Source: Pectobacterium sp. A5351 (GTDB lineage: Bacteria > Pseudomonadota > Gammaproteobacteria > Enterobacterales > Enterobacteriaceae). From it: a DNA stretch of 64,000 bases. The stretch covers positions 868,001 to 932,000 of the forward strand of contig NZ_CP116477.1 in NCBI RefSeq assembly GCF_028335745.1, read 5' to 3'. The notes under the pieces are model-generated. The model saw only the letters and a list, made by a program, of their open reading frames with translations. It was not told the DNA's origin and ran no database searches. Positions 1 to 64,000 of this stretch are shown here, one piece after another (the stretch's first letter is position 1; the number at the start of each line of letters is the position of its first letter). The position numbers and the translations under genes were made by a program.

Positions 1-246
1 ACTACTTTTGTTTTTTATTACCTGGCAGACTACATCAAAAATAAAGTCAGTCACTTTATCGATGGCCTGATATTTCTCTATTTTATCTATTGTTTGTTGC
101 GTCGATATGAGTACACCTTCCGAATTATAAAACCTGGCGAGGGCTTCATAGCGGAATATTTTATTGTGAGGGAGATGGATGATAGGCTGGAACTCTGCTG
201 TCAGCCTAAGAATTTTTCCATCAATATTCAATGTTGTTGTATTCAT
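1..246 (-). CDS. EAL-domain protein, N-terminal part (cut by window edge)
   Basis: The reverse strand reads open for 82 codons from an ATG at 246 to the window edge. The translation contains FQPIIHLPHNKIFRYEALAR, which matches the opening of EAL domains (QPI...GYEAL.R), the cyclic-di-GMP phosphodiesterase family. The E-A-L triplet itself is present, at about residues 29-31. The rest of the protein is outside the window, so catalytic competence cannot be judged. A GGAGAGGG stretch lies about 15 bases before the ATG, rather far for a ribosome site. It is divergent from the PilZ/HD-GYP gene at 771, also a c-di-GMP-type protein, which suggests a shared signalling theme. Confidence 0.7.
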   Translation of the reverse strand, partial: MNTTTLNIDGKILRLTAEFQPIIHLPHNKIFRYEALARFYNSEGVLISTQQTIDKIEKYQAIDKVTDFIFDVVCQVIKNKSS

Positions 247-770
247 TTTACTGATGACTCACCCTCTCCATAGAAATAGGAATTCCACAGCCTTACTCGT
301 CTGGATTCTACACAGCAATTTGGAATAGTTGGAAATTGTTTAAAATGATCAATAATTCATGTTTAATAGTTTTCGTCTATTAAATGAAATTTAATGATCG
401 TTTAAATCTATGTGTGTTGTGGTGTTTTATTCTTGTTTTTTTATTTATTTGATTTTTTTAAGTTGTTTTGTTTTGCTTGGTTGGTTTTTAAGTTTTTTTT
501 GTGTGAATTTAAATCAATTTGGCGGTTGTGTACGAGCATTGTGACTTTATGTCATCCTTGTTAGGATGATAAACAGCGTTAAGATCGACGTTTCGTAATG
601 ATATTGAAGGATGAAAAATCAGAAATTGCATCTGAATTACATTTTACTTAGTGAAAATAGGCATTTTTATAAAGCCGTGAACCCCGCATGAAAGTTTGTT
701 TTTATTAAAAGGAAAGTCCTTTTTTGGATTTTTTGGTATATCACCATCGTGTTAATAGGTAGATATTATA
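247..770. other. AT-rich divergent intergenic region
   Basis: About 520 bases without a credible gene separate two divergent signalling genes. The stretch is very rich in T and A runs (notably 420-500) and must hold both promoters. I could not assign a clear -35/-10 pair with confidence. Confidence 0.5.
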
Positions 771-2495
771 GTGGAACACTTTTCTCCTCCTCCCGCTAAA
801 GTCATTAGCACATTGTTGCAACATCACTGTGTGATGTCTATCTATGCCAAGGATATGCTATATGCATTAAAGGCAGACGTTTCGGAATTGAATCTGGATA
901 AAAATCGTATTGTGTTGGCAGTAGAATATTCTGGATCGGATATTGACAGATACCTTTCCGATGGTGGTTTGAATTTTGATTTGGAGGCGCTCAAAGGCAC
1001 GGAAAAAATAGAACGGGAAACCTACAGTCTTTGCAATATTCCGACCCAATTATTCAAGACGGATAGCATGCTTTATCGTCTGGAGTGCCTTTTGCCAGAA
1101 TCTGTTTTCGTCACTGAAAACCGAGGGGCGATTCGTATCCCTTTTATTCTTGGCATGCAGGCTCGTGTCCGTATCGACATTTATATGCACACGCTTAACG
1201 TGCCTGGAACGCTGCGTAATTTATCGATTGGTGGCTGCCTGGTCGAAATCGATCTGGTTGAAAGTATTGCGATTGACGTGGGTCAGGACATTCCTGGCAT
1301 TACGCTTGAGTTTCCTAACGGGGAAAGCTTTCATGCCGAGGGAAGAATTCGCCACATACGCCCGTTTGGGAATAATGGGTATGCGGCTGTCGGTATCCAG
1401 TTTATCAATTTGTCGTCATCCCAGTCTGAAGCCCTGCTTCAGTACACGAATGAGTCGGAAAGAGAGGCGGCATACCGAACCGGCGTCACTGGCAGCATGG
1501 TGTATTCATCCCCGTTGTTTATTCCGGGCATCAAGGAGAAAAATCTGTTGCTGCGAGAAAGCCAGGAACGTGAGAAACGTACTCGCCAGACTCCCATGGA
1601 ACGCGGCGTCATGGAGATTGCCCATCGGCTTCAGATTGGGCTGATGTACATAAAAACGCGTAATCAGTTGCCTGTTGAGATCTTTTATGACTGTGTTGAT
1701 ACCTTGCTGTATATGGTCAAAAAAGATCGAAAGGCTTTCCTGTATGCGCTGTCGTTCCTGCGCGATGAGGCGGACTGGGTCAGGCATGCGGTGCAGGTTG
1801 CAGGCAGATTGGCCGACATGCTGTTAATTGCCGATCCACACGATCCCCATGTGCGTGAGGCGGTGTTAGGCGCATTACTCCACACGATGGGCAAGCCGCT
1901 GCTGGTCAACGCCCGTCTTCCGTCGCTCAAGGTCAATATGAATCCGGCGCAGAAAGCGATCCTTAGCGGTCATGTAGAAGTGCTGTGCGCGAAGTTACGT
2001 GAGCTAGGCTGGTCTATAACCCCCACCTGCCGCGATGTGATCGAGAATGCCAATGAGCGTTTGGACGGCAGCGGCTATCCGCAAGGCAAACTCGCCGAAC
2101 CATTGTCGCCGTTAGTCCGGCTGGTCTCTGTAATTAAGGCAATTAATAAGCTCAGGCATGCGCGTAATGGTATTTCTCCCCGCACGCCATTGGCCGCCTA
2201 TCGTAAAATCTATGAGGCTAACGGCGCCTATGATAAGGCTGTGCTGGTCAAATACGTGCAGATTTATGGCCTCTATCCCATCGGCAGTCTGGCGAAATAT
2301 TCGGGAGGCTTTCTGGGATGGGTGATGGATATTGATAAAAAGGGTAAGCCTATCGTGGTGCATCTCACCAAGAACCTGCGATTTCCTGATACCAATATCA
2401 GCAGTGTCGTTTCTAATGGCGACTTGCAGCAGGTCGGTAAGCTCGAAAACATCGTTCATCCTGACGATTTCGGCATGAAGGTCCTGAAAATTTAG
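771..2495 (+). CDS. PilZ domain protein with degenerate HD-GYP-like output domain
   Basis: 574 residues from a GTG start preceded by a weak AGGT. Residues 1-115 resemble the N-terminal half of YcgR-type proteins. A PilZ c-di-GMP binding site is visible: R118xxxR122 and N150-x-S152-xx-G155. Residues about 275-500 look like an HD-GYP domain because DGSGYP occurs at 432-437, but the metal site is eroded: the expected HD pair is H371-T372, and the HHE usually preceding DG.GYP is replaced by asparagine-rich sequence. I infer a c-di-GMP receptor that has probably lost phosphodiesterase activity. It is divergent from an EAL gene. No downstream partner is close: a 0.7-kb gap follows. Family placement is good; the role is unknown. 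Confidence 0.7.
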   Translation: MEHFSPPPAKVISTLLQHHCVMSIYAKDMLYALKADVSELNLDKNRIVLAVEYSGSDIDRYLSDGGLNFDLEALKGTEKIERETYSLCNIPTQLFKTDSMLYRLECLLPESVFVTENRGAIRIPFILGMQARVRIDIYMHTLNVPGTLRNLSIGGCLVEIDLVESIAIDVGQDIPGITLEFPNGESFHAEGRIRHIRPFGNNGYAAVGIQFINLSSSQSEALLQYTNESEREAAYRTGVTGSMVYSSPLFIPGIKEKNLLLRESQEREKRTRQTPMERGVMEIAHRLQIGLMYIKTRNQLPVEIFYDCVDTLLYMVKKDRKAFLYALSFLRDEADWVRHAVQVAGRLADMLLIADPHDPHVREAVLGALLHTMGKPLLVNARLPSLKVNMNPAQKAILSGHVEVLCAKLRELGWSITPTCRDVIENANERLDGSGYPQGKLAEPLSPLVRLVSVIKAINKLRHARNGISPRTPLAAYRKIYEANGAYDKAVLVKYVQIYGLYPIGSLAKYSGGFLGWVMDIDKKGKPIVVHLTKNLRFPDTNISSVVSNGDLQQVGKLENIVHPDDFGMKVLKI

Positions 2496-2580
2496 TGAGC
2501 ACCTTGTTTGTAGCTGTCTCTTAGCAACATTTTTATGCCACTGTGGGGGCAGTTTCGTGCGCGATAATACCGTTATTGTC

Positions 2581-2880
2581 ATGCTACCTCGTAGCACGCG
2601 CCCGACACGGGGCGGCTCAAACGCCGCTCGCCCCGTGACCCCTGGCTTTCGGCGGGGAATTATGCCGCTGACGCGGTTCCTTCGTCGGTATCAGGCTTAA
2701 CGGATCGCTTGCGACACGTTTACTCGCCCCATAAATGGGGCTCGCCCTTCGGGCCAGCACGAGTGCTGTTCAAAAACGTCTCTGACGTTTTTGTCCGACG
2801 TGGCGCAAGCTCTCGCCGCGTCCATGCGGCTCATCCTAAGCCTGCTATCTCCTCAGCATAATTTTTTACGCCGGATAACG
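2581..2880. repeat. GC-rich palindromic noncoding repeat region
   Basis: The gap between the PilZ gene and cysJ holds no convincing ORF. It contains several short inverted repeats: GGGGCGG with CCGCTCGCCCC near 2614-2640, and AAAAACGTC/GACGTTTTT near 2770-2790. The AAACGTC...GACGTTT and CCTTCGGGCC motifs recur near 52540 and 54300 in this window, so this looks like a dispersed palindromic repeat family of the genome. Confidence 0.5.
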
Positions 2881-2989
2881 GCAAAATCCGCGATGCTCTT
2901 TGTATTTACGTATGAAGGACTGGTTTATATGGGCTGCGCATAAGCCCCTCTTTCTCGAATGCATTCTTACTGATATCGCCATGTAACGC

Positions 2990-3190
2990 GCGCGTCGTCA
3001 GGCATAACACTTTAAGCAATAAGGATTATCAGAAAAACCATTTAGTCATTTTGGTTATTTAATATTTCCATCATTTCTTTAATTGTTAAGATGCAGATCG
3101 TTACCCTTATCCTCCATCCATCTTTTTATTGCATGTTTTTGTATTAGCGTCGTTGGCTAACAGCACAGGCACAAGGAAACAGACATCACA
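2990..3190 (+). promoter_or_regulatory. cysJIH promoter region
   Basis: The 200 bases before cysJ are AT-rich. In enteric bacteria cysJIH is activated by CysB with N-acetylserine, and its sites lie in this position. I cannot define the CysB boxes or the -10 precisely from sequence alone. A CAAGGA-type ribosome site at about 3172-3177 serves the ATG at 3191. Confidence 0.45.
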
Positions 3191-5020
3191 ATGACTACTC
3201 CGGTTTCCCCCACTTCATTGCTTCCGCTGAGTGCGGAGCAATTAACGCGTTTACAGGCGGCAACCGGTGATTTCTCATCGACGCAGCTGGCCTGGCTATC
3301 CGGCTATTTCTGGGGGCTGGTTCAGCAGCCTGGGAATGTGCAGCCGGGGGCGATAACTGCCACGGCAACGACCGCCACCGCAGTCACGGTGCCAGTACAA
3401 ACGATCACACTGATCTCCGCTTCACAGACCGGCAATGCGCGTCGGGTTGCGGAGCAGCTGCGTGACGATCTGCTGGCAGCCAAGCTGTCCGTCAATCTGG
3501 TCAATGCCGGTGATTACAAGTTCAAGCAAATCGGGCAGGAAAAACTGCTGCTGATCGTCGCCTCGACGCAGGGGGAAGGAGAGCCACCGGAAGAGGCGGT
3601 CGCACTGCATAAGTTCCTGCTGTCCAAAAAAGCGCCGGCGCTGAAAGACACGGCATTTGCCGTGTTTGGTCTGGGTGATACTTCTTATGAATTCTTCAGC
3701 AAGGCGGGTAAGGATTTCGATAGCCGTCTGGCTGAGTTAGGCGCTGAACGTCTGCTTGATCGCGTTGATGCCGATGTCGATTATCAGGCGCTGGCCGAGC
3801 AATGGCGCCGTCAGTTAGTTGATATTTTGCAGGCGCGTGTGCCGGTGCAGGGAACGGCGGTAGCACAGCTCGCTTCCCAAGGGGCACTGGATGAAATTAC
3901 CAGCAGCCCATACAGCAAAGCGTCCCCGCTGCATTCCACGTTTGCGGTGAATCAGAAAGTCACCGGACGTAACTCCGAAAAAGATGTGCGCCATATTGAG
4001 ATCGATCTCGGGGATTCCGGTTTGCGTTATCAGCCAGGTGACGCGCTGGGCGTGTGGTTTGATAACGATCCCGCGTTGGTGCAGGAACTACTGGAGTTGC
4101 TGTGGCTGAAAGGTGATGAGTCTGTCAGCGTTGACGGCAAGACGCTGCCATTATCGCAGGCGCTGAAAAGCCACTTCGAGCTGACGCAGAACACGGCGCC
4201 GATCGTCGAGAAATATGCGGCACTGTCGCGCAATGAAACACTGCTGTCGCTGATAGCCGATAAACCTGCGCTGCAACAGTTTGCACAGCGTACGCCGCTG
4301 GTGGATATGGTGCGACAGGCACCGACTGAGCTGACGGCGGATCAACTGCTGGGTCTGCTGCGTCCGCTGACGCCGCGTCTTTATTCCATTGCCTCGTCGC
4401 AGGCGGAAGTCGAAAGCGAAGTACACATCACCGTTGGAGTGGTGCGCTACGACTACGAAGGGCGCGCGCGCGCGGGTGGCGCATCCAGCTATCTGGCCGA
4501 CAGGCTGAGCGAAGACGATGAAATCCGCGTGTTCATCGAACATAACGATAACTTCCGTCTGCCTGCCAATTCTGACACGCCGGTCATCATGATTGGGCCG
4601 GGCACCGGAATTGCGCCGTTCCGCGCGTTTATGCAGCAGCGCGATGCCGAAGGGGCCGAAGGGAAAAACTGGCTATTCTTTGGTAATCCACACTTCACGG
4701 AAGACTTCCTGTATCAGGTTGAATGGCAGCGCTACGTTAAAGATGGGTTGCTGACGAACATCGATCTGGCCTGGTCGCGCGATCAGGCGCATAAGGTCTA
4801 TGTACAGGACAAACTGCGCGAAAAAGGCGCAGAAGTCTGGCGCTGGATTCAGGACGGTGCACACCTGTATGTGTGTGGTGATGCCAACCGTATGGCGAAA
4901 GACGTCGAGCAGGCGCTGTTGGATGTGATAGTTGAGCATGGCGGCATGGACAGTGAACAAGCCGATGAGTTTTTAAGCGATCTGCGCCTTGAGCGCCGTT
5001 ATCAGCGAGATGTGTACTAA
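3191..5020 (+). CDS. cysJ: Sulfite reductase [NADPH] flavoprotein alpha subunit
   Basis: 609 residues, close to the usual 599. CysJ passes electrons from NADPH through FAD and FMN to the CysI hemoprotein, which reduces sulfite to sulfide in the cytoplasm. The order of domains is clear: an N-terminal region, a flavodoxin-like FMN domain beginning at [16 protein letters not shown] (about 75-90), an FAD-binding domain with RLYSIASSQ (about 395-403), an NADPH-binding region with [12 protein letters not shown] (about 468-479) and the typical C-terminal DVY. It is first in cysJIH; its stop overlaps the cysI start (TAATG). Expression is expected to be CysB-dependent. Confidence 0.97.
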
Positions 5021-6753
5021 TGAGCGAAAAATACGTTTTCAGTGAAAAACACCCTGGTCCCTTGGTGGTAGAAGGGAAACTCACTGATGCTGAGCGCATG
5101 AAGACTGAAAGTAACTTCCTGCGCGGCACAATTGCTGAAGACCTGAACGATGGTCTGACCGGCGGTTTCAAAGGCGACAATTTTCTGCTGATCCGTTTCC
5201 ACGGTATGTATCAGCAGGATGACCGTGATATTCGCGCCGAGCGTGCCGAGCAGAAACTGGAACCGCGCCATGCCATGCTGCTGCGCTGCCGTCTGCCCGG
5301 TGGCGTGATGACGCCGGAGCAGTGGTTGCGGATCGATAAATTTGCTGGCGAAAGCACGATATATGGCAGCATTCGTATCACCAACCGCCAGACGTTCCAG
5401 TATCACGGTATTCTCAAATCGAACGTGAAGCCGGTACACCAGATGCTGAATAGCATTGGTCTGGATGCGCTGGCGACGGCAAACGACATGAACCGTAACG
5501 TGCTGTGTACGTCTAACCCGATCGAGTCCGAACTGCATCAGCAGGCGTATGAGTGGGCGAAAAAGATCTCTGAACATCTGCTGCCGCGGACGCGTGCCTA
5601 TGCCGAGATCTGGATGGATCAGGAAAAGGTCGCAACGACGGATGAAGAACCGATTCTGGGGTCGACGTATCTGCCACGTAAGTTCAAAACCACGGTCGTG
5701 GTTCCGCCGCAGAACGATGTGGACCTGCATGCGAACGATCTCAATTTTGTCGCGATTGCCGATAATGGCCGTCTGGTGGGCTTCAACGTGCTGGTGGGCG
5801 GTGGGCTGTCTATCGCGCACGGTGATAAAGAAACTTACCCGCGTACCGCCAGCGAGCTGGGCTACATTTCCATCGAACATACGCTGACCATCGCGGAAGC
5901 GGTGGTGACGACGCAGCGCGATTGGGGCAACCGTACTAACCGTAAAAATGCGAAAACCAAATACACGCTGGAGCGTGTGGGTGTAGACAACTTCAAGCAG
6001 GAAGTGGAAGCGCGTGCCGGTGTGAAATTTGAAGCGGTGCGTCCGTATGAATTCACCGGACGTGGCGATCGTATCGGTTGGGTAAAAGGCATCGACAATA
6101 AATGGCATCTGACGCTGTTTATCGAAAATGGCCGTATTCTGGATTATCCGGGTCGTCCGCTGAAAACGGGTCTGGCGGAAATCGCTAAGATCCACAAAGG
6201 GGATTTCCGCTTAACGGCAAACCAGAATTTGATCATCGCGGGCGTTCCTGCACGGAGCAAAGCGAAGATCGATGCACTGGCGCGTGAACACGGTTTGATT
6301 GATGACGGCGTCAGCGAGCAGCGCAAGAACTCAATGGCCTGTGTGTCGTTCCCAACCTGTCCGCTGGCGATGGCGGAAGCCGAGCGTTTCCTGCCGGAGT
6401 TTGTCACAAAAGTGGAAGACATCATGCAGCAGCACGGCGTGGGAGATGAACACATTGTGCTGCGTGTCACGGGTTGCCCGAACGGCTGTGGCCGCGCAAT
6501 GCTGGCGGAAATCGGTCTGGTGGGTAAAGCGGTAGGACGTTATAACCTGCACCTCGGTGGGAATCGCGAGGGAACACGCATTCCCCGCATGTATCGCGAG
6601 AACATTAATGAAACCGAGATCCTGGCAGAAATCGATCGGCTTATCGGGCTGTGGGCGCAGGATCGCCAGCCGAATGAAGGCTTCGGTGATTTCACCATTC
6701 GCACCAATATCATTAAACCGGTGCTGGATCCCGCCCGCGATTTTTATGACTGA
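5020..6753 (+). CDS. cysI: Sulfite reductase hemoprotein beta subunit
   Basis: 577 residues, similar to the 570-residue E. coli protein. It catalyses the six-electron reduction of sulfite to sulfide using siroheme and a 4Fe-4S cluster. The four cluster cysteines are visible in CVSFPTC (about 441 and 447) and TGCPNGCGR (about 486 and 490). The ATG overlaps the cysJ stop by one base, implying translational coupling. Siroheme for this enzyme is made by CysG, encoded just downstream, so the neighbourhood supplies both enzyme and cofactor. Confidence 0.97.
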
Positions 6754-6765
6754 CAGGAGAGCCTG

Positions 6766-7500
6766 ATGGCCGAATTTAACCTTGAGGCGCTCAACGCGTT
6801 ACCGAAAGCGGAGCAGGCGGCAGCGCTGGCTGTCGTGAATGGTCAGCTTGAACAGCTATCGGCGCAGGAAAGAGTGAGCTGGGCGCTGGAGAATCTGCCG
6901 GGTGACTATGTGTTGTCGTCCAGCTTCGGCACTCAGGCTGCGGTATCGCTGCATCTGGTGACGCAGCAGCGGCCGGATATTCCGGTCATTCTCACTGACA
7001 CGGGCTACCTATTTCCTGAAACCTATCAGTTTATTGATGCGCTGACGGAACAGCTGAAGCTGAATCTGCAAGTCTATCGCGCTGCTGAATCTCCGGCCTG
7101 GCAAGAGGCGCGCTACGGTAAGCTGTGGGAACAGGGCGTGGGAGGCATTGAGCGCTACAACCTCCTGAATAAAGTCGAGCCGATGAATCGGGCGCTGAGC
7201 GAGTTAAAGGCGAAAACGTGGTTTGCTGGCCTGCGCCGTGAGCAGTCCGGCAGTCGGGGTGAATTACCGGTGCTGGCGATTCAGCGTGGCGTCTTCAAAT
7301 TCCTGCCGATTATCGATTGGGATAACCGCACGGTGTATCAATATCTGAAAGAAAATGGCCTGAGCTACCACCCGCTGTGGGATCAGGGCTATCTGTCTGT
7401 TGGTGATACGCACACCACCCGCAAATGGGAACCGGGCATGAGCGAAGAAGAAACCCGCTTCTTCGGCCTGAAACGCGAGTGCGGGCTGCACGAAGGGTAA
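6766..7500 (+). CDS. cysH: Phosphoadenosine phosphosulfate (PAPS) reductase
   Basis: 244 residues, the usual size. It reduces PAPS to sulfite with thioredoxin as donor. The adenylyl-sulfate site motif SSSFGTQ is near residues 50-56. The catalytic cysteine lies in the conserved C-terminal ECGLHEG (C239); the absence of the two CC pairs found in APS reductases agrees with PAPS specificity. The ATG is preceded by AGGAG at 7-base spacing and starts 12 bases after cysI. It is last in the cysJIH operon; a strong terminator follows at once. Confidence 0.96.
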
Positions 7501-7505
7501 ACAGA

Positions 7506-7528
7506 AACCGGGCACCGCCCGGTTTTTT
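7506..7528 (+). terminator. Rho-independent terminator after cysH
   Basis: CCGGGC (7508-7513), loop ACC, GCCCGG (7517-7522), then six T. It closes the cysJIH transcript. Confidence 0.9.
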
Positions 7529-7534
7529 ATCGCC

Positions 7535-7660
7535 TGAATAACGCTTGTGAACGTATTGTTATTCCATTACGGAACTTGTCATTCCAATTCGGCATTTCAT
7601 AAGTGTTCTGTCCTCACCGTATAGTCGCATTATCTACTTTTTTGCTTAGTTAAGGCGATT
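7535..7660 (+). promoter_or_regulatory. Promoter region of the cysG-cysDNC operon
   Basis: The 130 bases between the cysH terminator and cysG contain TTATTCCATTACGGAAC followed by CATTCC, repeated half-sites resembling CysB-type activator boxes. I infer a CysB-controlled promoter here; the exact start is not determined. Confidence 0.45.
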
Positions 7661-9103
7661 GTGAACTATCTCCCTTTATTTGCCGATCTTCGTCAGCGTC
7701 CGGTACTGGTTGTCGGCGGCGGCGAGGTTGCGACGCGCAAAATCGATCTACTGCAACGCGCGGGTGCGGAGGTAAAAATCGTCGCGCAGGCGCTGGCTGA
7801 ACCGTTGGCTGTGCAGCATCAGGCCGGGCAGGTTGAATGGCTGGCGCAATCTTTTACGCCTGATTTGCTATCCGGCGTGTTTCTGGTGATTGCCGCTACG
7901 GATGATGCCGAGCTGAACGCGGCGGTGTTTGAGGCGGCCAATCAGCGTCATTTGCTGGTGAACGTGGTGGACGATCAGCCGAAGTGCTCGTTTATTTTCC
8001 CCTCGATTGTCGATCGCTCTCCGCTGGTCGTCGCCATTTCCTCGGGCGGTCAGGCACCGGTGCTGGCGCGTCTGCTGCGTGAAAAGCTGGAATCCTTACT
8101 GCCGACCAGTCTGGGCACGATGGCGGATATCGCCGGAAGCTGGCGTGACAGGATTAAAACCCGGTTGCATTCGATGTCGGCGCGTCGTCGTTTTTGGGAA
8201 CGGCTGTTTGTCGGGCGTTTTGCTGCACTGGTTTCTGCCGGACAGCTGGCGCAGGCTGAAGACGAATTGCAACAGCAGCTTACGCTTCAGCAAGAGGAAC
8301 AACAGCAGCCAGCGGCGGCACGCGGTGAAGTGGCGCTGGTTGGTGCCGGTCCCGGTGATGCTGGCTTGCTGACGCTACGAGGATTACAGGTGATGCAGCA
8401 GGCGGATGTAGTGCTGTATGACCATCTGGTTAGTGCCGAGGTGCTGGATCTGGTGCGCCGCGATGCCGAACGCATCTGCGTTGGGAAACGTGCCAGCGCG
8501 CATTCGCTGCCGCAAGATGAGATTAATCAGCTATTGGTGACGCTGGCGCAGGAAGGTAAACGCGTCGTGCGCCTGAAAGGTGGCGATCCCTTCATCTTTG
8601 GCCGTGGTGGCGAAGAACTGCAAGCGGTGGCACAAGCAGGGCTTACGTTTCAGGTGGTGCCCGGCGTGACAGCCGCAGCAGGCGTGACGGCGTATGCGGG
8701 GATCCCGTTGACGCACCGTGACTACGCGCAGAGCGTGCTTTTTATTACTGGTCACTGTCGCCCGGATGGTGACGAACTGGACTGGTCAACGCTGGCGCGT
8801 GGACGTCAGACGCTGGCAATTTATATGGGAACGATGAAGGCGGCAGAAATTGCGCAGCAGCTTATCGCGCATGGCCGCTCATCACAGACCCCTGTCGCGG
8901 TCATCAGTCGCGGCACCCGACACGATCAGCAGGTGCAAATCGGCACGCTGCAAGAGTTAGAACATTTGGCACGGCAAGCGCCGACACCGGCGCTGCTGGT
9001 GATTGGTGAGGTGGTGGATTTACATCATCAGATTGCCTGGTTTGGTCAGACAACGCCGACGGTGCCGCAAGACAGCCGCCCAGCGGTAGTAAACTTGGCT
9101 TAA
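7661..9103 (+). CDS. cysG: Siroheme synthase (trifunctional)
   Basis: 480 residues from a GTG start; the full-length family is about 457-480. The N-terminal half (NAD motif [11 protein letters not shown] near residue 17) is the precorrin-2 dehydrogenase/sirohydrochlorin ferrochelatase module. The C-terminal half from about residue 216 ([17 protein letters not shown]) is the SAM-dependent uroporphyrinogen III methyltransferase. Together they make siroheme, the cofactor of CysI. Here cysG leads the cysDNC genes (9 bases to cysD), an arrangement seen in several enterobacteria and different from the cysG location next to nirBD in E. coli. Confidence 0.95.
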
Positions 9104-9112
9104 GGAAAGGGT

Positions 9113-10021
9113 ATGGACGAGAAACGACTCACGCATTTACGGCAGCTTGAGGCCGAAAGCATTCACATCATCCGCGAAGTGGCGGCCGAGTTCAGTAACC
9201 CGGTGATGATGTATTCCATCGGCAAAGACTCTTCGGTGATGCTGCATCTGGCGCGCAAGGCGTTCTATCCGGGTTCGCTGCCTTTCCCGCTGCTGCACGT
9301 TGATACCGGCTGGAAATTTCGTGAAATGTACGAATTTCGTGACCGGACGGCGAAGGCCTACGGCTGTGAACTGCTGGTGCACCGCAACCCGCAGGGCGAA
9401 GCATTGGGGATTAACCCTTTCGTACACGGCAGCGCCAAGCACACCGACATCATGAAAACCGAAGGGCTGAAGCAGGCGTTGGATAAATACGGTTTTGATG
9501 CCGCATTTGGCGGTGCGCGTCGCGATGAAGAGAAGTCGCGTGCCAAAGAGCGTATATACTCCTTCCGCGATCGCTTCCACCGCTGGGATCCGAAGAACCA
9601 GCGTCCGGAACTGTGGCATAACTACAACGGCCAGATTAACAAGGGTGAGAGCATCCGCGTGTTCCCGCTCTCCAATTGGACTGAACTGGATATTTGGCAA
9701 TATATCTATCTGGAAAACATCGATATTGTCCCGCTATACCTGGCCGCCCCGCGTCCGGTGGTGGAGCGCGATGGCATGCTGCTGATGGTGGATGACGACC
9801 GCATCGACCTGCAACCGGGGGAAGTCATCGAACAGCGTATGGTGCGCTTCCGTACGCTGGGCTGCTGGCCGCTGACGGGCGCGGTGGCATCCGAGGCGCA
9901 GACGTTGCCGGAAATCATCGAAGAGATGCTGGTTTCCACCACCAGCGAGCGTCAGGGACGGGTAATTGACCGCGATCAGGCCGGTTCAATGGAACTGAAA
10001 AAGCGTCAAGGGTATTTCTGA
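9113..10021 (+). CDS. cysD: Sulfate adenylyltransferase subunit 2
   Basis: 302 residues, equal to the E. coli protein. CysD is the catalytic ATP-pyrophosphatase-fold subunit of ATP sulfurylase, forming adenosine 5'-phosphosulfate from sulfate and ATP with CysN. The PP-loop-like [13 protein letters not shown] lies near residues 35-47 and the [12 protein letters not shown] motif near 243. It begins 9 bases after cysG with a GGAAAGGG ribosome site and ends 11 bases before cysN. Confidence 0.96.
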
Positions 10022-10032
10022 GGAATCGTCGA

Positions 10033-11523
10033 ATGAGCCAAATTTCGTTAAAAGACACAGCGGCAGACAATGCGGCTGAGAAAGATGCTGTTGCCATCAA
10101 CAATGCGATTGCACAGCAGATCGCCGAGCAGGGTGGTGTGGAAGCCTATTTGCACGCACAGCAGGATAAAACGCTGCTGCGTTTCCTGACCTGCGGCAGC
10201 GTCGACGATGGAAAAAGTACGCTGATAGGCCGTTTGCTACACGATACGCGCCAAATTTATGAAGATCAGCTCAGCACGTTGCACAATGACAGCAAGCGTA
10301 TTGGTACGCAGGGCGAAAAGCTGGATCTGGCACTGTTGGTCGATGGGCTTCAGGCTGAGCGCGAGCAGGGCATCACGATCGATGTGGCTTATCGCTACTT
10401 CTCAACGGAAAAACGTAAATTTATCATCGCCGATACGCCGGGACACGAGCAGTACACGCGCAACATGGCAACGGGGGCGTCAACCTGTGAGCTGGCGATT
10501 CTGCTGATTGACGCACGTAAAGGCGTATTGGATCAAACTCGTCGTCACAGCTTTATTGCGACCCTGCTGGGGATTCGCGATCTGGTGGTGGCGGTGAACA
10601 AAATGGATTTAGTGGATTATCAGCAAACGGTATTTGAGCAGTTTAAACAGGATTATCTGGATTTTGCCCAGCAACTGCCTGCCGATCTGAACATTACCTT
10701 TGTGCCGATTTCCGCACTGGATGGCGACAATGTCGCGACGCCGAGTATAACGATGGACTGGTATACCGGGCCGACGCTGCTGGATGTGCTGGAAACGGTC
10801 AATGTGGCACAGCGCACGCTGGAGCAGCCGATGCGCTTCCCGGTGCAATATGTCAACCGCCCGAATCTGGATTTCCGCGGCTACGCGGGAACGCTGGCAT
10901 CCGGTATTATCCGCGTCGGACAGCGGGTTAAAGTGCTGCCGTCCGGCGTAGAATCTACCGTTAGCCGCATTGTGACCTTTGACGGTGATTTACCGCAGGC
11001 GCAGGCGGGTGAAGCGATTACGTTGGTGTTAGCGGATGAGGTGGATATCAGCCGTGGCGATCTGCTGGTCGATAGTAGCGAATCACTGAAAGCAGTGCAG
11101 CATGCGTTGGTGGATGTTGTCTGGATGGCGGAACAGCCGCTGGTGCCGGGACAGAGCTATGACATCAAGATTGGTGGTAAGAAAACGCGTGCCCGGGTCG
11201 AGAATATTCAGTATCAGGTTGAGATTAATACGCTAACGCAGCGCGTCGCGGAGAACCTGCCGCTGAATGGCATCGGTTCGGTTGAGCTGATCTTTGATGA
11301 GCCGCTGGTGCTGGACAACTATCAGCACAACGCGGTGACGGGCGGCATGATCTTTATCGATCGTCTGAGCAACGTCACGGTAGGCGCGGGTCTGGTGCGG
11401 GAACCTATCGAGCAGGTGTATCAGGAGCCGGGCGCGTACAGCGCGTTTGAGCTGGAACTGAATGCGCTGGTACGTCGTCACTTCCCGCATTGGGGTGCGC
11501 GCGACCTGCTGGGAGGCAAATAA
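10033..11523 (+). CDS. cysN: Sulfate adenylyltransferase subunit 1 (GTPase)
   Basis: 496 residues, about 20 more than E. coli CysN because of a longer N terminus. It is an EF-Tu-like GTPase whose GTP hydrolysis drives APS synthesis by CysD. Motifs: P-loop GSVDDGKST (about 55-63), DTPGHEQYT (G3), NKMD (G4) and SALDG (G5). It sits between cysD and cysC with one base to cysC, so the three subunits are produced from one transcript. Confidence 0.96.
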
Positions 11524-11524
11524 C

Positions 11525-12142
11525 GTGTCTTTACGCGATGAACCGACTGACGAGAACGTCGTCTGGCATGCGCACGATGTCACCCGTGAGTCGCGCGAGA
11601 AGTTGCATGGTCATCAGGGCGTGGTTATCTGGTTTACCGGGCTGTCAGGTTCCGGTAAATCCACGCTGGCGGGAGCGCTGGAGCAGGCGCTACACGCTCG
11701 TGGCGTCAGCACTTACCTGCTGGATGGCGACAACGTCCGGCACGGCCTGTGCCGGGATTTGGGCTTCACCGATGACGATAGGCGCGAGAACATTCGCCGC
11801 GTGGGTGAAGTCGCCAAACTGATGGTGGATGCCGGTCTGGTGGTCCTGACCGCGTTTATCTCGCCGCACCGCGCTGAGCGAAAAATGGTGCAGGATTTAC
11901 TGGGCGAAGGGCAGTTCATTGAAGTCTTCGTCGATACGCCGTTAGCGACCTGTGAAGCGCGCGATCCTAAGGGGTTGTATAAAAAAGCCCGGGCGGGAGA
12001 ACTGCGTAATTTCACCGGGATCGACTCGGCGTATGAAGCGCCGGACGCGCCCGATAGTCATCTGGATGGCGAACAATTAGTAACAAATTTGACAGGCCAA
12101 TTGTTAGATCTGCTTGGCAAGAGAGCTATTATCAAGCTCTGA
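11525..12142 (+). CDS. cysC: Adenylylsulfate (APS) kinase
   Basis: 205 residues if started at the GTG at 11525, one base after the cysN stop; this matches the 201-residue family and gives an N terminus aligning with ENVVWH. A longer frame from 11462 would run inside cysN and is not needed. The Walker A motif is GLSGSGKS and the kinase signature [10 protein letters not shown] follows. It phosphorylates APS to PAPS, the substrate of CysH, closing the link between the two cys operons. Confidence 0.95.
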
Positions 12143-12188
12143 CACCCCCGCTTTTTTTCACCGCGCTGTTGGGTGATGCTGGGGAAGA

Positions 12189-12533
12189 ATGGGAAAGATT
12201 ATGCAAAATGCCACGCAGTTAACGATTAGCAAGACGCGGCCAGCGCAAGACGAGGATGACGGCGTTTCCTACCTGTTTATGGGAGCGGTGACGGGGTTCT
12301 CCTTCTATTGGTTGGCCTTTAGCATCCCCTTTCTGGTATACGGCTCCAATACCACGTTTTTCTTCATGCTCTACACCTGGCCGTTCTTTCTGGCGCTGAT
12401 GCCGTTTTCGGTGCTGGTTGGCGTCGGGTTTAGCTTTCTGCTGAGAGGCTATATTTTTTATACGCTTTTTGCGACGGGACTGACGGTGATCTGCCTGTTC
12501 TGGCTGGTATTTTCTTTTCTGACGGGGTGGTAA
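12189..12533 (+). CDS. ygbE: YgbE-like inner membrane protein (DUF3561)
   Basis: 114 residues; a shorter start at the ATG at 12201 (110 residues) is equally possible because GGGAAAG precedes it. Three strongly hydrophobic stretches (about residues 27-48, 53-75 and 82-112) predict a small inner membrane protein. The SNTTFFFMLYTWPFFLALMP region is the conserved signature I recognise from E. coli YgbE, which also lies just after cysC. Function unknown. A terminator follows. Confidence 0.85.
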   Translation: MGKIMQNATQLTISKTRPAQDEDDGVSYLFMGAVTGFSFYWLAFSIPFLVYGSNTTFFFMLYTWPFFLALMPFSVLVGVGFSFLLRGYIFYTLFATGLTVICLFWLVFSFLTGW

Positions 12534-12537
12534 GAAA

Positions 12538-12574
12538 GGCTGTCAGCGTAGAAGAGGCTGACAGCCTCGGTTTT
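12538..12574 (+). terminator. Terminator after ygbE-like gene
   Basis: GGCTGTCAG (12538-12546) pairs with CTGACAGCC (12558-12566), followed by TCGGTTTT. It ends the cysG-cysDNC-ygbE transcript and faces the convergent ABC transporter gene. Confidence 0.8.
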
Positions 12575-12590
12575 ACCGTTTATAGCGTAT

Positions 12591-13313
12591 TCACAGTACC
12601 TTGCTTAGGAAAGCCTGCGTGCGCGGGTTACTGGGATGCGTAAATATCGCCTCTGGCGTTCCCTGTTCCTGAATAATCCCCTGATCGATAAAGATCACTC
12701 TATCCGCTACTTCTCTGGCAAAGGCCATTTCATGGGTCACGATGACCATGGTCATGCCTTCATTCGCTAGCGTTTTCATGACGGCTAACACTTCGCCAAC
12801 CAGTTCAGGATCCAGCGCGGAGGTCGGTTCATCAAACAGCATGATGGCCGGTTCCATCGCTAACGCGCGGGCAATCGCGACGCGCTGCTGTTGACCTCCA
12901 GACAGGCTGTTCGGCCAGGCATCAATTTTATCCAGCAAACCGACTTTACTGAGCAACGCCTTAGCTCGCTCAACGGCCTCTGCGCGGGGCAATTTTTTCA
13001 CATCCATCGGTGCCATAATCACATTTTCTAACACCGTCATGTGTGGGAACAGATTAAAGCGCTGAAACACCATACCCACGCTTTCGCGCATGCGATTGAT
13101 GTCGGTTTTCTTATCGTGAATGGCAAAACCGTTGACCGTAATCTCACCCGCCGATAGTGTCTCCAGCGCGTTAATACAGCGCAGAAAGGTACTTTTTCCT
13201 GAACCTGATGGACCAATCAGGCAGAGCACTTCCTGAGGCGCGATGTCACAGGAAATACCGCGCAGGACGTGTGTATCCCCAAACTGTTTTTGCAGGTTTT
13301 TAACGTGAATCAC
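12591..13313 (-). CDS. Polar amino acid ABC transporter ATPase (GlnQ/HisP family)
   Basis: 240 residues from the GTG at 13313, the family's usual length. A GAGG lies about 10 bases upstream, and longer starts would run into permease code. Walker A is GPSGSGKST, the signature LSGGQQQR, Walker [13 protein letters not shown] and the switch His is in VTHEM, so the ATPase itself looks intact. It would power uptake of a polar amino acid, but its cognate binding protein and permease directly upstream (13300-14047) are fused by a deletion, leaving this subunit without its own partners. The real substrate cannot be told. Confidence 0.9.
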
Positions 13314-13525
13314 TTTTGCCAAACCTCGTTTCCATGTGCCGCACCAGCAGCGAAAGCAGGAAAGTAATAACCCAGTAGACGATAGAGATCGCCAGGTAGG
13401 GTTCCCAGTACGTGGCGTAAGCCCCTGATACCGTGCGGGCGGCATAGGCAAGATCGGCCAATCCGATCGCCGACGCCAGCGAGGAATCTTTCACAATCGC
13501 GATGGCGTTGTTACCCAACCGCTGC
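13300..13525 (-). pseudogene. Amino acid ABC permease, C-terminal remnant
   Basis: The frame ending at 13300 carries [20 protein letters not shown] followed by two hydrophobic stretches, the last third of a HisM/GlnP-type permease (membrane subunit). Roughly 150 N-terminal residues that should precede it are absent; instead the frame opens within the binding-protein coding sequence at about 13525. It overlaps the ATPase start by 14 bases, the normal operon spacing, so the 3' end is original. Non-functional by inference. Confidence 0.8.
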
Positions 13526-14047
13526 ACCCACGCCATCTTCATACAGCTCTTGTAACATTAACGGCGTGTTATCGAAGCGCTTAATCGATGTACTGTTTTT
13601 CCCTAATACGTCGGAGACCACGATATCGGCGGTACTGGAGTTCACGACACCGACTTTGTGATCTTTCAATGCGGCAATCGAGTCGATCGTTGAGCCTTTA
13701 GGTACCACAATAGACTGCTCGGCAGGGAAATAAGGCGCGGAGAAATCGACCATTTGCTTACGTTTGTCGGTAATCGTGATACCCGAAATGATAATGTCAC
13801 GGTCACCGGAATTAAGGGTCGCGAAGATGCCTTCCCACGGCGTATTGATCAGCTTGATATTAAAATTCTCTGCCTTGGCGATAGCTTTAATAATATCAAA
13901 GCCTTCCAGCTCTTTCTGCGCGTTTTCAAACTCGAAGGGGCGATAGGTGCCGCCAGATCCGACAACGTAAGTAGGCTCAGCGGCGAAGGCGCTGGTAGAG
14001 AGTGCGGTGGCGAAGAGCGCACCAACAAATAACAGTTTCTTGAACAT
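13511..14047 (-). pseudogene. Amino acid ABC periplasmic binding protein, truncated
   Basis: The ATG at 14047 has an AGGAGAAAACC ribosome site. A signal peptide of about 22 residues ends in TSAFA. The mature part (GTYRPFEFENAQ, GFDIIKAIA, NTPWEGIFATLNSGDRDIII) is a typical SBP_bac_3 domain of the GlnH/ArtI family. Family members are about 245-260 residues; this frame stops at 178, just after LYEDGVGAAVG, where the sequence changes to permease code. About the last 70 residues are gone, so ligand binding is unlikely. Confidence 0.82.
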
Positions 14048-14080
14048 GGTTTTCTCCTGGTTTAAATGTAACATTTTCTT

Positions 14081-14107
14081 TTTTTATGCACTTTGAATGC
14101 ATAAAAA
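14081..14107. promoter_or_regulatory. Palindrome upstream of the binding-protein pseudogene
   Basis: TTTTTATGCA (14081-14090), 7-base spacer, TGCATAAAAA (14098-14107): a perfect 10-bp inverted repeat about 34 bases before the binding-protein ATG, positioned like a repressor operator. The cognate regulator is unknown. Confidence 0.45.
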
Positions 14108-14387
14108 TACACAGATAGCATGAATGGTTCAACTGACGTTTTCCGGGGGACGGTGTTATCTACGTTATTTCTGGACGTCTGCGTTTTCTGACAAGTGGCG
14201 GAGAGTGCAGAACGTGCGTGGAAGATGAATAGAGGACAAGAAGGTTTCAGGGAGCTTTGGGTGGGACTTCTTGCCCGAAATCTCCCCATTTAGGGACGCG
14301 GCAGAGCGAATCTTGCCTTCCACTGCCGGACACAGTGGAGTCGAAACAAAAGTTATGGGATGATTAGGCGGTTTTTCAGGGGGCGGG
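14108..14387. other. Intergenic region before ftsB
   Basis: No credible gene is seen between the divergent transporter remnant and ftsB. It should contain the ftsB-ispD promoter; GGGGGCGGG lies immediately before the ftsB ATG. Confidence 0.4.
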
Positions 14388-14723
14388 ATGGGAAAGCTTA
14401 CGCTGTTATTATTGATATTGCTTGGCTGGCTTCAGTACTCACTGTGGCTGGGCAAGAATGGCATTCATGATTATGTTCGGGTGAAGGATGATGTTGTTGT
14501 CCAGCAGGGGAACAACGCCAAATTAAAAGACCGTAACGAACAACTGTTTGCCGAAATTGACGATCTCAATGGCGGACAGGAAGCGATTGAAGAGCGCGCA
14601 CGCAATGAACTGGGTATGATCAAACCCGGTGAAAGCTTCTATCGTCTGGTACCAGAATCGAACCACCGTAACGCGAATACGACTTCACCTACTAATTCTC
14701 CATCCAACAATACACAACGTTGA
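14388..14723 (+). CDS. ftsB: Cell division protein FtsB
   Basis: 111 residues. A single N-terminal transmembrane helix (about residues 3-20, [17 protein letters not shown]) is followed by a coiled-coil segment (about 29-66) and a conserved [17 protein letters not shown] region. FtsB forms a bitopic complex with FtsL and FtsQ at the divisome. The polar, Asn/Ser/Thr-rich tail varies between species. ispD starts 3 bases after the stop, as in other enterobacteria. Confidence 0.95.
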
Positions 14724-14726
14724 CGC

Positions 14727-15440
14727 ATGCAGACACCGAGCCTTTCCCCGCCTGATATTGTTGCCGTTTTGCCCGCCGCGGGTAACGGCAGCAGGATGCA
14801 AAACGATCGTCCTAAGCAGTATCTGACGATTGGTAATGATGCAACCGGCCATAAAACTATTCTTGAACACACTATCGACGCGCTTTTACGCCATTCACGC
14901 GTGCAGCGTGTCGTTGTCGTCATCAGTCCCGATGACGCATTTTTTCATACCCTGACGATTGCCAACGATCCCCGTATTTGCACCGTAACGGGCGGGTTGC
15001 AGCGTGCCGATTCTGTGCTGGCTGGCCTGTCCGCCGTTGCCGATAACGCATGGGCGCTGGTGCATGACGCGGCGCGTCCGTGTCTGCATCAGGAGGATCT
15101 GACGCGCTTGCTGGCGATTGTCGAACAGAGTGACGTTGGTGGAATTTTGGCCGCTCCGGTTCGTGATACCATGAAGCGCAGCACGGATGGATTTATCGAT
15201 CGCACGGTAGAACGTAACGATTTATGGCATGCACTGACGCCGCAGCTTTTTCCTGCGGCGCTGTTGAAACAGTGTTTGCAACGGGCGCTTCAGGATGGCG
15301 TTGCGGTCACAGATGAAGCCTCCGCGTTGGAATATTGTGGCTATCGCCCGCAAATTATCAGCGGACGTTCGGATAATATCAAAGTCACTCGTCCAGAGGA
15401 TTTGGCATTAGCCGAATTCTATTTAACCCGTTTGCAGTAA
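14727..15440 (+). CDS. ispD: 2-C-methyl-D-erythritol 4-phosphate cytidylyltransferase
   Basis: 237 residues, standard length. It transfers CMP to methylerythritol phosphate in the non-mevalonate isoprenoid pathway. The nucleotide-binding start [19 protein letters not shown] is clear; the conserved VHDAARPC motif is near residue 112. It lies between ftsB and ispF, the usual enterobacterial order. Confidence 0.96.
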
Positions 15441-15493
15441 CCTCATTTTATTCGCTAAATTTATTCGTTAAATATAGATAAGGAGAATGCGCG

Positions 15494-15991
15494 ATGCGTA
15501 TCGGTCACGGTTTTGATGTCCATAAGTTCGGTGGAGAAGGTCCGCTGGTGATCGGTGGCGTGCGAATTTCTTATACCCAAGGTCTGCTGGCGCATTCCGA
15601 TGGGGATGTGGTGCTGCATGCGGTGACGGATGCCCTGCTAGGCGCTGCCGCACTGGGCGATATTGGCAAGCTGTTTCCTGATACCGATCCGGCGTTTAAA
15701 GGCGCGGACAGCCGTGGCTTGCTGCGTGAAGCCTGGCGTCGTATCAACGAAAAAGGCTATCAGTTAGGAAATCTGGACGTTACGATTATTGCGCAGGCAC
15801 CGAAAATGGCACCGCATATTCCGCAAATGCGCGTGAATCTGGCAGAAGATTTGCTATGCCATATGGATGACGTCAATGTGAAAGCCACCACGACAGAGCA
15901 GCTTGGGTTTACTGGGCGTGGTGAAGGCATTGCCTGCGAAGCCGTTGCCTTGCTGGTGAAAAAAGGAACGGGCGAAATCGTCGCATGGTAA
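15494..15991 (+). CDS. ispF: 2-C-methyl-D-erythritol 2,4-cyclodiphosphate synthase
   Basis: 165 residues. It cyclises the CDP-ME-2-phosphate intermediate of the same pathway as IspD, releasing CMP. Metal ligands are visible in GHGFDVHKF (D8, H10) and [27 protein letters not shown] is the nucleotide-binding region. An AAGGAG ribosome site precedes the ATG by 8 bases. The enzyme works as a trimer. Confidence 0.96.
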
Positions 15992-16108
15992 GCCGTTTTT
16001 TTGTAATCAATGTCTTACCAATAAGATCTTATCAATCATAGACAATTAACAGTATAAGAAACAAGGCCATGGCTGCGCGTCATCCGGTCATGACCTTGTA
16101 GGATAATG

Positions 16109-17155
16109 ATGGAAAATAGCGAACAACTCGTTTGGTTGCACGGCGAACCACAGGCTACCGGCTCATTGAAGTCCGCTGCGGAGGATTTTGTCGTTGTCGA
16201 AGATCTGGGGTTTCAGCCAGACGGTGACGGTGAGCATGTGCTGTTGCGCGTGCGCAAGCGCGGCTGCAATACGCAATTTGTGGCCGAAATGCTGGCGAAA
16301 TTTGCTCACTTGCCGCTACGTGCCGTGAGCTATGCGGGCCTGAAAGATCGTCATGCTGTCACCGAACAGTGGTTCTGTCTGCATATGCCGGGCAAGGACA
16401 CGCCAGATTTCTCCTCATTGGCGCTTGAAGGCTGTGACGTACTGGAATCTGCTCGCCACCGTCGCAAACTGCGCATCGGTACGCTGCGGGGTAACTATTT
16501 TACTCTGATGCTGCGTCAGGTCAGCGATCGAGGCGAGGTGGATGCGCGCTTGACGCTGATTGCCGCGAATGGCGTTCCTAATTATTTCGGCAGCCAGCGT
16601 TTCGGACGCAACGGAAATAATCTTGAGCAGGCGCGTCTTTGGGCGAATAACGAGATTCGAGTAAAAGAGCGTAATAAACGTAGTTTTTATCTTTCCGCCA
16701 GCCGCAGTGCGATGTTTAATCAGGTTGCCAGCGCAAGACTGGCGGGAGCGCAGGCGAAAACCGTTTTGTGTGGTGATGCATTGCAGTTAACGGGGCGCGG
16801 CAGTTGGTTTGTTGCTAAGCCTGACGAACTGGAAGCCTTACAGACGCGCCTTGATGCTGGCGAACTCCAGATTACCGCGCCGCTGCCTGGTGATGGTGAG
16901 CTGGGTACGCAGGATGATGCGCGGGCATTTGAAGAGCAGGCTTTGGCGGGACAAGAAACGCTGTGGTCGTTGGTCAAGCGTGAACGGGTTGAATCGTCCC
17001 GGCGCGCGATACTGCTGTATCCGCAACAAATGCACCGGGAATGGCAGGATGATGCGACCGTGGAAGTCAAATTCTGGCTACCGGCGGGCAGTTTTGCTAC
17101 CAGCGTGGTGCGTGAATTGCTGTATTCAGATCAGGATACTGATATCGGTGTCTGA
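16109..17155 (+). CDS. truD: tRNA pseudouridine(13) synthase TruD
   Basis: 348 residues from the ATG at 16109, chosen over the ATG three bases earlier because AGGA at 16100-16103 is better spaced. It converts U13 of tRNA-Glu to pseudouridine. The catalytic aspartate is in [11 protein letters not shown] (about D80), and [14 protein letters not shown] is the conserved second motif. In E. coli surE follows directly; here only about 140 bases separate truD from pcm and surE is absent. A CAAGGCCATG/CATGACCTTG hairpin lies just upstream (16060-16099). Confidence 0.95.
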
Positions 17156-17257
17156 TGCGCTGCGGCTTTTTTGCAGAAAATCGTTGAGAGAATAAATGCC
17201 AGCAACAGTGCGGTCGCGGCGGCTGGCTGGCCCTTGTGCGGGAAAATTGCTGTATTG

Positions 17258-17299
17258 GTGACGAGGTTAACCAGAACTGAGGTCGGCGGGGAATGGTAA
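17258..17299 (+). pseudogene. surE: surE remnant (last codons only)
   Basis: In the frame ending at TAA 17297-17299 the last residues read RTEVGGEW, resembling the C-terminus of enterobacterial SurE nucleotidases. The TGGTAA overlaps the pcm ATG (ATGGTAA), the same overlap as surE-pcm in E. coli. No SurE N-terminal motif (LLSNDDG) exists between truD and here, and the gap is far shorter than the 750-760 bases of surE. I infer deletion of almost all of surE. Confidence 0.65.
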
Positions 17300-17919
17300 A
17301 CAAGCGTATAGAAACGTTGCTGGCGCAACTGCGCCAGCAGGGCATTCAGGACGAACGTCTGCTGAAGGCGATAGAAACCGTACCCAGAGAGCGTTTTGTT
17401 GATGAGGCTTTTGAACATAAAGCGTATGAAAACACCGCTCTGCCTATTGGTTCCGGTCAGACTATCTCGCAGCCCTATATGGTTGCGAAGATGACGGAAT
17501 TGCTCAGCCTGACGCCAGTATCCCGCGTGCTGGAAATTGGCACGGGGTCGGGGTATCAAACGGCGATTCTCGCGCATTTGGTGCGGCACGTTTGCTCGGT
17601 GGAGCGCATCAAAGGGCTACAATGGCAGGCTAAGCGTCGTTTAAAACAGCTTGATTTGCATAATGTCTCTACCCGCCATGGCGATGGATGGCAGGGCTGG
17701 GCGTCGCGCGGGCCGTTTGATGCCATTATCGTTACCGCGGCGCCGCCGGAAATTCCCCGTGCGCTGCTGGAACAGCTTGATGAAGGCGGTGTGATGGTGT
17801 TGCCCGTCGGGGAACAGTCGCAAATACTGCAAGTTGTACAGCGCCATGCCGGTGAGTTTATTATTCAAACGGTTCAAGCTGTTCGGTTTGTTCCTCTGGT
17901 CAAAGGGGAATTAGCCTGA
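17293..17919 (+). CDS. pcm: Protein-L-isoaspartate O-methyltransferase
   Basis: 208 residues, identical in length to E. coli Pcm. It methylates isoaspartyl residues with SAM, starting repair of aged proteins. Motif I is [14 protein letters not shown], and [19 protein letters not shown] is the family signature around residue 35-53. The ATG lies over the apparent surE stop. The usual partner surE, upstream, is missing; nlpD follows after about 410 bases. Confidence 0.95.
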
Positions 17920-18331
17920 TACCGTGGCGTTGGTGTGCATTTGTTGTTAAGTCTTTAAAATTTCAACACAACTGTTTTATAGTGCGAACTTGTTGATATT
18001 GTTAGCCTCTAATCATCGTGGTGCCTTTCCCGTTTTGCTTATGCGCCAGCGATGGTGAAGTAGCGATCTTTCTCGTTCCAATTAACGAATACATGAGCGG
18101 ATATCGTTTACGCTACAATCAATGACGCAACGGCAGCAATGACGCAACGGCAGTAACTATGCACCGGCAGTAACTACGCAATGGGCAGTTGGGCTACAGC
18201 CAGTAAAACGGCAGCAGATGCGAGGCAAACATGTCCAAATTGGGTTCTGAGTATTACTATTTCTTGAATGTTATCGACACTTTTTTGAACGCTATTTTTT
18301 TGAACGTTATAGTTATAGGGGAGTAAGGCGC
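17920..18331 (+). other. pcm-nlpD intergenic region
   Basis: 412 bases without a gene, longer than in E. coli. It holds a four-copy degenerate tandem repeat (18120-18188) and AT-rich sequence with two related TTTTTTGAACG copies near 18278-18306. It should contain the nlpD promoter, which also feeds rpoS. Confidence 0.5.
18120..18188 (+). repeat. 17-bp tandem repeat, four degenerate copies
   Basis: CAATGACGCAACGGCAG occurs twice exactly (18120-18136, 18137-18153), followed by two variants TAACTATGCACCGGCAG and TAACTACGCAATGGGCAG. It lies upstream of nlpD; function unknown. Confidence 0.75.
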
Positions 18332-19366
18332 ATGGGAAGCCGAATGATGAATTTGCGTCACATTGCTGCTTGTACGGTGATTGTCTTAGGATTGGCTGGA
18401 TGTACCAACAATAATTCCAAATCCGCACCGATCAGCAGCGTTGACGGAAATACGGGCAGCCGAGGGGGAATGTTATCTGCGCCACCATCGCGTATTTCAA
18501 CGACGAGTGAAAGTGTGGCAACGACGTCCGATGGCCGGATCGTTTATAACCGCAGCTACGGTAATATTCCGAAAGGCAGCTACAACGGCGGCAATTCCTA
18601 CACCGTTAAACGTGGTGATACCCTGTTTTATATTGCCTGGATTACCGGCAATGATTATCGGGATCTGGCGCAGCGCAACAATATTCCTGAACCATACAGC
18701 CTGAATGTGGGGCAATCACTGAATTTAGGCAACGGAGCTGGCAACAACGCTTCGGGCGGTGGCTTGACGAGCGGTGGTGGCATGCTGGCAACAACCGATG
18801 CCACCCGAGGTGGTGTGCCAACACCGCCATCAAGTGCTCAAATACAAACTACATCGGTTGATTCTCAGTCAACTAATGCGTATTCTGGTAACCAGGGTAA
18901 ACAGAATGTAGGTAAGATGTTACCTACGGCAGGGGCAACGACAACCGCTCCTGTTTCCGCACCAGCGGCTGTTGCCAGCAGCAATACGGCTGCTGTCGGC
19001 AGTTGGCGTTGGCCTACCGATGGGAAAGTCATAGATAGTTTCTCCGATTCTGAAGGGGGAAATAAAGGGATTGATATCGCCGGCTCACGTGGGCAACCGA
19101 TCACCGCAACCGCCAATGGGCGTGTGGTGTACGCGGGCAATGCGCTACGTGGTTACGGAAATCTGATAATCATCAAGCATAATGATGACTACCTCAGTGC
19201 CTATGCCCATAACGATACGATGCTAGTCCGTGAGCAACAAGAGGTCACGGCAGGACAAAAAATCGCTACGATGGGCAGTACGGGCACCAGCTCAGTTCGC
19301 TTGCACTTTGAAATTCGTTACAAGGGGAAATCCGTAAACCCGCTGCGTTTTTTACCGCAGCGATAA
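18332..19366 (+). CDS. nlpD: Murein hydrolase activator NlpD (lipoprotein)
   Basis: 344 residues. A signal peptide ends at the lipobox LAGC, so the protein is lipid-anchored. A LysM domain ([19 protein letters not shown]) lies at about 90-135, then a Ser/Thr/Asn-rich linker, then a degenerate LytM/peptidase M23 domain (about 225-344, [13 protein letters not shown]). NlpD activates the amidase AmiC at the septum and is not itself catalytic in E. coli. Starts at ATG 18344 or 18347 are possible. The main rpoS promoter lies inside nlpD in E. coli, and the arrangement here is the same. Confidence 0.95.
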
Positions 19367-19419
19367 ATCGGGCAGAGTATTTCGGTATTCTGCCAAGGGA
19401 TCACGGGTAGGAGCCACTT

Positions 19420-20412
19420 ATGAGCCAAAGTACGCTGAAAGTTAACGAGTTACATGAAGATACCGATTTCGACGAGAATGGACTTGACGTTTTTGACGAT
19501 AAGGCGCTGGCAGAGGAAGATACCAATGATAATGACTCAGCGGAAGACGAGCTGTTATCGCAAGGGGTCTCACAGCGTGTCCTGGACGCAACACAGCTCT
19601 ATCTAGGGGAAATCGGCTATTCGCCGCTTTTGACCGCAGAAGAAGAAGTTTATTTTGCCCGGCGTGCGCTGCGTGGCGATGTGCCATCGCGCCGACGGAT
19701 GATTGAGAGTAACCTGCGGTTGGTGGTGAAAATTGCCCGCCGTTACAACAATCGTGGCCTGGCACTGCTGGATCTGATTGAAGAGGGTAACCTTGGTCTG
19801 ATCCGTGCGGTTGAAAAATTCGATCCAGAAAGAGGATTCCGTTTTTCAACCTACGCAACCTGGTGGATTCGACAGACGATAGAACGGGCGATCATGAATC
19901 AAACCCGTACCATCCGCTTGCCGATTCACATCGTCAAAGAACTTAACGTTTACCTGCGTACCGCGCGCGAACTGTCTCATAAACTGGATCACGAGCCGAG
20001 TGCGGAAGAAATTGCCGAACAGCTTGATAAGCCCGTTGATGACGTCAACCGCATGCTGCGTCTGAATGAACGTATTACTTCTGTCGATACCCCGCTGGGC
20101 GGCGATTCGGAAAAAGCGCTGCTGGATATTTTGGCAGACGAAAAAGACAACGGACCTGAGGACACCACTCAGGATAACGATATGAAACAGAATATCGTTA
20201 AATGGCTGTTTGAGCTTAACGCCAAACAGCGTGAGGTGTTAGCGCGTCGTTTCGGCCTGCTAGGGTATGAAGCGGCTACGCTGGAAGATGTTGGTCGTGA
20301 AATTGGCTTAACGCGTGAACGTGTTCGTCAGATTCAGGTTGAAGGTTTACGCCGCCTGCGGGAAATTTTGCAGGTTCAGGGGTTAAGCATTGAAGAGCTG
20401 TTTCGTGAATAA
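19420..20412 (+). CDS. rpoS: RNA polymerase sigma factor RpoS (sigma-38)
   Basis: 330 residues, the E. coli length. Region 1.2/2 ([37 protein letters not shown]) and region 4 ([20 protein letters not shown]) are complete. It directs stationary-phase and stress transcription. It lies 53 bases after nlpD. It is the last core gene before the island; the genes that normally follow rpoS are replaced by IS fragments. The sequence looks fully functional. Confidence 0.97.
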
Positions 20413-20446
20413 TTCGCGGTAAGTTATCGAAGTTTTGAAATAAAAA

Positions 20447-20466
20447 ATGGTGGGGAAACCCACCAT
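20447..20466 (-). terminator. Hairpin after rpoS
   Basis: ATGGTGGG (20447-20454), loop GAAA, CCCACCAT (20459-20466). The A run on its left makes it a rho-independent terminator for leftward transcription coming from the IS fragment; on the rpoS strand no T run follows. Confidence 0.6.
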
Positions 20467-20489
20467 CAGATCATTGATAAACCCCATGT

Positions 20490-20735
20490 TTTGGTCCTTC
20501 CCATATAATGTGGGCACAGCCCTAAGCGAGGTTCTGGTTTTCAGATTGTTCTGGGCTGAGCCCGCCACACACTGTGTCGGTGCCAGCGATTGTCATCGTA
20601 CTCGATATCATTACACACCGCTGTTCGCAGTATTTCCCTGCTGGCAAAGTGCTCTCCGTGGATACATTCCACTTTCGCGAGTGGAAAAAACTCTCCGCGC
20701 AGGCATTATCGTAACAGCATCCCTTTGCACTCATA
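20490..20735 (-). mobile_element. IS3-family element fragment (orfB 3' end)
   Basis: The minus strand codes [18 protein letters not shown], the third-motif region of an IS3-family OrfB transposase (N...E of the DDE triad), and after a frameshift [16 protein letters not shown], its C terminus. Both the 5' two thirds of orfB and orfA are missing. A terminal-repeat-like TGTGCCCACATTATATGG lies past the stop. Confidence 0.75.
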
Positions 20736-20859
20736 CTGCCACGGAGATTATGGGCTCTCTAGCCATGGCCTGATAATCTGCTGAACAAGACTGTAGTGAT
20801 GTGATGGACACCCCACCCTAAAGTAGCTGGTGTCATACTAAAGGTCTCAAAACTGAAGC

Positions 20860-21245
20860 TGACCTCCACCAGTTTTCTCGTATGCTGACAACGCTTACCG
20901 CCGAAACGGCGCTCAATGCCGAACTCACTGACTATCTCGGTCATGAGAAAAATGCCCTAAGTCAGGCTAGAATACCCGAAACGGTTACTCGTCTAAAACC
21001 GTGCTATGTGACGACGGTGAGATTGAACTGAGCACGCCTCGTGACCGAGAAAACACCTTCGAGCCGCAACTGATAAAGAAAAATCAGACACGCATCACCC
21101 AGATGGACAGCCAGATTTTGTCTCTCTACGCCAACGTTATGACCACGCGGGAGATTGTCACCACGTTTAAAGAAATGTACGATGCCGATGTTTCGCCCAC
21201 GCTGATATCTACAGTCACCGATGCCGTTAAAGGACAGGTAGCAGA
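20860..21245 (+). mobile_element. IS256-family transposase fragment
   Basis: Plus-strand reading gives ALNAELTDYLGHEKN, then, after a frame change near 20990, CDDGEIELSTPRDRENTFEP, and DSQILSLYANVMTTREI up to TDAVKGQV near 21240. This is the N-terminal third of an IS256-family (mutator-type) transposase. The catalytic domain is absent; after about 21245 the frame runs into unrelated sequence and the ccdB 3' end. Confidence 0.75.
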
Positions 21246-21420
21246 ATCGCCCGTTAGACTCACTTTATCTCATTGTTTATCTTGGCTGTATTGTTGTGAA
21301 GGTTCGTCACTGCGGTGTAAATATCCCGTTAAGCTGGGCCATTCACGCTTAGAAATTTTCAGCATACCCATGCAGCATATGCTGCTATGGATCGCTCAAT
21401 GTGAATACAGTAAATCCCTC

Positions 21421-21732
21421 TTAAATGCCCCAAAACATAAGATTGATAGCATCCTTGATCTCATTCGCGCAGTCGCTGAGATCCGCAATCACTTCACCCA
21501 TAACTTCAACGGGAACGCTCGATAGTTCAGTCGTCATCAGCCGATAATCTTCGTCATTGATGCGAATCAGCGGGAACAGCGTTTTATTCACTTTCTCAGA
21601 CAGGTGATGTGATTCAATAAACGGGATGACCATGCGCCGCTTCGGTGTCTCGACAATATCACTTTGTACATCAACAAACATTTTGTAGTGACTGGCTCGT
21701 TTGTATTGATAAACAATGAATTGCATGATCAC
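21421..21732 (-). CDS. ccdB: CcdB-type toxin (copy 1)
   Basis: 103 residues (101 from the second methionine, MQFIVYQ). It aligns along its length with plasmid F Ccd[30 protein letters not shown] and the C-terminal [11 protein letters not shown]. The terminal W-G-I needed by F CcdB for gyrase poisoning is present. The ATG overlaps the ccdA stop by 4 bases (ATGA). A second copy about 90 percent identical by eye is at 45455-45766. Toxin activity is inferred. Confidence 0.92.
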
Positions 21733-21947
21733 CAGTTCCTGTTTTCATCTGCAAAGGAGCCATGCTGCGCGATAAATCGGGCGACTTCTTCCATCCCTTC
21801 GCGGCTTTCCTTCTTCCACTCCTCTACCTTGATGCGGCGAGCTTCTTTGCCAATGGCATCATTCACCAGCCCGGAAATATTGACTCCGGCAGTACTCAGA
21901 ACCTGATAATTGTCTTTGTCCACGGTAACGCTGATGCGGTGTTTCAT
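21729..21947 (-). CDS. ccdA: CcdA-type antitoxin (copy 1)
   Basis: 72 residues, the size of F CcdA. The N-terminal half ([20 protein letters not shown]) is the ribbon-helix-helix DNA-binding part; the C-terminal half with [19 protein letters not shown] binds the toxin. GAGAGGAG precedes the ATG. Upstream lies a near-palindrome (21973-21991), the likely autoregulatory operator. It differs from copy 2 at 7 of 72 residues. Confidence 0.92.
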
Positions 21948-21972
21948 TATGGTGCTCCTCTCTTGTGCATAT

Positions 21973-21991
21973 TGTGAGTATATACTTCACA
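21973..21991 (-). promoter_or_regulatory. Putative ccdAB operator (copy 1)
   Basis: TGTGAGTATATACTTCACA, near-palindromic around GTATATAC, 26 bases before the ccdA ATG. The same 19 bases precede the second ccdA copy (46007-46025), supporting a conserved operator. Confidence 0.6.
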
Positions 21992-22005
21992 TGATTGTTC
22001 AGCAA

Positions 22006-22233
22006 TTAGCCAAAATTCAAATCGAACCGTTTAAGCTCCTCAACCGTATAAACCCGAAAAACATGGTGGTGCTTCGCTTCCAGCGGGATACGTTGATGAT
22101 TCACGATGACGTGTTTGATGCTATTGAATAGCAGTTCGATAGCCCGTTTTTTCTGTGGATCGGGCACGATGTAGAAGACGTACATCCAGCGTTGTTGAGT
22201 TCGAGCCAGTAAATGATGGGTGATAATCGACCA
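22006..22233 (-). pseudogene. mobC: mobC relaxase, C-terminal remnant
   Basis: About 75 codons (from ITHHLLARTQQRWMYVFYIV to VEELKRFDLNFG) match the end of the intact mobC at 46040-46783. The N-terminal two thirds are cut away by an IS5-family fragment at about 22231. The original order mobC-ccdA-ccdB is the same as in the second copy. Confidence 0.8.
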
Positions 22234-22742
22234 GGGTGTGTCCCGTAACTCTTTTTTGTACAATATGCCGCATGGTTTAACTACAAAAAGTCCTTCAATT
22301 TGGCTCGTTACGATTTCCCTGATGATGCATGGTTTCTGCTCTCCCCCATGCTGCCACCTGAAAGAGGTTCTTCCAAAGGTGGGCGACCTTACCTTGCACA
22401 CAGACATATCATGAATGGCATATTTTGGGTTCTTTGTTCTGGTGCTCCATGGCGAGATTTACCCGAACGCTATGGTAACTGGAAAACGATTTACAATCGT
22501 TTTAACCGGTGGTCAAAAGCCGGAATAATGAACAAACTTTTCAATAAATTACTTCAAATTCTGGATGAAAAATCGCTGGTTGACTGGGATGTCATCGCGC
22601 TTGATGGCAGTAACATTCGAGCCCTGAAAGCGGCAGCAGGCGCGAAAAAAAACATCCCGATGAACTCGACGATCATGGGTTGGGTCGCTCTCGCGGCGGC
22701 TTTGGCACCAAAATCCATTTGGCGACAGATGGTGTCAGCAAC
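22231..22742 (+). mobile_element. IS5-family (IS427-like) element, 3'-truncated
   Basis: The frame from 22300 codes YDFPDDAWFLLSPMLPPERG and GIFWVLCSGAPWRDLPERYG, a typical first half of two-frame IS5 transposases. At an eight-A run (about 22645-22652) a -1 shift would continue into DDHGLGRSRGGFGTKIHLAT, the expected programmed frameshift. The element stops at about 22742, where an IS21-like end begins, so the second half of the catalytic domain is lost. Confidence 0.75.
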
Positions 22743-22744
22743 AC

Positions 22745-22920
22745 TGATATAAGACCGCAAATCACCATAAATTTTGTCCACTCCACCCAACATGGGCTTC
22801 TCTTAAGGTTCCTACACCAGACGGAGAAGCCGCATGTTAAGCAGAGGGGACCTTCTCATGATAAAGCAGATGCGTATTCACGGCGCGCATATTATCGACA
22901 TCGCTCACCATAGCAGAATT
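22745..22920 (+). mobile_element. IS21-family left-end fragment (istA start)
   Basis: From the ATG at 22834 the translation reads MLSRGDLLMIKQMRIHGAHI, the N terminus of an IS21-family IstA. It breaks off after about 27 codons, where traD code begins (about 22920). The roughly 90 bases before it resemble an IS21 left end. Confidence 0.65.
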
Positions 22921-22921
22921 A

Positions 22922-24417
22922 TTGATCACGCAGGATATCCGGCGTGGCGATGTCACCATCGTATTTGACCCCAAAGGAGATGCTGACCTGCTGAAACGGA
23001 TGTGGGCGGAAGCGCGGAGAGCTGGAAGGGAAAGTGAGTTTCATGTTTTCCATCGTGGTTGGCCAGATATCAGCGCACGTTATAACGCGATCGGGCGTTT
23101 TAGCCGTATCTCTGAAGTGGCTTCGCGTGTTGCGGGGCAGCTTTCAAGTGAAGGTAATTCGGCCGCTTTTAAGGAGTTTGCCTGGCGGTTCGTCAATATC
23201 ATTACACGGGCGCTGGTTGCCCTGGGCCAACGGCCTGATTACAGCCTGATACTCCGTTACGTCACCAATATTGGTGACCTTTACGAAACCTATGTCGAAA
23301 ACCTGTTAAGCACTCAAGCTCCACAACTGTGGGTCACGGTAGAGAATTTACTTAGCTCAGGCATGCTTAATGAGCGGGATCTTCCCCGAAATATGCAGGG
23401 GCAAGCGAACGCGATGAAAGTGTGGGCCATCGAGACCGTTCTTGGCAGTGATGAAGGTAAAAAAATATGGGATCCGGTTCTGGATGGGTTGCGGTCAGCT
23501 GTACGTTATGACCGGAGCTATTTTGATAAAATTGTGGCCTCGTTATTGCCCTTGCTGGAAAAACTGACGACGGGAAAAACAGCGGCGTTGTTGGCACCTG
23601 ATTATACCGATATGGATGATCCTCGTCCCATCTTTGACTGGCAGGAAGTCATTCGAAAAAGAGGGATTGTGTATGTCGGACTCGATGCGCTGTCGGATGC
23701 GGAGGTCGCCTCAGCGGTAGGCAATAGTATGTTTGCCGATCTTGTGTCTGTGGCGGGTACATCTACAAGTTTGGTATCGGCGGTGAAGCGCCACAGAAAA
23801 GAATCCCCATTAACCTCCACTGCGATGAGTTTAACGAACTGATGGGTGAGGAGTTTATCCCGCTCATTAACAAAGGCGGCGGCGCGGGGATTCAGGTTAC
23901 GGCCTACACTCAGACCTTGTCGGATATTGAAGCCAGGATTGGCAGCAGTGCTAAGGCCAATCAGGTGATTGGTAACTTCAACTCGTTAATCATGCTACGG
24001 GTCAGAGAAAACAGTACAGCAGAGCTGCTGACCAGCCAGCTTCCTGAAGTAGATGTCTATACCAAGACGCTGGTTTCTGGTGTAACAGATATTACTAATC
24101 CTGACCAGGGTTCTGATTTTACCAGTAACGTTCAGGATCGCGTCAGTAATGTCAGGATGCCAATGATTACCCCCGCTGACATTATCAACCTGCCGAAAGG
24201 GCCGGCGTTTGCATTGCTTGAGGGGGGACGGTTGTGGAAAATCCGCATGCCATTACCTGATAGCGCAAATGACCCGTTTATGCCGGAGAGTATCAGCCGC
24301 ATTGCTGAGTACATGCAGCAGAATTACCGTACCGGTGAAACCTGGTGGACGGGGAGTACATTGCCTTCTGACAGCCTCACTGGATCTGCCTTTGAGCCAA
24401 AAGATGAGGTGGCGTAA
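22922..24417 (+). pseudogene. traD: ICE conjugative coupling protein TraD, 5'-truncated and frameshifted
   Basis: The first frame (22922-23842) begins ITQDIRRGDVTIVFDPKGDA, the segment that follows Walker A in TraD/VirD4-type coupling ATPases of SPI-7/PAPI-1-like integrative elements. The N-terminal membrane part and Walker A are missing. Near 23755 the frame shifts (VSVAG then YIYKFGIGGEAPQKR in frame 1). The second part carries Walker B (INLHCDEF) and runs to FEPKDEVA at 24417. The original protein would be about 730 residues. It overlaps the next gene by one base. It is dead as a coupling protein and marks a lost ICE. Confidence 0.8.
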
Positions 24418-24881
24418 TGGCAGAGCAGCCCCAGTCATCACCACAGCGTCAGGAACCCCCTAAAAAGCCGGGTTTGTTTCAAACGCTATTATGGGTTTGG
24501 CCACTGAAAGTGATTGGCATCCTGCTGGTTTCTTTGCTGGTCAGTCTGCTTATTGAATATATCGGCATGCTGTTTTTTTGGACCAATGAAGGCGCAGAAC
24601 ACAGCCGCCAGGTGATGTTGACGGAGAGTGGTTATCTGGCTGAAGGGTTTACCCATAGCTTATTGATGTCTGAACCGGTTACTCTCATAAGCGGCATGGT
24701 TCACCAAACCTATCAATGGCTCTTTCTAGACAGCGGGTTTATCAGTTGGCTGCATCAGGCAAAACAGATGAAGCCGAAGGATGGGGCAGCGCAGATGTTT
24801 AAGTGGGTTGGGAGCTGGCTGGCACTTGCGTTGTGGGAATACTTACAGGCGACGGTTTATGTCACGGTCCCATTAAAATAA
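24417..24881 (+). CDS. ICE membrane protein (TIGR03747-like), shortened
   Basis: 154 residues. After a Pro/Gln-rich start there is a transmembrane segment (about 23-48, LWVWPLKVIGILLVSLLVSL). This gene normally follows traD in SPI-7/PAPI-1-type ICEs, and it overlaps the traD stop here (TAATGG). Family members as I recall are around 240-250 residues, so the C-terminal membrane helices seem to be missing and the frame ends in VPLK just at the start of the peptide cassette. Function in conjugation unknown. Confidence 0.65.
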   Translation: MAEQPQSSPQRQEPPKKPGLFQTLLWVWPLKVIGILLVSLLVSLLIEYIGMLFFWTNEGAEHSRQVMLTESGYLAEGFTHSLLMSEPVTLISGMVHQTYQWLFLDSGFISWLHQAKQMKPKDGAAQMFKWVGSWLALALWEYLQATVYVTVPLK

Positions 24882-24900
24882 TATCGTTTGATATTATTTT
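24875..24900. terminator. AT-rich hairpin before the peptide cassette
   Basis: AAAATAATATC (24875-24885), loop GTTT, GATATTATTTT (24890-24900), an 11-bp perfect stem. It is weak in GC but ends in T, and could act in both directions. It marks the border between ICE code and the AT-rich cassette. Confidence 0.5.
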
Positions 24901-25056
24901 AATGGTATTTTTTCAACCATAATTATTATATTTATTTGTTATGTAATTTGACGTTAATTGTATTTTTTTTGTTTACTTTTGTGGTCTTTTTTTGTAGTTT
25001 CGAAATTCCCAGTGATTTTGCATGGGTATTAAATTTCATATATGAGGTAATACACT
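24901..25056 (+). promoter_or_regulatory. Promoter and leader of the peptide cassette
   Basis: Very AT-rich sequence with a TTGACG box at 24948-24953 and a weak -10 near 24972. GAGGT at 25044-25048 lies 8 bases before the peptide-gene ATG, a good ribosome site. Confidence 0.45.
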
Positions 25057-25188
25057 ATGGATATTCAAGATCTGATTAATTCAGTGAAGGAAATGGAAAT
25101 TGAAGCAACGGAAAATCAAGTTAACAAGATGGAAAGTGAAGAAGTATCCATTCTTGGGCCAATGAACATGCTTGCTTTTGATGCGTAA
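25057..25188 (+). CDS. Putative ribosomal peptide (RiPP/bacteriocin) precursor
   Basis: A 43-codon ORF with a well placed GAGGT. The product has an acidic, helix-prone first 30 residues (MDIQDLINSVKEMEIEATEN...), which looks like a leader, and a hydrophobic C-terminal segment ILGPMNMLAFDA, which could be the core. There is no cysteine, so no lanthionine or sactionine chemistry. A terminator-like hairpin immediately follows (arms 25194-25201 and 26659-26666, now split by an IS), and then genes for a HEXXH protein, a cupin and an ABC exporter. The single Asp near the end is a possible modification site. No homolog is known to me; function is inferred from context only. Confidence 0.6.
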   Translation: MDIQDLINSVKEMEIEATENQVNKMESEEVSILGPMNMLAFDA

Positions 25189-25193
25189 ACAAT

Positions 25194-25205
25194 AAGCACC
25201 CGATG
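25194..25205 (+). terminator. Left half of an attenuator hairpin split by an IS
   Basis: AAGCACCC (25194-25201) pairs perfectly with GGGTGCTT at 26659-26666, which is followed by TTATTTATT. With the IS (25206-26652) and one copy of its ATG target duplication removed, the two arms are joined by a 7-base loop GATGTTT. This would be a partial terminator between the peptide gene and its downstream enzymes, typical of peptide operons. Confidence 0.7.
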
Positions 25206-25237
25206 TGGACTGACCCCATAAAGTTGGACAGTTCATG

Positions 25238-26023
25238 TTAAGCGGCTATCAGGGCCCGGGTTCGGTATTCTACCGGACTCAGGCCTTTTAATTTCAGGCT
25301 GATCCGCTCGTTGTTATAGTAATGGATATAGTCCTCTATCGCCTTCCTCAGTTCATTCAGATCGCTGAACCTGTTCAGGTAAAAACACTCCGATTTCAGT
25401 GTGCCGAAGAAGTTCTCCATCACCGCGTTATCCAGGCAGTTTCCCTTGCGTGACATGCTTTGCGTCATACCCTGTGCCTTTAACTTTGCCTGATAGCCTG
25501 CCATTCGGTATTGCCAGCCCTGATCCGTGTGCAGCAGCGGTGTATCCTCCGGTCCGAGCGCTGAGAACGCATCGTGCAGCATCGTATTAACCATCTCCAT
25601 CACCGGCCTTTCCGACAGGCTGTAGGAGATAATCTCCCGGTTAAACAGATCGAGAACCGGCGACAGGTACAGCTTTTTACCCTGCACCGAGAACTCTGTA
25701 ACATCCGTGACCCATTTTTCGTTGGCTTTCGATGCACTGAAGTTCCGGCTCAGGATATTGGGCGCAGCCTTGCCCATTTCCCCTTTCCAGGCACGATATT
25801 TCTTCACCCTTATCAGAGAGCGGAGTGACAGCTCCGCCATCAGTCTCTGCACAGTTTTATGGTTTACCAACAACCCCTGTTTTCTCAGTGAGAGTGTGAT
25901 CCTGCGGTAGCCATAACGCCCTTTGTGATAGTGGTAAATCTCTCTGATTTTATCTTTCAGCCCGGCATGCCTGTCCACTCGCTTCAGCGCATTCATATTG
26001 TGATACCACGTACTACGGGACAT
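25238..26023 (-). CDS. IS3-family transposase OrfB
   Basis: 261 residues with the rve integrase core. The DDE residues lie in WVTDVTEF (first D), LLHTDQGWQY (second D) and NAVMENFFGTLKSE (E). A basic HTH_21-type N-terminal region (YHYHKGRYGYRRITLSLRK) precedes the core. In this family OrfB is made as an OrfAB fusion by -1 frameshifting near the end of orfA. It looks intact, so the element could be active. Confidence 0.92.
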   Translation of the reverse strand: MSRSTWYHNMNALKRVDRHAGLKDKIREIYHYHKGRYGYRRITLSLRKQGLLVNHKTVQRLMAELSLRSLIRVKKYRAWKGEMGKAAPNILSRNFSASKANEKWVTDVTEFSVQGKKLYLSPVLDLFNREIISYSLSERPVMEMVNTMLHDAFSALGPEDTPLLHTDQGWQYRMAGYQAKLKAQGMTQSMSRKGNCLDNAVMENFFGTLKSECFYLNRFSDLNELRKAIEDYIHYYNNERISLKLKGLSPVEYRTRALIAA

Positions 26024-26076
26024 ACCCGCTGCACGCAGAAGATCACCGAGCGCATACTCCAGCCTTAGCTCACTGA

Positions 26077-26601
26077 TTATTCCGGCTTTCTGCCGCTTTT
26101 CTCGCTTTGAACTAAGGCCTTCAGCTTTTTTAGATAGGCATTCTCTGCGCGCAGGTAACGAAGTTCAGCCCGCAGTTCTTCGGGAGATAACTTTTCCAGT
26201 GCAGCATCGGTAAGTGGAGGTGTTTTTTTGGGTTTTGTCATGTCCTTGCTCCGGCCTGGTTTTATGCTCAGAAGTCCTTTCTCACCTGCGTCTTTGTATA
26301 CATTCACCCAGTGCCGGACAACGGTTTCAGTTGAGATATTAAACCGTGCGGCAGCTTCACGCATCGAAAGTTCTTCATTGAGAACAGTCTGGACAACAGT
26401 CATCCGGAACGCCGGAGAATGGCGGTCATTTTTCCAGGTAATGCCATCAATACCATGGAGTTGCCAGGCTCTTACCCAGCGTCGCACTGATGTTCTCTCA
26501 ACACCAAAGCGTTCAGCTGTACGATGTGTTCCATCTTTTCCGGCGAGGTAGTGATTAACTACAGCTAATCTGGTTTCGAGGGAATATTTTGGCTTTGCCA
26601 T
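26077..26601 (-). CDS. IS3-family transposase OrfA (HTH)
   Basis: 174 residues from the ATG at 26601 (MAKPKYSLETRLAVVNHYL). Two helix-turn-helix units (about 15-45 and 70-100: MREAAARFNISTETVVRHWV) bind the IS ends. The C-terminal leucine-rich stretch (ELRYLRAENAYLKKLKALV) is the usual oligomerisation zipper. A double HTH of this length is typical of the IS150 group. Confidence 0.9.
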   Translation of the reverse strand: MAKPKYSLETRLAVVNHYLAGKDGTHRTAERFGVERTSVRRWVRAWQLHGIDGITWKNDRHSPAFRMTVVQTVLNEELSMREAAARFNISTETVVRHWVNVYKDAGEKGLLSIKPGRSKDMTKPKKTPPLTDAALEKLSPEELRAELRYLRAENAYLKKLKALVQSEKSGRKPE

Positions 26602-26684
26602 AAAAAACTGCACCTTACTCAGTTGGGTGTCCAACTTTTGGGGTGCAGTCCAATGTTTGGGTGCTTTTATTTATTGGAGCCTAT

Positions 26685-27542
26685 ATGTTAAGTATCCTTG
26701 GTAAGCAAGAGTTAGTTAAAAATGTCTATCTTTTATCCCAGCCATTCCTTGGGGATAAATCAGTTAAAAATACTCATGAGCTTAAACCATTCTATTTGAA
26801 ATTTATTCAGAAGCATCAGCCTTATCAACCTGTTAACGTGAGCGAGAACATCATTGTTGTCGATGATGAAAAAATAAATGCGCTAAAAAATGCCTATCAA
26901 CCAAGCAAGCTTGATGATCTAAATCAATTAAAAATGATAGGCGATAAGCATAGTGTTGAGAGATACAGAGAACTTTCTGAACTCATTATAAATGGGTACA
27001 ATCAACTATCCAGTAGCAATGCTGATGTTAAGTTAATCTTTGATCTGGTTATTCACACAATTTTTTTCAGGAAATCTACTAATGAATTTAATACTGCATC
27101 ATTTGGTGGTTCTTCTTCAACCGCAATAGGCAGTATCTGGATTAGTGGTCATGGTGACTTGACATATCATGATGTCGCAGAATTTTTGTTGCATGAATTG
27201 ACGCACCATTTGTTATTTATTGATGAGCGGTGCCACGAGCAATTTAATTATCAGGAAATCGTTAAGCCTGAAAATTATTCAATGTCTGCTCTGCTTGGGA
27301 AAAGAAGGCCATTGGATAAAGTTGTGCATAGTATTCTTGTCTCTCATGAAATTCTCAATGCGCGCAGGAATTATCTTGAATCAGATATGGTTACAATTCA
27401 TCCTGCTACTGATATATTAAAAAATAATACAATGAATTCTATTACAGAAACATTAGCAATGAAAAATTTGGATGATCTAATAACCCAAAGAACCAGAGGT
27501 TTTTTATTAAAAGCTCAGAACAATCTTAGCCACGAGGTATGA
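26685..27542 (+). CDS. HEXXH-motif putative peptide-modification protein
   Basis: 285 residues from the ATG at 26685, chosen because TTGGAG lies 6 bases upstream; an apparent start at 26643 is inside the IS terminal repeat. The metal motif is HELTHH (H170, E171, H174), with H215 and HE at 221-222 as possible further ligands. A GGSSSTAIGSIWIS segment precedes it (about 141-154). Proteins with a HEXXH motif of this layout occur in bacterial RiPP clusters, where they are annotated as putative peptide-modification enzymes rather than proteases. No signal peptide is seen. It stops 1 base before the cupin gene. Peptidase activity is the alternative. Confidence 0.6.
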   Translation: MLSILGKQELVKNVYLLSQPFLGDKSVKNTHELKPFYLKFIQKHQPYQPVNVSENIIVVDDEKINALKNAYQPSKLDDLNQLKMIGDKHSVERYRELSELIINGYNQLSSSNADVKLIFDLVIHTIFFRKSTNEFNTASFGGSSSTAIGSIWISGHGDLTYHDVAEFLLHELTHHLLFIDERCHEQFNYQEIVKPENYSMSALLGKRRPLDKVVHSILVSHEILNARRNYLESDMVTIHPATDILKNNTMNSITETLAMKNLDDLITQRTRGFLLKAQNNLSHEV

Positions 27543-27543
27543 T

Positions 27544-28626
27544 ATGTTAAATTTAATTAAGTCTTTGGCAAGAAATATTGATGCTCGGTGGCGTGAGGAT
27601 GACTATAGTTGTTACACTTTCGCCGATATTGCTAAATCAGAGTTAGATAAGGTTGATTTAACCTCTCTCTTTTCTTTTACTGGGCTAATCGATGTTTTGG
27701 ACAATAGTGAAATGTCTAAAATCCAAATAGTCTCTGAATTCTCTGAGTTACACCTGAAACTTTTCGACAATTCTCGTTTTTACATTGAGGTACTTAATTG
27801 GTGGGATAATGATACCTCAATTCATGATCATGGATTTTCTGGGGTTCTACTCCAGCTTGAAGGAAGTTCTTTGAATGCGATATATGCATTTGATGAAATC
27901 GACGAAGTTAGCCACAATCTTAGTTTAGGTGACATCAAACTCACTGAGGCCTATATCAGTAAAAAAGGAGACTGTCGGGTCATTCCCTATGGCAGAAAGG
28001 AAAAACATGCTGTTCTTCACTTAGAAAAACCGACAGTCAGCTTGATAGTAAGGACTCATCCAGTCATGGAGTTGTCTCCGCAGCTTAACTACTTTCCTCC
28101 TGGGCTGAGAGTTAATCACTCTGCGACTGATATTATGTTTAATAAGAAAATAAAATATTTTAGACTTTTAAATATGATCGATTCTGTCCAGTGTAGAAAG
28201 CAAATGTTGCATGAATTAAAACAGCTTTCATTAACTGAACAATTTTGGTTCATTCTAAAATTGTCAAAGATGATTTATCATTCGGAAAATATAGAGTTAC
28301 TCAACGAATACGTTAACTTGGCAAATACGGAAGATGAAAAGAAACGAAAAGTAAAAGTAGTCTCCGCAGTAACATTGCGTAAAACGTCTCAGTTTTTTAT
28401 TGATGAAATAAAACCTCTATTTGATAACAATGAGCAACGACTTATATTGTCCTGCCTTGCTGCTTCTTACAATCAAGAGGATAGAATTAAAATGTTTCAT
28501 CAATTGGGTGTTGAAAACTCAGAAGACGTAATTTATAGTATAATAGATAATTTGCCATCGCATCTCAAACCCCGTATGTTACATGCGCTGAAGCTAACAG
28601 GGATGATTGTTAAAAAATATGAATAA
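27544..28626 (+). CDS. Cupin-fold protein with three-histidine site, plus helical C-terminal domain
   Basis: 360 residues. The first half carries a cupin-like metal site: H94-D-H96 in TSIHDHGFSG, and H155 in RKEKHAVLHL. The usual cupin glutamate is replaced by glycine, so the site resembles the three-His iron site of cysteine dioxygenase-type enzymes. Residues about 190-360 are helical and charged without a domain I recognise. It overlaps the exporter gene by 8 bases and follows the HEXXH gene by one base, so the three are an operon. I infer an oxidative or binding role on the peptide; not demonstrated. Confidence 0.55.
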   Translation: MLNLIKSLARNIDARWREDDYSCYTFADIAKSELDKVDLTSLFSFTGLIDVLDNSEMSKIQIVSEFSELHLKLFDNSRFYIEVLNWWDNDTSIHDHGFSGVLLQLEGSSLNAIYAFDEIDEVSHNLSLGDIKLTEAYISKKGDCRVIPYGRKEKHAVLHLEKPTVSLIVRTHPVMELSPQLNYFPPGLRVNHSATDIMFNKKIKYFRLLNMIDSVQCRKQMLHELKQLSLTEQFWFILKLSKMIYHSENIELLNEYVNLANTEDEKKRKVKVVSAVTLRKTSQFFIDEIKPLFDNNEQRLILSCLAASYNQEDRIKMFHQLGVENSEDVIYSIIDNLPSHLKPRMLHALKLTGMIVKKYE

Positions 28627-28750
28627 CGTTTTTTTTAATAAATTTTTTATAATAAGTGTTGGGCTTGTTTGCCTTCAGCAAATACTTGTTGGATTGTCGA
28701 CGTATTTTATTGGGCAAGCTGGAGGAAGTATTGGTTTAAGCCCCTCAGGG

Positions 28751-30051
28751 CTGAGGAATCCCCAGAAAACAAGACAGGCATAGAGTTTTATGATCTACTG
28801 ATTTTCGCCAAAAAATTCAATGAGATCACCCTATGCCTGTCCGTAAAGTATGCCAGACTTTTTTCCGTCACGCTTTAGCTTCAACACATCAATATCGACA
28901 ACATGCGCTTATTGATTCCACCGCTGCGTTGATAAGCGGTGCCACGCTTTCACTCACCTGCATCGGGCGTTATTTACCCGGCCCTGCTCGCGTGAAAGAT
29001 AAAATAAAACGGGTTGACCGCCTTTTGGGAAACACTGCGCTTCATCACGATATCCCGAAAATATTTAATCAGATTACATCCATGATGACCAAAAACATGC
29101 CGTGGTGTGTTATTGCCGTCGACTGGAGTGGCTATCCCTCTCAGGATTTTCATGTCCTGCGTGCCAGCCTTGTCTGTGATGGCCGCGCTATCCCCTTGAT
29201 GAGTCAGGTGGTTCCGTCAGAAAAGCAAAACAATATTTTGATACAGAAAGCCTTTCTTGACGCGCTTGCCTGTGCTATTGCCCCGCAAATGAAAGTCACC
29301 CTCATCACCGACGCGGGCTTCCACAATGAATGGTTTCGGCATATCAAAGCACTGGGATGGGACTTTATTGGTCGCATCCGGGGAAACGTAAAATTTTGCC
29401 TTCATCATGGCCCGGAACGCTGGCTGAACGTGAAAGACTGTACTGGCACGGCGCGCGCGGAATATCTGGGAGCCGGAACGCTGGCGCGTTCAAAAAAGGC
29501 GCAATGCAACGGACATTTTTATCTTTATAAAAAAGCGCCGAAAGGCCGAAAAAGCCAACGTCGCAAAGGGAAACCGAGCCATCCCACAACAGAAAAAGAA
29601 CAGCGTGCGTCAGCTAAAGAGCCGTGGCTGCTATTTACCAGTACTGATGAATTCAAGCCCCATGAAATTATGAAACTCTACAGCAGGAGAATGCAGATTG
29701 AACAAAACTTTCGCGATGAAAAGAGTGAGAGATTTGGCTTTGGCTTACGCGCCTGTGGAAGCAAAACGGGTGAGCGGCTTTGGGTGCTGAGTTTGCTGGC
29801 AACACTGGCATCAATTGTTCTCTGGTTATTAGGATATCATTTTGAAAATAAAGGTCTTCATCTTCATTATCAGGCGAACAGCCTTAAAAGTCGAAGAGTG
29901 ATATCGTTTTTGACACTGGCGGAAAATGTACTGCGGCATTCACCGCGAATAATCAGGCGAGTGAAGCTGGAGAGTATTTTAGCCCAACTCACCAGCACCT
30001 ACCGAAATATGGTGCTGGTTTATTAGCGATGATTTTGTGGGGATCCCTCAG
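28751..30051 (+). mobile_element. IS4-family (IS10-like) insertion sequence, complete
   Basis: 1301 bp with terminal repeats CTGAGGAATCCCCAGAAAA and, at the right end in reverse, CTGAGGGATCCCCACAAAA. A 9-bp target duplication CCCTCAGGG flanks it (28742-28750 and 30052-30060), the size expected for IS10/IS50 relatives. It interrupts the cassette exporter in its codon 44 region. Confidence 0.92.
28833..30026 (+). CDS. IS4-family transposase
   Basis: 397 residues, similar in size and order to IS10 transposase. Shared motifs are IKRVDRLLGN, VIAVDWSGY (first D), TLITDAGF (second D) and the Y-x2-R-x3-E-x6-K signature in YSRRMQIEQNFRDEKS. It appears intact and is likely still able to move the element. 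Confidence 0.92.
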   Translation: MPVRKVCQTFFRHALASTHQYRQHALIDSTAALISGATLSLTCIGRYLPGPARVKDKIKRVDRLLGNTALHHDIPKIFNQITSMMTKNMPWCVIAVDWSGYPSQDFHVLRASLVCDGRAIPLMSQVVPSEKQNNILIQKAFLDALACAIAPQMKVTLITDAGFHNEWFRHIKALGWDFIGRIRGNVKFCLHHGPERWLNVKDCTGTARAEYLGAGTLARSKKAQCNGHFYLYKKAPKGRKSQRRKGKPSHPTTEKEQRASAKEPWLLFTSTDEFKPHEIMKLYSRRMQIEQNFRDEKSERFGFGLRACGSKTGERLWVLSLLATLASIVLWLLGYHFENKGLHLHYQANSLKSRRVISFLTLAENVLRHSPRIIRRVKLESILAQLTSTYRNMVLVY

Positions 30052-31266
30052 CCCTCAGGGGCCCTTTTTTATACTGCTTTGTTCTTCTTTTCTATTTTTA
30101 TTGCTTATATTTTTGGTTCGCTATCTTTATTTTATCGTGTTAAATTATCGAATTCATTATGGCAAAATTATTATCTATCAACTTTAGAGGTTATTTCTCT
30201 TAATCATTCTGTTTCTACAGATGAAAATAAAAGAATGACACAACTTTGGTTCAGTGGTGAAGCGCTCAGTACTTTTGATGAGGTCGGCTTTGAGTTTGTT
30301 GAGATCCTCGCCATATATTTTAACGTCATTTTCACTACTATTGCGCTATTTATCGTTTTGGGCATAGAGTTGGCTGGAGTGATTGTATTCTGCATGCTAT
30401 TTTCAGTCATACTCTTGTTTCTGGCGAAAGGAAAGATCGACGGGCTGGCTGGAAACATGCAAAATGATAAAATCACGACATTGCATTTTGTGAGTAAGCT
30501 ATGGGATAGCATGTTCTATGGTGATCGAGAACGTCTGGTTTCAGCACAGGCGTTAGCCCGAGATAAGGCATCTATTTATTTCAAACGGAAAGAATCGTAC
30601 AAATTACTGGAGCAGATAATCTCCTGTACACCTATTCTTATTTCTATTCCATTACTGGTAGGATTTTCATATTATCAGGTTTCTGCTAATGAGGTCGCTA
30701 TCGGTGCGTTGGTTGCTGTATTGCCAAGAAGTTTACAGTTGTTCCAGAACATTCATGCTGCAAGTATGAGTACAAGCCAGATTTTATTGTTGATGCGAAA
30801 AATTACAAGGTTGTATTCCTTTTCTACAACACTCAAAGGTTATGATTATCTTGATAATATTGATCCTGCAAAATTGTCAATTACCGATCTTTATAATGGC
30901 AACGAGATAAAATTACAGGATATCTTAGGTGGCAGTTTCATTGATCGTAATCCTAATGGAAGGGTATTGATCATGGGGACAAATGGCGCAGGTAAATCAT
31001 CGCTCATAAAATATTTGAAGAGCAAATATTCTGATGCGTTATTTTTTGGGCCTGGCATTGATATAGACGAGGACACAATACCTGGCTCCACAGGACAAAA
31101 ACAATTGCATCAACTTGAATCATTATCAGGGGTACGGAATCGTATTATCCTTTTAGATGAGTGGGATGCAAATCTAGATGTTGTCAACACAAACGAAATT
31201 GATGAACGACTTAATACCTTGTCACTAAGTAACTTAATCATCGAAATACGCCATAAGATACAGTAA

Positions 31267-31496
31267 ATAAAATAAATGTACCCTCATCATTTTGGAGTGG
31301 TAAAGATTTTATCAGAAATGACTTTGTTCAAGCATATATCAGCGACGAAAGTACATTGCACTAATACAGATGATATGTGCTTGAACGTTGATATTTCTGT
31401 AATCTGACTAAAGCTAGCTGGTCGAGAACCTCTGTAGCGGCGTAGAACCCCAATTAATAACTAGCCAGTATTGCCTTTTTTGATGTTCTAAATTTT
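31267..31496 (+). other. Noncoding stretch between exporter and IS3 composite
   Basis: AT-rich, no gene I can support. A 43-codon ORF at 31276-31407 has no ribosome site and is treated as chance. A CTAGCTGG...CTAGCCAG inverted repeat spans about 31412-31467. Confidence 0.4.
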
Positions 31497-31559
31497 CTGA
31501 TCTGTCCTTGATTTAGCGCCCACCTTGTTTTCAAATCAATCAACGAAAGCGAGGTCACT

Positions 31560-31850
31560 ATGTCAAGACAACAATATACCCCGGAGTTCAAGCGCAGAGC
31601 CGTTGCATTGCTGCTCGAAAGCGGTAAATCCGTTGCCCGTATGGCGCAGGAGCTTGATATCAAAGAGAACACGCTCTACAACTGGAAAAAACGTTATCAG
31701 GATAAGGCGGATACCGCTTTTTCCAATGCGCCCCGGCTATCCGAACAGGAACTGGAAATTCGCCGCCTTAAAGCTAAAATTGCCGAACTGGAAGAGGATA
31801 AACTTATCCTGAAAAAAGCGGCGGCGTTCTTTGCGCGGGAAAGCCGCTGA
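31560..31850 (+). CDS. IS3-family transposase OrfA
   Basis: 96 residues: an N-terminal HTH (YTPEFKRRAVALLLESGKSV) and a C-terminal leucine-zipper region (RRLKAKIAELEEDKLILKKA). Complete, with AACGAAAGCGAGG upstream as ribosome site. Its orfB partner is broken, so no functional transposase is expected. Confidence 0.88.
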   Translation: MSRQQYTPEFKRRAVALLLESGKSVARMAQELDIKENTLYNWKKRYQDKADTAFSNAPRLSEQELEIRRLKAKIAELEEDKLILKKAAAFFARESR

Positions 31851-31859
31851 GAATGAGAT

Positions 31860-31986
31860 GAACGCATCCCAACTATTTGACGAGTAGCACAGAGGCTGAA
31901 AGGCGGGGTGTGGAGCCTCGCAGATTTCCGGCATCATCGTGCCTATAACGGGATACTCATCGTTCCCCTGACTGGAGACTCCACAC
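31860..31986 (+). ncRNA. IS110 left end, possible bridge RNA region
   Basis: The 127 bases between the IS3 orfA and the IS110 recombinase ATG are the noncoding flank of an IS110-family element. In this family a structured bridge RNA is encoded in a noncoding end, commonly before the recombinase gene. I see short inverted repeats (AACGCATCC, GGAGCCTC...GACTGGAGACTCC) but cannot define the RNA. Confidence 0.25.
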
Positions 31987-32877
31987 ATGAATAACTATAC
32001 CCCTGTTGGCGTTGATATCGCAAAACACCTGATTCAGGTTCACTTCATCGACAAACATAGCGGCGAAGTGGTGGATAAACAGCTGAGACGTCAGGATGTT
32101 CTGACCTTCTTCAGCAACCGTGAGCCCTGCCTGATTGGTATGGAAGCCTGTGGTGGCTCTCAGCACTGGGCCCGGGAGTTGAAAAAACTCGGTCATCAGG
32201 TTCGCCTGCTTCAGGCGAAATTCGTCAAAGCGTTCCTTATGGGCAACAAGAACGACGTCATGGACTCCCGCGCCATATGGATGGCGGTCCAGCAACCGGG
32301 ACGGGGGATAGCCGTAAAGAGCGAAGAGCAGCACCGTCGGTTGAGTGAGTTGGATGCTCAGATTAACGGCATTGAGCAACAACTGATGGCGCTGGCGAAA
32401 CAGAACGAGACCTGCCGACGGCTGATGGCTATCCGCACGGGAGAAGGCTGGCTGTATCTGGCGACGGTGATTGAGCTGTATTCCAGACGCATTATCGGCT
32501 TGAGTCTGAGTAATCGCTTGAAAAAGCAGTTGGTGATTGACGCGTTAGAGATGGCAATAAAACAGCGCAGACCGACGGGGAAGGTCATCGTGCATTCGGA
32601 CAGAGGGAGTCAGTACGCCAGCCATCGGTATCGTGAGATATTGAAAAACAATGAGTTAGTCTGCTCAATGAGCGGGAAAGGCTGCTGTTATGATAATGCG
32701 GTAATGGAAAGCTTCTACCACACGCTGAAAACGGAACTGATGCAAGGTAAAGCGTTTAGCAGCAGAGAGCAGGCAATGAACGCCCTGTTTGATTATATTG
32801 AGGTATTTTACAATCGCCGTCGCAAGCACTCAACGCTGGGTTATCAAACGCCGGTGCATTATGAAATGGCGGCGTAA
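31987..32877 (+). pseudogene. Chimeric ORF: IS110 transposase N terminus fused to IS3 OrfB C terminus
   Basis: 296 codons read open, but the two halves belong to different transposase families. Residues 1-150 (VGVDIAKHLIQVHF, IGMEACGGSQHWA, GNKNDVMDSRAIW) are an IS110 DEDD-type recombinase with an internal loss after VKSEEQ. From RTGEGWLYLATVIELYSRRI onward it is an IS3 OrfB core with VIVHSDRGSQY and NAVMESFYHTLK but without the first catalytic Asp. The junction is at about 32440. It is a recombination scar; no activity is expected. Confidence 0.8.
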
Positions 32878-32907
32878 TTAGGTGGGAATAATTTCGGGGA
32901 CAGATCA

Positions 32908-33120
32908 GGTTTCGCGGATCGGACTTTGCTGTCAGTTAACATATGAGGGTCACTCCCGTTCATCGAACTGAATGACCCGCAACCTGACCCACAAATTCCC
33001 CGATACGAAGGGATAAATCAAAATGCATCGGAAAAGATTTTCACGCCAACTTATTGAATCACAACAACATAGGGATTGATAAGGAAGCATAAAAAAGGAA
33101 AGGTGGTGCCGGACTCGGGA
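32908..33120 (-). repeat. Left att-type direct repeat with integrase 5' end
   Basis: About 210 bases nearly identical to 49222-49436: the first ~13 codons of an integrase (ATG in CAT at 32940-32942), its upstream region, and the tRNA 3'-end-like core GGTGGTGCCGGACTCGG at 33102-33118. The right copy is next to an intact tRNA-Phe. This is the junction between two tandem islands; the core lacks one C relative to the tRNA. Confidence 0.85.
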
Positions 33121-33355
33121 TCATTCAGCTTTCTATTCAGTTGAAATGTAGCATAAATTTTAACCGTGGTTGTTGTCAAGACCCGTGGTTTTACCCGTAT
33201 TTTCATAGATAAATCAGAATGATGGGTCACATGCGATAAATAAATGTCCGGTTCGTTCCTTCAGTTCGATTCCCTATGCTATGTAAATCGTCATGATATA
33301 AGCCTGATGCAAACTGTATAATTACTCTCCAGAGGGAACCGCGGAGGATAACATT
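33121..33355 (+). promoter_or_regulatory. Promoter region of the DUF1778-type gene
   Basis: AT-rich island end. TATAAT at 33317-33322 with a weak TGATAT 17 bases upstream is a plausible promoter; GGAGG at 33343-33347 serves the ATG at 33356. Confidence 0.5.
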
Positions 33356-33580
33356 ATGCCGACAGAAAAAGACGTTTCTGATAAACGTGTGACGTTAAAT
33401 TTACGTACCGAGCCCGATGAAAAAGCCGTTACTGAGGAAGCGTTGATCGATCAGCGCATCATCATGACAGATCCCGATGCTTACCAAGAGTTTCTTACAC
33501 GATTGGCTCAGCCTCCTGCACCAAATGCCTCGCTTTGCAACACTATGCAAACACTTGCACCGTGGGAACAGAAAAAATGA
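33356..33580 (+). CDS. DUF1778 (TacA-like) antitoxin, shortened, without toxin
   Basis: 74 residues. KRVTLNLRTEPDEKAV at the start and DPDAYQEFLTRLAQPPAPN with a closing PWEQ match the DUF1778 antitoxin family that pairs with GNAT acetyltransferase toxins. Typical members are 85-95 residues; the part between the ribbon-helix-helix and the C-terminal toxin-binding segment seems about 20 residues short. No acetyltransferase gene follows; the next gene is a recombinase. It may be an orphan with only a regulatory role. Confidence 0.6.
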   Translation: MPTEKDVSDKRVTLNLRTEPDEKAVTEEALIDQRIIMTDPDAYQEFLTRLAQPPAPNASLCNTMQTLAPWEQKK

Positions 33581-33697
33581 GCTCAGCCCCTGAGCCACCC
33601 TACGCCGCATTGGAAGGCTCATGCGAGCAGAGACCTAAATGCGCTCTCTAATTTGTTGTATTGTCTTTCCCTTTGACCAATAGGGAAGACAATAGTA

Positions 33698-34822
33698 GTG
33701 AAGAAACGTATAAAAAAGATACTGTTAAGTAAAGCGTTGGATAAGTATTTTTCCACGGTTTCGCGACATAAACGAGGACAGTTGCAGGAGTTCTATCGAA
33801 TCAATGTTATCAAGCGTTCGCGTTTGGCTAATAGAAATATGGATGAAATTTCATCCATAGACATTGCAGAATATAGAGATAATAGATTATCGGAATTTAA
33901 CGCCAGAACGCAAAAGCCGATAAGTGCGAATACTGTGCGACTGGAATTAGCATTGTTATCGGCGCTTTATAATCTGGCAAAAGTTGAGTGGGGCACATGC
34001 TCTATAAACCCTGTTGAAAATGTTCGCAAGCCTACCGTATCGTCAGGCCGTACTCGAAGGTTAACGACTCAGGAAGAACGACAGCTAACCAGATACTTCA
34101 AAGATAAAAATCCTGAATTATTGGCTATTTTTCACATCGCATTGGAAACGGGAATGCGGCAAGGCGAAATTTTGTCGTTGAGATGGGAATATACCGATCT
34201 TCGCCTTGGTGTTGCCCATTTGCCTTTGACGAAAAATGGGACATCGCGAGACGTTCCATTATCATCAAAAGCACGGCAAATTCTGTGTGGCTTGGGTGAA
34301 CGGCCACATCATGAGAATGGCTATATTTTTAGCTACACGTCGAGTGGGTTTAAAAGCGCATGGCGTGTGGCTTTGAAGGTTCTGGCTATCGACGATCTAC
34401 ATTTTCACGATCTCAGACATGAGGCAATCAGCCGATTCTTTGAACTGGGAACGTTAAATGTTATGGAAGTGGCTGCGATATCAGGTCATAAATCAATGAA
34501 TATGTTGAAACGCTATACCCACCTTCGTGCAACACACCTCGTGAGCAAACTGGATGCACATAAGAAACAGGCTAAAAAACTAGCATCCATCTTTGTTCCT
34601 TACCCAGCGGATATTGATGTCGATGATACAACGGTTACGCTGAAATTCTCTGATCTTGATAACCTGTCTGTGACGGCTTCAACGCATGATGATGCCCTGA
34701 AAATTGCCTCTGTGGAATTACTTCGATTTCAGGCTATAGCAGCGAAAAACGGTAAGAGACTTCCGCCACCCGGCGCTATCCCAGTCAATTCGATTGATCG
34801 GGTTCTTATCAGCCCACTGTAG
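33698..34822 (+). CDS. rci: Rci-like tyrosine recombinase (shufflon-type DNA invertase)
   Basis: 374 residues. It aligns along its whole length, as I recall, with Rci of plasmid R64: [70 protein letters not shown]. The catalytic set is visible: R in GMRQGEIL, K in [17 protein letters not shown] and Y in KRYTH. R64 Rci inverts segments between sfx repeats. No pilV shufflon is present here. Instead a perfect 15-bp inverted repeat lies just downstream (34931-34945 and 35058-35072), before the restriction genes, and contains AATCCGGT, which resembles the sfx core. A terminator follows the gene. Confidence 0.88.
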
Positions 34823-34840
34823 TGATGTAGATAACTTTAT

Positions 34841-34873
34841 ATGACGATGTTGAGCTAAATATCGTCATTTTTT
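34841..34873 (+). terminator. Terminator after rci
   Basis: ATGACGAT (34841-34848) pairs with ATCGTCAT (34861-34868), followed by a T run. Confidence 0.85.
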
Positions 34874-34930
34874 ATGTCGTGATCTCGACTAATCAGACTG
34901 TCTATCCAGACGACGTGTTTTACATATCAC

Positions 34931-35072
34931 ACTGATAATCCGGTGTGTTTTAGTGATTGTTGTACGTTATATATGGATGTTACGGATCATTGATTCGATT
35001 GCAAAACTTAATTTATCACTTCAGAAAGAAGGTGCCTGCTGATTCTGCCTGATGCCGCACCGGATTATCAGT
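34931..35072. repeat. Inverted repeat flanking a possible invertible promoter segment
   Basis: ACTGATAATCCGGTG (34931-34945) and its exact complement CACCGGATTATCAGT (35058-35072), with two more matching positions outside. The 112 bases between are AT-rich and could hold a promoter. The right arm ends directly at the ATG (35073) of the restriction-methylation gene. With an Rci-type invertase gene 110 bases upstream, this looks like an inversion switch. Confidence 0.6.
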
Positions 35073-36968
35073 ATGGCAAATGAGCGAGTAACTGAAGGAT
35101 TGGTTCGAGATACGTTAAGGGAGCTTGGTTACTATAAAGCAGACAACGGGATCAGCATTGAAGAGCAAAAATCTGAAATATCCAGAGTTAAAACGTTGCT
35201 ATCTAAGGCAAGTAAGAATGCTAAAGGGAATACTGGGTATCCTGAATTTATTATTTCTAACTTGAAAGATACTGCATTTCTGATTGTTTTTGAGTGTAAA
35301 CATGATGTGAGAAAGCACGAAAGCCAGGCCAGAAATAAACCTGTTGAATTTGCTGTTGATGGTGTTTTGCACTACGCCAAACATCTGGCAAAGGACTATA
35401 CCGTTGTTGCTGTTGCAGTCAGTGGCGAAACACGTAGTTCAATGAAAATATCCAGTTTCTTGGTTCCAGCAGGAACAACAGAAACGAAAATTCTTGCCAA
35501 TGAGTCAGGCACCTCAGTGACGGAGCTCCTCCCGTTTGATGATTATTACCGACTGGCTTCTTTTGATCCTGATGTAGCGAAAAAACGACATTCCGATTTG
35601 CTCGCGTTCTCTCGGGAGCTTCACGAACTCATCTGGGCGAAAGCAAAAGTATCGGAAGAAGAGAAACCCCTGTTGGTAAGTGGCACACTTATCGCACTGA
35701 TGAATGCTACGTTCATGAGGACATTTGATAGCCTGCCAGCAGGGGAGTTACAAGATGCCTGGCTAGGGGCGATTAAAAAGGAATTGGATAAGGCGGAGAT
35801 ACCTCAGGCAAAAAAAGACACAATGTTGCAGCCGTACACTTCTATCGCCGTACATCCCAATCTGGGACGCCCTGATAGCAGAACGGCAAAAGAGTATCCA
35901 GGTGGAGTGTTTAAAGAGATTATTCGGCGGATTTGTGAAAATGTATGGCCGTATATCAACATCTATCATGATTTCGATGTTGTTGGCCAGTTTTATGGCG
36001 AGTTCTTAAAGTACACTGCCGGTGATAAAAAAGCGCTGGGTATTGTACTTACACCTGGGCATATCGCAGAGTTATTCTCTTTGCTCGCGAATGTCGGGCC
36101 CGAGTCACGGGTCCTGGATATATGCGCTGGCACGGGCGGTTTTTTAATTTCTGCCATGCAACACATGCTGAAAAAGGCGGTGACAGAAGCTCAACGCCAG
36201 GATATTCGTCGTAATAGGCTGATAGGAATAGAAAATAGCCCAAAAATGTTTGCGCTGGCTGCTTCCAATATGATCCTCCGTGGTGATGGCAAAGCCAACC
36301 TGCATCAAGCCAGTTGTTTTGATGATGTCATTATTCGCTCTGTAAAATGCATGAAGCCTAATGTCGGAATGCTAAACCCTCCTTATGCACAATCAAAAAG
36401 TGATGCGGAACTGCATGAACTGTATTTTGTGAAGCAGATGCTGAATTGCCTTCAACCTGGTTCTATCGGTATTGCTATTGTTCCGATGTCCTGTGCGATT
36501 TCTCTTAATCCGGTGAGGGAGGAGTTACTTAAACATCATACACTTGATGCTGTGATGTCGATGCCGCCAGAGTTGTTTAATTCAGTGGGTGTTGTTACTT
36601 GTATTATGGTATGGATTGCAGGTCAGCCTCATGAATCTTCAAACCGGAAAACCTGGTTTGGCTATTGGCGAGACGATGGTTTTGTCAAAACCAAACATAA
36701 AGGGCGCATAGATATTAATCATCGCTGGTCTGAAATTCGTGACCGCTGGGTTGCGATGTATCGTAATCGTGAAATACACCCCGGTGAAAGTGTGATGCAG
36801 TCTGTCACTTATTCGGATGAATGGTGCGCTGAAGCATATATTGAGACAGATTACTCGGTGTTAACAAAAGAACTGTTTGAGAAAGAAGTTAAAAAATATG
36901 TTTTATATAATCTGATGCTGGAAGCGCATGCGGTGACTCAGGAAGATGGAGTGGATGATGAAGATTGA
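35073..36968 (+). CDS. BcgI-like type IIB restriction-modification protein (nuclease + N6-adenine methyltransferase)
   Basis: 631 residues from the ATG at 35073; a start at 35052 inside the inverted repeat is less likely. The N-terminal 90 residues carry a PD-(D/E)XK-type pattern P57-E58 ... E74-C-K76, a nuclease site. The methyltransferase has motif I DICAGTGGF (about 349-357) and motif IV NPPY (about 436), typical of N6-adenine enzymes. Size and order (one nuclease-methylase chain, then a specificity chain) match BcgI (637 and 341 residues). A type I HsdM with an extra N-terminal domain is the alternative; no separate hsdR is present. It overlaps the specificity gene. Confidence 0.75.
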   Translation: MANERVTEGLVRDTLRELGYYKADNGISIEEQKSEISRVKTLLSKASKNAKGNTGYPEFIISNLKDTAFLIVFECKHDVRKHESQARNKPVEFAVDGVLHYAKHLAKDYTVVAVAVSGETRSSMKISSFLVPAGTTETKILANESGTSVTELLPFDDYYRLASFDPDVAKKRHSDLLAFSRELHELIWAKAKVSEEEKPLLVSGTLIALMNATFMRTFDSLPAGELQDAWLGAIKKELDKAEIPQAKKDTMLQPYTSIAVHPNLGRPDSRTAKEYPGGVFKEIIRRICENVWPYINIYHDFDVVGQFYGEFLKYTAGDKKALGIVLTPGHIAELFSLLANVGPESRVLDICAGTGGFLISAMQHMLKKAVTEAQRQDIRRNRLIGIENSPKMFALAASNMILRGDGKANLHQASCFDDVIIRSVKCMKPNVGMLNPPYAQSKSDAELHELYFVKQMLNCLQPGSIGIAIVPMSCAISLNPVREELLKHHTLDAVMSMPPELFNSVGVVTCIMVWIAGQPHESSNRKTWFGYWRDDGFVKTKHKGRIDINHRWSEIRDRWVAMYRNREIHPGESVMQSVTYSDEWCAEAYIETDYSVLTKELFEKEVKKYVLYNLMLEAHAVTQEDGVDDED

Positions 36969-37917
36969 GGAACTGTTTGAAATTCGCAACGGTATTGTCA
37001 GTTCTGGATTGAAAATCTACACCTATCCTGCACCAGGAACCATACCTTATCTAAGACCATCAAGTACTCAGCAACGGACTATTTCTGGGTGGGTGAGTGA
37101 ATCCCTTGTTGGAGAAAAAAACATTTACCCGGAAGAAACGTTATTTGTTTCAACCAATGGGGAAGGTAGCCACAGTTATTCTTATGTGTCTGGTTTTAAA
37201 TTTTCTTGCAACAGTGATGTCGCTGTTTTACTTCCTAAAAAAAACATGACCTTGAATGAGAAAATTTATTATTCCAGGTGTATTACAATGAATCGCTATA
37301 AATTCTCTTATGGACGTAAACCAAAAGGGGACCGGTTAAAGCAGATAATACTTCCCGATATTATTCCTGATTGGGTTGGTAATGTGATGTTAGCTAATAA
37401 AAATGATGTCTGCTCTCCCGCTAATAGAATATTAACGGAGGATATAGATGCTGAACATTTTGGGGTGTTTGTTCTCGGTGAACTATTTGATATTAGAAAA
37501 GGAAAGCGCCTGACCAAAGCGAATATGATAATGGGACGCATACCTTATGTTGGTGCGTCTGATGCAAATAATGGAGTGACAGCCAAAATAGGGCAGGATC
37601 CTATTCATGATGGAGGGACGATTAGCGTTAGCTATAATGGCTCAGTGGCCGAAGCATTTTATCAGCCAGAGCCTTATTGGGCTACGGATGATGTTAATGT
37701 TCTTTATCCTAAAGATTTTAATTTAACACCAGCAATTGCGATTTTTATTTGCACTATCATCCGCATGGAAAAATACCGATTTAGCTATGGCAGAAAATGG
37801 CATATGGACCGAATGCGAGAATCGACGATTAAATTGCCGGTTACAGTAATGGGTACACCTGATTGGACATATATGGAGACGTTGATTAATTCACTACCTT
37901 ACAGCTCACAGCTATAA
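36955..37917 (+). CDS. Specificity subunit of the BcgI-like system (HsdS-like)
   Basis: 320 residues from the ATG at 36955 (AGGAAG about 9 bases upstream); starts at 36946 and 36958 are also possible. Two half-repeats are obvious: IEELFEIRNG ... MNRYKFSYGRK and LGELFDIRKGKRL ... MEKYRFSYGRK. Each is a target-recognition domain, so the protein should read a bipartite DNA sequence and bind the preceding subunit. The two overlapping genes would be translated together. No frame damage is seen. Confidence 0.8.
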   Translation: MMKIEELFEIRNGIVSSGLKIYTYPAPGTIPYLRPSSTQQRTISGWVSESLVGEKNIYPEETLFVSTNGEGSHSYSYVSGFKFSCNSDVAVLLPKKNMTLNEKIYYSRCITMNRYKFSYGRKPKGDRLKQIILPDIIPDWVGNVMLANKNDVCSPANRILTEDIDAEHFGVFVLGELFDIRKGKRLTKANMIMGRIPYVGASDANNGVTAKIGQDPIHDGGTISVSYNGSVAEAFYQPEPYWATDDVNVLYPKDFNLTPAIAIFICTIIRMEKYRFSYGRKWHMDRMRESTIKLPVTVMGTPDWTYMETLINSLPYSSQL

Positions 37918-38340
37918 CTTCTGTACTGTTATCCACATATCCATGGGAAAATAAGTCAGTGTTCACCAAAAGAGCAGGCGAACGGAACGGTCTGCGAGTG
38001 TCGAGCCGACTTTGTTGGTGGGTATGTGGGTAATCATTTGGCGATCCCGGATCGCATTGTTAATATTGCTTCGGTTGTATCATTTTCTTCAGATGATCAC
38101 CAATGATCCACCAGCCTGTGAGGATCGCTTTCGAGTGGTTACCCCACTTCCTTCAATGTCTGAGAGGGGAGGGGGGCGATGAAGAAGTGCGGCAAATCAG
38201 CGAGCCTTTGAGAGCAGATATCACCGGGTAGTTTAAACGACGCTATTTTACCTCAGGTTCGTTTTATTGAATGAGGGCAGCAGAGTTTTGTTACCAATAC
38301 GAGTCCACTGGACGCTCACAGATCACCTTGCGGATACCCT
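37918..38340. other. Noncoding region after the restriction genes
   Basis: About 420 bases, no gene supported. A G-rich run (GAGAGGGGAGGGGGGCG, about 38161-38177) is the only striking feature. It may contain old element ends, but I see no recognisable IS. Confidence 0.4.
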
Positions 38341-38565
38341 TTAGATAAGCAAAGAAGGTGGACATATTCGTTCAGTTTGCCTGCCAACTGCGGCGGATCT
38401 GCGTATAGCCGCTTTTACGCTAATTTTCCTCAGCAAGCTATCGAACTGGCTTAGAACCTCAAGGGTTTTGGGATTTTGGGCCAGTTCGTTAGCCCATTCC
38501 GTGACTGTTTTCTTCCATAAACCAACCTGTTTTGATGTTGAATAGAACATATCAAAATCAGGCAA
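38341..38565 (-). CDS. Hypothetical protein
   Basis: 74 codons on the minus strand. The first 50 residues look protein-like (VGLWKKTVTEWANELAQNP, then EVLSQFDSLLRKI), helical with a Trp-rich start. The last 25 residues look less natural, so this may be the 5' fragment of a longer lost gene. I do not recognise the family, and no ribosome site stands out. It lies between two defence modules, just downstream of the invertase gene in its direction. Confidence 0.3.
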   Translation of the reverse strand: MPDFDMFYSTSKQVGLWKKTVTEWANELAQNPKTLEVLSQFDSLLRKISVKAAIRRSAAVGRQTERICPPSLLI

Positions 38566-38619
38566 TTACACAAATCTATGTACGGGCTCTATTCAGTAGA
38601 TTACTTGATCTTTTCAACG

Positions 38620-39189
38620 TTATGTCTTGGCCCTCAGTTTTCTGCCGACGGGGAATTTTCGATATAAGGTATCTACTGCTACGTCATAAATCAGTGCCAC
38701 CTGCTGGCGCGGGACGCCATTAGCCAGAAGATGTCCGGCTTGCGCCCATTGCTCAGGCGTTAGCTTAGGTCGGCGGCCACCGATGCGCCCTTTAGCTCTG
38801 GCGGCAGCTAAACCTGCTCGGGTTCGTTCGACAATAAGTTCTCGTTCCATTTCAGCCATCGCCCCCATAATGTGAAAAACAAACCTTCCCATTGGCGTGG
38901 CGGTATCTATGGAGTCGGTTACGCTACGAAAATGAATCCCGCGTTGTTGCAACGTGTCCATTAATTTGACAAGCTGTCTCATGCTTCGTCCCAATCGATC
39001 CAGTTTCCACACCGCGAGCGTATCCCCTTCCTGTAATGCCTTCAGAGCACTATTGAGTTTCGGTTTTTTCTCTGTAGTCCCACCGATTTTCTCTTCAAAT
39101 ATCTGTTCACATCCTAGCCGTTCCAACGCTTCGCGTTGTAAATCGGTGTTTTGGTCATTTGTTGATACCCTGACATAGCCTATTAACAC
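38620..39189 (-). CDS. Serine DNA invertase (Gin/Hin/Pin family)
   Basis: 189 residues from a GTG with AGGAGG 7 bases upstream. The catalytic serine is in IGYVRVSTNDQNTDLQR (S10 by this start). KLDRLGRSMRQLV and TPMGRFVFHIMGAMAEMERE are the conserved core and E-helix. The C-terminal HTH (EQWAQAGHLLANGVPRQQVA ... DTLYRKFP) is that of the DNA invertases Gin and Pin rather than Tn3 resolvases. Such enzymes invert DNA between two inverted sites with Fis help. Imperfect inverted repeats lie just upstream (39243-39263 and 39426-39446) around the start of the methyltransferase gene. Confidence 0.92.
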   Translation of the reverse strand: MLIGYVRVSTNDQNTDLQREALERLGCEQIFEEKIGGTTEKKPKLNSALKALQEGDTLAVWKLDRLGRSMRQLVKLMDTLQQRGIHFRSVTDSIDTATPMGRFVFHIMGAMAEMERELIVERTRAGLAAARAKGRIGGRRPKLTPEQWAQAGHLLANGVPRQQVALIYDVAVDTLYRKFPVGRKLRAKT

Positions 39190-39242
39190 GCCATTTCCTC
39201 CTGCTAAAAGTACGGAGAATGCCAGATCGCCAGATAACGCTC

Positions 39243-39367
39243 ATCTGCATAATTGTTGATTTAGGAAAATCAAAAGCGGCCATAAAACCATAAATAAATT
39301 CATCACGATTCAGCTCGTGGGTTATCTGTTCAAGCTGCTCGAAAATCCTCGCCTGATTCACTGCCAT
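39243..39367 (-). pseudogene. Inverted N-terminal segment of the methyltransferase
   Basis: From ATG 39367 (AGGA 6 bases upstream) the minus strand codes 39 residues, MAVNQARIFEQLEQI ... AFDFPKSTI, the start of the neighbouring plus-strand methyltransferase. The frame then leaves the repeat and runs on into unrelated codons to 39155, overlapping the invertase start. In the opposite orientation it would be fused in frame to TQVRQGSSRN at 39437. Confidence 0.75.
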
Positions 39368-39434
39368 ACATGATCCTTCAGAATGCATAACTTGTTTTTT
39401 GCCATAACTATATACCGCTTGTAGGTAAATCAAC
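39367..39434 (-). promoter_or_regulatory. Promoter carried by the invertible segment
   Basis: Reading leftward, TTGATT (within the right inverted repeat), a 15-base spacer and TATAGT make a candidate promoter 40-50 bases before ATG 39367. In the present orientation it would transcribe the 39-codon stub and then the invertase gene; in the other orientation, the methyltransferase operon. Confidence 0.45.
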
Positions 39435-39444
39435 GATTACACAG

Positions 39445-42066
39445 GTGCGTCAGGGCAGTAGCCGTAACATCGCTAAAGAGCCTGGTCAGGTCGGTATCAA
39501 GAATAAACTCTGGTTTCAGTCTGCTGCGGAAGGCGAAGATCTTGAGACTCTGCTAAATCAATGCGTTGATAACCCAGCGATAGCTAAAAACAAGATCCGC
39601 TTCGTGCTGATCACTGATTTTACTCGCTTTCTGGCTTGGGATACCGCAAGTAAAGAGCGGCTCGACATTGAAATGGACGAGTTACATAGCAACTACGGTT
39701 TCTTTTTGCCGTTAGTGGGCCTTGAGAAAGCCATTATCAGCAGTGAAAACCCTGCTGATGTGAAGGCTGCCGAGAAGATGGGGAGATTGTTTGACCTCAT
39801 CCGAGTCCACAATGACCTCAATAAGTCGGAAGATATCCACGCCCTTAACGTCTTCCTGACTCGCTTGTTATTTTGCCTTTTTGCCGAAGACACCGGTATT
39901 TTTGCCCTCGCCCAGTTCACGTCTGCTGTCAAAAGTTTTACCGAAGAAGATGGCAGCGATCTGGATTCATTTCTTTATCAGTTATTTGGTGTGTTAGATG
40001 AGAAGCCTGACAGCCCGCAGCGGCAAAGGCTACCCACCCATCTGGCAGCATTTCCGTATGTAAATGGTGGATTGTTTGCCAGCGATGAACCGGTTCCCGA
40101 ACTGCGCAAAAAGGGGCGCAAGATCTTACTCGAATGCGGCACTATGAACTGGAGTGAGATTAACCCAGACATTTTCGGCAGCATGTTCCAGGCCGTGATT
40201 GATGTGGAACAGCGCAGCCGCTTAGGACAGCACTACACCTCATATCGCAATATCATGAAGGTGATTCAGCCCCTGTTTCTGGATCCGTTACGCGTTGAAC
40301 TGGATAAACAACGTAACAATGCCAAGGGGCTTAAAGCGTTACTGGTGCGACTCGGCAAGATCAAAGTATTCGATCCTGCATGTGGATCCGGTAATTTCCT
40401 GATTGTGGCCTACAAAGCGTTACGCAATCTGGAAATTGAAGTGATTGAGGCTCTGCGTGAGCTGGAACCTCAAACATTTTCAATGAGCGGTCTTCACCTG
40501 TCACAGTTTTACGGCATTGAGATTGATGACTTCGCCTGCCAGATTGCTCGGTTATCCCTTTGGCTGGCGGAGCACCAGGTGAATAGTCAGTGGGAAAAAG
40601 CGTTTGGTTTTTCGCCACCTGCATTGCCGCTACGTGAAAGCGGCAATATTCATAGTGACAATAGTTTGCGTCTTGACTGGCACCAGATCTGTCCTAAGCA
40701 AGCTGATGACGAAGTTTATGTAATCGGTAATCCGCCGTTTTTGGGTACTCTTGGTCGTACAGAAGAGCAGAAATCAGATATGCATGCCATTTTTAGCGGT
40801 TTTAAGGCGTTAGGCTATCTTGATTATGTCGCTTGTTGGTTCTGGAAAGGATCTCAATATATTCAGAATTCCCGTGCTGAGCTGGCACTGGTGGCAACTA
40901 ATTCTATCTGTCAGGGGGAACAAGTAGCGACGCTGTGGCCGCCAATTTTTGCCCTTGGGTTGAATATCCATTTTGCTTACCCAACTTTTACATGGGCAAA
41001 TAATGCCAGAGATAAAGCTGCGGTTCATGTCATTATTATTGGTCTATCCGCTCAAGGGAAAACACGGAAATTATATCAGAAAGTGGATGGTGAATGGCAT
41101 TGTAAGTTAGTTAGTAATATCAGTCCTTATTTGGTTGAGGGTAGTAATCTTGCTATTTACGCAACCAATAAACCATTGATTAATACTGTGCCAGCTTTAT
41201 TGTTTGGAAATAAACCTACTGATGGTGGTCACTTATTGCTGAGCAAGCCAGAACGAGATTCATTATTAAAAAAAGAACCGCGGGCAGAACGCTGGATCAG
41301 AAAAGTATTGGGGGCTGATGAGTTTTTAAATGGAAAGGAACGCTGGTGTTTATGGCTGGTTAATGCGACAAGGGATGATTTGCAAGCAATGCCAGAGGTA
41401 CAAAGAAGAACTGATTCTGTAAGAGCTTTAAGGTTAAAAGCCGGTCATCCAGCAGCAATGAAGATGGCAGATAAGCCACATGTGTTTATACAGGTGAGTC
41501 AGCCTGCATCTGGCAACTATATATTAGTGCCAAGAGTCTCGTCTGAAAGGAGAAGATATATTCCTATGGGATTTTTAGGGCATGAAGTTATATGTTCCGA
41601 TGCCAATATGTTTATCCCTGACGGCACGTTATACGAATTCGCAATACTTTCTTCGTCAATGCATAACGACTGGATGAGGCTGGTAGCTGGTAGGTTGAAA
41701 AGTGACTATCGCTATTCTGCATCGGTAGTTTACAACCCTTTTCCCTGGCCTGAAGTGACCGAAATACAACGCAAAGAAATCGAGGTTCTTGCCGAAGACG
41801 TGATTTTAATCCGTGAAGAATTCCCAGGACGTACACTCGCTGAACTCTATGATCCCGATAAGATGCCGCAAAAGCTGTTAACCGCCCATCAGGCTCTCGA
41901 TACCGCGGTGGATCGACTTTACCGTGAGCGCCCATTCAAAGATGCAGCCGACCGCTTAAGCTGCCTGCTGGCACGTTATGAAGCACTGACGCAGAAACTG
42001 ACAGTAACTCAGGCTAAACCAAGAAAGAGCAGAACACCGGCCAACGCAGGAAACCATAATGAATAA
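39445..42066 (+). CDS. Class I SAM-dependent N6-adenine DNA methyltransferase, start removed by inversion (OFF)
   Basis: 873 codons are open from a GTG at 39445, but the frame is open upstream to 39393 without ATG, and the true N terminus lies inverted at 39243-39367. The joined protein would be about 914 residues. Motif I is DPACGSGNF (about 318-326 here) and motif IV is GNPPF (about 430), an Eco57I/MmeI-type adenine methyltransferase with a helical N-terminal region and a C-terminal target-recognition part. No separate nuclease motif is evident in it. It overlaps the helicase gene by 8 bases. In this orientation expression would need the internal GTG, which has no good ribosome site. Confidence 0.8.
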   Translation: MRQGSSRNIAKEPGQVGIKNKLWFQSAAEGEDLETLLNQCVDNPAIAKNKIRFVLITDFTRFLAWDTASKERLDIEMDELHSNYGFFLPLVGLEKAIISSENPADVKAAEKMGRLFDLIRVHNDLNKSEDIHALNVFLTRLLFCLFAEDTGIFALAQFTSAVKSFTEEDGSDLDSFLYQLFGVLDEKPDSPQRQRLPTHLAAFPYVNGGLFASDEPVPELRKKGRKILLECGTMNWSEINPDIFGSMFQAVIDVEQRSRLGQHYTSYRNIMKVIQPLFLDPLRVELDKQRNNAKGLKALLVRLGKIKVFDPACGSGNFLIVAYKALRNLEIEVIEALRELEPQTFSMSGLHLSQFYGIEIDDFACQIARLSLWLAEHQVNSQWEKAFGFSPPALPLRESGNIHSDNSLRLDWHQICPKQADDEVYVIGNPPFLGTLGRTEEQKSDMHAIFSGFKALGYLDYVACWFWKGSQYIQNSRAELALVATNSICQGEQVATLWPPIFALGLNIHFAYPTFTWANNARDKAAVHVIIIGLSAQGKTRKLYQKVDGEWHCKLVSNISPYLVEGSNLAIYATNKPLINTVPALLFGNKPTDGGHLLLSKPERDSLLKKEPRAERWIRKVLGADEFLNGKERWCLWLVNATRDDLQAMPEVQRRTDSVRALRLKAGHPAAMKMADKPHVFIQVSQPASGNYILVPRVSSERRRYIPMGFLGHEVICSDANMFIPDGTLYEFAILSSSMHNDWMRLVAGRLKSDYRYSASVVYNPFPWPEVTEIQRKEIEVLAEDVILIREEFPGRTLAELYDPDKMPQKLLTAHQALDTAVDRLYRERPFKDAADRLSCLLARYEALTQKLTVTQAKPRKSRTPANAGNHNE

Positions 42067-44068
42067 TTTATTGCACGTTGAGTATGGTCAGACGGGGCAA
42101 AGTACCGGCCTTAATTCGATGGGAATGCGTGAAATGCAGGCCCGAGCTTTTGCTGAACGAAATAGTCAGTATCTATTGATCAAGGCCCCTCCGGCTTCGG
42201 GGAAATCGCGTGCGTTAATGTTTCTGGGGCTGGATAAACTGGAAAATCAGAACGTGCGAAAAGTGATTGTCGCCGTTCCGGAAAAGTCTATCGGTGGCTC
42301 TTTTCAGGAGACCAATTTAACCGAACAAGGTTTTTTTGCTGACTGGCGTGTTACATCCGAGAACAATCTGTGTGTGGATGGTGGGGAAGCGGGTAAGGTT
42401 CAGGCTTTCCAACGCTTTATGCATGGCAACGAACGTATTCTGATATGTACTCATGCGACCTTGCGTTTTGCCTTTGATAAATTAGTGGTAACAGATTTCG
42501 ATAATTGCCTGGTGGCTATTGATGAGTTTCACCATGTTTCTGCCGATGGTGATAATCGGCTTGGTAATCTTATTGATGAGCTCATAAAAAAATCGAGTGC
42601 GCATATCGTTGCCATGACCGGATCATATTTCCGAGGCGATACCGTGCCGATCCTGTTGCCTGAGGATGAAGCGCTGTTCACTAAGGTGACATACACCTAT
42701 TACGAGCAGTTGAATGGCTATCAATATCTTAAATCTCTGGGTATTGGTTATCATTTTTATCAGGGGCGTTATATTGATGCATTGCCCACGGTACTCGATA
42801 CCAGCAAAAAAACGATTATTCATATCCCGAATGTTAATTCCGGTGAATCGACCAAAGATAAATATGGAGAAGTTGATTCTATCCTTGATGTGATTGGCAG
42901 CGTGATAAAACGCGATCCTCTGACTGGGGTTTATTATATTGCGGGAAAAAATGGCTGTGAGCTCAAATTAGCCAATCTGGTTGATGATAATCCTAACGAA
43001 CGACCCAAAATCCAGGCGTATTTACGTAATATCAAAGCGGTTGATGATATGGACATCATCATCGCCTTAGGCATGGCGAAAGAAGGGTTTGATTGGCCTT
43101 ACTGTGAGCATGTGTTGACGATTGGCTATCGCAGCTCTCTGACAGAAATTGTGCAGATTATCGGCCGGGCGACCCGAGATTGTACGGGAAAAACGCATGC
43201 TCAGTTTACCAATCTCATTGCTCAACCTGATGCACAGGATGATGATGTGAAGGCATCGGTCAATAATATGCTTAAGGCGATCACCACGTCGTTATTGATG
43301 GAGCAGATCCTGGCTCCCAACATCCAGTTTAAGCCTCGTTCTCAATGGGACGGTCAGCCACTACCACCTAATACTCTGCTTGTAGATGATTCCGCAACCT
43401 TACCGGTATCCCCGAAAGTATTGGATATTCTGAACAGCGACAAGAACGAAATTATGGCGACTCTGATGGCTAACGAACAGTTGGTCAAAGAGACAATTAG
43501 TGAAACCATCCCCCCCGAAACTTTCACTCAAGTGGCTTTGCCTGCTGTGATTCAGACGCTTTACCCAGATTTGACCGACGAAGAGCAGGAACAGGTACGC
43601 ATAGGAGTATTACAAAGTATGTTGATCACTCAGAAAGGGGGCGTGGTTGATTGGGAAGACCTGCCGCAGGATGCCAATGTGGATATGGCGAATGGCGCTG
43701 AAGAAGAGTCAGTAAACAGTGTCGCAGGTAAGCAGTTCCTGAAGATGGGTGAAAAGTTCATCTGTATTGATAATCTGGATATAGACCTGATAGATGCGGT
43801 GAATCCGTTCCATGGTGCTTATGAAATTCTCTCTAAATCGGTAACTGCGCCTATGCTGAAAACCATTCAGGAAGCAGTAAGTGCCAGCCGATCGCAGGTC
43901 TCCGAAGAAGAGGCAATTATCCTTTGGCCTAAGATCAAGCAGTTCACCCGAGAACAACAGAGAGAGCCATCGCTGAATGCCAGTGATCCGATTGAGAAGC
44001 GTTATGCCGAAGCGCTGGCGTTTATCCGCAAAATGAAGCAACAGAAGTTGGCTAATCAGGAGCAGTAA
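42059..44068 (+). CDS. Superfamily 2 DEAD/DEAH-type helicase
   Basis: 669 residues. Motif I is APPASGKSRA (about 43-52), motif II DEFHH (about 157-161), motif III MTGS, and the second RecA fold ends with the motif VI region IIGRATRDC (about 375). GMAKEGFDWPYCEHV is the typical motif V region. The C-terminal 250 residues are helical and unassigned. It overlaps the methyltransferase by 8 bases and precedes the GIY-YIG gene by one base, so the three are one operon. I infer a DNA translocase or restriction helicase in phage defence; substrate unknown. Confidence 0.8.
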   Translation: MNNLLHVEYGQTGQSTGLNSMGMREMQARAFAERNSQYLLIKAPPASGKSRALMFLGLDKLENQNVRKVIVAVPEKSIGGSFQETNLTEQGFFADWRVTSENNLCVDGGEAGKVQAFQRFMHGNERILICTHATLRFAFDKLVVTDFDNCLVAIDEFHHVSADGDNRLGNLIDELIKKSSAHIVAMTGSYFRGDTVPILLPEDEALFTKVTYTYYEQLNGYQYLKSLGIGYHFYQGRYIDALPTVLDTSKKTIIHIPNVNSGESTKDKYGEVDSILDVIGSVIKRDPLTGVYYIAGKNGCELKLANLVDDNPNERPKIQAYLRNIKAVDDMDIIIALGMAKEGFDWPYCEHVLTIGYRSSLTEIVQIIGRATRDCTGKTHAQFTNLIAQPDAQDDDVKASVNNMLKAITTSLLMEQILAPNIQFKPRSQWDGQPLPPNTLLVDDSATLPVSPKVLDILNSDKNEIMATLMANEQLVKETISETIPPETFTQVALPAVIQTLYPDLTDEEQEQVRIGVLQSMLITQKGGVVDWEDLPQDANVDMANGAEEESVNSVAGKQFLKMGEKFICIDNLDIDLIDAVNPFHGAYEILSKSVTAPMLKTIQEAVSASRSQVSEEEAIILWPKIKQFTREQQREPSLNASDPIEKRYAEALAFIRKMKQQKLANQEQ

Positions 44069-44069
44069 A

Positions 44070-45329
44070 ATGATCCGGTTATCGACAACGCGATTAGCGG
44101 CCAAATCAACATTAGATGAGATCCTAAGTGAAGAAGATGATCTCTGTTTATTGGATGTTCACCCTCTGAAGCGCAAGGCGAGTCCCGTCGATTTGGCTGG
44201 CAATCAGTTTGCTGAAATTGCCGCGTTTTACGATCGGCATGGCCGTCTGCCAACTGAAAACAGCGCCGCTTCTCTTGATGAAAAACGCCTGGCAAGACGA
44301 TTGCGCATCATTAAAGAAAATCCCAACATATGTGCTTCGTTGCAAACGCTGGATTGCCGGGGGCTTCTGGCTTCAAATCATATTGAAAATGGTAGAACCC
44401 CACTAGCCGCTGAACCAACACCATTATCCTATGCCAACAAATCAGAACTGGTGACTTCTTTAGAGGATATTTTTGCCGATGATGAGGACGGTTTATTAAA
44501 TTTTGCAGAACCTGATATCTTCAGCTTACAGTATGTTTCTGCTGATAAAAAAGAGCAGCCAGATGACATTGCTCAGCGCCAGCCGTGTCAAGACTTCCAG
44601 CGTTTCGAACCCTTGTTTTACAGCCTGCATCAAGGCTTAAAAAATGGGGTTTTTAGTCTTGAGCGTTTTACCCATAAATTGAAAATTGTTGAAGGCGATT
44701 TTTTTATTCTTAATGGGTTACTGGGATATGTCCATAGTGCTGGTGAACGTCTGGGTCAGTACCGTACTTACAACGCCCGATTGCGACTGATATTTGAGAA
44801 TGGCACCGAAATGAACATGCTCTATCAATCCTTAACTCACGGTTTGGTGAGGGATAAAGAAGGGCGCAAGGTGCAACTCAATGGCAAGACGTTGCAACCA
44901 TCAGATACTGCGGTGCCGACCGGCTTGGTTTATGTGCTCGCGACCACAAGTACAGACCCAGCGCTTATTCCTTATAAACAAAGTCTTTACAAAATTGGTT
45001 TTACTGAAACAACTGTGGAGCAGCGCATTGAGCATGCCGAGAAAGACCGTACTTTCCTTGAAGCACCTGTCAGGATTGTGGCTACCAGCCAGTGTTTTAA
45101 CCTCAATGCCCAAAAATTAGAGGCATTGGTACATGGTTTCCTCGCTGCCCGTCGGCTCAACATTACGCTCAAGAGCCATAACGGTCAGATCTATACTCCA
45201 AGAGAGTGGTTTAATGTCCCATTGGCTACAGTTCAGGCCGTTATCCAGCACATTGTGGACGGAACTATTTCGCAATACCGACTGGATAATACGACTGGGA
45301 AAATTGTTGCGAAACACCCTGGGTTATAA
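44070..45329 (+). CDS. GIY-YIG (T5orf172-type) nuclease-like protein
   Basis: 419 residues. The C-terminal part from about 285 shows a GIY-YIG layout: GLVYVLAT (GIY strand), SLYKIGFT (YIG strand), EQRIEHAEK (Arg) and NAQKLEALVHGFLAARR (Glu), like the T5orf172/MUG113 subfamily. The N-terminal 280 residues have no clear domain, but FYDRHGRLPTENSA and EKRLARRL resemble helicase-associated segments. It starts one base after the helicase stop. In the three-gene operon this is the most likely DNA-cutting component. Confidence 0.7.
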   Translation: MIRLSTTRLAAKSTLDEILSEEDDLCLLDVHPLKRKASPVDLAGNQFAEIAAFYDRHGRLPTENSAASLDEKRLARRLRIIKENPNICASLQTLDCRGLLASNHIENGRTPLAAEPTPLSYANKSELVTSLEDIFADDEDGLLNFAEPDIFSLQYVSADKKEQPDDIAQRQPCQDFQRFEPLFYSLHQGLKNGVFSLERFTHKLKIVEGDFFILNGLLGYVHSAGERLGQYRTYNARLRLIFENGTEMNMLYQSLTHGLVRDKEGRKVQLNGKTLQPSDTAVPTGLVYVLATTSTDPALIPYKQSLYKIGFTETTVEQRIEHAEKDRTFLEAPVRIVATSQCFNLNAQKLEALVHGFLAARRLNITLKSHNGQIYTPREWFNVPLATVQAVIQHIVDGTISQYRLDNTTGKIVAKHPGL

Positions 45330-45454
45330 GGCTATGGCCTGTAAGTATACCAATAAGCTGAGGCATTCACTTTTAGAGCTCTTCCGACATACTGATTGTA
45401 CTCAGCTTAAGAGACGCTATGCATAAGACTTGATGCAAGCACAATGAACCCCTC

Positions 45455-45766
45455 TCAAATCCCCCAAAACATAAGATTAATAGCATCCTTGATCTCATCC
45501 GCGTAGTCGCCAAGATCCGCAATCACTTCACCAATAACCTCAACAGGAACGCTCGATAGCTCAGTGGTCATCAGCCGATAATCTTCGCCGTCGATGCGGA
45601 TCAGAGGGAACAAAGTCTTATTCACTTTCTCAGACAGGTGATGTGATTCGATAAGCGGGATGACCATGCGCCGTTTTGGTGTTTCAACAATATCGCTTTG
45701 CACATCGACAAACATTTTGTAGTGACTGGTTATTTTGTGTTGATAAACAATGAATTGCATAATCAC
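45455..45766 (-). CDS. ccdB: CcdB-type toxin (copy 2)
   Basis: 103 residues, differing from copy 1 (21421-21732) at about 10 positions by eye. The key parts [19 protein letters not shown] and the C-terminal INLMFWGI are conserved, so gyrase poisoning is plausible. It overlaps ccdA by 4 bases. It lies downstream of mobC and ccdA on the same strand. As an addiction module it would help keep the island in the chromosome. Confidence 0.92.
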
Positions 45767-45981
45767 CAGTTCCTGTTTTCATCCGCAAACGAGCCATTCT
45801 GTGCGATAAATTGGGCGACTTCTTCCATCCCTTCGCGGTTTTCCTTTTTCCACTCTTCAGCCCTGATGCGGCGGGCTTCTTTGCCAATGGCATCATTCAC
45901 CAGCCCAGAAATATTGACTCCGGCAGCACTCAGAACCTGATAATTATCTTTGTCTACGGTAACGCTTACGCGGTGTTTCAT
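45763..45981 (-). CDS. ccdA: CcdA-type antitoxin (copy 2)
   Basis: 72 residues. The N-terminal ribbon-helix-helix part ([20 protein letters not shown]) and toxin-binding tail ([19 protein letters not shown]) are intact. Seven residues differ from copy 1, including several in the tail, so cross-neutralisation between the two copies is an open question. The ribosome site GAGAGGAG and the upstream operator-like repeat are the same as in copy 1. Confidence 0.92.
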
Positions 45982-46006
45982 GATGGTGCTCCTCTCTTGT
46001 ACATAC

Positions 46007-46025
46007 TGTGAGTATATACTTCACA
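46007..46025 (-). promoter_or_regulatory. Putative ccdAB operator (copy 2)
   Basis: TGTGAGTATATACTTCACA, identical to 21973-21991, at the same distance before ccdA. Confidence 0.6.
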
Positions 46026-46039
46026 TAATTGTTCAGCAA

Positions 46040-46783
46040 TTAGCCAAGATTCAAATCTAACCCCTTCAACTCCTCAATCGTATAAACCCGAAAAACATTG
46101 CGGTGCTTCGCTTCCAGCGGGATACGCTGATGATCCACGATGGCGTATTTCACGCTATTAAACATCCTTTCAATAGCTCGCTTTATCTGTGGATCGGGCA
46201 CGATGTAGAAAACGTACATCCAGTGCTTTTGAGTACGAGTTATCAAATGTTGGGTGATAATTGCCTGATAACGGGCCTTGGTTTTCAGATGGCGCTCAGT
46301 CTCAACGGCGATGACGGTTCCGTCTGGTAACGTTATCACCCCGGCCGGGCGATGATATACCTCATAGCGGCTGCGGAAGGTTGAATCAGCGCCGCTGAGC
46401 GACCCATAAGCGCCTTTCTTCTCAAGAAGGAGCCGTGCTAGCTGACGATCAAGGCGCTGTATCAACGTCCAGCCAGTGACTTTCGAGGGCTCAAACCGTG
46501 CAGGAAAACTATCCTCATGGGGTGTGGCAACAACGGATAATCCGTCATTGGTGATCCCCCACAGAGAGGTTTTCACCATTCTGGTGTTTATTTCATGCTT
46601 TTGGATCAATCCCATGTCGATGGCTTTTGCCAGCAACAGATAAAGCGGCTTGTGATTTTTATAATCAAAAAGCAGCATCAGCGTTTTAAAGTCGCTGTAG
46701 GTTTCTTCTTTCAGAAAGGTGAGCAGAAGTCGCATTTTTTCGTGACTACGCGCCCGGCGTTCACGGTAATCAGAAATCAGCAT
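46040..46783 (-). CDS. mobC: MobC relaxase (MOBC family, CloDF13-like)
   Basis: 247 residues. MLISDYRERRARSHEKMRLL at the start and the FKTLMLLFDY region resemble, from memory, MobC of plasmid CloDF13. The catalytic region of MOBC relaxases is an acidic PD-(D/E)xK-like site; here LPDGTVIAVETERHLKTKAR (about 152-171) fits it. The protein would nick the element's origin of transfer so that a helper system can mobilise it. The N-terminal 100 residues look like a winged helix. ccdAB lie just downstream. No MobB-type coupling protein is seen in this island. Confidence 0.75.
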   Translation of the reverse strand: MLISDYRERRARSHEKMRLLLTFLKEETYSDFKTLMLLFDYKNHKPLYLLLAKAIDMGLIQKHEINTRMVKTSLWGITNDGLSVVATPHEDSFPARFEPSKVTGWTLIQRLDRQLARLLLEKKGAYGSLSGADSTFRSRYEVYHRPAGVITLPDGTVIAVETERHLKTKARYQAIITQHLITRTQKHWMYVFYIVPDPQIKRAIERMFNSVKYAIVDHQRIPLEAKHRNVFRVYTIEELKGLDLNLG

Positions 46784-46800
46784 GGTTCCTCCTTCGCATT

Positions 46801-47037
46801 TTACTGGGGTGTTCGCTCTTTCGGTTTTATCGCCTCATTGCATGGGAGAAACGTTCGCCGGTGGGTTCGTGCGACGCAAATTAGCAATTTCTGTGAAATT
46901 GAATTTACTCGCCTCACGCCACGGTTGAATGCCCGCGAGGCGCAGGCCTTCAACCGCCCAAATCCGTCGCGTCCTGCGTCGTGGCTGAATGGCCTGTTGA
47001 GCGCGGTCAGCATTGCGAAAATAAAACGTGTTGGCAT
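46801..47037 (-). CDS. Small basic protein, P4-type accessory ORF (Ash/Icd-like)
   Basis: 78 residues with a strong GGGGAG ribosome site 5 bases before the ATG. MPTRFIFAMLTALNRPFSHD, arginine-rich middle and the tail AVRTHRRTFLPCNEAI-like segment (here CVARTHRRTFLPCNEAIKPK) recall small Ash/Icd-like proteins of P4-type satellites and islands, but I cannot confirm the family. An overlapping frame (46835-47152) lacks a ribosome site. It lies just upstream of mobC on the same strand. Confidence 0.4.
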   Translation of the reverse strand: MPTRFIFAMLTALNRPFSHDAGRDGFGRLKACASRAFNRGVRRVNSISQKLLICVARTHRRTFLPCNEAIKPKERTPQ

Positions 47038-47153
47038 GTCTTCTCCCCACTGGAATTAGCCAGTAGGGAAGGCTATCGGGAAAGGGCTGTGTTGCCTGCA
47101 AACAACTCAATATCGGATGGGAAGAGTTATTGTTATTGAGCCATAAAAGCAAA

Positions 47154-47180
47154 AAAGCTCTGACCTAACGGCAGAGCTTT
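47154..47180 (-). terminator. Terminator for the 47206-47547 gene
   Basis: AAAGCTCTG (47154-47162) and CAGAGCTTT (47172-47180) form a 9-bp stem; reading leftward it is followed by a T run. Confidence 0.75.
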
Positions 47181-47205
47181 AATCAGGCTGGTGATGTTCA
47201 GATGG

Positions 47206-47547
47206 CTATCTGGCGGTGAGTGAATGTGCGCGTTTGTGCATCGTGGTAAGGGCTGGGATGAGTAAACTAATTGCAGTTAACCCATGACCCAACTGGCACA
47301 AACTTTCTGGCGTCGATTCGCACACGTCATTATCGGCAAAGGTAATCAGCACATCGCCAATGAAATTCAGGCAATGGCAAAGTCCTGCCTGCGTTTCGGC
47401 GCAATATTCTGTGACCTGCGAGAGTTCGTCATTGTCCATGCGTGAAAAGTCCAGACGAGCCAGCGCGGCACTCATGGCGGAGTAACGGTTCTCATAATCC
47501 GGCAGTGATTGATAAGACGCGCCCGTGTTACTATCGGTGTCAGCCAT
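47206..47547 (-). CDS. Hypothetical island protein
   Basis: 113 residues from the ATG at 47547 (GAGGA 9 bases upstream; the ATG at 47562 lacks a site). The protein is mostly helical and acidic (YENRYSAMSAALARLDFSRM, ELSQVTEYCAETQAGLCHCL) with no membrane segment or catalytic motif. Such short helical proteins are common next to integrases in P4-like islands, but I cannot name a family. It is divergent from the ribbon-helix-helix gene and ended by its own terminator. Confidence 0.5.
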   Translation of the reverse strand: MADTDSNTGASYQSLPDYENRYSAMSAALARLDFSRMDNDELSQVTEYCAETQAGLCHCLNFIGDVLITFADNDVCESTPESLCQLGHGLTAISLLIPALTTMHKRAHSLTAR

Positions 47548-47645
47548 AGCATTAGTCCTCATAATGTTGTGGTCAGAAGCCCGGTTAGTGTTGGCGCACT
47601 GCCGGGCTTCGCTCTTTACTGTTGCAAAACACCATGTAATTGCGG

Positions 47646-47686
47646 TGTAATTACAACTATACCATGCTATGGAATTTGTAATTACA
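47646..47686. promoter_or_regulatory. Twin TGTAATTACA operator
   Basis: Two perfect 10-bp palindromes TGTAATTACA at 47646-47655 and 47677-47686, three helical turns apart, plus a half copy TGTAATTGC at 47635-47643. They cover the start of the small DNA-binding gene and the divergent promoter region, as expected for autoregulation. Confidence 0.65.
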
Positions 47687-47857
47687 ATGTCAAGTGAAAA
47701 AACAAAAACAGACCAGTATCAAATTCGACTGTCCCACGAGTTTCGTGCGCAATTAGAAGAGCAAGCCTATAAGGATGGCGACAAGACATTGGCTACGTGG
47801 ATAAAGCGTGTTCTGCGTAAGGAACTCCAGACGCGCGGTATTGAACCAAAAGGCTGA
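47687..47857 (+). CDS. Ribbon-helix-helix DNA-binding protein (Arc-like)
   Basis: 56 residues from the ATG at 47687, or 62 from 47669. QYQIRLSHEFRAQLEEQAYK followed by LATWIKRVLRKEL is a typical Arc/MetJ-like ribbon-helix-helix: one beta strand and two helices. Both possible starts lie within or next to the twin palindromes, so the protein probably represses its own gene and perhaps the divergent one. The short leader leaves little room for a ribosome site; translation may be weak or leaderless. Confidence 0.7.
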   Translation: MSSEKTKTDQYQIRLSHEFRAQLEEQAYKDGDKTLATWIKRVLRKELQTRGIEPKG

Positions 47858-47939
47858 ACGGTGGTTTGAGTCAGTCGATGTAGCAAATACTAACGGGTAA
47901 GAAACATTTGGCAGAATGCCCGAATGGTTTTACGACAAC

Positions 47940-47982
47940 GCTCCTGACGGGTTTTCTATCACATAGAAAGCCCGTCAGGAGC
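47940..47982. terminator. Long perfect hairpin between the RHH gene and integrase
   Basis: GCTCCTGACGGG...CCCGTCAGGAGC with the inner TTTCTAT/ATAGAAA also paired, about 20 bp of stem and a 3-base loop. It lies between convergent genes and most likely ends both transcripts. Confidence 0.7.
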
Positions 47983-47998
47983 CAACAAGCGCAGCGCG

Positions 47999-49257
47999 TT
48001 AGCCAGCCGAATGACTCCGCGCATAAATATACGGCGCGACATATCCTTCGCGGTTGACGTCCAGATAATCCGACCACCACTGCATCATTTCGATTCTGGC
48101 TTCCAGATGTTCCGCTTTATGCACGTAAGCCGCCGTACGCCGTTGCGCTCTTTGTGGCTCATCTGCCGCTCAATGGCATCCTTTGACCAGCGTCCGGACT
48201 CATTCAGGGCGCTACAGGCCATCGTTCTGAAACCATGCCCACAGATTTCGGTTTTGGTGTCGTAGCCAATCACGTGCAACGCCTTGTTGATGGTGTTCTC
48301 ACTCATCGGCTTGTTTAGCGTATGTGCGCCGGGAAAAACGAAGACCGATTCGCCGGAAAGCGCCTGAATCTGTTTCAGCAGGGCGACCGCCTGCCGTGAC
48401 AGCGGCACCAGATGTTCATCCTTCATTTTTGCGCCACGCTCTGAGAACCGCACGCCGTCTACCGCTTCGCGCTGGGCGGGCACGCTCCAGATATGCGCTT
48501 TCAGGTTGAATTCATCCCAGCGGGCAAAACGGAGTTCGCTGGAGCGCAGAAACACGTGCAGATTCAGCTCCAGCGCCAGACGGGTGAGCATCCGGCCTTT
48601 GTAGCTATCTATCTTCGCCAGCAGTTCAGGCAGGCGTTTCAGCGGCAGGGCGGGGTGATGTTGGGTCGCCACCGGGGTCACGACGCCATCTAAATCGTAA
48701 GCCGGATTGTATTTGATGACGCCCTGCTGGACGGCGTGACGCATGATTTTGGTCAGATGCTGGCGTACCCGTCCGGCGACGTCATGCACGCCTTTATCGT
48801 CAATTGTCTTAACCAACTGCGCCAGATGGCGGGTTTCAACCTGCGCGATATCCATCGCGCCAATAGCGGGGAAAACGTAGCGTTTCAGGCAGGTAAGAAT
48901 TTTATCGGCGTGGGCGTCTGACCAGAGTTTCAGGCTACTGGTGTGCCACGCCTGAGCGATATACTGAAAGGTGCGGGATTCATCAACGGCGGGGTTGTTC
49001 GCCTTGCGAAGCTGAGAAGGGCTAATGCCGGACGCCAGCAGCTTACGCGCCGCATCGCGTTTTTCACGGGCTTCCGCCAGTGTAGTTTGCGGGTAGGGGC
49101 CAAAGGCCAGACGGTTTTCTTTACCGCCGAGGCGATAGCGGAAATACCATAGCTTAGCGCCGCTGGTGGATACCGTGAGGTACAGGCCTTGCGAGTCGGT
49201 GAGCTTATAAGATTTTGCGAGAGGTTTCGCGGATCGGACTTTGCTGTCAGTTAACAT
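47999..49257 (-). pseudogene. P4-type tyrosine integrase with C-terminal frameshift
   Basis: From ATG 49257 (MLTDSKVRSAKPLAKSYKL) the frame is intact through the N-terminal DUF4102-type arm-binding region and the catalytic R (FLRSSELRFARW) and HGFRT box. After SHKERNGVR (about 48134) one base is missing: the reading turns to RLTCIKRN instead of AAYVHKAEHLEAR, which is present in another frame down to a TAA at 47999. The tyrosine of AAYVHKAE is the catalytic residue of this family, so the enzyme is probably inactive. It is adjacent to tRNA-Phe, its target. Confidence 0.85.
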
Positions 49258-49436
49258 GTGAGGGTCACTCCCGTTCATCGAACTGAATGACCCGCAATCT
49301 GACCCACAAATTCCCCGATACGAAGGGATAAATCAAAACGCATCGGAAAAGATTTTTACGCCAACTTATTGAATTACAGACACATAGGAATTGATAAGGA
49401 GGCATAAAAAAGGAAAGGTGGTGCCCGGACTCGGAA
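49222..49436 (-). repeat. Right att-type direct repeat
   Basis: Nearly identical to 32908-33120. It covers the integrase start, its upstream region and the 3' end of tRNA-Phe (GGTGGTGCCCGGACTCGG). With the left copy it bounds the second island (about 16.3 kb). Confidence 0.85.
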
Positions 49437-49494
49437 TCGAACCAAGGACACGAGGATTTTCAATCCTCTGCTCTACCGACTGAGCTATCCGGGC
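49419..49494 (-). tRNA. pheV: tRNA-Phe (GAA)
   Basis: 76 bases on the minus strand, including the encoded CCA. The acceptor stem GCCCGGA pairs with TCCGGGC, the anticodon loop holds GAA in GATTGAAAATC, and the T loop is GGTTCGATTCC. It is intact and serves as the integration site of the island on its 3' side. The name pheV is given because speC follows, as in E. coli. Confidence 0.95.
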
Positions 49495-49623
49495 AACGGG
49501 GCGCATTAAACCGTATTGGCCGCGTGGCGTCAACGGGTTTCTGTCACAAAGCGGAGCGCCTGCGCTATTTTCAGGCAATTGTATTATTTGCTAGCCGATT
49601 TCTGGCGATCCTTTCAGCACACT

Positions 49624-49750
49624 TATACCCGTCATACTTCAAGTTACATGTGCGTTGGCTGCGTTTAGTCACCCGAATCACTTACCTGAGTAAGCTCATC
49701 GGGACTCCTTTCCTTGCCGCCTGCCTGAAACTCGAATTATTTAGGGTATA
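49624..49750. repeat. YPAL-type enterobacterial palindromic repeat
   Basis: 127 bases bounded by TATACCC and GGGTATA, with interior GTCATACTTCAAGTT and CTGAAACTCGAATTATT, the hallmark of the long palindromic repeat found in Yersinia and soft-rot enterobacteria. It lies between tRNA-Phe and speC. Confidence 0.8.
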
Positions 49751-49932
49751 GTGTGATAACGTTTCTTCCTGATTCGCGCGGCATGTTTCGTTGCACTTTT
49801 TACCGTGTTGAGTACAGGCTGGATTGTTGAATTTGATGAAGAATAATGCCACTATTGCGCGGTTTTTTAACGTCTCGTTCACCTGAACGCCCCTTTAAGC
49901 GTAGTTAGCGTTAGCTAAAGAGGATCGCCGAT

Positions 49933-50064
49933 ATGTCAGATTCATTGCTCATGGTGCAAAACGCTCGCGCCAGTTTGCTGATGACGTCACTGCGCACTTC
50001 TTCTTATCCCCCCTGCGCGATTGACTTTTCTCCTCGTCGATTATCCCCTTTCACCATGCGGTGA
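49933..50064 (+). CDS. Putative leader peptide upstream of speC
   Basis: A 43-codon ORF with AGAGGA about 9 bases before the ATG. The product is not homologous by eye to SpeFL, but it has several arginines including RRLSPFTMR at its end. Directly at its stop begins an inverted repeat that overlaps a second, mutually exclusive one (50063-50123). Position, size and following hairpins suggest a regulatory leader for the ornithine decarboxylase gene 230 bases downstream. It could also be a chance ORF. Confidence 0.4.
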   Translation: MSDSLLMVQNARASLLMTSLRTSSYPPCAIDFSPRRLSPFTMR

Positions 50065-50123
50065 GGCGTTCGTTCGCTCACTGTTAGGCATGAGTAAAAA
50101 TAGAGTACGCCTCTGCTTTTACT
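50063..50123 (+). promoter_or_regulatory. Alternative hairpins in the speC leader
   Basis: GAGGCGT (50063-50069) pairs with ACGCCTC (50107-50113), followed by TGCTTTT. AGTAAAA (50093-50099) pairs with TTTTACT (50117-50123), which overlaps the T run and encloses the first right arm. Only one can form at a time, as in attenuators. Confidence 0.45.
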
Positions 50124-50295
50124 GATGTCTATCGGATGGTGCTGGCTCCAGTTTTTCCATTCTTGGCCTACAGTTGACCTGTAGGGGTCATACGCTTGTC
50201 GTTATTGATTGGCATTGTGATTGGTCGGGATTGTTATCCCTGAACGGTGTCTTCCAGGCACGTACACTTACCCTTAACCGTTTGGGTTTGGTTAC

Positions 50296-52449
50296 ATGAA
50301 ACAGTTAAAAATTGCGGCGAATGCAGCGGTTGCCACCCGTTTAATCACAACGCGCGAGATTGTCGCGTTGAGTCAGACCGACTTCACCGATGTGGCGGCG
50401 GTCGTGGTTTCGATTGAGGAAGCCCGCAGCGGCATTCTGTCGATATTGCAGCACACGGGCTTTAGTATCCCGGCGTTTGTCGAAGAGCCTGATGAGGATA
50501 AAGAGTCAGATGTTTTGCCTGCGGGCAGCGAATGGCTGATTCTTGATGACGACGGCGAGCACGCCAACGTGCTGGAACGTGCGGCGAAAGCCTATCAGGA
50601 TGCACTGCTGCCACCGTTTTTCGATACGCTGACCAAATACGTCAACATGAAAAACACGACATTTGCCTGCCCGGGGCATCAGGGCGGCCAGTTCTTCCGC
50701 AAGCACCCGGCGGGGCGTCAGTTTTTTGAGTTTTACGGCGAGAACGTGTTTCGTTCGGACATCTGTAACGCTGACGTCAAACTGGGCGATTTGCTGATTC
50801 ACGAAGGGGCGGCGAAGAAGGCGCAGAAACACGCCGCGCGCGTGTTTAACGCGGATAAAACCTATTTCGTGTTGAACGGCACGTCCTCTGCGAACAAAGT
50901 GGTGACGAATGCGCTCTTGGCGCGTGGCGATCTGGTGCTGTTTGACCGCAACAACCATAAATCCAACCATCATGGTGCGCTGATTCAGGCGGGTGCGACG
51001 CCAGTCTATCTGGAAACCGTGCGCAATCCGTTTGGCTTTATCGGCGGCGTGGATGCGCACTGTTTTGATGAAGCCTATCTGCGCAAGCTGATTGCGGAAG
51101 TTGCGCCGGAACGCGCCAACGAGCCGCGTCCGTTCCGTCTGGCCGTCATCCAGCTCGGCACCTATGACGGCACCATTTATAATGCGCGTCAGGTTGTCGA
51201 TAGCATCGGGCACCTGTGCGACTACATTCTGTTTGACTCCGCCTGGGTCGGCTATGAGCAGTTTATCCCTATGATGGAGCAGTGCTCGCCGCTGTTGCTG
51301 GATCTGAATGAAAACGATCCGGGGATTTTCGTGACGCAGTCGGTGCATAAGCAGCAGGCGGGCTTCTCCCAGACCTCGCAGATCCACAAGAAAGATACGC
51401 ATATCAAAGGTCAGCGCCGTTTCTGCAACCATAAACAGCTGAATAACGCCTTTATGCTGCACGCCTCAACCAGTCCGTTTTACCCGCTGTTCGCGGCATT
51501 GGATATCAATGCCAAAATGCACGAAGGGGCAAGCGGGCGTCGGATGTGGATGGACTGCGTGAAGCTGGGCATTGAGGCGCGTAAGCAGCTGCTGACGCGT
51601 TGTTCGCTTATCAAGCCGTTCGTACCCGTGACGGTGGGGGGCGCGCTTTGGCAGGATCATGACACGGAAATCATCGCGCAGGACGTACGCTTCTTCAACT
51701 TTGAGCCGAGCGAGAAATGGCACGCGTTTGAAGGCTATGCGGAGGATCAGTATTTTATCGATCCTTGCAAATTACTGCTGACTACGCCGGGTATTGATGC
51801 GATTAGCGGCGATTATACCGAATTTGGTATTCCGGCGACGATCCTGGCCAACTACCTGCGCGAGCACGGTATCATTCCTGAAAAATGCGATATGAACTCG
51901 ATCCTGTTCCTGCTAACGCCAGCGGAAGATGCTGCCAAAATGCAGGAACTGGTGAATGCGCTGGTGCACTTCGAAACGCTGATCGCCCGCGATGCGCCGC
52001 TGAGTGAAGTGCTGCCTAGCCTGTATCAGAAATACAAAGAGCGCTACCGTGGTTACCGGCTGCGCCGGCTGTGTCAGGAAATGCATGACTTTTACGCCCA
52101 GCACAACGTGAAAGATCTGCAAAAAGCCATGTTCCGCAAAACCGAGTTTCCGTCCGTGGTGATGCTGCCGCAGGATGCTAACAGAGAGTTTGTGCGCGGG
52201 AATATCGAACTGGTTCCTATCGCCGAAGCAGAAGGGCGTATCGCGGCAGAAGGCGCATTGCCGTATCCGCCGGGCGTGCTGTGTGTTGTGCCGGGAGAAA
52301 CTTGGGGCGGGGCGGTACAGCGCTATTTTCTGGCGCTGGAAGCGGGTATTAACCTGCTGCCGGGCTTCTCCCCGGAATTGCAGGGCGTCTATAGCGTTGC
52401 GGAAGACGATGGCAGCAAGCGCCTGTACGGTTACGTAGTAGAAGAGTAA
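50296..52449 (+). CDS. speC: Ornithine decarboxylase
   Basis: 717 residues, close to the 711 of E. coli SpeC, with high similarity throughout (TDFTDVAAVVVSIEEARSGI, FACPGHQGGQFFRKHPAG). The PLP lysine is in QSVHKQQAGFSQ (about K355). It makes putrescine from ornithine. The E. coli order pheV-speC is kept, which argues for the biosynthetic SpeC rather than the inducible SpeF. A long 5' leader with a small ORF and alternative hairpins suggests post-transcriptional control. Confidence 0.92.
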   Translation: MKQLKIAANAAVATRLITTREIVALSQTDFTDVAAVVVSIEEARSGILSILQHTGFSIPAFVEEPDEDKESDVLPAGSEWLILDDDGEHANVLERAAKAYQDALLPPFFDTLTKYVNMKNTTFACPGHQGGQFFRKHPAGRQFFEFYGENVFRSDICNADVKLGDLLIHEGAAKKAQKHAARVFNADKTYFVLNGTSSANKVVTNALLARGDLVLFDRNNHKSNHHGALIQAGATPVYLETVRNPFGFIGGVDAHCFDEAYLRKLIAEVAPERANEPRPFRLAVIQLGTYDGTIYNARQVVDSIGHLCDYILFDSAWVGYEQFIPMMEQCSPLLLDLNENDPGIFVTQSVHKQQAGFSQTSQIHKKDTHIKGQRRFCNHKQLNNAFMLHASTSPFYPLFAALDINAKMHEGASGRRMWMDCVKLGIEARKQLLTRCSLIKPFVPVTVGGALWQDHDTEIIAQDVRFFNFEPSEKWHAFEGYAEDQYFIDPCKLLLTTPGIDAISGDYTEFGIPATILANYLREHGIIPEKCDMNSILFLLTPAEDAAKMQELVNALVHFETLIARDAPLSEVLPSLYQKYKERYRGYRLRRLCQEMHDFYAQHNVKDLQKAMFRKTEFPSVVMLPQDANREFVRGNIELVPIAEAEGRIAAEGALPYPPGVLCVVPGETWGGAVQRYFLALEAGINLLPGFSPELQGVYSVAEDDGSKRLYGYVVEE

Positions 52450-52534
52450 TTACATTTCTCTTCAGACCTTTGACAAGCCTATTTACCGAATGAAAACGGG
52501 AGTAACGGAATAGAAGAGTAAAGCGTTTGCGCCA

Positions 52535-52610
52535 GGGACAAAAACGTCAGGAACGTTTTTGAACGTCGCTTGCGACGGCACTGAAAGGGTGAATCTCAGG
52601 GATGAGATTC
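52535..52610. repeat. Dispersed palindromic repeat after speC
   Basis: GACAAAAACGTC followed by GAACGTTTTTGAAC and GTCGCTTGCGAC, the same building blocks as near 2760-2800 and 54350. Noncoding. Confidence 0.5.
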
Positions 52611-52703
52611 ATATCTGCGCAATCCGAGCTTACATGGATGTACTTGCAGCGTCTTTACGATCTATCCATTACTCTCGCTCTACGGACTTTGTTAGTAACC
52701 TCA

Positions 52704-52736
52704 AACTCAGGCTCGGAAACGAGCCTGAGTTTTTTT
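52704..52736. terminator. Bidirectional terminator between speC and ansP
   Basis: AACTCAGGCTCG (52704-52715), loop GAAA, CGAGCCTGAGTT, then T run. It lies between two convergent genes and is strong for the speC strand. Confidence 0.88.
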
Positions 52737-52741
52737 CTGTC

Positions 52742-54220
52742 TTAACGCAGGCTGGAGCCCTGTTGGTTGGCGAGTTTCACCGCTTCGCGCTGCTTTTTCA
52801 GCCCGCGCCAGCCGATGATCAGCATGATCGTCAGTACCGGAATCGTCGCAATCGTCCAGGTGCCGTTCGGGTAATCAAACGCCATCAGCCCCAACACACT
52901 CACCAGAAAAGCCAGCGTCAGCCACGATGTCACGGGCGCGCCGGGCATTCTGAATGCGACCGGTTTGGCTTTCCCCTGACGAATTGCTTTACGCAGTTGC
53001 ATCTGGCACAGAATGATGAACGCCCAGGAACAGATAATGCCGAGTGAGGCAATATTCAGGACGATCTCAAATACCTGCGATGGCACCACGTAGTTCAGCA
53101 CCACGCCGATGATGTGAATGCCGACGGTCACCAAAATACCGGTATAGGGCACGGACTGCGTACTCATTTTTGACAGGAAGGCAGGAGCCGAACCGCCCAG
53201 CGACAGCGAGCGCAGAATGCGCCCCGTCGAGTACAGACCAGAGTTCAGGCTGGACAGCGCAGCGGACAGCACCACGATATTCATGATCGTGCCGATATAA
53301 GGAACGCCGAGCTTGCTGAAGAAGGTCACGAATGGGCTTTGCCCCGCCTGATAAGCGTTCCACGGCAGCAGGCAGACCAATAGCGCGACAGAGCCGACGT
53401 AGAACAGGCCGATACGCCAGATGACGCTGTTGACCGCTTTCGGCAGCACTTTCTCCGGGTCTTTACATTCGCCTGCGGTTGTCCCGATGATCTCGATACC
53501 GGCAAAGGCAAATATTACCCCCTGAACCAGCACCAGCGCGGGCAGAATCCCGTGCGGGAACAGGCCACCGTTGTCGGTAATCAGGTGCAGACCGGGCGTG
53601 TTCCCGTCCAGCGGGCTGCCCGTGCCGAGATAGACCGTGCCGACTACCAGAAAAATGGCGATGGCCGCGACCTTAATCAGCGCGAACCAGAACTCCATTT
53701 CGGCAAACCACTTCACACCAATCAGGTTCATCAGCGTGACGATGGACAGCGCCCCCAGCGCGAACAGCCACTGTGGTACATCGGCAAACGTGCCCCAGTA
53801 GTGCATGTAGAGCGCGACGGCGGTGATGTCGACAATCCCGGTCATTGCCCAGTTAAGGAAGTACATCCAGCCTGCCACGTAGGAGGCCTTTTCACCCAGA
53901 AACTCGCGCGAATACGACACAAAGCTGCCGCTGGTGGGGCGATGAACGATCAGCTCACCTAGCGCACGCAGAATGAAAAAAGAGAAGATACCGCAAACCA
54001 GATAGACCAGCGCCAGCGCTGGCCCTGCCATTTGCAGACGTGCACCTGCACCAAGAAACAAACCGGTGCCGATGGAGCCGCCAATCGCGATCATCTGTAC
54101 GTGGCGGTTGCCGATACTCTGGTGATAGCCCTTTTCGTGAAGACGTTGCTCGGCTGCATGATGCTCGCCATGAGGGGAGGAATGTTGTGTCATTGATGTC
54201 GGTGTTTTCCTGTCTGTCAC
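52742..54220 (-). CDS. ansP: L-asparagine permease (AnsP family)
   Basis: 492 residues from a GTG with AGGA upstream; a start at ATG 54193 is also possible. Twelve hydrophobic segments of the amino acid/polyamine/organocation superfamily are predicted. IGGSIGTGLFLGAGARLQMA and FSFFILRALGELIVHRPTSG are nearly the same as in E. coli AnsP, and VFEIVLN plus the tail FDYPNGTWTIATIP also match. It imports L-asparagine across the inner membrane by proton symport. It is convergent with speC. Confidence 0.88.
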   Translation of the reverse strand: MTDRKTPTSMTQHSSPHGEHHAAEQRLHEKGYHQSIGNRHVQMIAIGGSIGTGLFLGAGARLQMAGPALALVYLVCGIFSFFILRALGELIVHRPTSGSFVSYSREFLGEKASYVAGWMYFLNWAMTGIVDITAVALYMHYWGTFADVPQWLFALGALSIVTLMNLIGVKWFAEMEFWFALIKVAAIAIFLVVGTVYLGTGSPLDGNTPGLHLITDNGGLFPHGILPALVLVQGVIFAFAGIEIIGTTAGECKDPEKVLPKAVNSVIWRIGLFYVGSVALLVCLLPWNAYQAGQSPFVTFFSKLGVPYIGTIMNIVVLSAALSSLNSGLYSTGRILRSLSLGGSAPAFLSKMSTQSVPYTGILVTVGIHIIGVVLNYVVPSQVFEIVLNIASLGIICSWAFIILCQMQLRKAIRQGKAKPVAFRMPGAPVTSWLTLAFLVSVLGLMAFDYPNGTWTIATIPVLTIMLIIGWRGLKKQREAVKLANQQGSSLR

Positions 54221-54623
54221 GCATCCTGTGGCGACGCGCTTGCTATTATTATTTAAAATTAAACTATTTTATAAAATTCAAATGGTTATGTTGTTATCTG
54301 TGGCGTTTTTTTATGCCGGACATCCCTGTCCGGCACCCTTCGGGCCGTTGCTACACAACGTTGAAAAACGCTCCCGGCGTTTTTTTATGTCGGACATCCC
54401 TGTCCGGCACCCTTCGGGCCGTTGCGCCGAGCGCGGTTATCCGCATGGCAGAAAACAACGGCAGCGATGCTACCTTTTCCTGTGTGCTGTGGCAAAAAAT
54501 GGATAAAGGGAAAGTGTGTCAGAGCGTGATGGTGTGGGGCGCGTGGTACGTTCGGTGGGGAACACACGTTCCGCCCCGGTTAGGTGATCAAGACCGGGAC
54601 GGGATGCGGCATGAATGTGTTCA
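54221..54623. other. ansP-TetR intergenic region
   Basis: 400 bases without a gene. It contains two direct copies of a palindromic repeat (54307-54426) and the upstream region of ansP. A plus-strand ORF here is shadow coding through the repeats. Confidence 0.45.
54307..54426. repeat. Two direct copies of a palindromic repeat
   Basis: GGACATCCCTGTCCGGCACC with CTTCGGGCCGTTG occurs at about 54316-54352 and 54392-54425, with GAAAAACGC/GCGTTTTT between. Each copy has a CCGGACA/TGTCCGG stem. Same family as the repeats near 2750 and 52540. Confidence 0.75.
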
Positions 54624-55253
54624 TCAGGTTTTCGGTGAATCGGCCTGCGCGGCATCCTCTTCCGCCTGCCGTAAAATGGCTTTTGCAACCCACTGCGTAA
54701 CATCCTGAATGCTGTCTTCTTCCAGATGCCAGATATCTTTCAGCACCAGAAAAACCTCGGAGCCGTAAATGAGCGATAAGGCATAAATCACCCGCTGTTG
54801 TGCTTCCGGCGTGATTTTCCCTTCCAGCGGTTCGGTGGCAATTTTGAGCAGGCGTTTACGATTGCCACGCGTCAAAGGGTCCGTATGGAGGCGATTAGAA
54901 CGGCGGTCTGCCCATTGTTGTAGTGACAGATGCAGGGCGGCACGTAGCGCGCCTTCATGCTCCAGCATTCTGGGGTAAGCAAATCGCAGCAGTTCAGCCA
55001 CGCGTTCGCTGGCGTCCGGCTGTGTTGGGTGCCACGCCAGAATCGGGCCAAGACTTTCACCCACCACGGCGGAGATTAACGCACTTTGCGTCGGAAAATA
55101 ACGATAGGCCGTTGCGCGTGAAAGCTGAGCTGCGGCGGCAACATCGGTAATGGAGGGGAATATACCGTGGTCGAACATACTCATGGCGGTATCAATTAAT
55201 AAACGACGGGTTTTCGCCCGTGTTGATGTCAGTTTTTCATCCCGTTCAATCAC
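54624..55253 (-). CDS. TetR-family transcriptional regulator
   Basis: 209 residues from a GTG. The N-terminal HTH (RLLIDTAMSMFDHGIFPSIT, AAAAQLSRATAYRYFPTQSA) is typical; the C-terminal ligand domain is unassigned. It is divergent from the Tm-1-like/TIM-barrel pair, and a perfect palindrome TGAGACTTTTGTCTCA (55387-55402) sits in the shared region, so it most likely controls both. The inducer is unknown. Confidence 0.88.
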   Translation of the reverse strand: MIERDEKLTSTRAKTRRLLIDTAMSMFDHGIFPSITDVAAAAQLSRATAYRYFPTQSALISAVVGESLGPILAWHPTQPDASERVAELLRFAYPRMLEHEGALRAALHLSLQQWADRRSNRLHTDPLTRGNRKRLLKIATEPLEGKITPEAQQRVIYALSLIYGSEVFLVLKDIWHLEEDSIQDVTQWVAKAILRQAEEDAAQADSPKT

Positions 55254-55386
55254 ATAGACCTCATTGAATTTTCGGGCCGGAAGCTATCGGGCAGCACGGC
55301 GTTATCGCCAGAACTATAGCAAATTGAGTGATTCTTGTGCCACGTCAAGCTTTCTTACTGTTAATGTAATGTCGTACATAACATTT

Positions 55387-55402
55387 TGAGACTTTTGTCT
55401 CA
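55387..55402. promoter_or_regulatory. Putative TetR-family operator
   Basis: TGAGACTTTTGTCTCA, a perfect 6-bp inverted repeat with a 4-base centre, between the divergent TetR gene and its likely target operon. A related half site CAAGTCTCAA lies about 35 bases further right. Confidence 0.65.
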
Positions 55403-55541
55403 TTTGAGCGTTTAATGATTTGTCTTTCTGATACTCAAGTCTCAATATGGCGATAAATTAATCTTGTCTGTTTTTGTTTTCTTGTAATTGTCATTTATAT
55501 CAATCTGTTAATTGTTTCACTAATGGTGGGAGGGAGACCAA

Positions 55542-56765
55542 GTGGGAAGTAAAGTTGGCAGCGTTTATATTGCAAGTACAGCAGATACTAAAGGGAAAGA
55601 ACAGGTTTACGTCCGCGATCTGATTGCTGCGACAGGCTTGAAAACCGTCACGGTTGATCTGTCAACGGCATCGCCGTCAACAGATGTTCGGGTGTCAGAG
55701 GTGACTGATATCAGTGCAGAAACGGTGGCATCGTACCATCCGCAGGGCGCGTCAGCGGTATTTTGCCATGACAGAGGGCAGGCGATTGGTGCCATGGCTG
55801 TCGCGTTTGAGCACTTCATGCTATCCCGCGATGACATTGCCGGGGTGCTTGGGCTTGGCGGTTCCGGCGGTACAGCGTTGATCACGCCCGCGATGCAGGC
55901 GTTACCGATTGGGATGCCGAAGCTGATGGTGTCGACGATGGCCTCCGGTGATATTTCCGGTTACATCGGTGCCAGCGATATCAGTATGATGTATTCCGTT
56001 ACCGATGTGGCGGGCCTGAACCGTATTTCTCGTCAGGTTCTTGGCAACGCCGCGCATCAGATCGCCGGTGCCGTGAAATTTAAGATTCAGGAACATCATG
56101 ACGATAAGCCCGCGATTGGCCTGACCATGTTTGGCGTAACGACGCCGTGCATTCAGGAAGCCAGTAAATTGCTGGATGCGGAGTTTGACTGCCTGGTCTT
56201 TCACGCGACGGGCAGCGGCGGGAAAGCGATGGAAAAGCTGGTGGACAGCCATTTGCTCACTGGCGTGCTCGATCTCACGACGACTGAGGTATGCGATTTA
56301 CTGTTTGATGGCGTGCTGGCCTGCGGGCCGGAACGGTTTGACGCGATAGCCAAGACGCAGGTGCCTTACGTGGCGTCCTGCGGTGCGCTGGACATGGTGA
56401 ATTTTGGCGCGCCCGCCAGCATACCGGAGAAATACGCGCATCGTCTGTTCTACAACCACAACGCGCAGGTCACTCTGATGCGTACGACGATAGAAGAAAA
56501 TATCGCGATGGCGCGCTGGATTGGGGAGAAGCTGAACCGCTGTGAAGGCGAGGTGCGCTTCCTGATCCCGGAAGGTGGCTTCTCCGCGCTGGATGCGCCG
56601 GAGCAGGCATTCTGGCACCCGGAAGCGCGTGACGCGTTTATCAGCACGCTGGAGAGCGTAGTGCAGCAAACGGCAAGACGACAGATTATTCGTCTGCCTT
56701 TCCATATTAACGATCCTTTATTTGCCCATGCGGCAGTCGATGCGTTTCGGGCGTTAGTGAAATAA
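55542..56765 (+). CDS. Tm-1-like ATP-binding domain protein (UPF0261)
   Basis: 407 residues from a GTG with GGGAGGGAG upstream. The family signature is clear: STADTKGKE at the start, [20 protein letters not shown] (about 103-122), [13 protein letters not shown]. It is named after the tobacco Tm-1 inhibitor domain. Its biochemical role in bacteria is not settled. It is followed after 13 bases by a TIM-barrel PEP-hydrolase-family gene; this pair is common in bacteria and fused in some fungi, so both proteins probably act in one step or complex. Confidence 0.88.
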
Positions 56766-56778
56766 GAAGGGAAAAAGT

Positions 56779-57612
56779 ATGAAGTCAGGCATGAATCGTC
56801 AGGCATTGTTGACAAAATTCCGCGAAATGATCGCCCGCCGCGAACCGATTATCGGTGGTGGCGCAGGAACGGGGCTTTCCGCGAAATGTGAAGAAGCGGG
56901 CGGAATCGATCTGATCGTGATCTACAACTCTGGTCGCTATCGCATGGCGGGGAGAGGCTCTCTGGCTGGTCTGCTGGCTTACGGCAACGCGAATGAGATC
57001 GTCGTGGATATGGCGAAAGAAGTTCTACCGGTTGTGAAACATACGCCAGTGCTGGCGGGCGTGAACGGAACCGATCCTTTCTGTCAGTTTGATAAGTTTC
57101 TGGATGACCTGAAAGCACTGGGTTTTTCTGGTGTACAGAACTTCCCAACCGTGGGTCTGATCGACGGTAATTTCCGCGCCAATCTGGAAGAAACCGGCAT
57201 GGGATATGCGCTGGAAGTCGACATGATCCGTCTGGCGCATGAAAAAGACATGCTGACCACACCTTATGTGTTCAGCGCGGCTGATGCTGTTGCGATGACG
57301 AAAGCGGGCGCGGACATTATTGTCCCGCACATGGGGTTAACCACCGGCGGCAATATTGGGGCGGAAACGGCGCTGAATCTTGCAGACTGTGTGCCGTTGA
57401 TTAATCACTGGGCAGATGAGGCGAAATCCATCCGTAAGGATGTGATTGTTTTGTGCCACGGCGGGCCGATTTCAACACCGCAGGATGCACAGTTCATTAT
57501 GGATCACTGCCCGCAGTGCGATGGTTTTTACGGTGCCAGCTCGATGGAGCGGTTGCCGACAGAAACCGCGCTAACGGCTACAACACAGCAATTCAAAAAA
57601 ATTAAGCGTTAA
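56779..57612 (+). CDS. TIM-barrel protein, phosphoenolpyruvate hydrolase family (PF09370-like)
   Basis: 277 residues. [20 protein letters not shown] near the start, [15 protein letters not shown] and [15 protein letters not shown] are typical of the family of phosphoenolpyruvate hydrolase-like TIM barrels. It is cotranscribed with the Tm-1-like gene. Substrate unknown. The operon is probably under the divergent TetR regulator. Confidence 0.85.
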
Positions 57613-57695
57613 CACACTTTTTTGGCTCTCTATCTGTTGATGTTCCAACGCTGGAACAAAGGCGGGTAAATTTTTGCGCCAATATCAGGGATATA

Positions 57696-57725
57696 CGGCC
57701 AGCTTATGCTGGCCGCAGTTTGTTT
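57696..57725 (+). terminator. Terminator after the TIM-barrel gene
   Basis: CGGCCAGC (57696-57703), loop TTAT, GCTGGCCG (57708-57715), then CAGTTTGTTTG. Confidence 0.7.
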
Positions 57726-57877
57726 GTGTCCTACAGATTTATGTACCACAAATTTGTGTACCCCGGAGAGGTGCTCAATAGCGATTTAGGTCGAACAGGT
57801 ATGAAAGCTATTGTTATAAAAGCTATTTTTCACAGTGTAGAAACGTCGGAGAAATAGGTATGACATGACGTATCACG

Positions 57878-58325
57878 ATGGGAGTAGTCACGAACTTACT
57901 ACTCAGCTTTGCCGTTATGGCAAACGCGGGCATTGGCTTTCAACAGATAACATTAGCGGATGAGGCCAATAACAGGCCGTTAGACGTCGCCGTATTTTAT
58001 CCAGTTTCGTCATCCTCACAGACCACGATCATAGGTGACAATCCCGTCTTTCCTGGCATAGCGGTGAGTAAAAACGCCGTGCCTGAACCCGGTGCACATC
58101 CCTTGATCGTGGTTTCACACGGTTACGGCGGGAGTTGGTTTAACCAACTCTGGCTGGCACAGGTGTTGGTTAAACAAGGCTATATTGTTGCCGCGCCCAG
58201 CCACCCCGGGACCACCTTTAAAGATATGCGTGTTGAGAACGCTCAGGCGCTTTGGCAGCGGCCTCGTGACCTCAGTCGCGTGATTACGGCCTTGCTCGCC
58301 ACGCCAGAAAAAACGGGACAGGTGG
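57878..58325 (+). pseudogene. Alpha/beta hydrolase (dienelactone hydrolase-like), N-terminal half
   Basis: The first 150 codons encode a signal-like start, then PLDVAVFYPV, HPLIVVSHGYGGSWFNQLWL and SHPGTTFKDM, the N-terminal half of a periplasmic-type hydrolase with the oxyanion HG motif. The nucleophile elbow (GxSxG) and the rest are missing: after RPRDLSRVITALLATPEKTG the sequence becomes the antisense of the convergent membrane gene. Inactive by inference. Confidence 0.7.
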
Positions 58326-59025
58326 CGGGTGGGGCTTCCGGTTTTTTGTCAGGTGCCGGAACAAGCCCTGCTTGCGGCGTTGTACGGTGTGTGACGATCA
58401 GTAGGGTCAATATCGCCAGCATCAGAAAGTGGAATGCGGTGATGATGGTCGTTGCACGACTACCGCTGTAGAAAGCGATATCCAGTGCAATCATCATATC
58501 GATAGCGCCGGAGATAATCACATACAGCCCGGCGATAAACGGTGTGCTTTTCCACCACTCAAGGGGGAAATGCAGACGGCGAGCGATGTAAATCAGCGCT
58601 GACCCATAACCGAAGTAAATACTCACCAGCATCAGATCGATGAGCGGAACGGCCGTTCTGCTCTGGATGACACTTGCGCCAAAAACGAGCAAGGGCGCTA
58701 ACAGGTGTCGGAGAGCGTTGTGATGTCTGTGAGTTTTGTCGTGGGGAAAAAGGCAAAGCCATAGCAGTGGCGGAATCGATGCGGCGATAGCGGGTTGGAT
58801 CAACGTGGGTAAGGCAACATGTCCGCTCCAGCGTAACGCGACCAGCGTCAGTGCAAGGCAGCTCACACCAATGAATAGCGCTTCAGCCTTGGCATTGCGT
58901 TTTTTGGCGTTCTTGTTAGGAATGTTCTTGTTAGAAAGATGCTGCTGAATATCCAGAAATCGGACGCGAAAAAACAAAATAACCAGCAGAAGTGCGGTAA
59001 TCAACGGTAAGGGAATTGCGGTCAT
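58325..59025 (-). pseudogene. Multi-pass membrane sensor, C terminus lost
   Basis: About 233 codons from ATG 59025 code a protein with six or seven hydrophobic helices (ALLLVILFFRVRFL, FIGVSCLALTLVAL, FIAGLYVIISGAIDMMIALD, FHFLMLAILTLLIVTH). This resembles the N-terminal sensor half of membrane-bound AraC-type regulators, where an HTH domain would follow. After PDKKPEAPPAT the frame runs in antisense over the convergent hydrolase fragment. One deletion has therefore removed the 3' ends of both genes. Confidence 0.6.
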
Positions 59026-59069
59026 CGTGTTCTTCAGAAACGTTATTGTCGATATCTGGTGTGATGAAA

Positions 59070-59100
59070 CCGCGCTACCGGGGTTATTCCGGTAGCGCGG
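59070..59100. terminator. Strong hairpin between mltC and the membrane gene
   Basis: CCGCGCTACCGG (59070-59081) pairs with CCGGTAGCGCGG (59089-59100), a perfect 12-bp stem. It ends the mutY-yggX-mltC transcript; CGTTTT follows on the plus strand. Confidence 0.8.
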
Positions 59101-59120
59101 CGTTTTGTGGAACGTGTGAA

Positions 59121-60194
59121 TTAGCGGCGATAATTTTTCTGCGCCGTGTTCACTTTGTACAGGTAGCGACGTGATTCGCCAGACGGGTGCTTCGTCGTCA
59201 GCGTTTGGTAGACATCGCTCGGTGACATACTGTTGATAATGCCTACGGCGCGATCCCGATCGCTGGAGAAGACGCGCAACACGCTGCCTGCGCCACCGTT
59301 ATACGCGGTGATGACGGCGTAGCGTTTCGACGTTGGGTTTTCAATTCCGGCCAGATAGCTGTTCTTCAGAATCGACAGATAGGCCGTGCCCGCGTCGATG
59401 TTTTGTTCTGGATCGAACAGGTAACTGCGGCTCGGCTGTCCCCATTTCCCTTTCATCTTGAAGACATCGCGCCCCGCGCTGTGCTGTACCACCTGCATCA
59501 GACCCAGCGCATCGGAACGGCTGACGGCGTAAGGGTTGAAGCTGGATTCTGTCTGCATAATCGCCAGAATCAGCGACTCTTCAATGCCGTAGCGCTCGGA
59601 AGCCTTACGCACCAGCGGCAGGTATTTGTGTGCACGCTTGTCCAGATGGTTAGGGACGAGCTGGATCGTGACCGACCAGATAACGTGCAGCCCAGAGGTG
59701 CGTTTTTGCAGGCGGTTCTGGAGCAGATAATCCGCGAAGCTGGCGGCACGGCCTTCCCAGCGGATCGGCTGTCCGGTGTTATCCAGCACCTGCCCATACA
59801 GCAGCGGTTCGCGGCTGATCTGGATATCGTTAGCGTCAGAATACAGATCGGTGTTAGTGGCGTCGTCGCCCATCAGCAGGGTGGTGATAATCGCCTGGCG
59901 CAGGCTGGCAACGGAATTGGTCGCCGAAATGGTTTCAATCGTGATTGAACCGGCATCAAAGTTGATGTGGCTACGCGTCTGATATTGATCGGTGTATTTG
60001 ACGTAGTCTTTCGGACCGGCGATCAGAACTTCATTCATCCCCCAGATATTTTCGATGTTGTGGGCAAACTGACCCATCAAAATATCGAAGGCGTTGGTAT
60101 CCTTGATAAACTCTTCGTTGTCGGCATTCCCTTTGTTTCCCGAACAGGAAACCAGCAGTGGTGCAATGACCAGCAAAGCTAACATTTTCTTCAT
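59121..60194 (-). CDS. mltC: Membrane-bound lytic murein transglycosylase C
   Basis: 357 residues from ATG 60194, agreeing with the 359-residue E. coli protein; an upstream extension is not needed. The signal peptide ends at lipobox LLVSC, so the protein is anchored in the outer membrane. The SLT domain carries the catalytic Glu in [13 protein letters not shown], with ALGLMQV and [12 protein letters not shown]. It cleaves peptidoglycan to anhydromuropeptides. It follows yggX, as in E. coli. Confidence 0.95.
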
Positions 60195-60247
60195 ATAACA
60201 AGCCGTGTCGGAATAGGGACGTAAACGGGCCCGAAAGCCCGCCATTT

Positions 60248-60520
60248 TTAGTGACTCGGAGGCGTATAGCCTTCGATGTGTACGTCCTTCCCTTCAAACA
60301 GGAATTTGATCATTTCCTGTTCCAGCAGCTTACGGTCGTCAACGTTCATCATGCTGAGTTTTTTCTCGTTGATCAGCATGGTTTGCTTGGTTTGCCACTG
60401 CGCCCAGGCGTCTTTAGATATTTCGTTATAGATGCGCTTGCCCAGATCGCCGGGATAGAGCTGGAAATCCTGCCCTTCGGCGTCGCGTTGTAAAAAAGTA
60501 CAAAAAATCGTTCTGCTCAT
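60248..60520 (-). CDS. yggX: Probable Fe(2+)-trafficking protein YggX
   Basis: 90 residues. [20 protein letters not shown] at the start with the single conserved cysteine, and [20 protein letters not shown] in the middle are the family signature. It is linked to iron supply and protection of Fe-S clusters from oxidation. It overlaps mutY by 4 bases (ATGA); MutY carries an Fe-S cluster, a sensible pairing. Confidence 0.95.
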
Positions 60521-61623
60521 GCTTCTTCCTCATCAATTGCGCAGGCATTCAAACGTGTAGACTGCGGGTGAGCCAGCTCCCTCAACAGGCGTTCTACCGG
60601 GGCGGCCAGTCCGACAGACGGCGGCTGCGCTAAGTTATACCAGAGACCCGCATCGTCATCCATGCAGGACCTGTTTTGTGAGCGATCGGTCTGCGATACG
60701 TCCAGCCAGAGCGGAACGATATCCAGATGAAAATGGCTAAATGTATGGCGGAACGCGACAAGCTGTTGCAATCCATCAGGATTCAGACCGCGTTGTTGCA
60801 GCCAGAGTTCCAATTCCCGACGTTCGCTGAACTGCGGAAAGCAAAATAGCCCGCCCCACAGGCCCACGGCGGGGCGCTGTTGCAGCCAGACCTGAGACCC
60901 CTGCTGCATCAACAGGAACCAGCCGGTTTTCTCCGGCAGCGTCTGTTTTGGTTTCTTACCGGGGTATTGCGCCCAGCTGTGGTTGGCGTACGCCATGCAT
61001 CCCGTGTTCAGTGGGCACAGCTCGCACTTGGGTCGGCTACGGGTACAGACCATCGCCCCGAGATCCATCATCGCCTGATTAAACTGGCTGACGCCTTCGG
61101 CTGGCGTGACGTCTTCACTCCGCGCCCACAGTTTCTTTTCGACCTCTTTCTTGCCCGGCCAGCCGTCAACCGCGTAGCAGCGTGACAGCACGCGCTTCAC
61201 GTTGCCGTCGAGAATCGGGTAATGTTGGCCGAGAGAGAGCGATAGCACGGCACCGGCGGTAGAACGTCCGACGCCCGGCAGCGCCGCGACTTCGTCAAAG
61301 GTCGTGGGGAAGTCGCCGCCGTGACGTGACACGATGGTCTGTGCCGCCTTATGTAGATTACGCGCACGGGCGTAGTAGCCCAGCCCGGTCCATAAGTGGA
61401 GCACTTCGTCCAGCGGCGCTGCCGCCAGCGCGCTCACGTTTGGAAAACGTTCCATAAAGCGTTGGAAATAGGGAATAACCGTGGTGACCTGCGTTTGTTG
61501 CAACATCACTTCGGATAGCCATACTTTATAGGGAGTTTTCTCAAGCTGCCACGGCAGGGTTTTGCGGCCATAGCGTTGATACCAGTCCAGCACCTGATGG
61601 GCGAACTGTTGCGCTTGCATCAT
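60517..61623 (-). CDS. mutY: Adenine DNA glycosylase
   Basis: 368 residues, slightly longer than the 350 of E. coli. It removes adenine mispaired with 8-oxoguanine. The helix-hairpin-helix with catalytic Asp is in [20 protein letters not shown], the 4Fe-4S cysteines in [17 protein letters not shown], and the C-terminal NUDIX-like domain recognises the oxidised base. Start at ATG 61623 or 61620. It is divergent from trmB with about 165 bases between. Confidence 0.95.
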
Positions 61624-61788
61624 AAAATGGGGTCACTATCCGACAGGTAAAAAGTTTGACAGCGATTCCAGCACAGAGTGAATGTGCTGTAAACCGGAAC
61701 TTTCCGAGGCAGTGGGCTTGATAAACCACGGTATCCTTGCATAATGCGCGTTTCCTTAATGAAATCGGACAGCAAGTAAGCACTCTTT

Positions 61789-62508
61789 ATGATTAACAAC
61801 GTCATTTCACCGGAATTTGATGAAAATGGGCGCCCGATGCGTCGTATCCGCAGTTTTGTCCGCCGTCAGGGGCGTTTGACCAACGGGCAACAGCTGGCGC
61901 TGGATAACTACTGGCCGGTGATGGGCGTGGAATATCAAACCGAACAGGTAGATTTTAACGCGCTATTTGGTCGTGACGCGCCAGTGGTGCTGGAAATTGG
62001 TTTTGGGATGGGGGCCTCGCTGGTGACGATGGCGGCACAGCATCCTGAACAGAATTTCCTCGGTATTGAAGTTCACCTTCCGGGCGTGGGAGCGTGCCTC
62101 GCTTCTGCACAGGAGGCGGGTATCAACAATCTGCGCGTGATGTGTCACGATGCGATCGAAGTGCTGATGAAGATGATCCCCGACGGGTCACTGTCCATGG
62201 TTCAGCTCTTCTTCCCTGACCCGTGGCACAAAGCTCGCCATAATAAACGCCGCATCGTCCAGGTGCCTTTCGTTGAACTGGTGCAAAGCAAGTTGAAGGT
62301 TGGCGGCGTGTTCCATATGGCAACAGATTGGGAACCTTATGCGCAACATATGCTCGAAGTGATGACGTCTGTCGCCGGGTACCGCAACCTTTCCGATAAG
62401 AATGACTACGTTGAGCGGCCGGATTCCCGTCCGCTGACGAAATTTGAAGCGCGCGGCCAGCGTTTGGGGCATGGCGTATGGGATCTGATGTTTGAGAGGA
62501 TAAAATAA
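61789..62508 (+). CDS. trmB: tRNA (guanine-N(7)-)-methyltransferase
   Basis: 239 residues, standard. It makes m7G46 in tRNA using SAM. Motif I is [32 protein letters not shown] is the diagnostic RNA-binding and catalytic region; [10 protein letters not shown] follows. The gene order trmB-yggL-yggN divergent from mutY is the enterobacterial one. Confidence 0.96.
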
Positions 62509-62509
62509 A

Positions 62510-62854
62510 ATGGCACAAGCTCGTAGCCGTCGTTTACGTAAAAAACTGCACATTGATGAGTTTCAGGAATTAGGCTTTTCGGTCAGCTTCCGCTTTCCTG
62601 AAGGCACTAACGTGGAAGACATCGATCGACTGATGGATAAGTTCGTCGATGAGGTGATTGAACCACAGGGTCTGGCATTTGAAGGCAGCGGTTATCTGCA
62701 CTGGGAAGGTCTCATCTGCCTGCAAAAACTGGGTCACTGTACCGAAGAGCACCGCCAGCTGGTTAGCCGCTGGTTGGAAGAGCAGAAACTGACAGATGTG
62801 AAAGTCAGCGATCTGTTCGATATCTGGTGGGATCTGCCAGAAAACCTGCTGTAA
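62510..62854 (+). CDS. yggL: YggL family protein (DUF469)
   Basis: 114 residues beginning one base after trmB. A basic N terminus (RSRRLRKKLHIDEFQELGFS) and a C-terminal DIWWDLPENLL are the family marks. YggL has been associated with 50S ribosomal subunits in E. coli; the function is not well defined. Confidence 0.92.
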   Translation: MAQARSRRLRKKLHIDEFQELGFSVSFRFPEGTNVEDIDRLMDKFVDEVIEPQGLAFEGSGYLHWEGLICLQKLGHCTEEHRQLVSRWLEEQKLTDVKVSDLFDIWWDLPENLL

Positions 62855-62916
62855 TTTTTGCTTCAGTAAAAACAGAAAGGCCTTGGTTTACGCCAACGCG
62901 TTGATCTAAGCAAAAA

Positions 62917-62945
62917 AATGCCTGAGCTGATTTAGCTCAGGCATT
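62917..62945. terminator. Hairpin after yggL
   Basis: AATGCCTGAGCT (62917-62928) pairs with AGCTCAGGCATT (62934-62945). A run of A precedes it, so the classical T run exists only for leftward transcription; on the yggL strand it may act as a transcript-end stabiliser. Confidence 0.6.
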
Positions 62946-63011
62946 ATCCGCCTCATCAAAGGGCACATTGCCACTTTCCCGCCACTGCCGTTGTTTTCTT
63001 CAGGAGAAAAT

Positions 63012-63725
63012 ATGTCGCGTAAAATGACCTTGGGTTTATTGATGTTGCTGTCCTGGCAAGCGCAGGCGGCCTACCAGTGCAACGTGAACCCGCAAGACGA
63101 CATCATTATCAGTCCGCAGCACGTACAGGTCGTGGGTGCCAGCGGCAATTTACAGCTTTCCCCGCAGGGCGATATCGTCCGCAACGGTACGCCGCTGACC
63201 CTGAACGCCGAACAGCGCCAGAAGGCCAAAGCCTATCAGGCGGATATACGCCAGCAACTGCCGTGGATCGATCAGGGCGCGCAGCAGCATCTGGAAAAAG
63301 CGCGCGTTGCGCTGGATAAAGTGATCGTGCAGGAACTCGGCAGCGACAGCAATGTGCGTAATCGTCTGACTACGCTGGATAAACAGCTAAAACAGCAGAT
63401 GAACCGTATTATCGAACACCGCAGTGATGGCCTGACGTTCCACCATCAGGCGATTAAGCAGGTGGAGCAGGATGGCAAGCAGATCGTGCAGCAAAGCATG
63501 GGCGGCGTCTTGCAGGATAGCCTGAACGAGATGGGCGTAAAACAGATGTCCAGCGGCGGTAACCCGCTACAGGCGATGATGGGCAACCTCGGTGGTTTGC
63601 AGAAGGCGATTCAGGCCGAGTGGAATAATCAGGAACTGGAGTTCCAGCGTTTTGGTAATGACGTATGCAGCCGCGTCACATCGTTAGAAAACCAGCGCAA
63701 GAGCCTGTTGCAGACGCTGAAGTAA
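63012..63725 (+). CDS. yggN: YggN-like periplasmic protein (DUF2884)
   Basis: 237 residues from ATG 63012 (AGGAG 6 bases upstream); a longer frame from 62991 has no site. A signal peptide (MTLGLLMLLSWQAQA) precedes YQCNVNPQDDIIISPQHVQV, with conserved Cys pair (one here, one in GNDVCSRV near the end). The rest is a long glutamine-rich helical region. The family is of unknown function; position after yggL is as in E. coli. Confidence 0.9.
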   Translation: MSRKMTLGLLMLLSWQAQAAYQCNVNPQDDIIISPQHVQVVGASGNLQLSPQGDIVRNGTPLTLNAEQRQKAKAYQADIRQQLPWIDQGAQQHLEKARVALDKVIVQELGSDSNVRNRLTTLDKQLKQQMNRIIEHRSDGLTFHHQAIKQVEQDGKQIVQQSMGGVLQDSLNEMGVKQMSSGGNPLQAMMGNLGGLQKAIQAEWNNQELEFQRFGNDVCSRVTSLENQRKSLLQTLK

Positions 63726-63743
63726 ATTGACGTCGCTTAAGGA

Positions 63744-63765
63744 AACGGGCTGAGGCCCGTTTTTT
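63744..63765 (+). terminator. Terminator after yggN
   Basis: AACGGGC (63744-63750), loop, GCCCGTT (63755-63761), then T run. Confidence 0.88.
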
Positions 63766-63937
63766 CCGCTGCCGATAGCTATACATAGTTAGCAGCCTAT
63801 CAAAAAAAGTTCATTTTTGTGCCACGTCTGATTAACGAGACAGACATATTCCCTCCTCATAATCGTACGATATTTATACATCCTCAGCATTCGCCTTCCG
63901 AATCGTATTAATGCCCCCTGTTTGTGGGAGATTTTTT

Positions 63938-64000
63938 ATGATGCAGTTGTCCAGACATCCGACCACTCTCTATCAGGCGATTGCTGCCCGGCTAGAAGAA
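63938..64000 (+). CDS. GntR-type regulator, N-terminal start (cut by window edge)
   Basis: Twenty-one codons from ATG 63938 (or 63941), with GGGAG 8 bases upstream. RHPTTLYQAIAARLEE resembles the first helix of a GntR winged-helix domain (LYQqiAerLee). Too little is in the window to tell a plain GntR regulator from a MocR-type aminotransferase fusion. Confidence 0.45.
   Translation, partial: MMQLSRHPTTLYQAIAARLEE

Follow-up and report, generated by a model that had tools for sequence, protein, structure and literature searches.

The start of an MmeI-like adenine methyltransferase gene is separated from the rest of the gene by an inversion in the window (the whole stretch of 64,000 nucleotides of Pectobacterium sp. 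A5351 that was analyzed), beside a DNA invertase of the Gin family. The arrangement is probably an ON/OFF DNA-inversion switch, operated by this invertase on a restriction-like operon of three genes encoding the methyltransferase, a helicase and a GIY-YIG nuclease (Table 1). The operon looks switched off in this assembly, since the first 39 codons of the methyltransferase are reversed onto the other strand.

Table 1. Features of the island and of its two switches, in positions of the window.
Feature	Position	Strand	Basis or remark
Island ends (direct repeats)	32907-33122 / 49222-49438		repeat analysis
Rci-type (shufflon) tyrosine recombinase	33698..34822	+	Phage_integrase
Inverton of 142 bp, bounded by perfect inverted repeats of 15 bp, ACTGATAATCCGGTG	34931..35072	.	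both orientations in relatives
N6-adenine methyltransferase behind the second switch	35052..36968	+	N6_Mtase PF02384
Specificity subunit partner	36946..37917	+	Methylase_S
Gin/tail-fibre-type serine DNA invertase, 189 aa	38620..39189	-	Resolvase + HTH_7; GTG start, AGGAGG upstream
70-codon ORF created by the leader in the present orientation	39155..39367	-	end overlaps invertase start by 35 nt
Static spacer with TGGCAT...CTTTT...AGG stretch common to related invertase loci	39190..39243	-	alignment of loci
Crossover site L, 26 bp, core AA (minus strand) = 39256-39257	39244..39269	-	profile score; part of 18/22 repeat
Displaced methyltransferase leader (first 39 codons)	39251..39367	-	in frame in relatives without Gin-type invertase
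Invertible segment (leader codons, ribosome site, putative -10 region)	39257..39432	.	between the two cores
Crossover site R, 26 bp, core AA 39432-39433	39420..39445	+	within conserved FPK(S/A)TI motif codons
MmeI-like adenine methyltransferase body without N-terminus	39445..42066	+	PF20464, PF20465, PF20473, PF20466, PF20467
SF2 helicase	42059..44068	+	DEAD, Helicase_C, ResIII; 8-nt overlap with methyltransferase stop
GIY-YIG-type nuclease (T5orf172 / MUG113)	44070..45329	+	domain match
Island integrase, adjoining tRNA-Phe 49419-49494	48085..49278	-	domain match

The plus-strand methyltransferase frame has no ATG start, its first common start being the GTG at 39445, and the missing leader (MAVNQARIFEQLEQITHELNRDEFIYGFMAAFDFPKSTI) is read in a minus-strand frame from the ATG at 39367, with AAGGAT immediately upstream. 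Both observations had been made in a preliminary description and hold, as does the pair of imperfect inverted repeats at 39242-39263 and 39426-39447, complementary at 18 of 22 nucleotides (82%). Inversion in silico from core to core gave a single open reading frame of 914 codons ending at 42066, in agreement with the predicted length of the protein; the segment, formerly put at roughly 170 bp, has its cores 175 bp apart. The codons for KSTI, described as common to both parts of the gene, are so only in this copy, because the TCA (Ser) codon in the right repeat is private to it; the other four copies carry CCA there, which lowers their repeats to 17/22. Repeat quality alone was dropped as evidence for a switch, since four further inverted pairs of 13-26 nt (76-92% complementary) occur in the same 1.6 kb. 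The case for an inversion beyond chance therefore comes from the content of the segment, that is, from the matches of the leader in relatives. A promoter scan by consensus gave no qualifying site on either strand.

A query of 66 residues spanning leader and body was compared with nine relatives, seven of which matched across the junction in one piece (65-66 residues, 36-77% identity); the Vreelandella relative matched from residue 22 on (50%), and one further relative, G236, gave no match. Twelve of the 15 relatives that lack a Gin-type invertase, as judged within the stretch fetched for each, carry the leader in frame, and in the other three it was not detectable, while it is inverted in all five copies with the invertase. 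Start and gene in the region 38620-42066 are thus either joined or separated by an inversion. The five invertase-bearing copies come from three genera and share one OFF orientation, and no search of relatives, nor the viral scans, returned an invertase-bearing copy in the ON form. The earlier claim of a phase-variable operon in its OFF state therefore stands as far as the inversion is concerned, whereas reversible switching is inferred.

As first described (Gin/Hin-type), the invertase is a member of the Gin family. It combines a catalytic resolvase domain with a C-terminal helix-turn-helix (Resolvase and HTH_7) in about 190 aa, and its closest solved structures are the DNA-invertases 3uj3 (284.7 bits, E 2.7e-84) and 4m6f (280.1 bits, E 6.8e-83), with an alignment to Gin structures over 183 residues. 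The motifs YVRVST and WKLDRLGRS are kept. One position of the recognition helix, which we take to contact DNA, is Asp here and Ser in 13 of 17 relatives and in Gin. Scanned with a rough consensus for the Fis enhancer, the invertase gene yielded a best pair that was matched by 144 of 300 shuffles; with this consensus, only 6 of 15 control genes had pairs that at most 6 of 100 shuffles could match.

The position of site L is that of the crossover site in related invertases of the tail-fibre type: the distance from its core to TGGCAT is 31 nt, likewise in 9 of the 15 related loci scored. On a profile built from 14 sites of related invertase loci (L036 excluded), L scores 6.39, a value reached by 9 of 63,975 window positions, L included; the related sites, each left out of the profile in turn, score 12.9-33.6. 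As a family-type site beside the invertase, L thus fits in position and is degenerate in sequence. Site R is inverted relative to L, has the same AA core and shares TAAATCAAC with it, but its profile score is only -11.3 (equaled by 699 of 63,975 window positions) and -5.5 in the other four copies. The FPK(S/A)TI codons ranked 1-4 of 2675 gene positions on the same profile in five of eight invertase-less relatives, and 16, 23 and 98 in the remaining three. A gix/hix consensus, run over 38000-40000, gave a best score of 17, which all 20 shuffles reached, and this at first spoke against the invertase. It was the alignment to related loci, together with the profile from their sites, that changed the view of the invertase, for L and not for R.

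The methyltransferase body aligns with MmeI (5hr4, E 3.2e-207) over 24-853. Alone, it covers the 181-position MmeI_N domain from 83 to 179, in comparison with 3-179 in a full-length relative. The IEMKS stretch of MmeI aligns with FQSAA here, placing E-x-K, the nuclease motif of MmeI, opposite Q-x-A. Compared with type IIL enzymes of the MmeI kind, the methyltransferase, TRD and C domains are present and the N-terminal nuclease motif is absent from the same chain; the protein is consequently an MmeI-like methyltransferase rather than an MmeI-type restriction enzyme, and a partner probably does the cutting. Domain content and the mobile context suggest that the three-gene operon serves in defense against foreign DNA. 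Among 5426 complete E. coli genomes, one matched the region 38600-45400, over 224 bp belonging to a prophage recombinase gene, and a phage search with the methyltransferase returned four records, all below 60% identity.

We propose that the invertase was captured together with its adjoining site L from a phage tail-fibre-type cassette and would recombine L with the weaker R, formed by the FPK(S/A)TI codons near the methyltransferase start. If the crossover core is AA, as assumed, joining gives ...FPKSTITQ... in the protein of each of the five copies. In this assembly, the segment with the first 39 codons, their ATG and ribosome site and part of a putative promoter points toward the invertase, so that methyltransferase, helicase and nuclease would be off together; such a joint shut-off may avoid a nuclease without methylation. 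A flip would yield the 914-residue enzyme and an expressed operon. The invertase presumably still flips the segment, and the OFF state is presumably silent. The displaced promoter may also drive the invertase in the OFF state, the leader ORF overlapping the invertase start, and OFF would then be the more flippable state.

An important question is whether the single orientation reflects one old inversion, made once or very rarely, fixed OFF and spread by transfer of the island lineage, the silent operon serving as a reservoir. We consider this unlikely, although the five copies in one orientation, a segment with only 2 variable sites in 176 among them, imperfect repeats and a poor R site speak for it, and a uniform orientation among related islands comes near to the outcome that the preliminary description had named as refuting a switch. 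Yet the invertase and operon genes are under purifying selection: there are no stops in the five copies, dN/dS is 0.00-0.05 in the invertase (dS up to 0.19), 0.11-0.22 in the methyltransferase, 0.04-0.33 in the GIY-YIG gene and 0.07-0.19 in the helicase, except for one helicase pair at 0.50 with 11 differences. Moreover, the first 400 methyltransferase codons of the window copy are 93-100% identical to those of each other copy, and codons ~400-750 only 49-85%, which indicates that recognition regions have been exchanged among OFF copies, even if some of this divergence could stem from recombination with active relatives. In keeping their frames intact, in their low dN/dS and in having exchanged recognition regions, the five copies are unlike a dead operon.

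Two further explanations have very little probability. The present orientation might not be OFF at all, if another promoter served the body, translation began at GTG 39445 and the protein worked without its leader; the frame is indeed open and conserved and the GTG is present, but the ribosome site before it is unconvincing, the consensus scan offers it no promoter-like site, and the leader, which forms the first part of MmeI_N, is kept in most of the invertase-less relatives. It is just as improbable that another agent, e.g., recombination between short repeats, made the inversion while the adjacent invertase acts elsewhere. The low family score of R and the Asp in the recognition helix would agree with this; against it stand the placement of the L core relative to the invertase gene, as in related invertases, and the occurrence of inversion and invertase together in 5/5 copies, though possibly from one event. 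Flipping by the adjacent invertase remains our preferred reading.

A second, independent switch, missed in the preliminary description, lies ~4 kb upstream, before another restriction-modification gene. Its Rci-type recombinase is 66-67% identical to one near the shufflon pilV on CP057134.1. The inverton at 34931-35072 occurs in both orientations, that of the window in two relatives (G394, G344) and the opposite one in two others (G403, G014); two E. coli plasmids are inverted relative to each other at 118 of 118 bases. The ATG at 35073 of the N6-adenine methyltransferase directly follows the inverton, and another in-frame ATG, at 35052, lies upstream within it. This neighboring switch in the same island does invert, which was counted in favor of the model for the Gin-type invertase.

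Gin-type tail-fibre invertases and Rci recombinases usually vary the receptor-binding tips of phages or conjugative pili. Restriction systems switched by invertases and intragenic inversions are already known; here the origin of a switch is partly readable, as the invertase seems to have brought its ancestral site along and to have met a site-like stretch in conserved codons of the target. A recombinase could capture a new gene in this concrete and testable way, and the resulting design would shut down methylase and nuclease at once. Together with its Rci-type switch, the island lends itself to studying, in a natural setting, why bacteria take the gamble of carrying a restriction system at all. 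Somewhat short of an even chance, a wider reading may be put forward tentatively: a tRNA-Phe island captured a Gin-type invertase and an Rci-type recombinase, each flipping a different restriction-modification system on and off, with exchangeable cassettes behind each, as a two-bit defense varying from cell to cell, in which the serine switch would use conserved codons as a site and, when OFF, would turn its promoter toward the invertase that flips it, which would let OFF cells try the ON state again and again.

Titles and the beginnings of abstracts from literature searches, a weak source in which subscription papers are mostly uncovered, mention no Gin-type invertase or Rci at the start of a restriction-modification gene. 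Invertible hsdS systems exchange recognition parts, mostly via tyrosine recombinases; unlike these, a serine invertase lies here beside the displaced start of a single-chain MmeI-like enzyme. Variation of methylation through DNA inversion in such type I systems is treated in PMC4948785. The domain order (N, spacer, methyltransferase, TRD, C) is that of MmeI and type IIL/IIG enzymes, but the E-x-K motif of MmeI is missing. In the intragenic and partial invertons reportedly described by Chanin et al. in 2024 (Nature 634:234), an inversion inside a gene alters the encoded protein or its start. The present inversion has the same effect, but differs in having an adjacent invertase, a traceable likely origin of one site and a restriction-type methyltransferase as its target. 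The repeats of the second switch share only the AATCCGGT arm with the six CP057134.1 sites GTGCCAATCCGGTNNNTGG of the Rci shufflon (IncI/IncK-type plasmids); the left site part is CTGAT instead of GTGCC, and as its target the switch has the region that precedes a restriction-modification gene. Finally, the Gin-type tail-fibre switches, whose kin include Hin and Cin, resemble the serine switch in enzyme family, in an invertase that adjoins one site and stays outside the segment, in inverted sites and in a 2-bp core; in contrast to them, a restriction-like operon is controlled, methyltransferase codons contain the second site, both sites are degenerate, and only the start is moved, with no exchange of alternative coding ends.

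The invertible segment next to the MmeI-like methyltransferase carries the first 39 codons of that gene (the leader), displaced from the remainder of the frame (the body). Leader orientation was compared in 20 regions, five with a Gin-type invertase and 15 lacking one in the fetched stretch, although a resolvase of 36% identity lies 3.5 kb upstream in one of these 15 (locus L057). The leader was encoded directly upstream of the body, sharing its strand and reading frame, in 12 of the 15 (from Vibrio, Pantoea, Aeromonas, Alcaligenaceae, Vreelandella, one viral contig, four plasmids and two further genomes), and was not detectable in three (G236, L013 and L056). In contrast, all five invertase-bearing copies, belonging to three genera (the window and genomes G403, G394, G014 and G344), had it on the opposite strand. 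Core-to-core inversion in silico produced a single 914-codon frame. This frame and the orientation contrast establish that the inversion is real and parts the methyltransferase gene from its start, as the preliminary description had proposed when reporting a startless frame, 39 codons inverted alongside and a protein of about 914 residues after flipping. Since the five copies possibly derive from one event, the link between invertase and orientation is an association and not replication.

Features of the two switches and their surroundings in the window
Feature	Position	Strand	Remarks
rpoS-like gene	19420-20412		recognised by eye
Duplicated stretch	21316-22227 / 45340-46261		85.8% identical
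Coupling-protein-like ORFs	22922-24417		between rpoS-like gene and island
Island direct repeats	32907-33122 / 49222-49438		94.5% identical
Second switch, whole	33698-37917		Rci-type recombinase, inverton, methyltransferase/specificity pair
Second-switch inverton	34931-35072		142 bp; perfect 15-bp inverted repeats at ends; directly upstream of another methyltransferase
Leader, 39 codons	39367 to 39251	minus	encodes MAVNQARIFEQLEQITHELNRDEFIYGFMAAFDFPKSTI
Methyltransferase body	39445-42066	plus	five MmeI domain models
Island integrase	48085-49278		adjoins tRNA-Phe end of island
tRNA-Phe	49419-49494		overlapped by right direct repeat

As proposed, the invertase would recombine the left repeat (L) with the right one (R) at the core AA. 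In the OFF orientation, as in the window, the start codon, ribosome site and putative promoter would point toward the invertase gene, into which the leader ORF extends by 35 nt; in the ON orientation they would point toward the operon of methyltransferase, SF2 helicase and GIY-YIG nuclease. The putative promoter was recognised by eye (TATAGT, with the repeat's TTGATT 15 nt before it) and was not recovered by a promoter scan, which requires 16-18 nt spacing. As TTGATT is present in both repeats, invertase bound there could also mask the promoter. This inversion mechanism is likely, and the window stands in the OFF orientation as had been claimed; phase variation by reversible switching at this locus is hypothetical, all five copies being OFF. 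No invertase-bearing ON copy was found in the module searches or in the methyltransferase search (392 genomes). The module query, which an ON copy would still match via its invertase part, covered overlapping draws of 25, 1, 9, 394, 393, 61, 17 and 313 genomes, with at most two candidates scored per genome in the draws of 394, 393 and 313 and no positive control in the groups of 61 and 17.

The invertase, methyltransferase, helicase and nuclease frames are stop-free in all five copies. Nei-Gojobori estimates of pairwise dN/dS fell within 0.00-0.05 in the invertase (at dS 0.07-0.19), 0.11-0.22 in the methyltransferase, 0.04-0.33 in the nuclease and 0.07-0.19 in the helicase, where one outlier pair with 11 differences gave 0.50. 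In its first 400 codons the window methyltransferase shares 93-100% identity with each other copy, against 49-85% across codons about 400-750, recognition domain included; here G394 and G344 have one version in common, and G403 and G014 form a related pair. Between the cores, 2 of 176 bases vary, compared with 32 of 570 in the invertase gene. Judged from sequence, such intact frames, dN/dS values, an exchanged recognition region and a near-invariant segment would not be expected of a silent relic.

As an inverted repeat pair alone, L and R are ordinary; stronger evidence comes from comparison with related invertase loci. Among 17 related invertase genes gathered (65-76% identical to that of the window), two in annotated records sit among phage tail genes, the other 15 being unannotated. 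In 15 related loci a 26-bp site was located by scoring the sequence upstream of the invertase gene. A TGGCAT box followed the site core at 31 nt in nine of them (8 genomes) and at 51 nt in one; four had no such box, and in one the site was mislocated. The AA of L likewise lies 31 nt before TGGCAT. With a profile built from 14 of the 15 sites, L scored 6.39, and 9 of the 63,975 positions in the window (L included) score as high, though the real sites themselves scored 12.9-33.6 when left out of the profile. R fits poorly, with -11.3 in the window (699 positions score as well) and -5.5 in the other four copies (158 positions). It falls within the FPK(S/A)TI codons, which in eight invertase-less relatives ranked 1, 2, 2, 3, 4, 16, 23 and 98 of 2675 gene positions when scored with the profile; these ranks, not independent because the relatives are homologous, suggest that a site-like stretch predates the arrival of the invertase. 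The right repeat reads TCA in the window and CCA in the other copies, and crossover at AA would give Ser in the joined protein of all five. At 39430, which falls in the right repeat's inner half, T occurs only in the window (C in the other four) and renders the two repeats identical over TAAATCAAC.

The body aligned with MmeI (5hr4) over residues 24-853. Owing to its late start, its match to MmeI_N does not begin until position 83 of the 181; the match of a full-length plasmid relative spans 3-179. The MmeI E-x-K is absent, so cleavage would need partners. The methyltransferase has relatives in 279 plasmid records; among five inspected for gene order, four have methyltransferase, helicase and GIY-YIG nuclease annotated in this order, and the fifth has helicase and nuclease next to an unannotated methyltransferase stretch. 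The top PADLOC label was type IIG restriction-methyltransferase, and we infer that the operon serves defence.

The whole locus lies inside a tRNA-Phe island of ~16 kb flanked by direct repeats. A CcdA/CcdB pair lies in the second (right) copy of the duplicated stretch, together with the 3' portion of a 247-aa ORF that matched no Pfam family at the curated cut-off. Outside the island, two neighbouring ORFs resemble pieces of a conjugative coupling protein, as recognised by eye.

The neighbouring switch in the island, of another enzyme class, does invert. In G394 and G344 its inverton points the same way as in the window, and in G403 and G014 it is reversed; it is likewise reversed, relative to the following gene, in genomes G308 and G151. 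The G290 copy (L085), with no ATG adjoining the repeat, was left out of this count. In G308 and G151 (loci L081 and L084), inverton and methyltransferase lie ~30 kb from a recombinase relative (70-71% DNA identity). Behind the inverton are an N6-methyltransferase and specificity subunit in the window, and likewise in G403, judged by ORFs. A type III pair occupies this place in G344, and the ORFs of G394 and G014 start as in that pair and are of similar lengths. In all five copies, MANER follows the repeat in the first ORF. Two E. coli plasmids, CP057134.1 and NZ_CP055049.1 (L078, L079), encode a methyltransferase 78-79% identical to that of the second switch; between them the 118-bp segment corresponding to the inverton is inverted in full (118/118) with identical flanks (100/100 and 300/300 bases compared). 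Each also encodes a recombinase 66-67% identical to the Rci-type enzyme of the window, ~44 kb from the inverton and, on CP057134.1, near the shufflon pilV, so that it may act in trans on the plasmid inverton. The six sites of the CP057134.1 Rci shufflon and the second-switch repeats have AATCCGGT in common.
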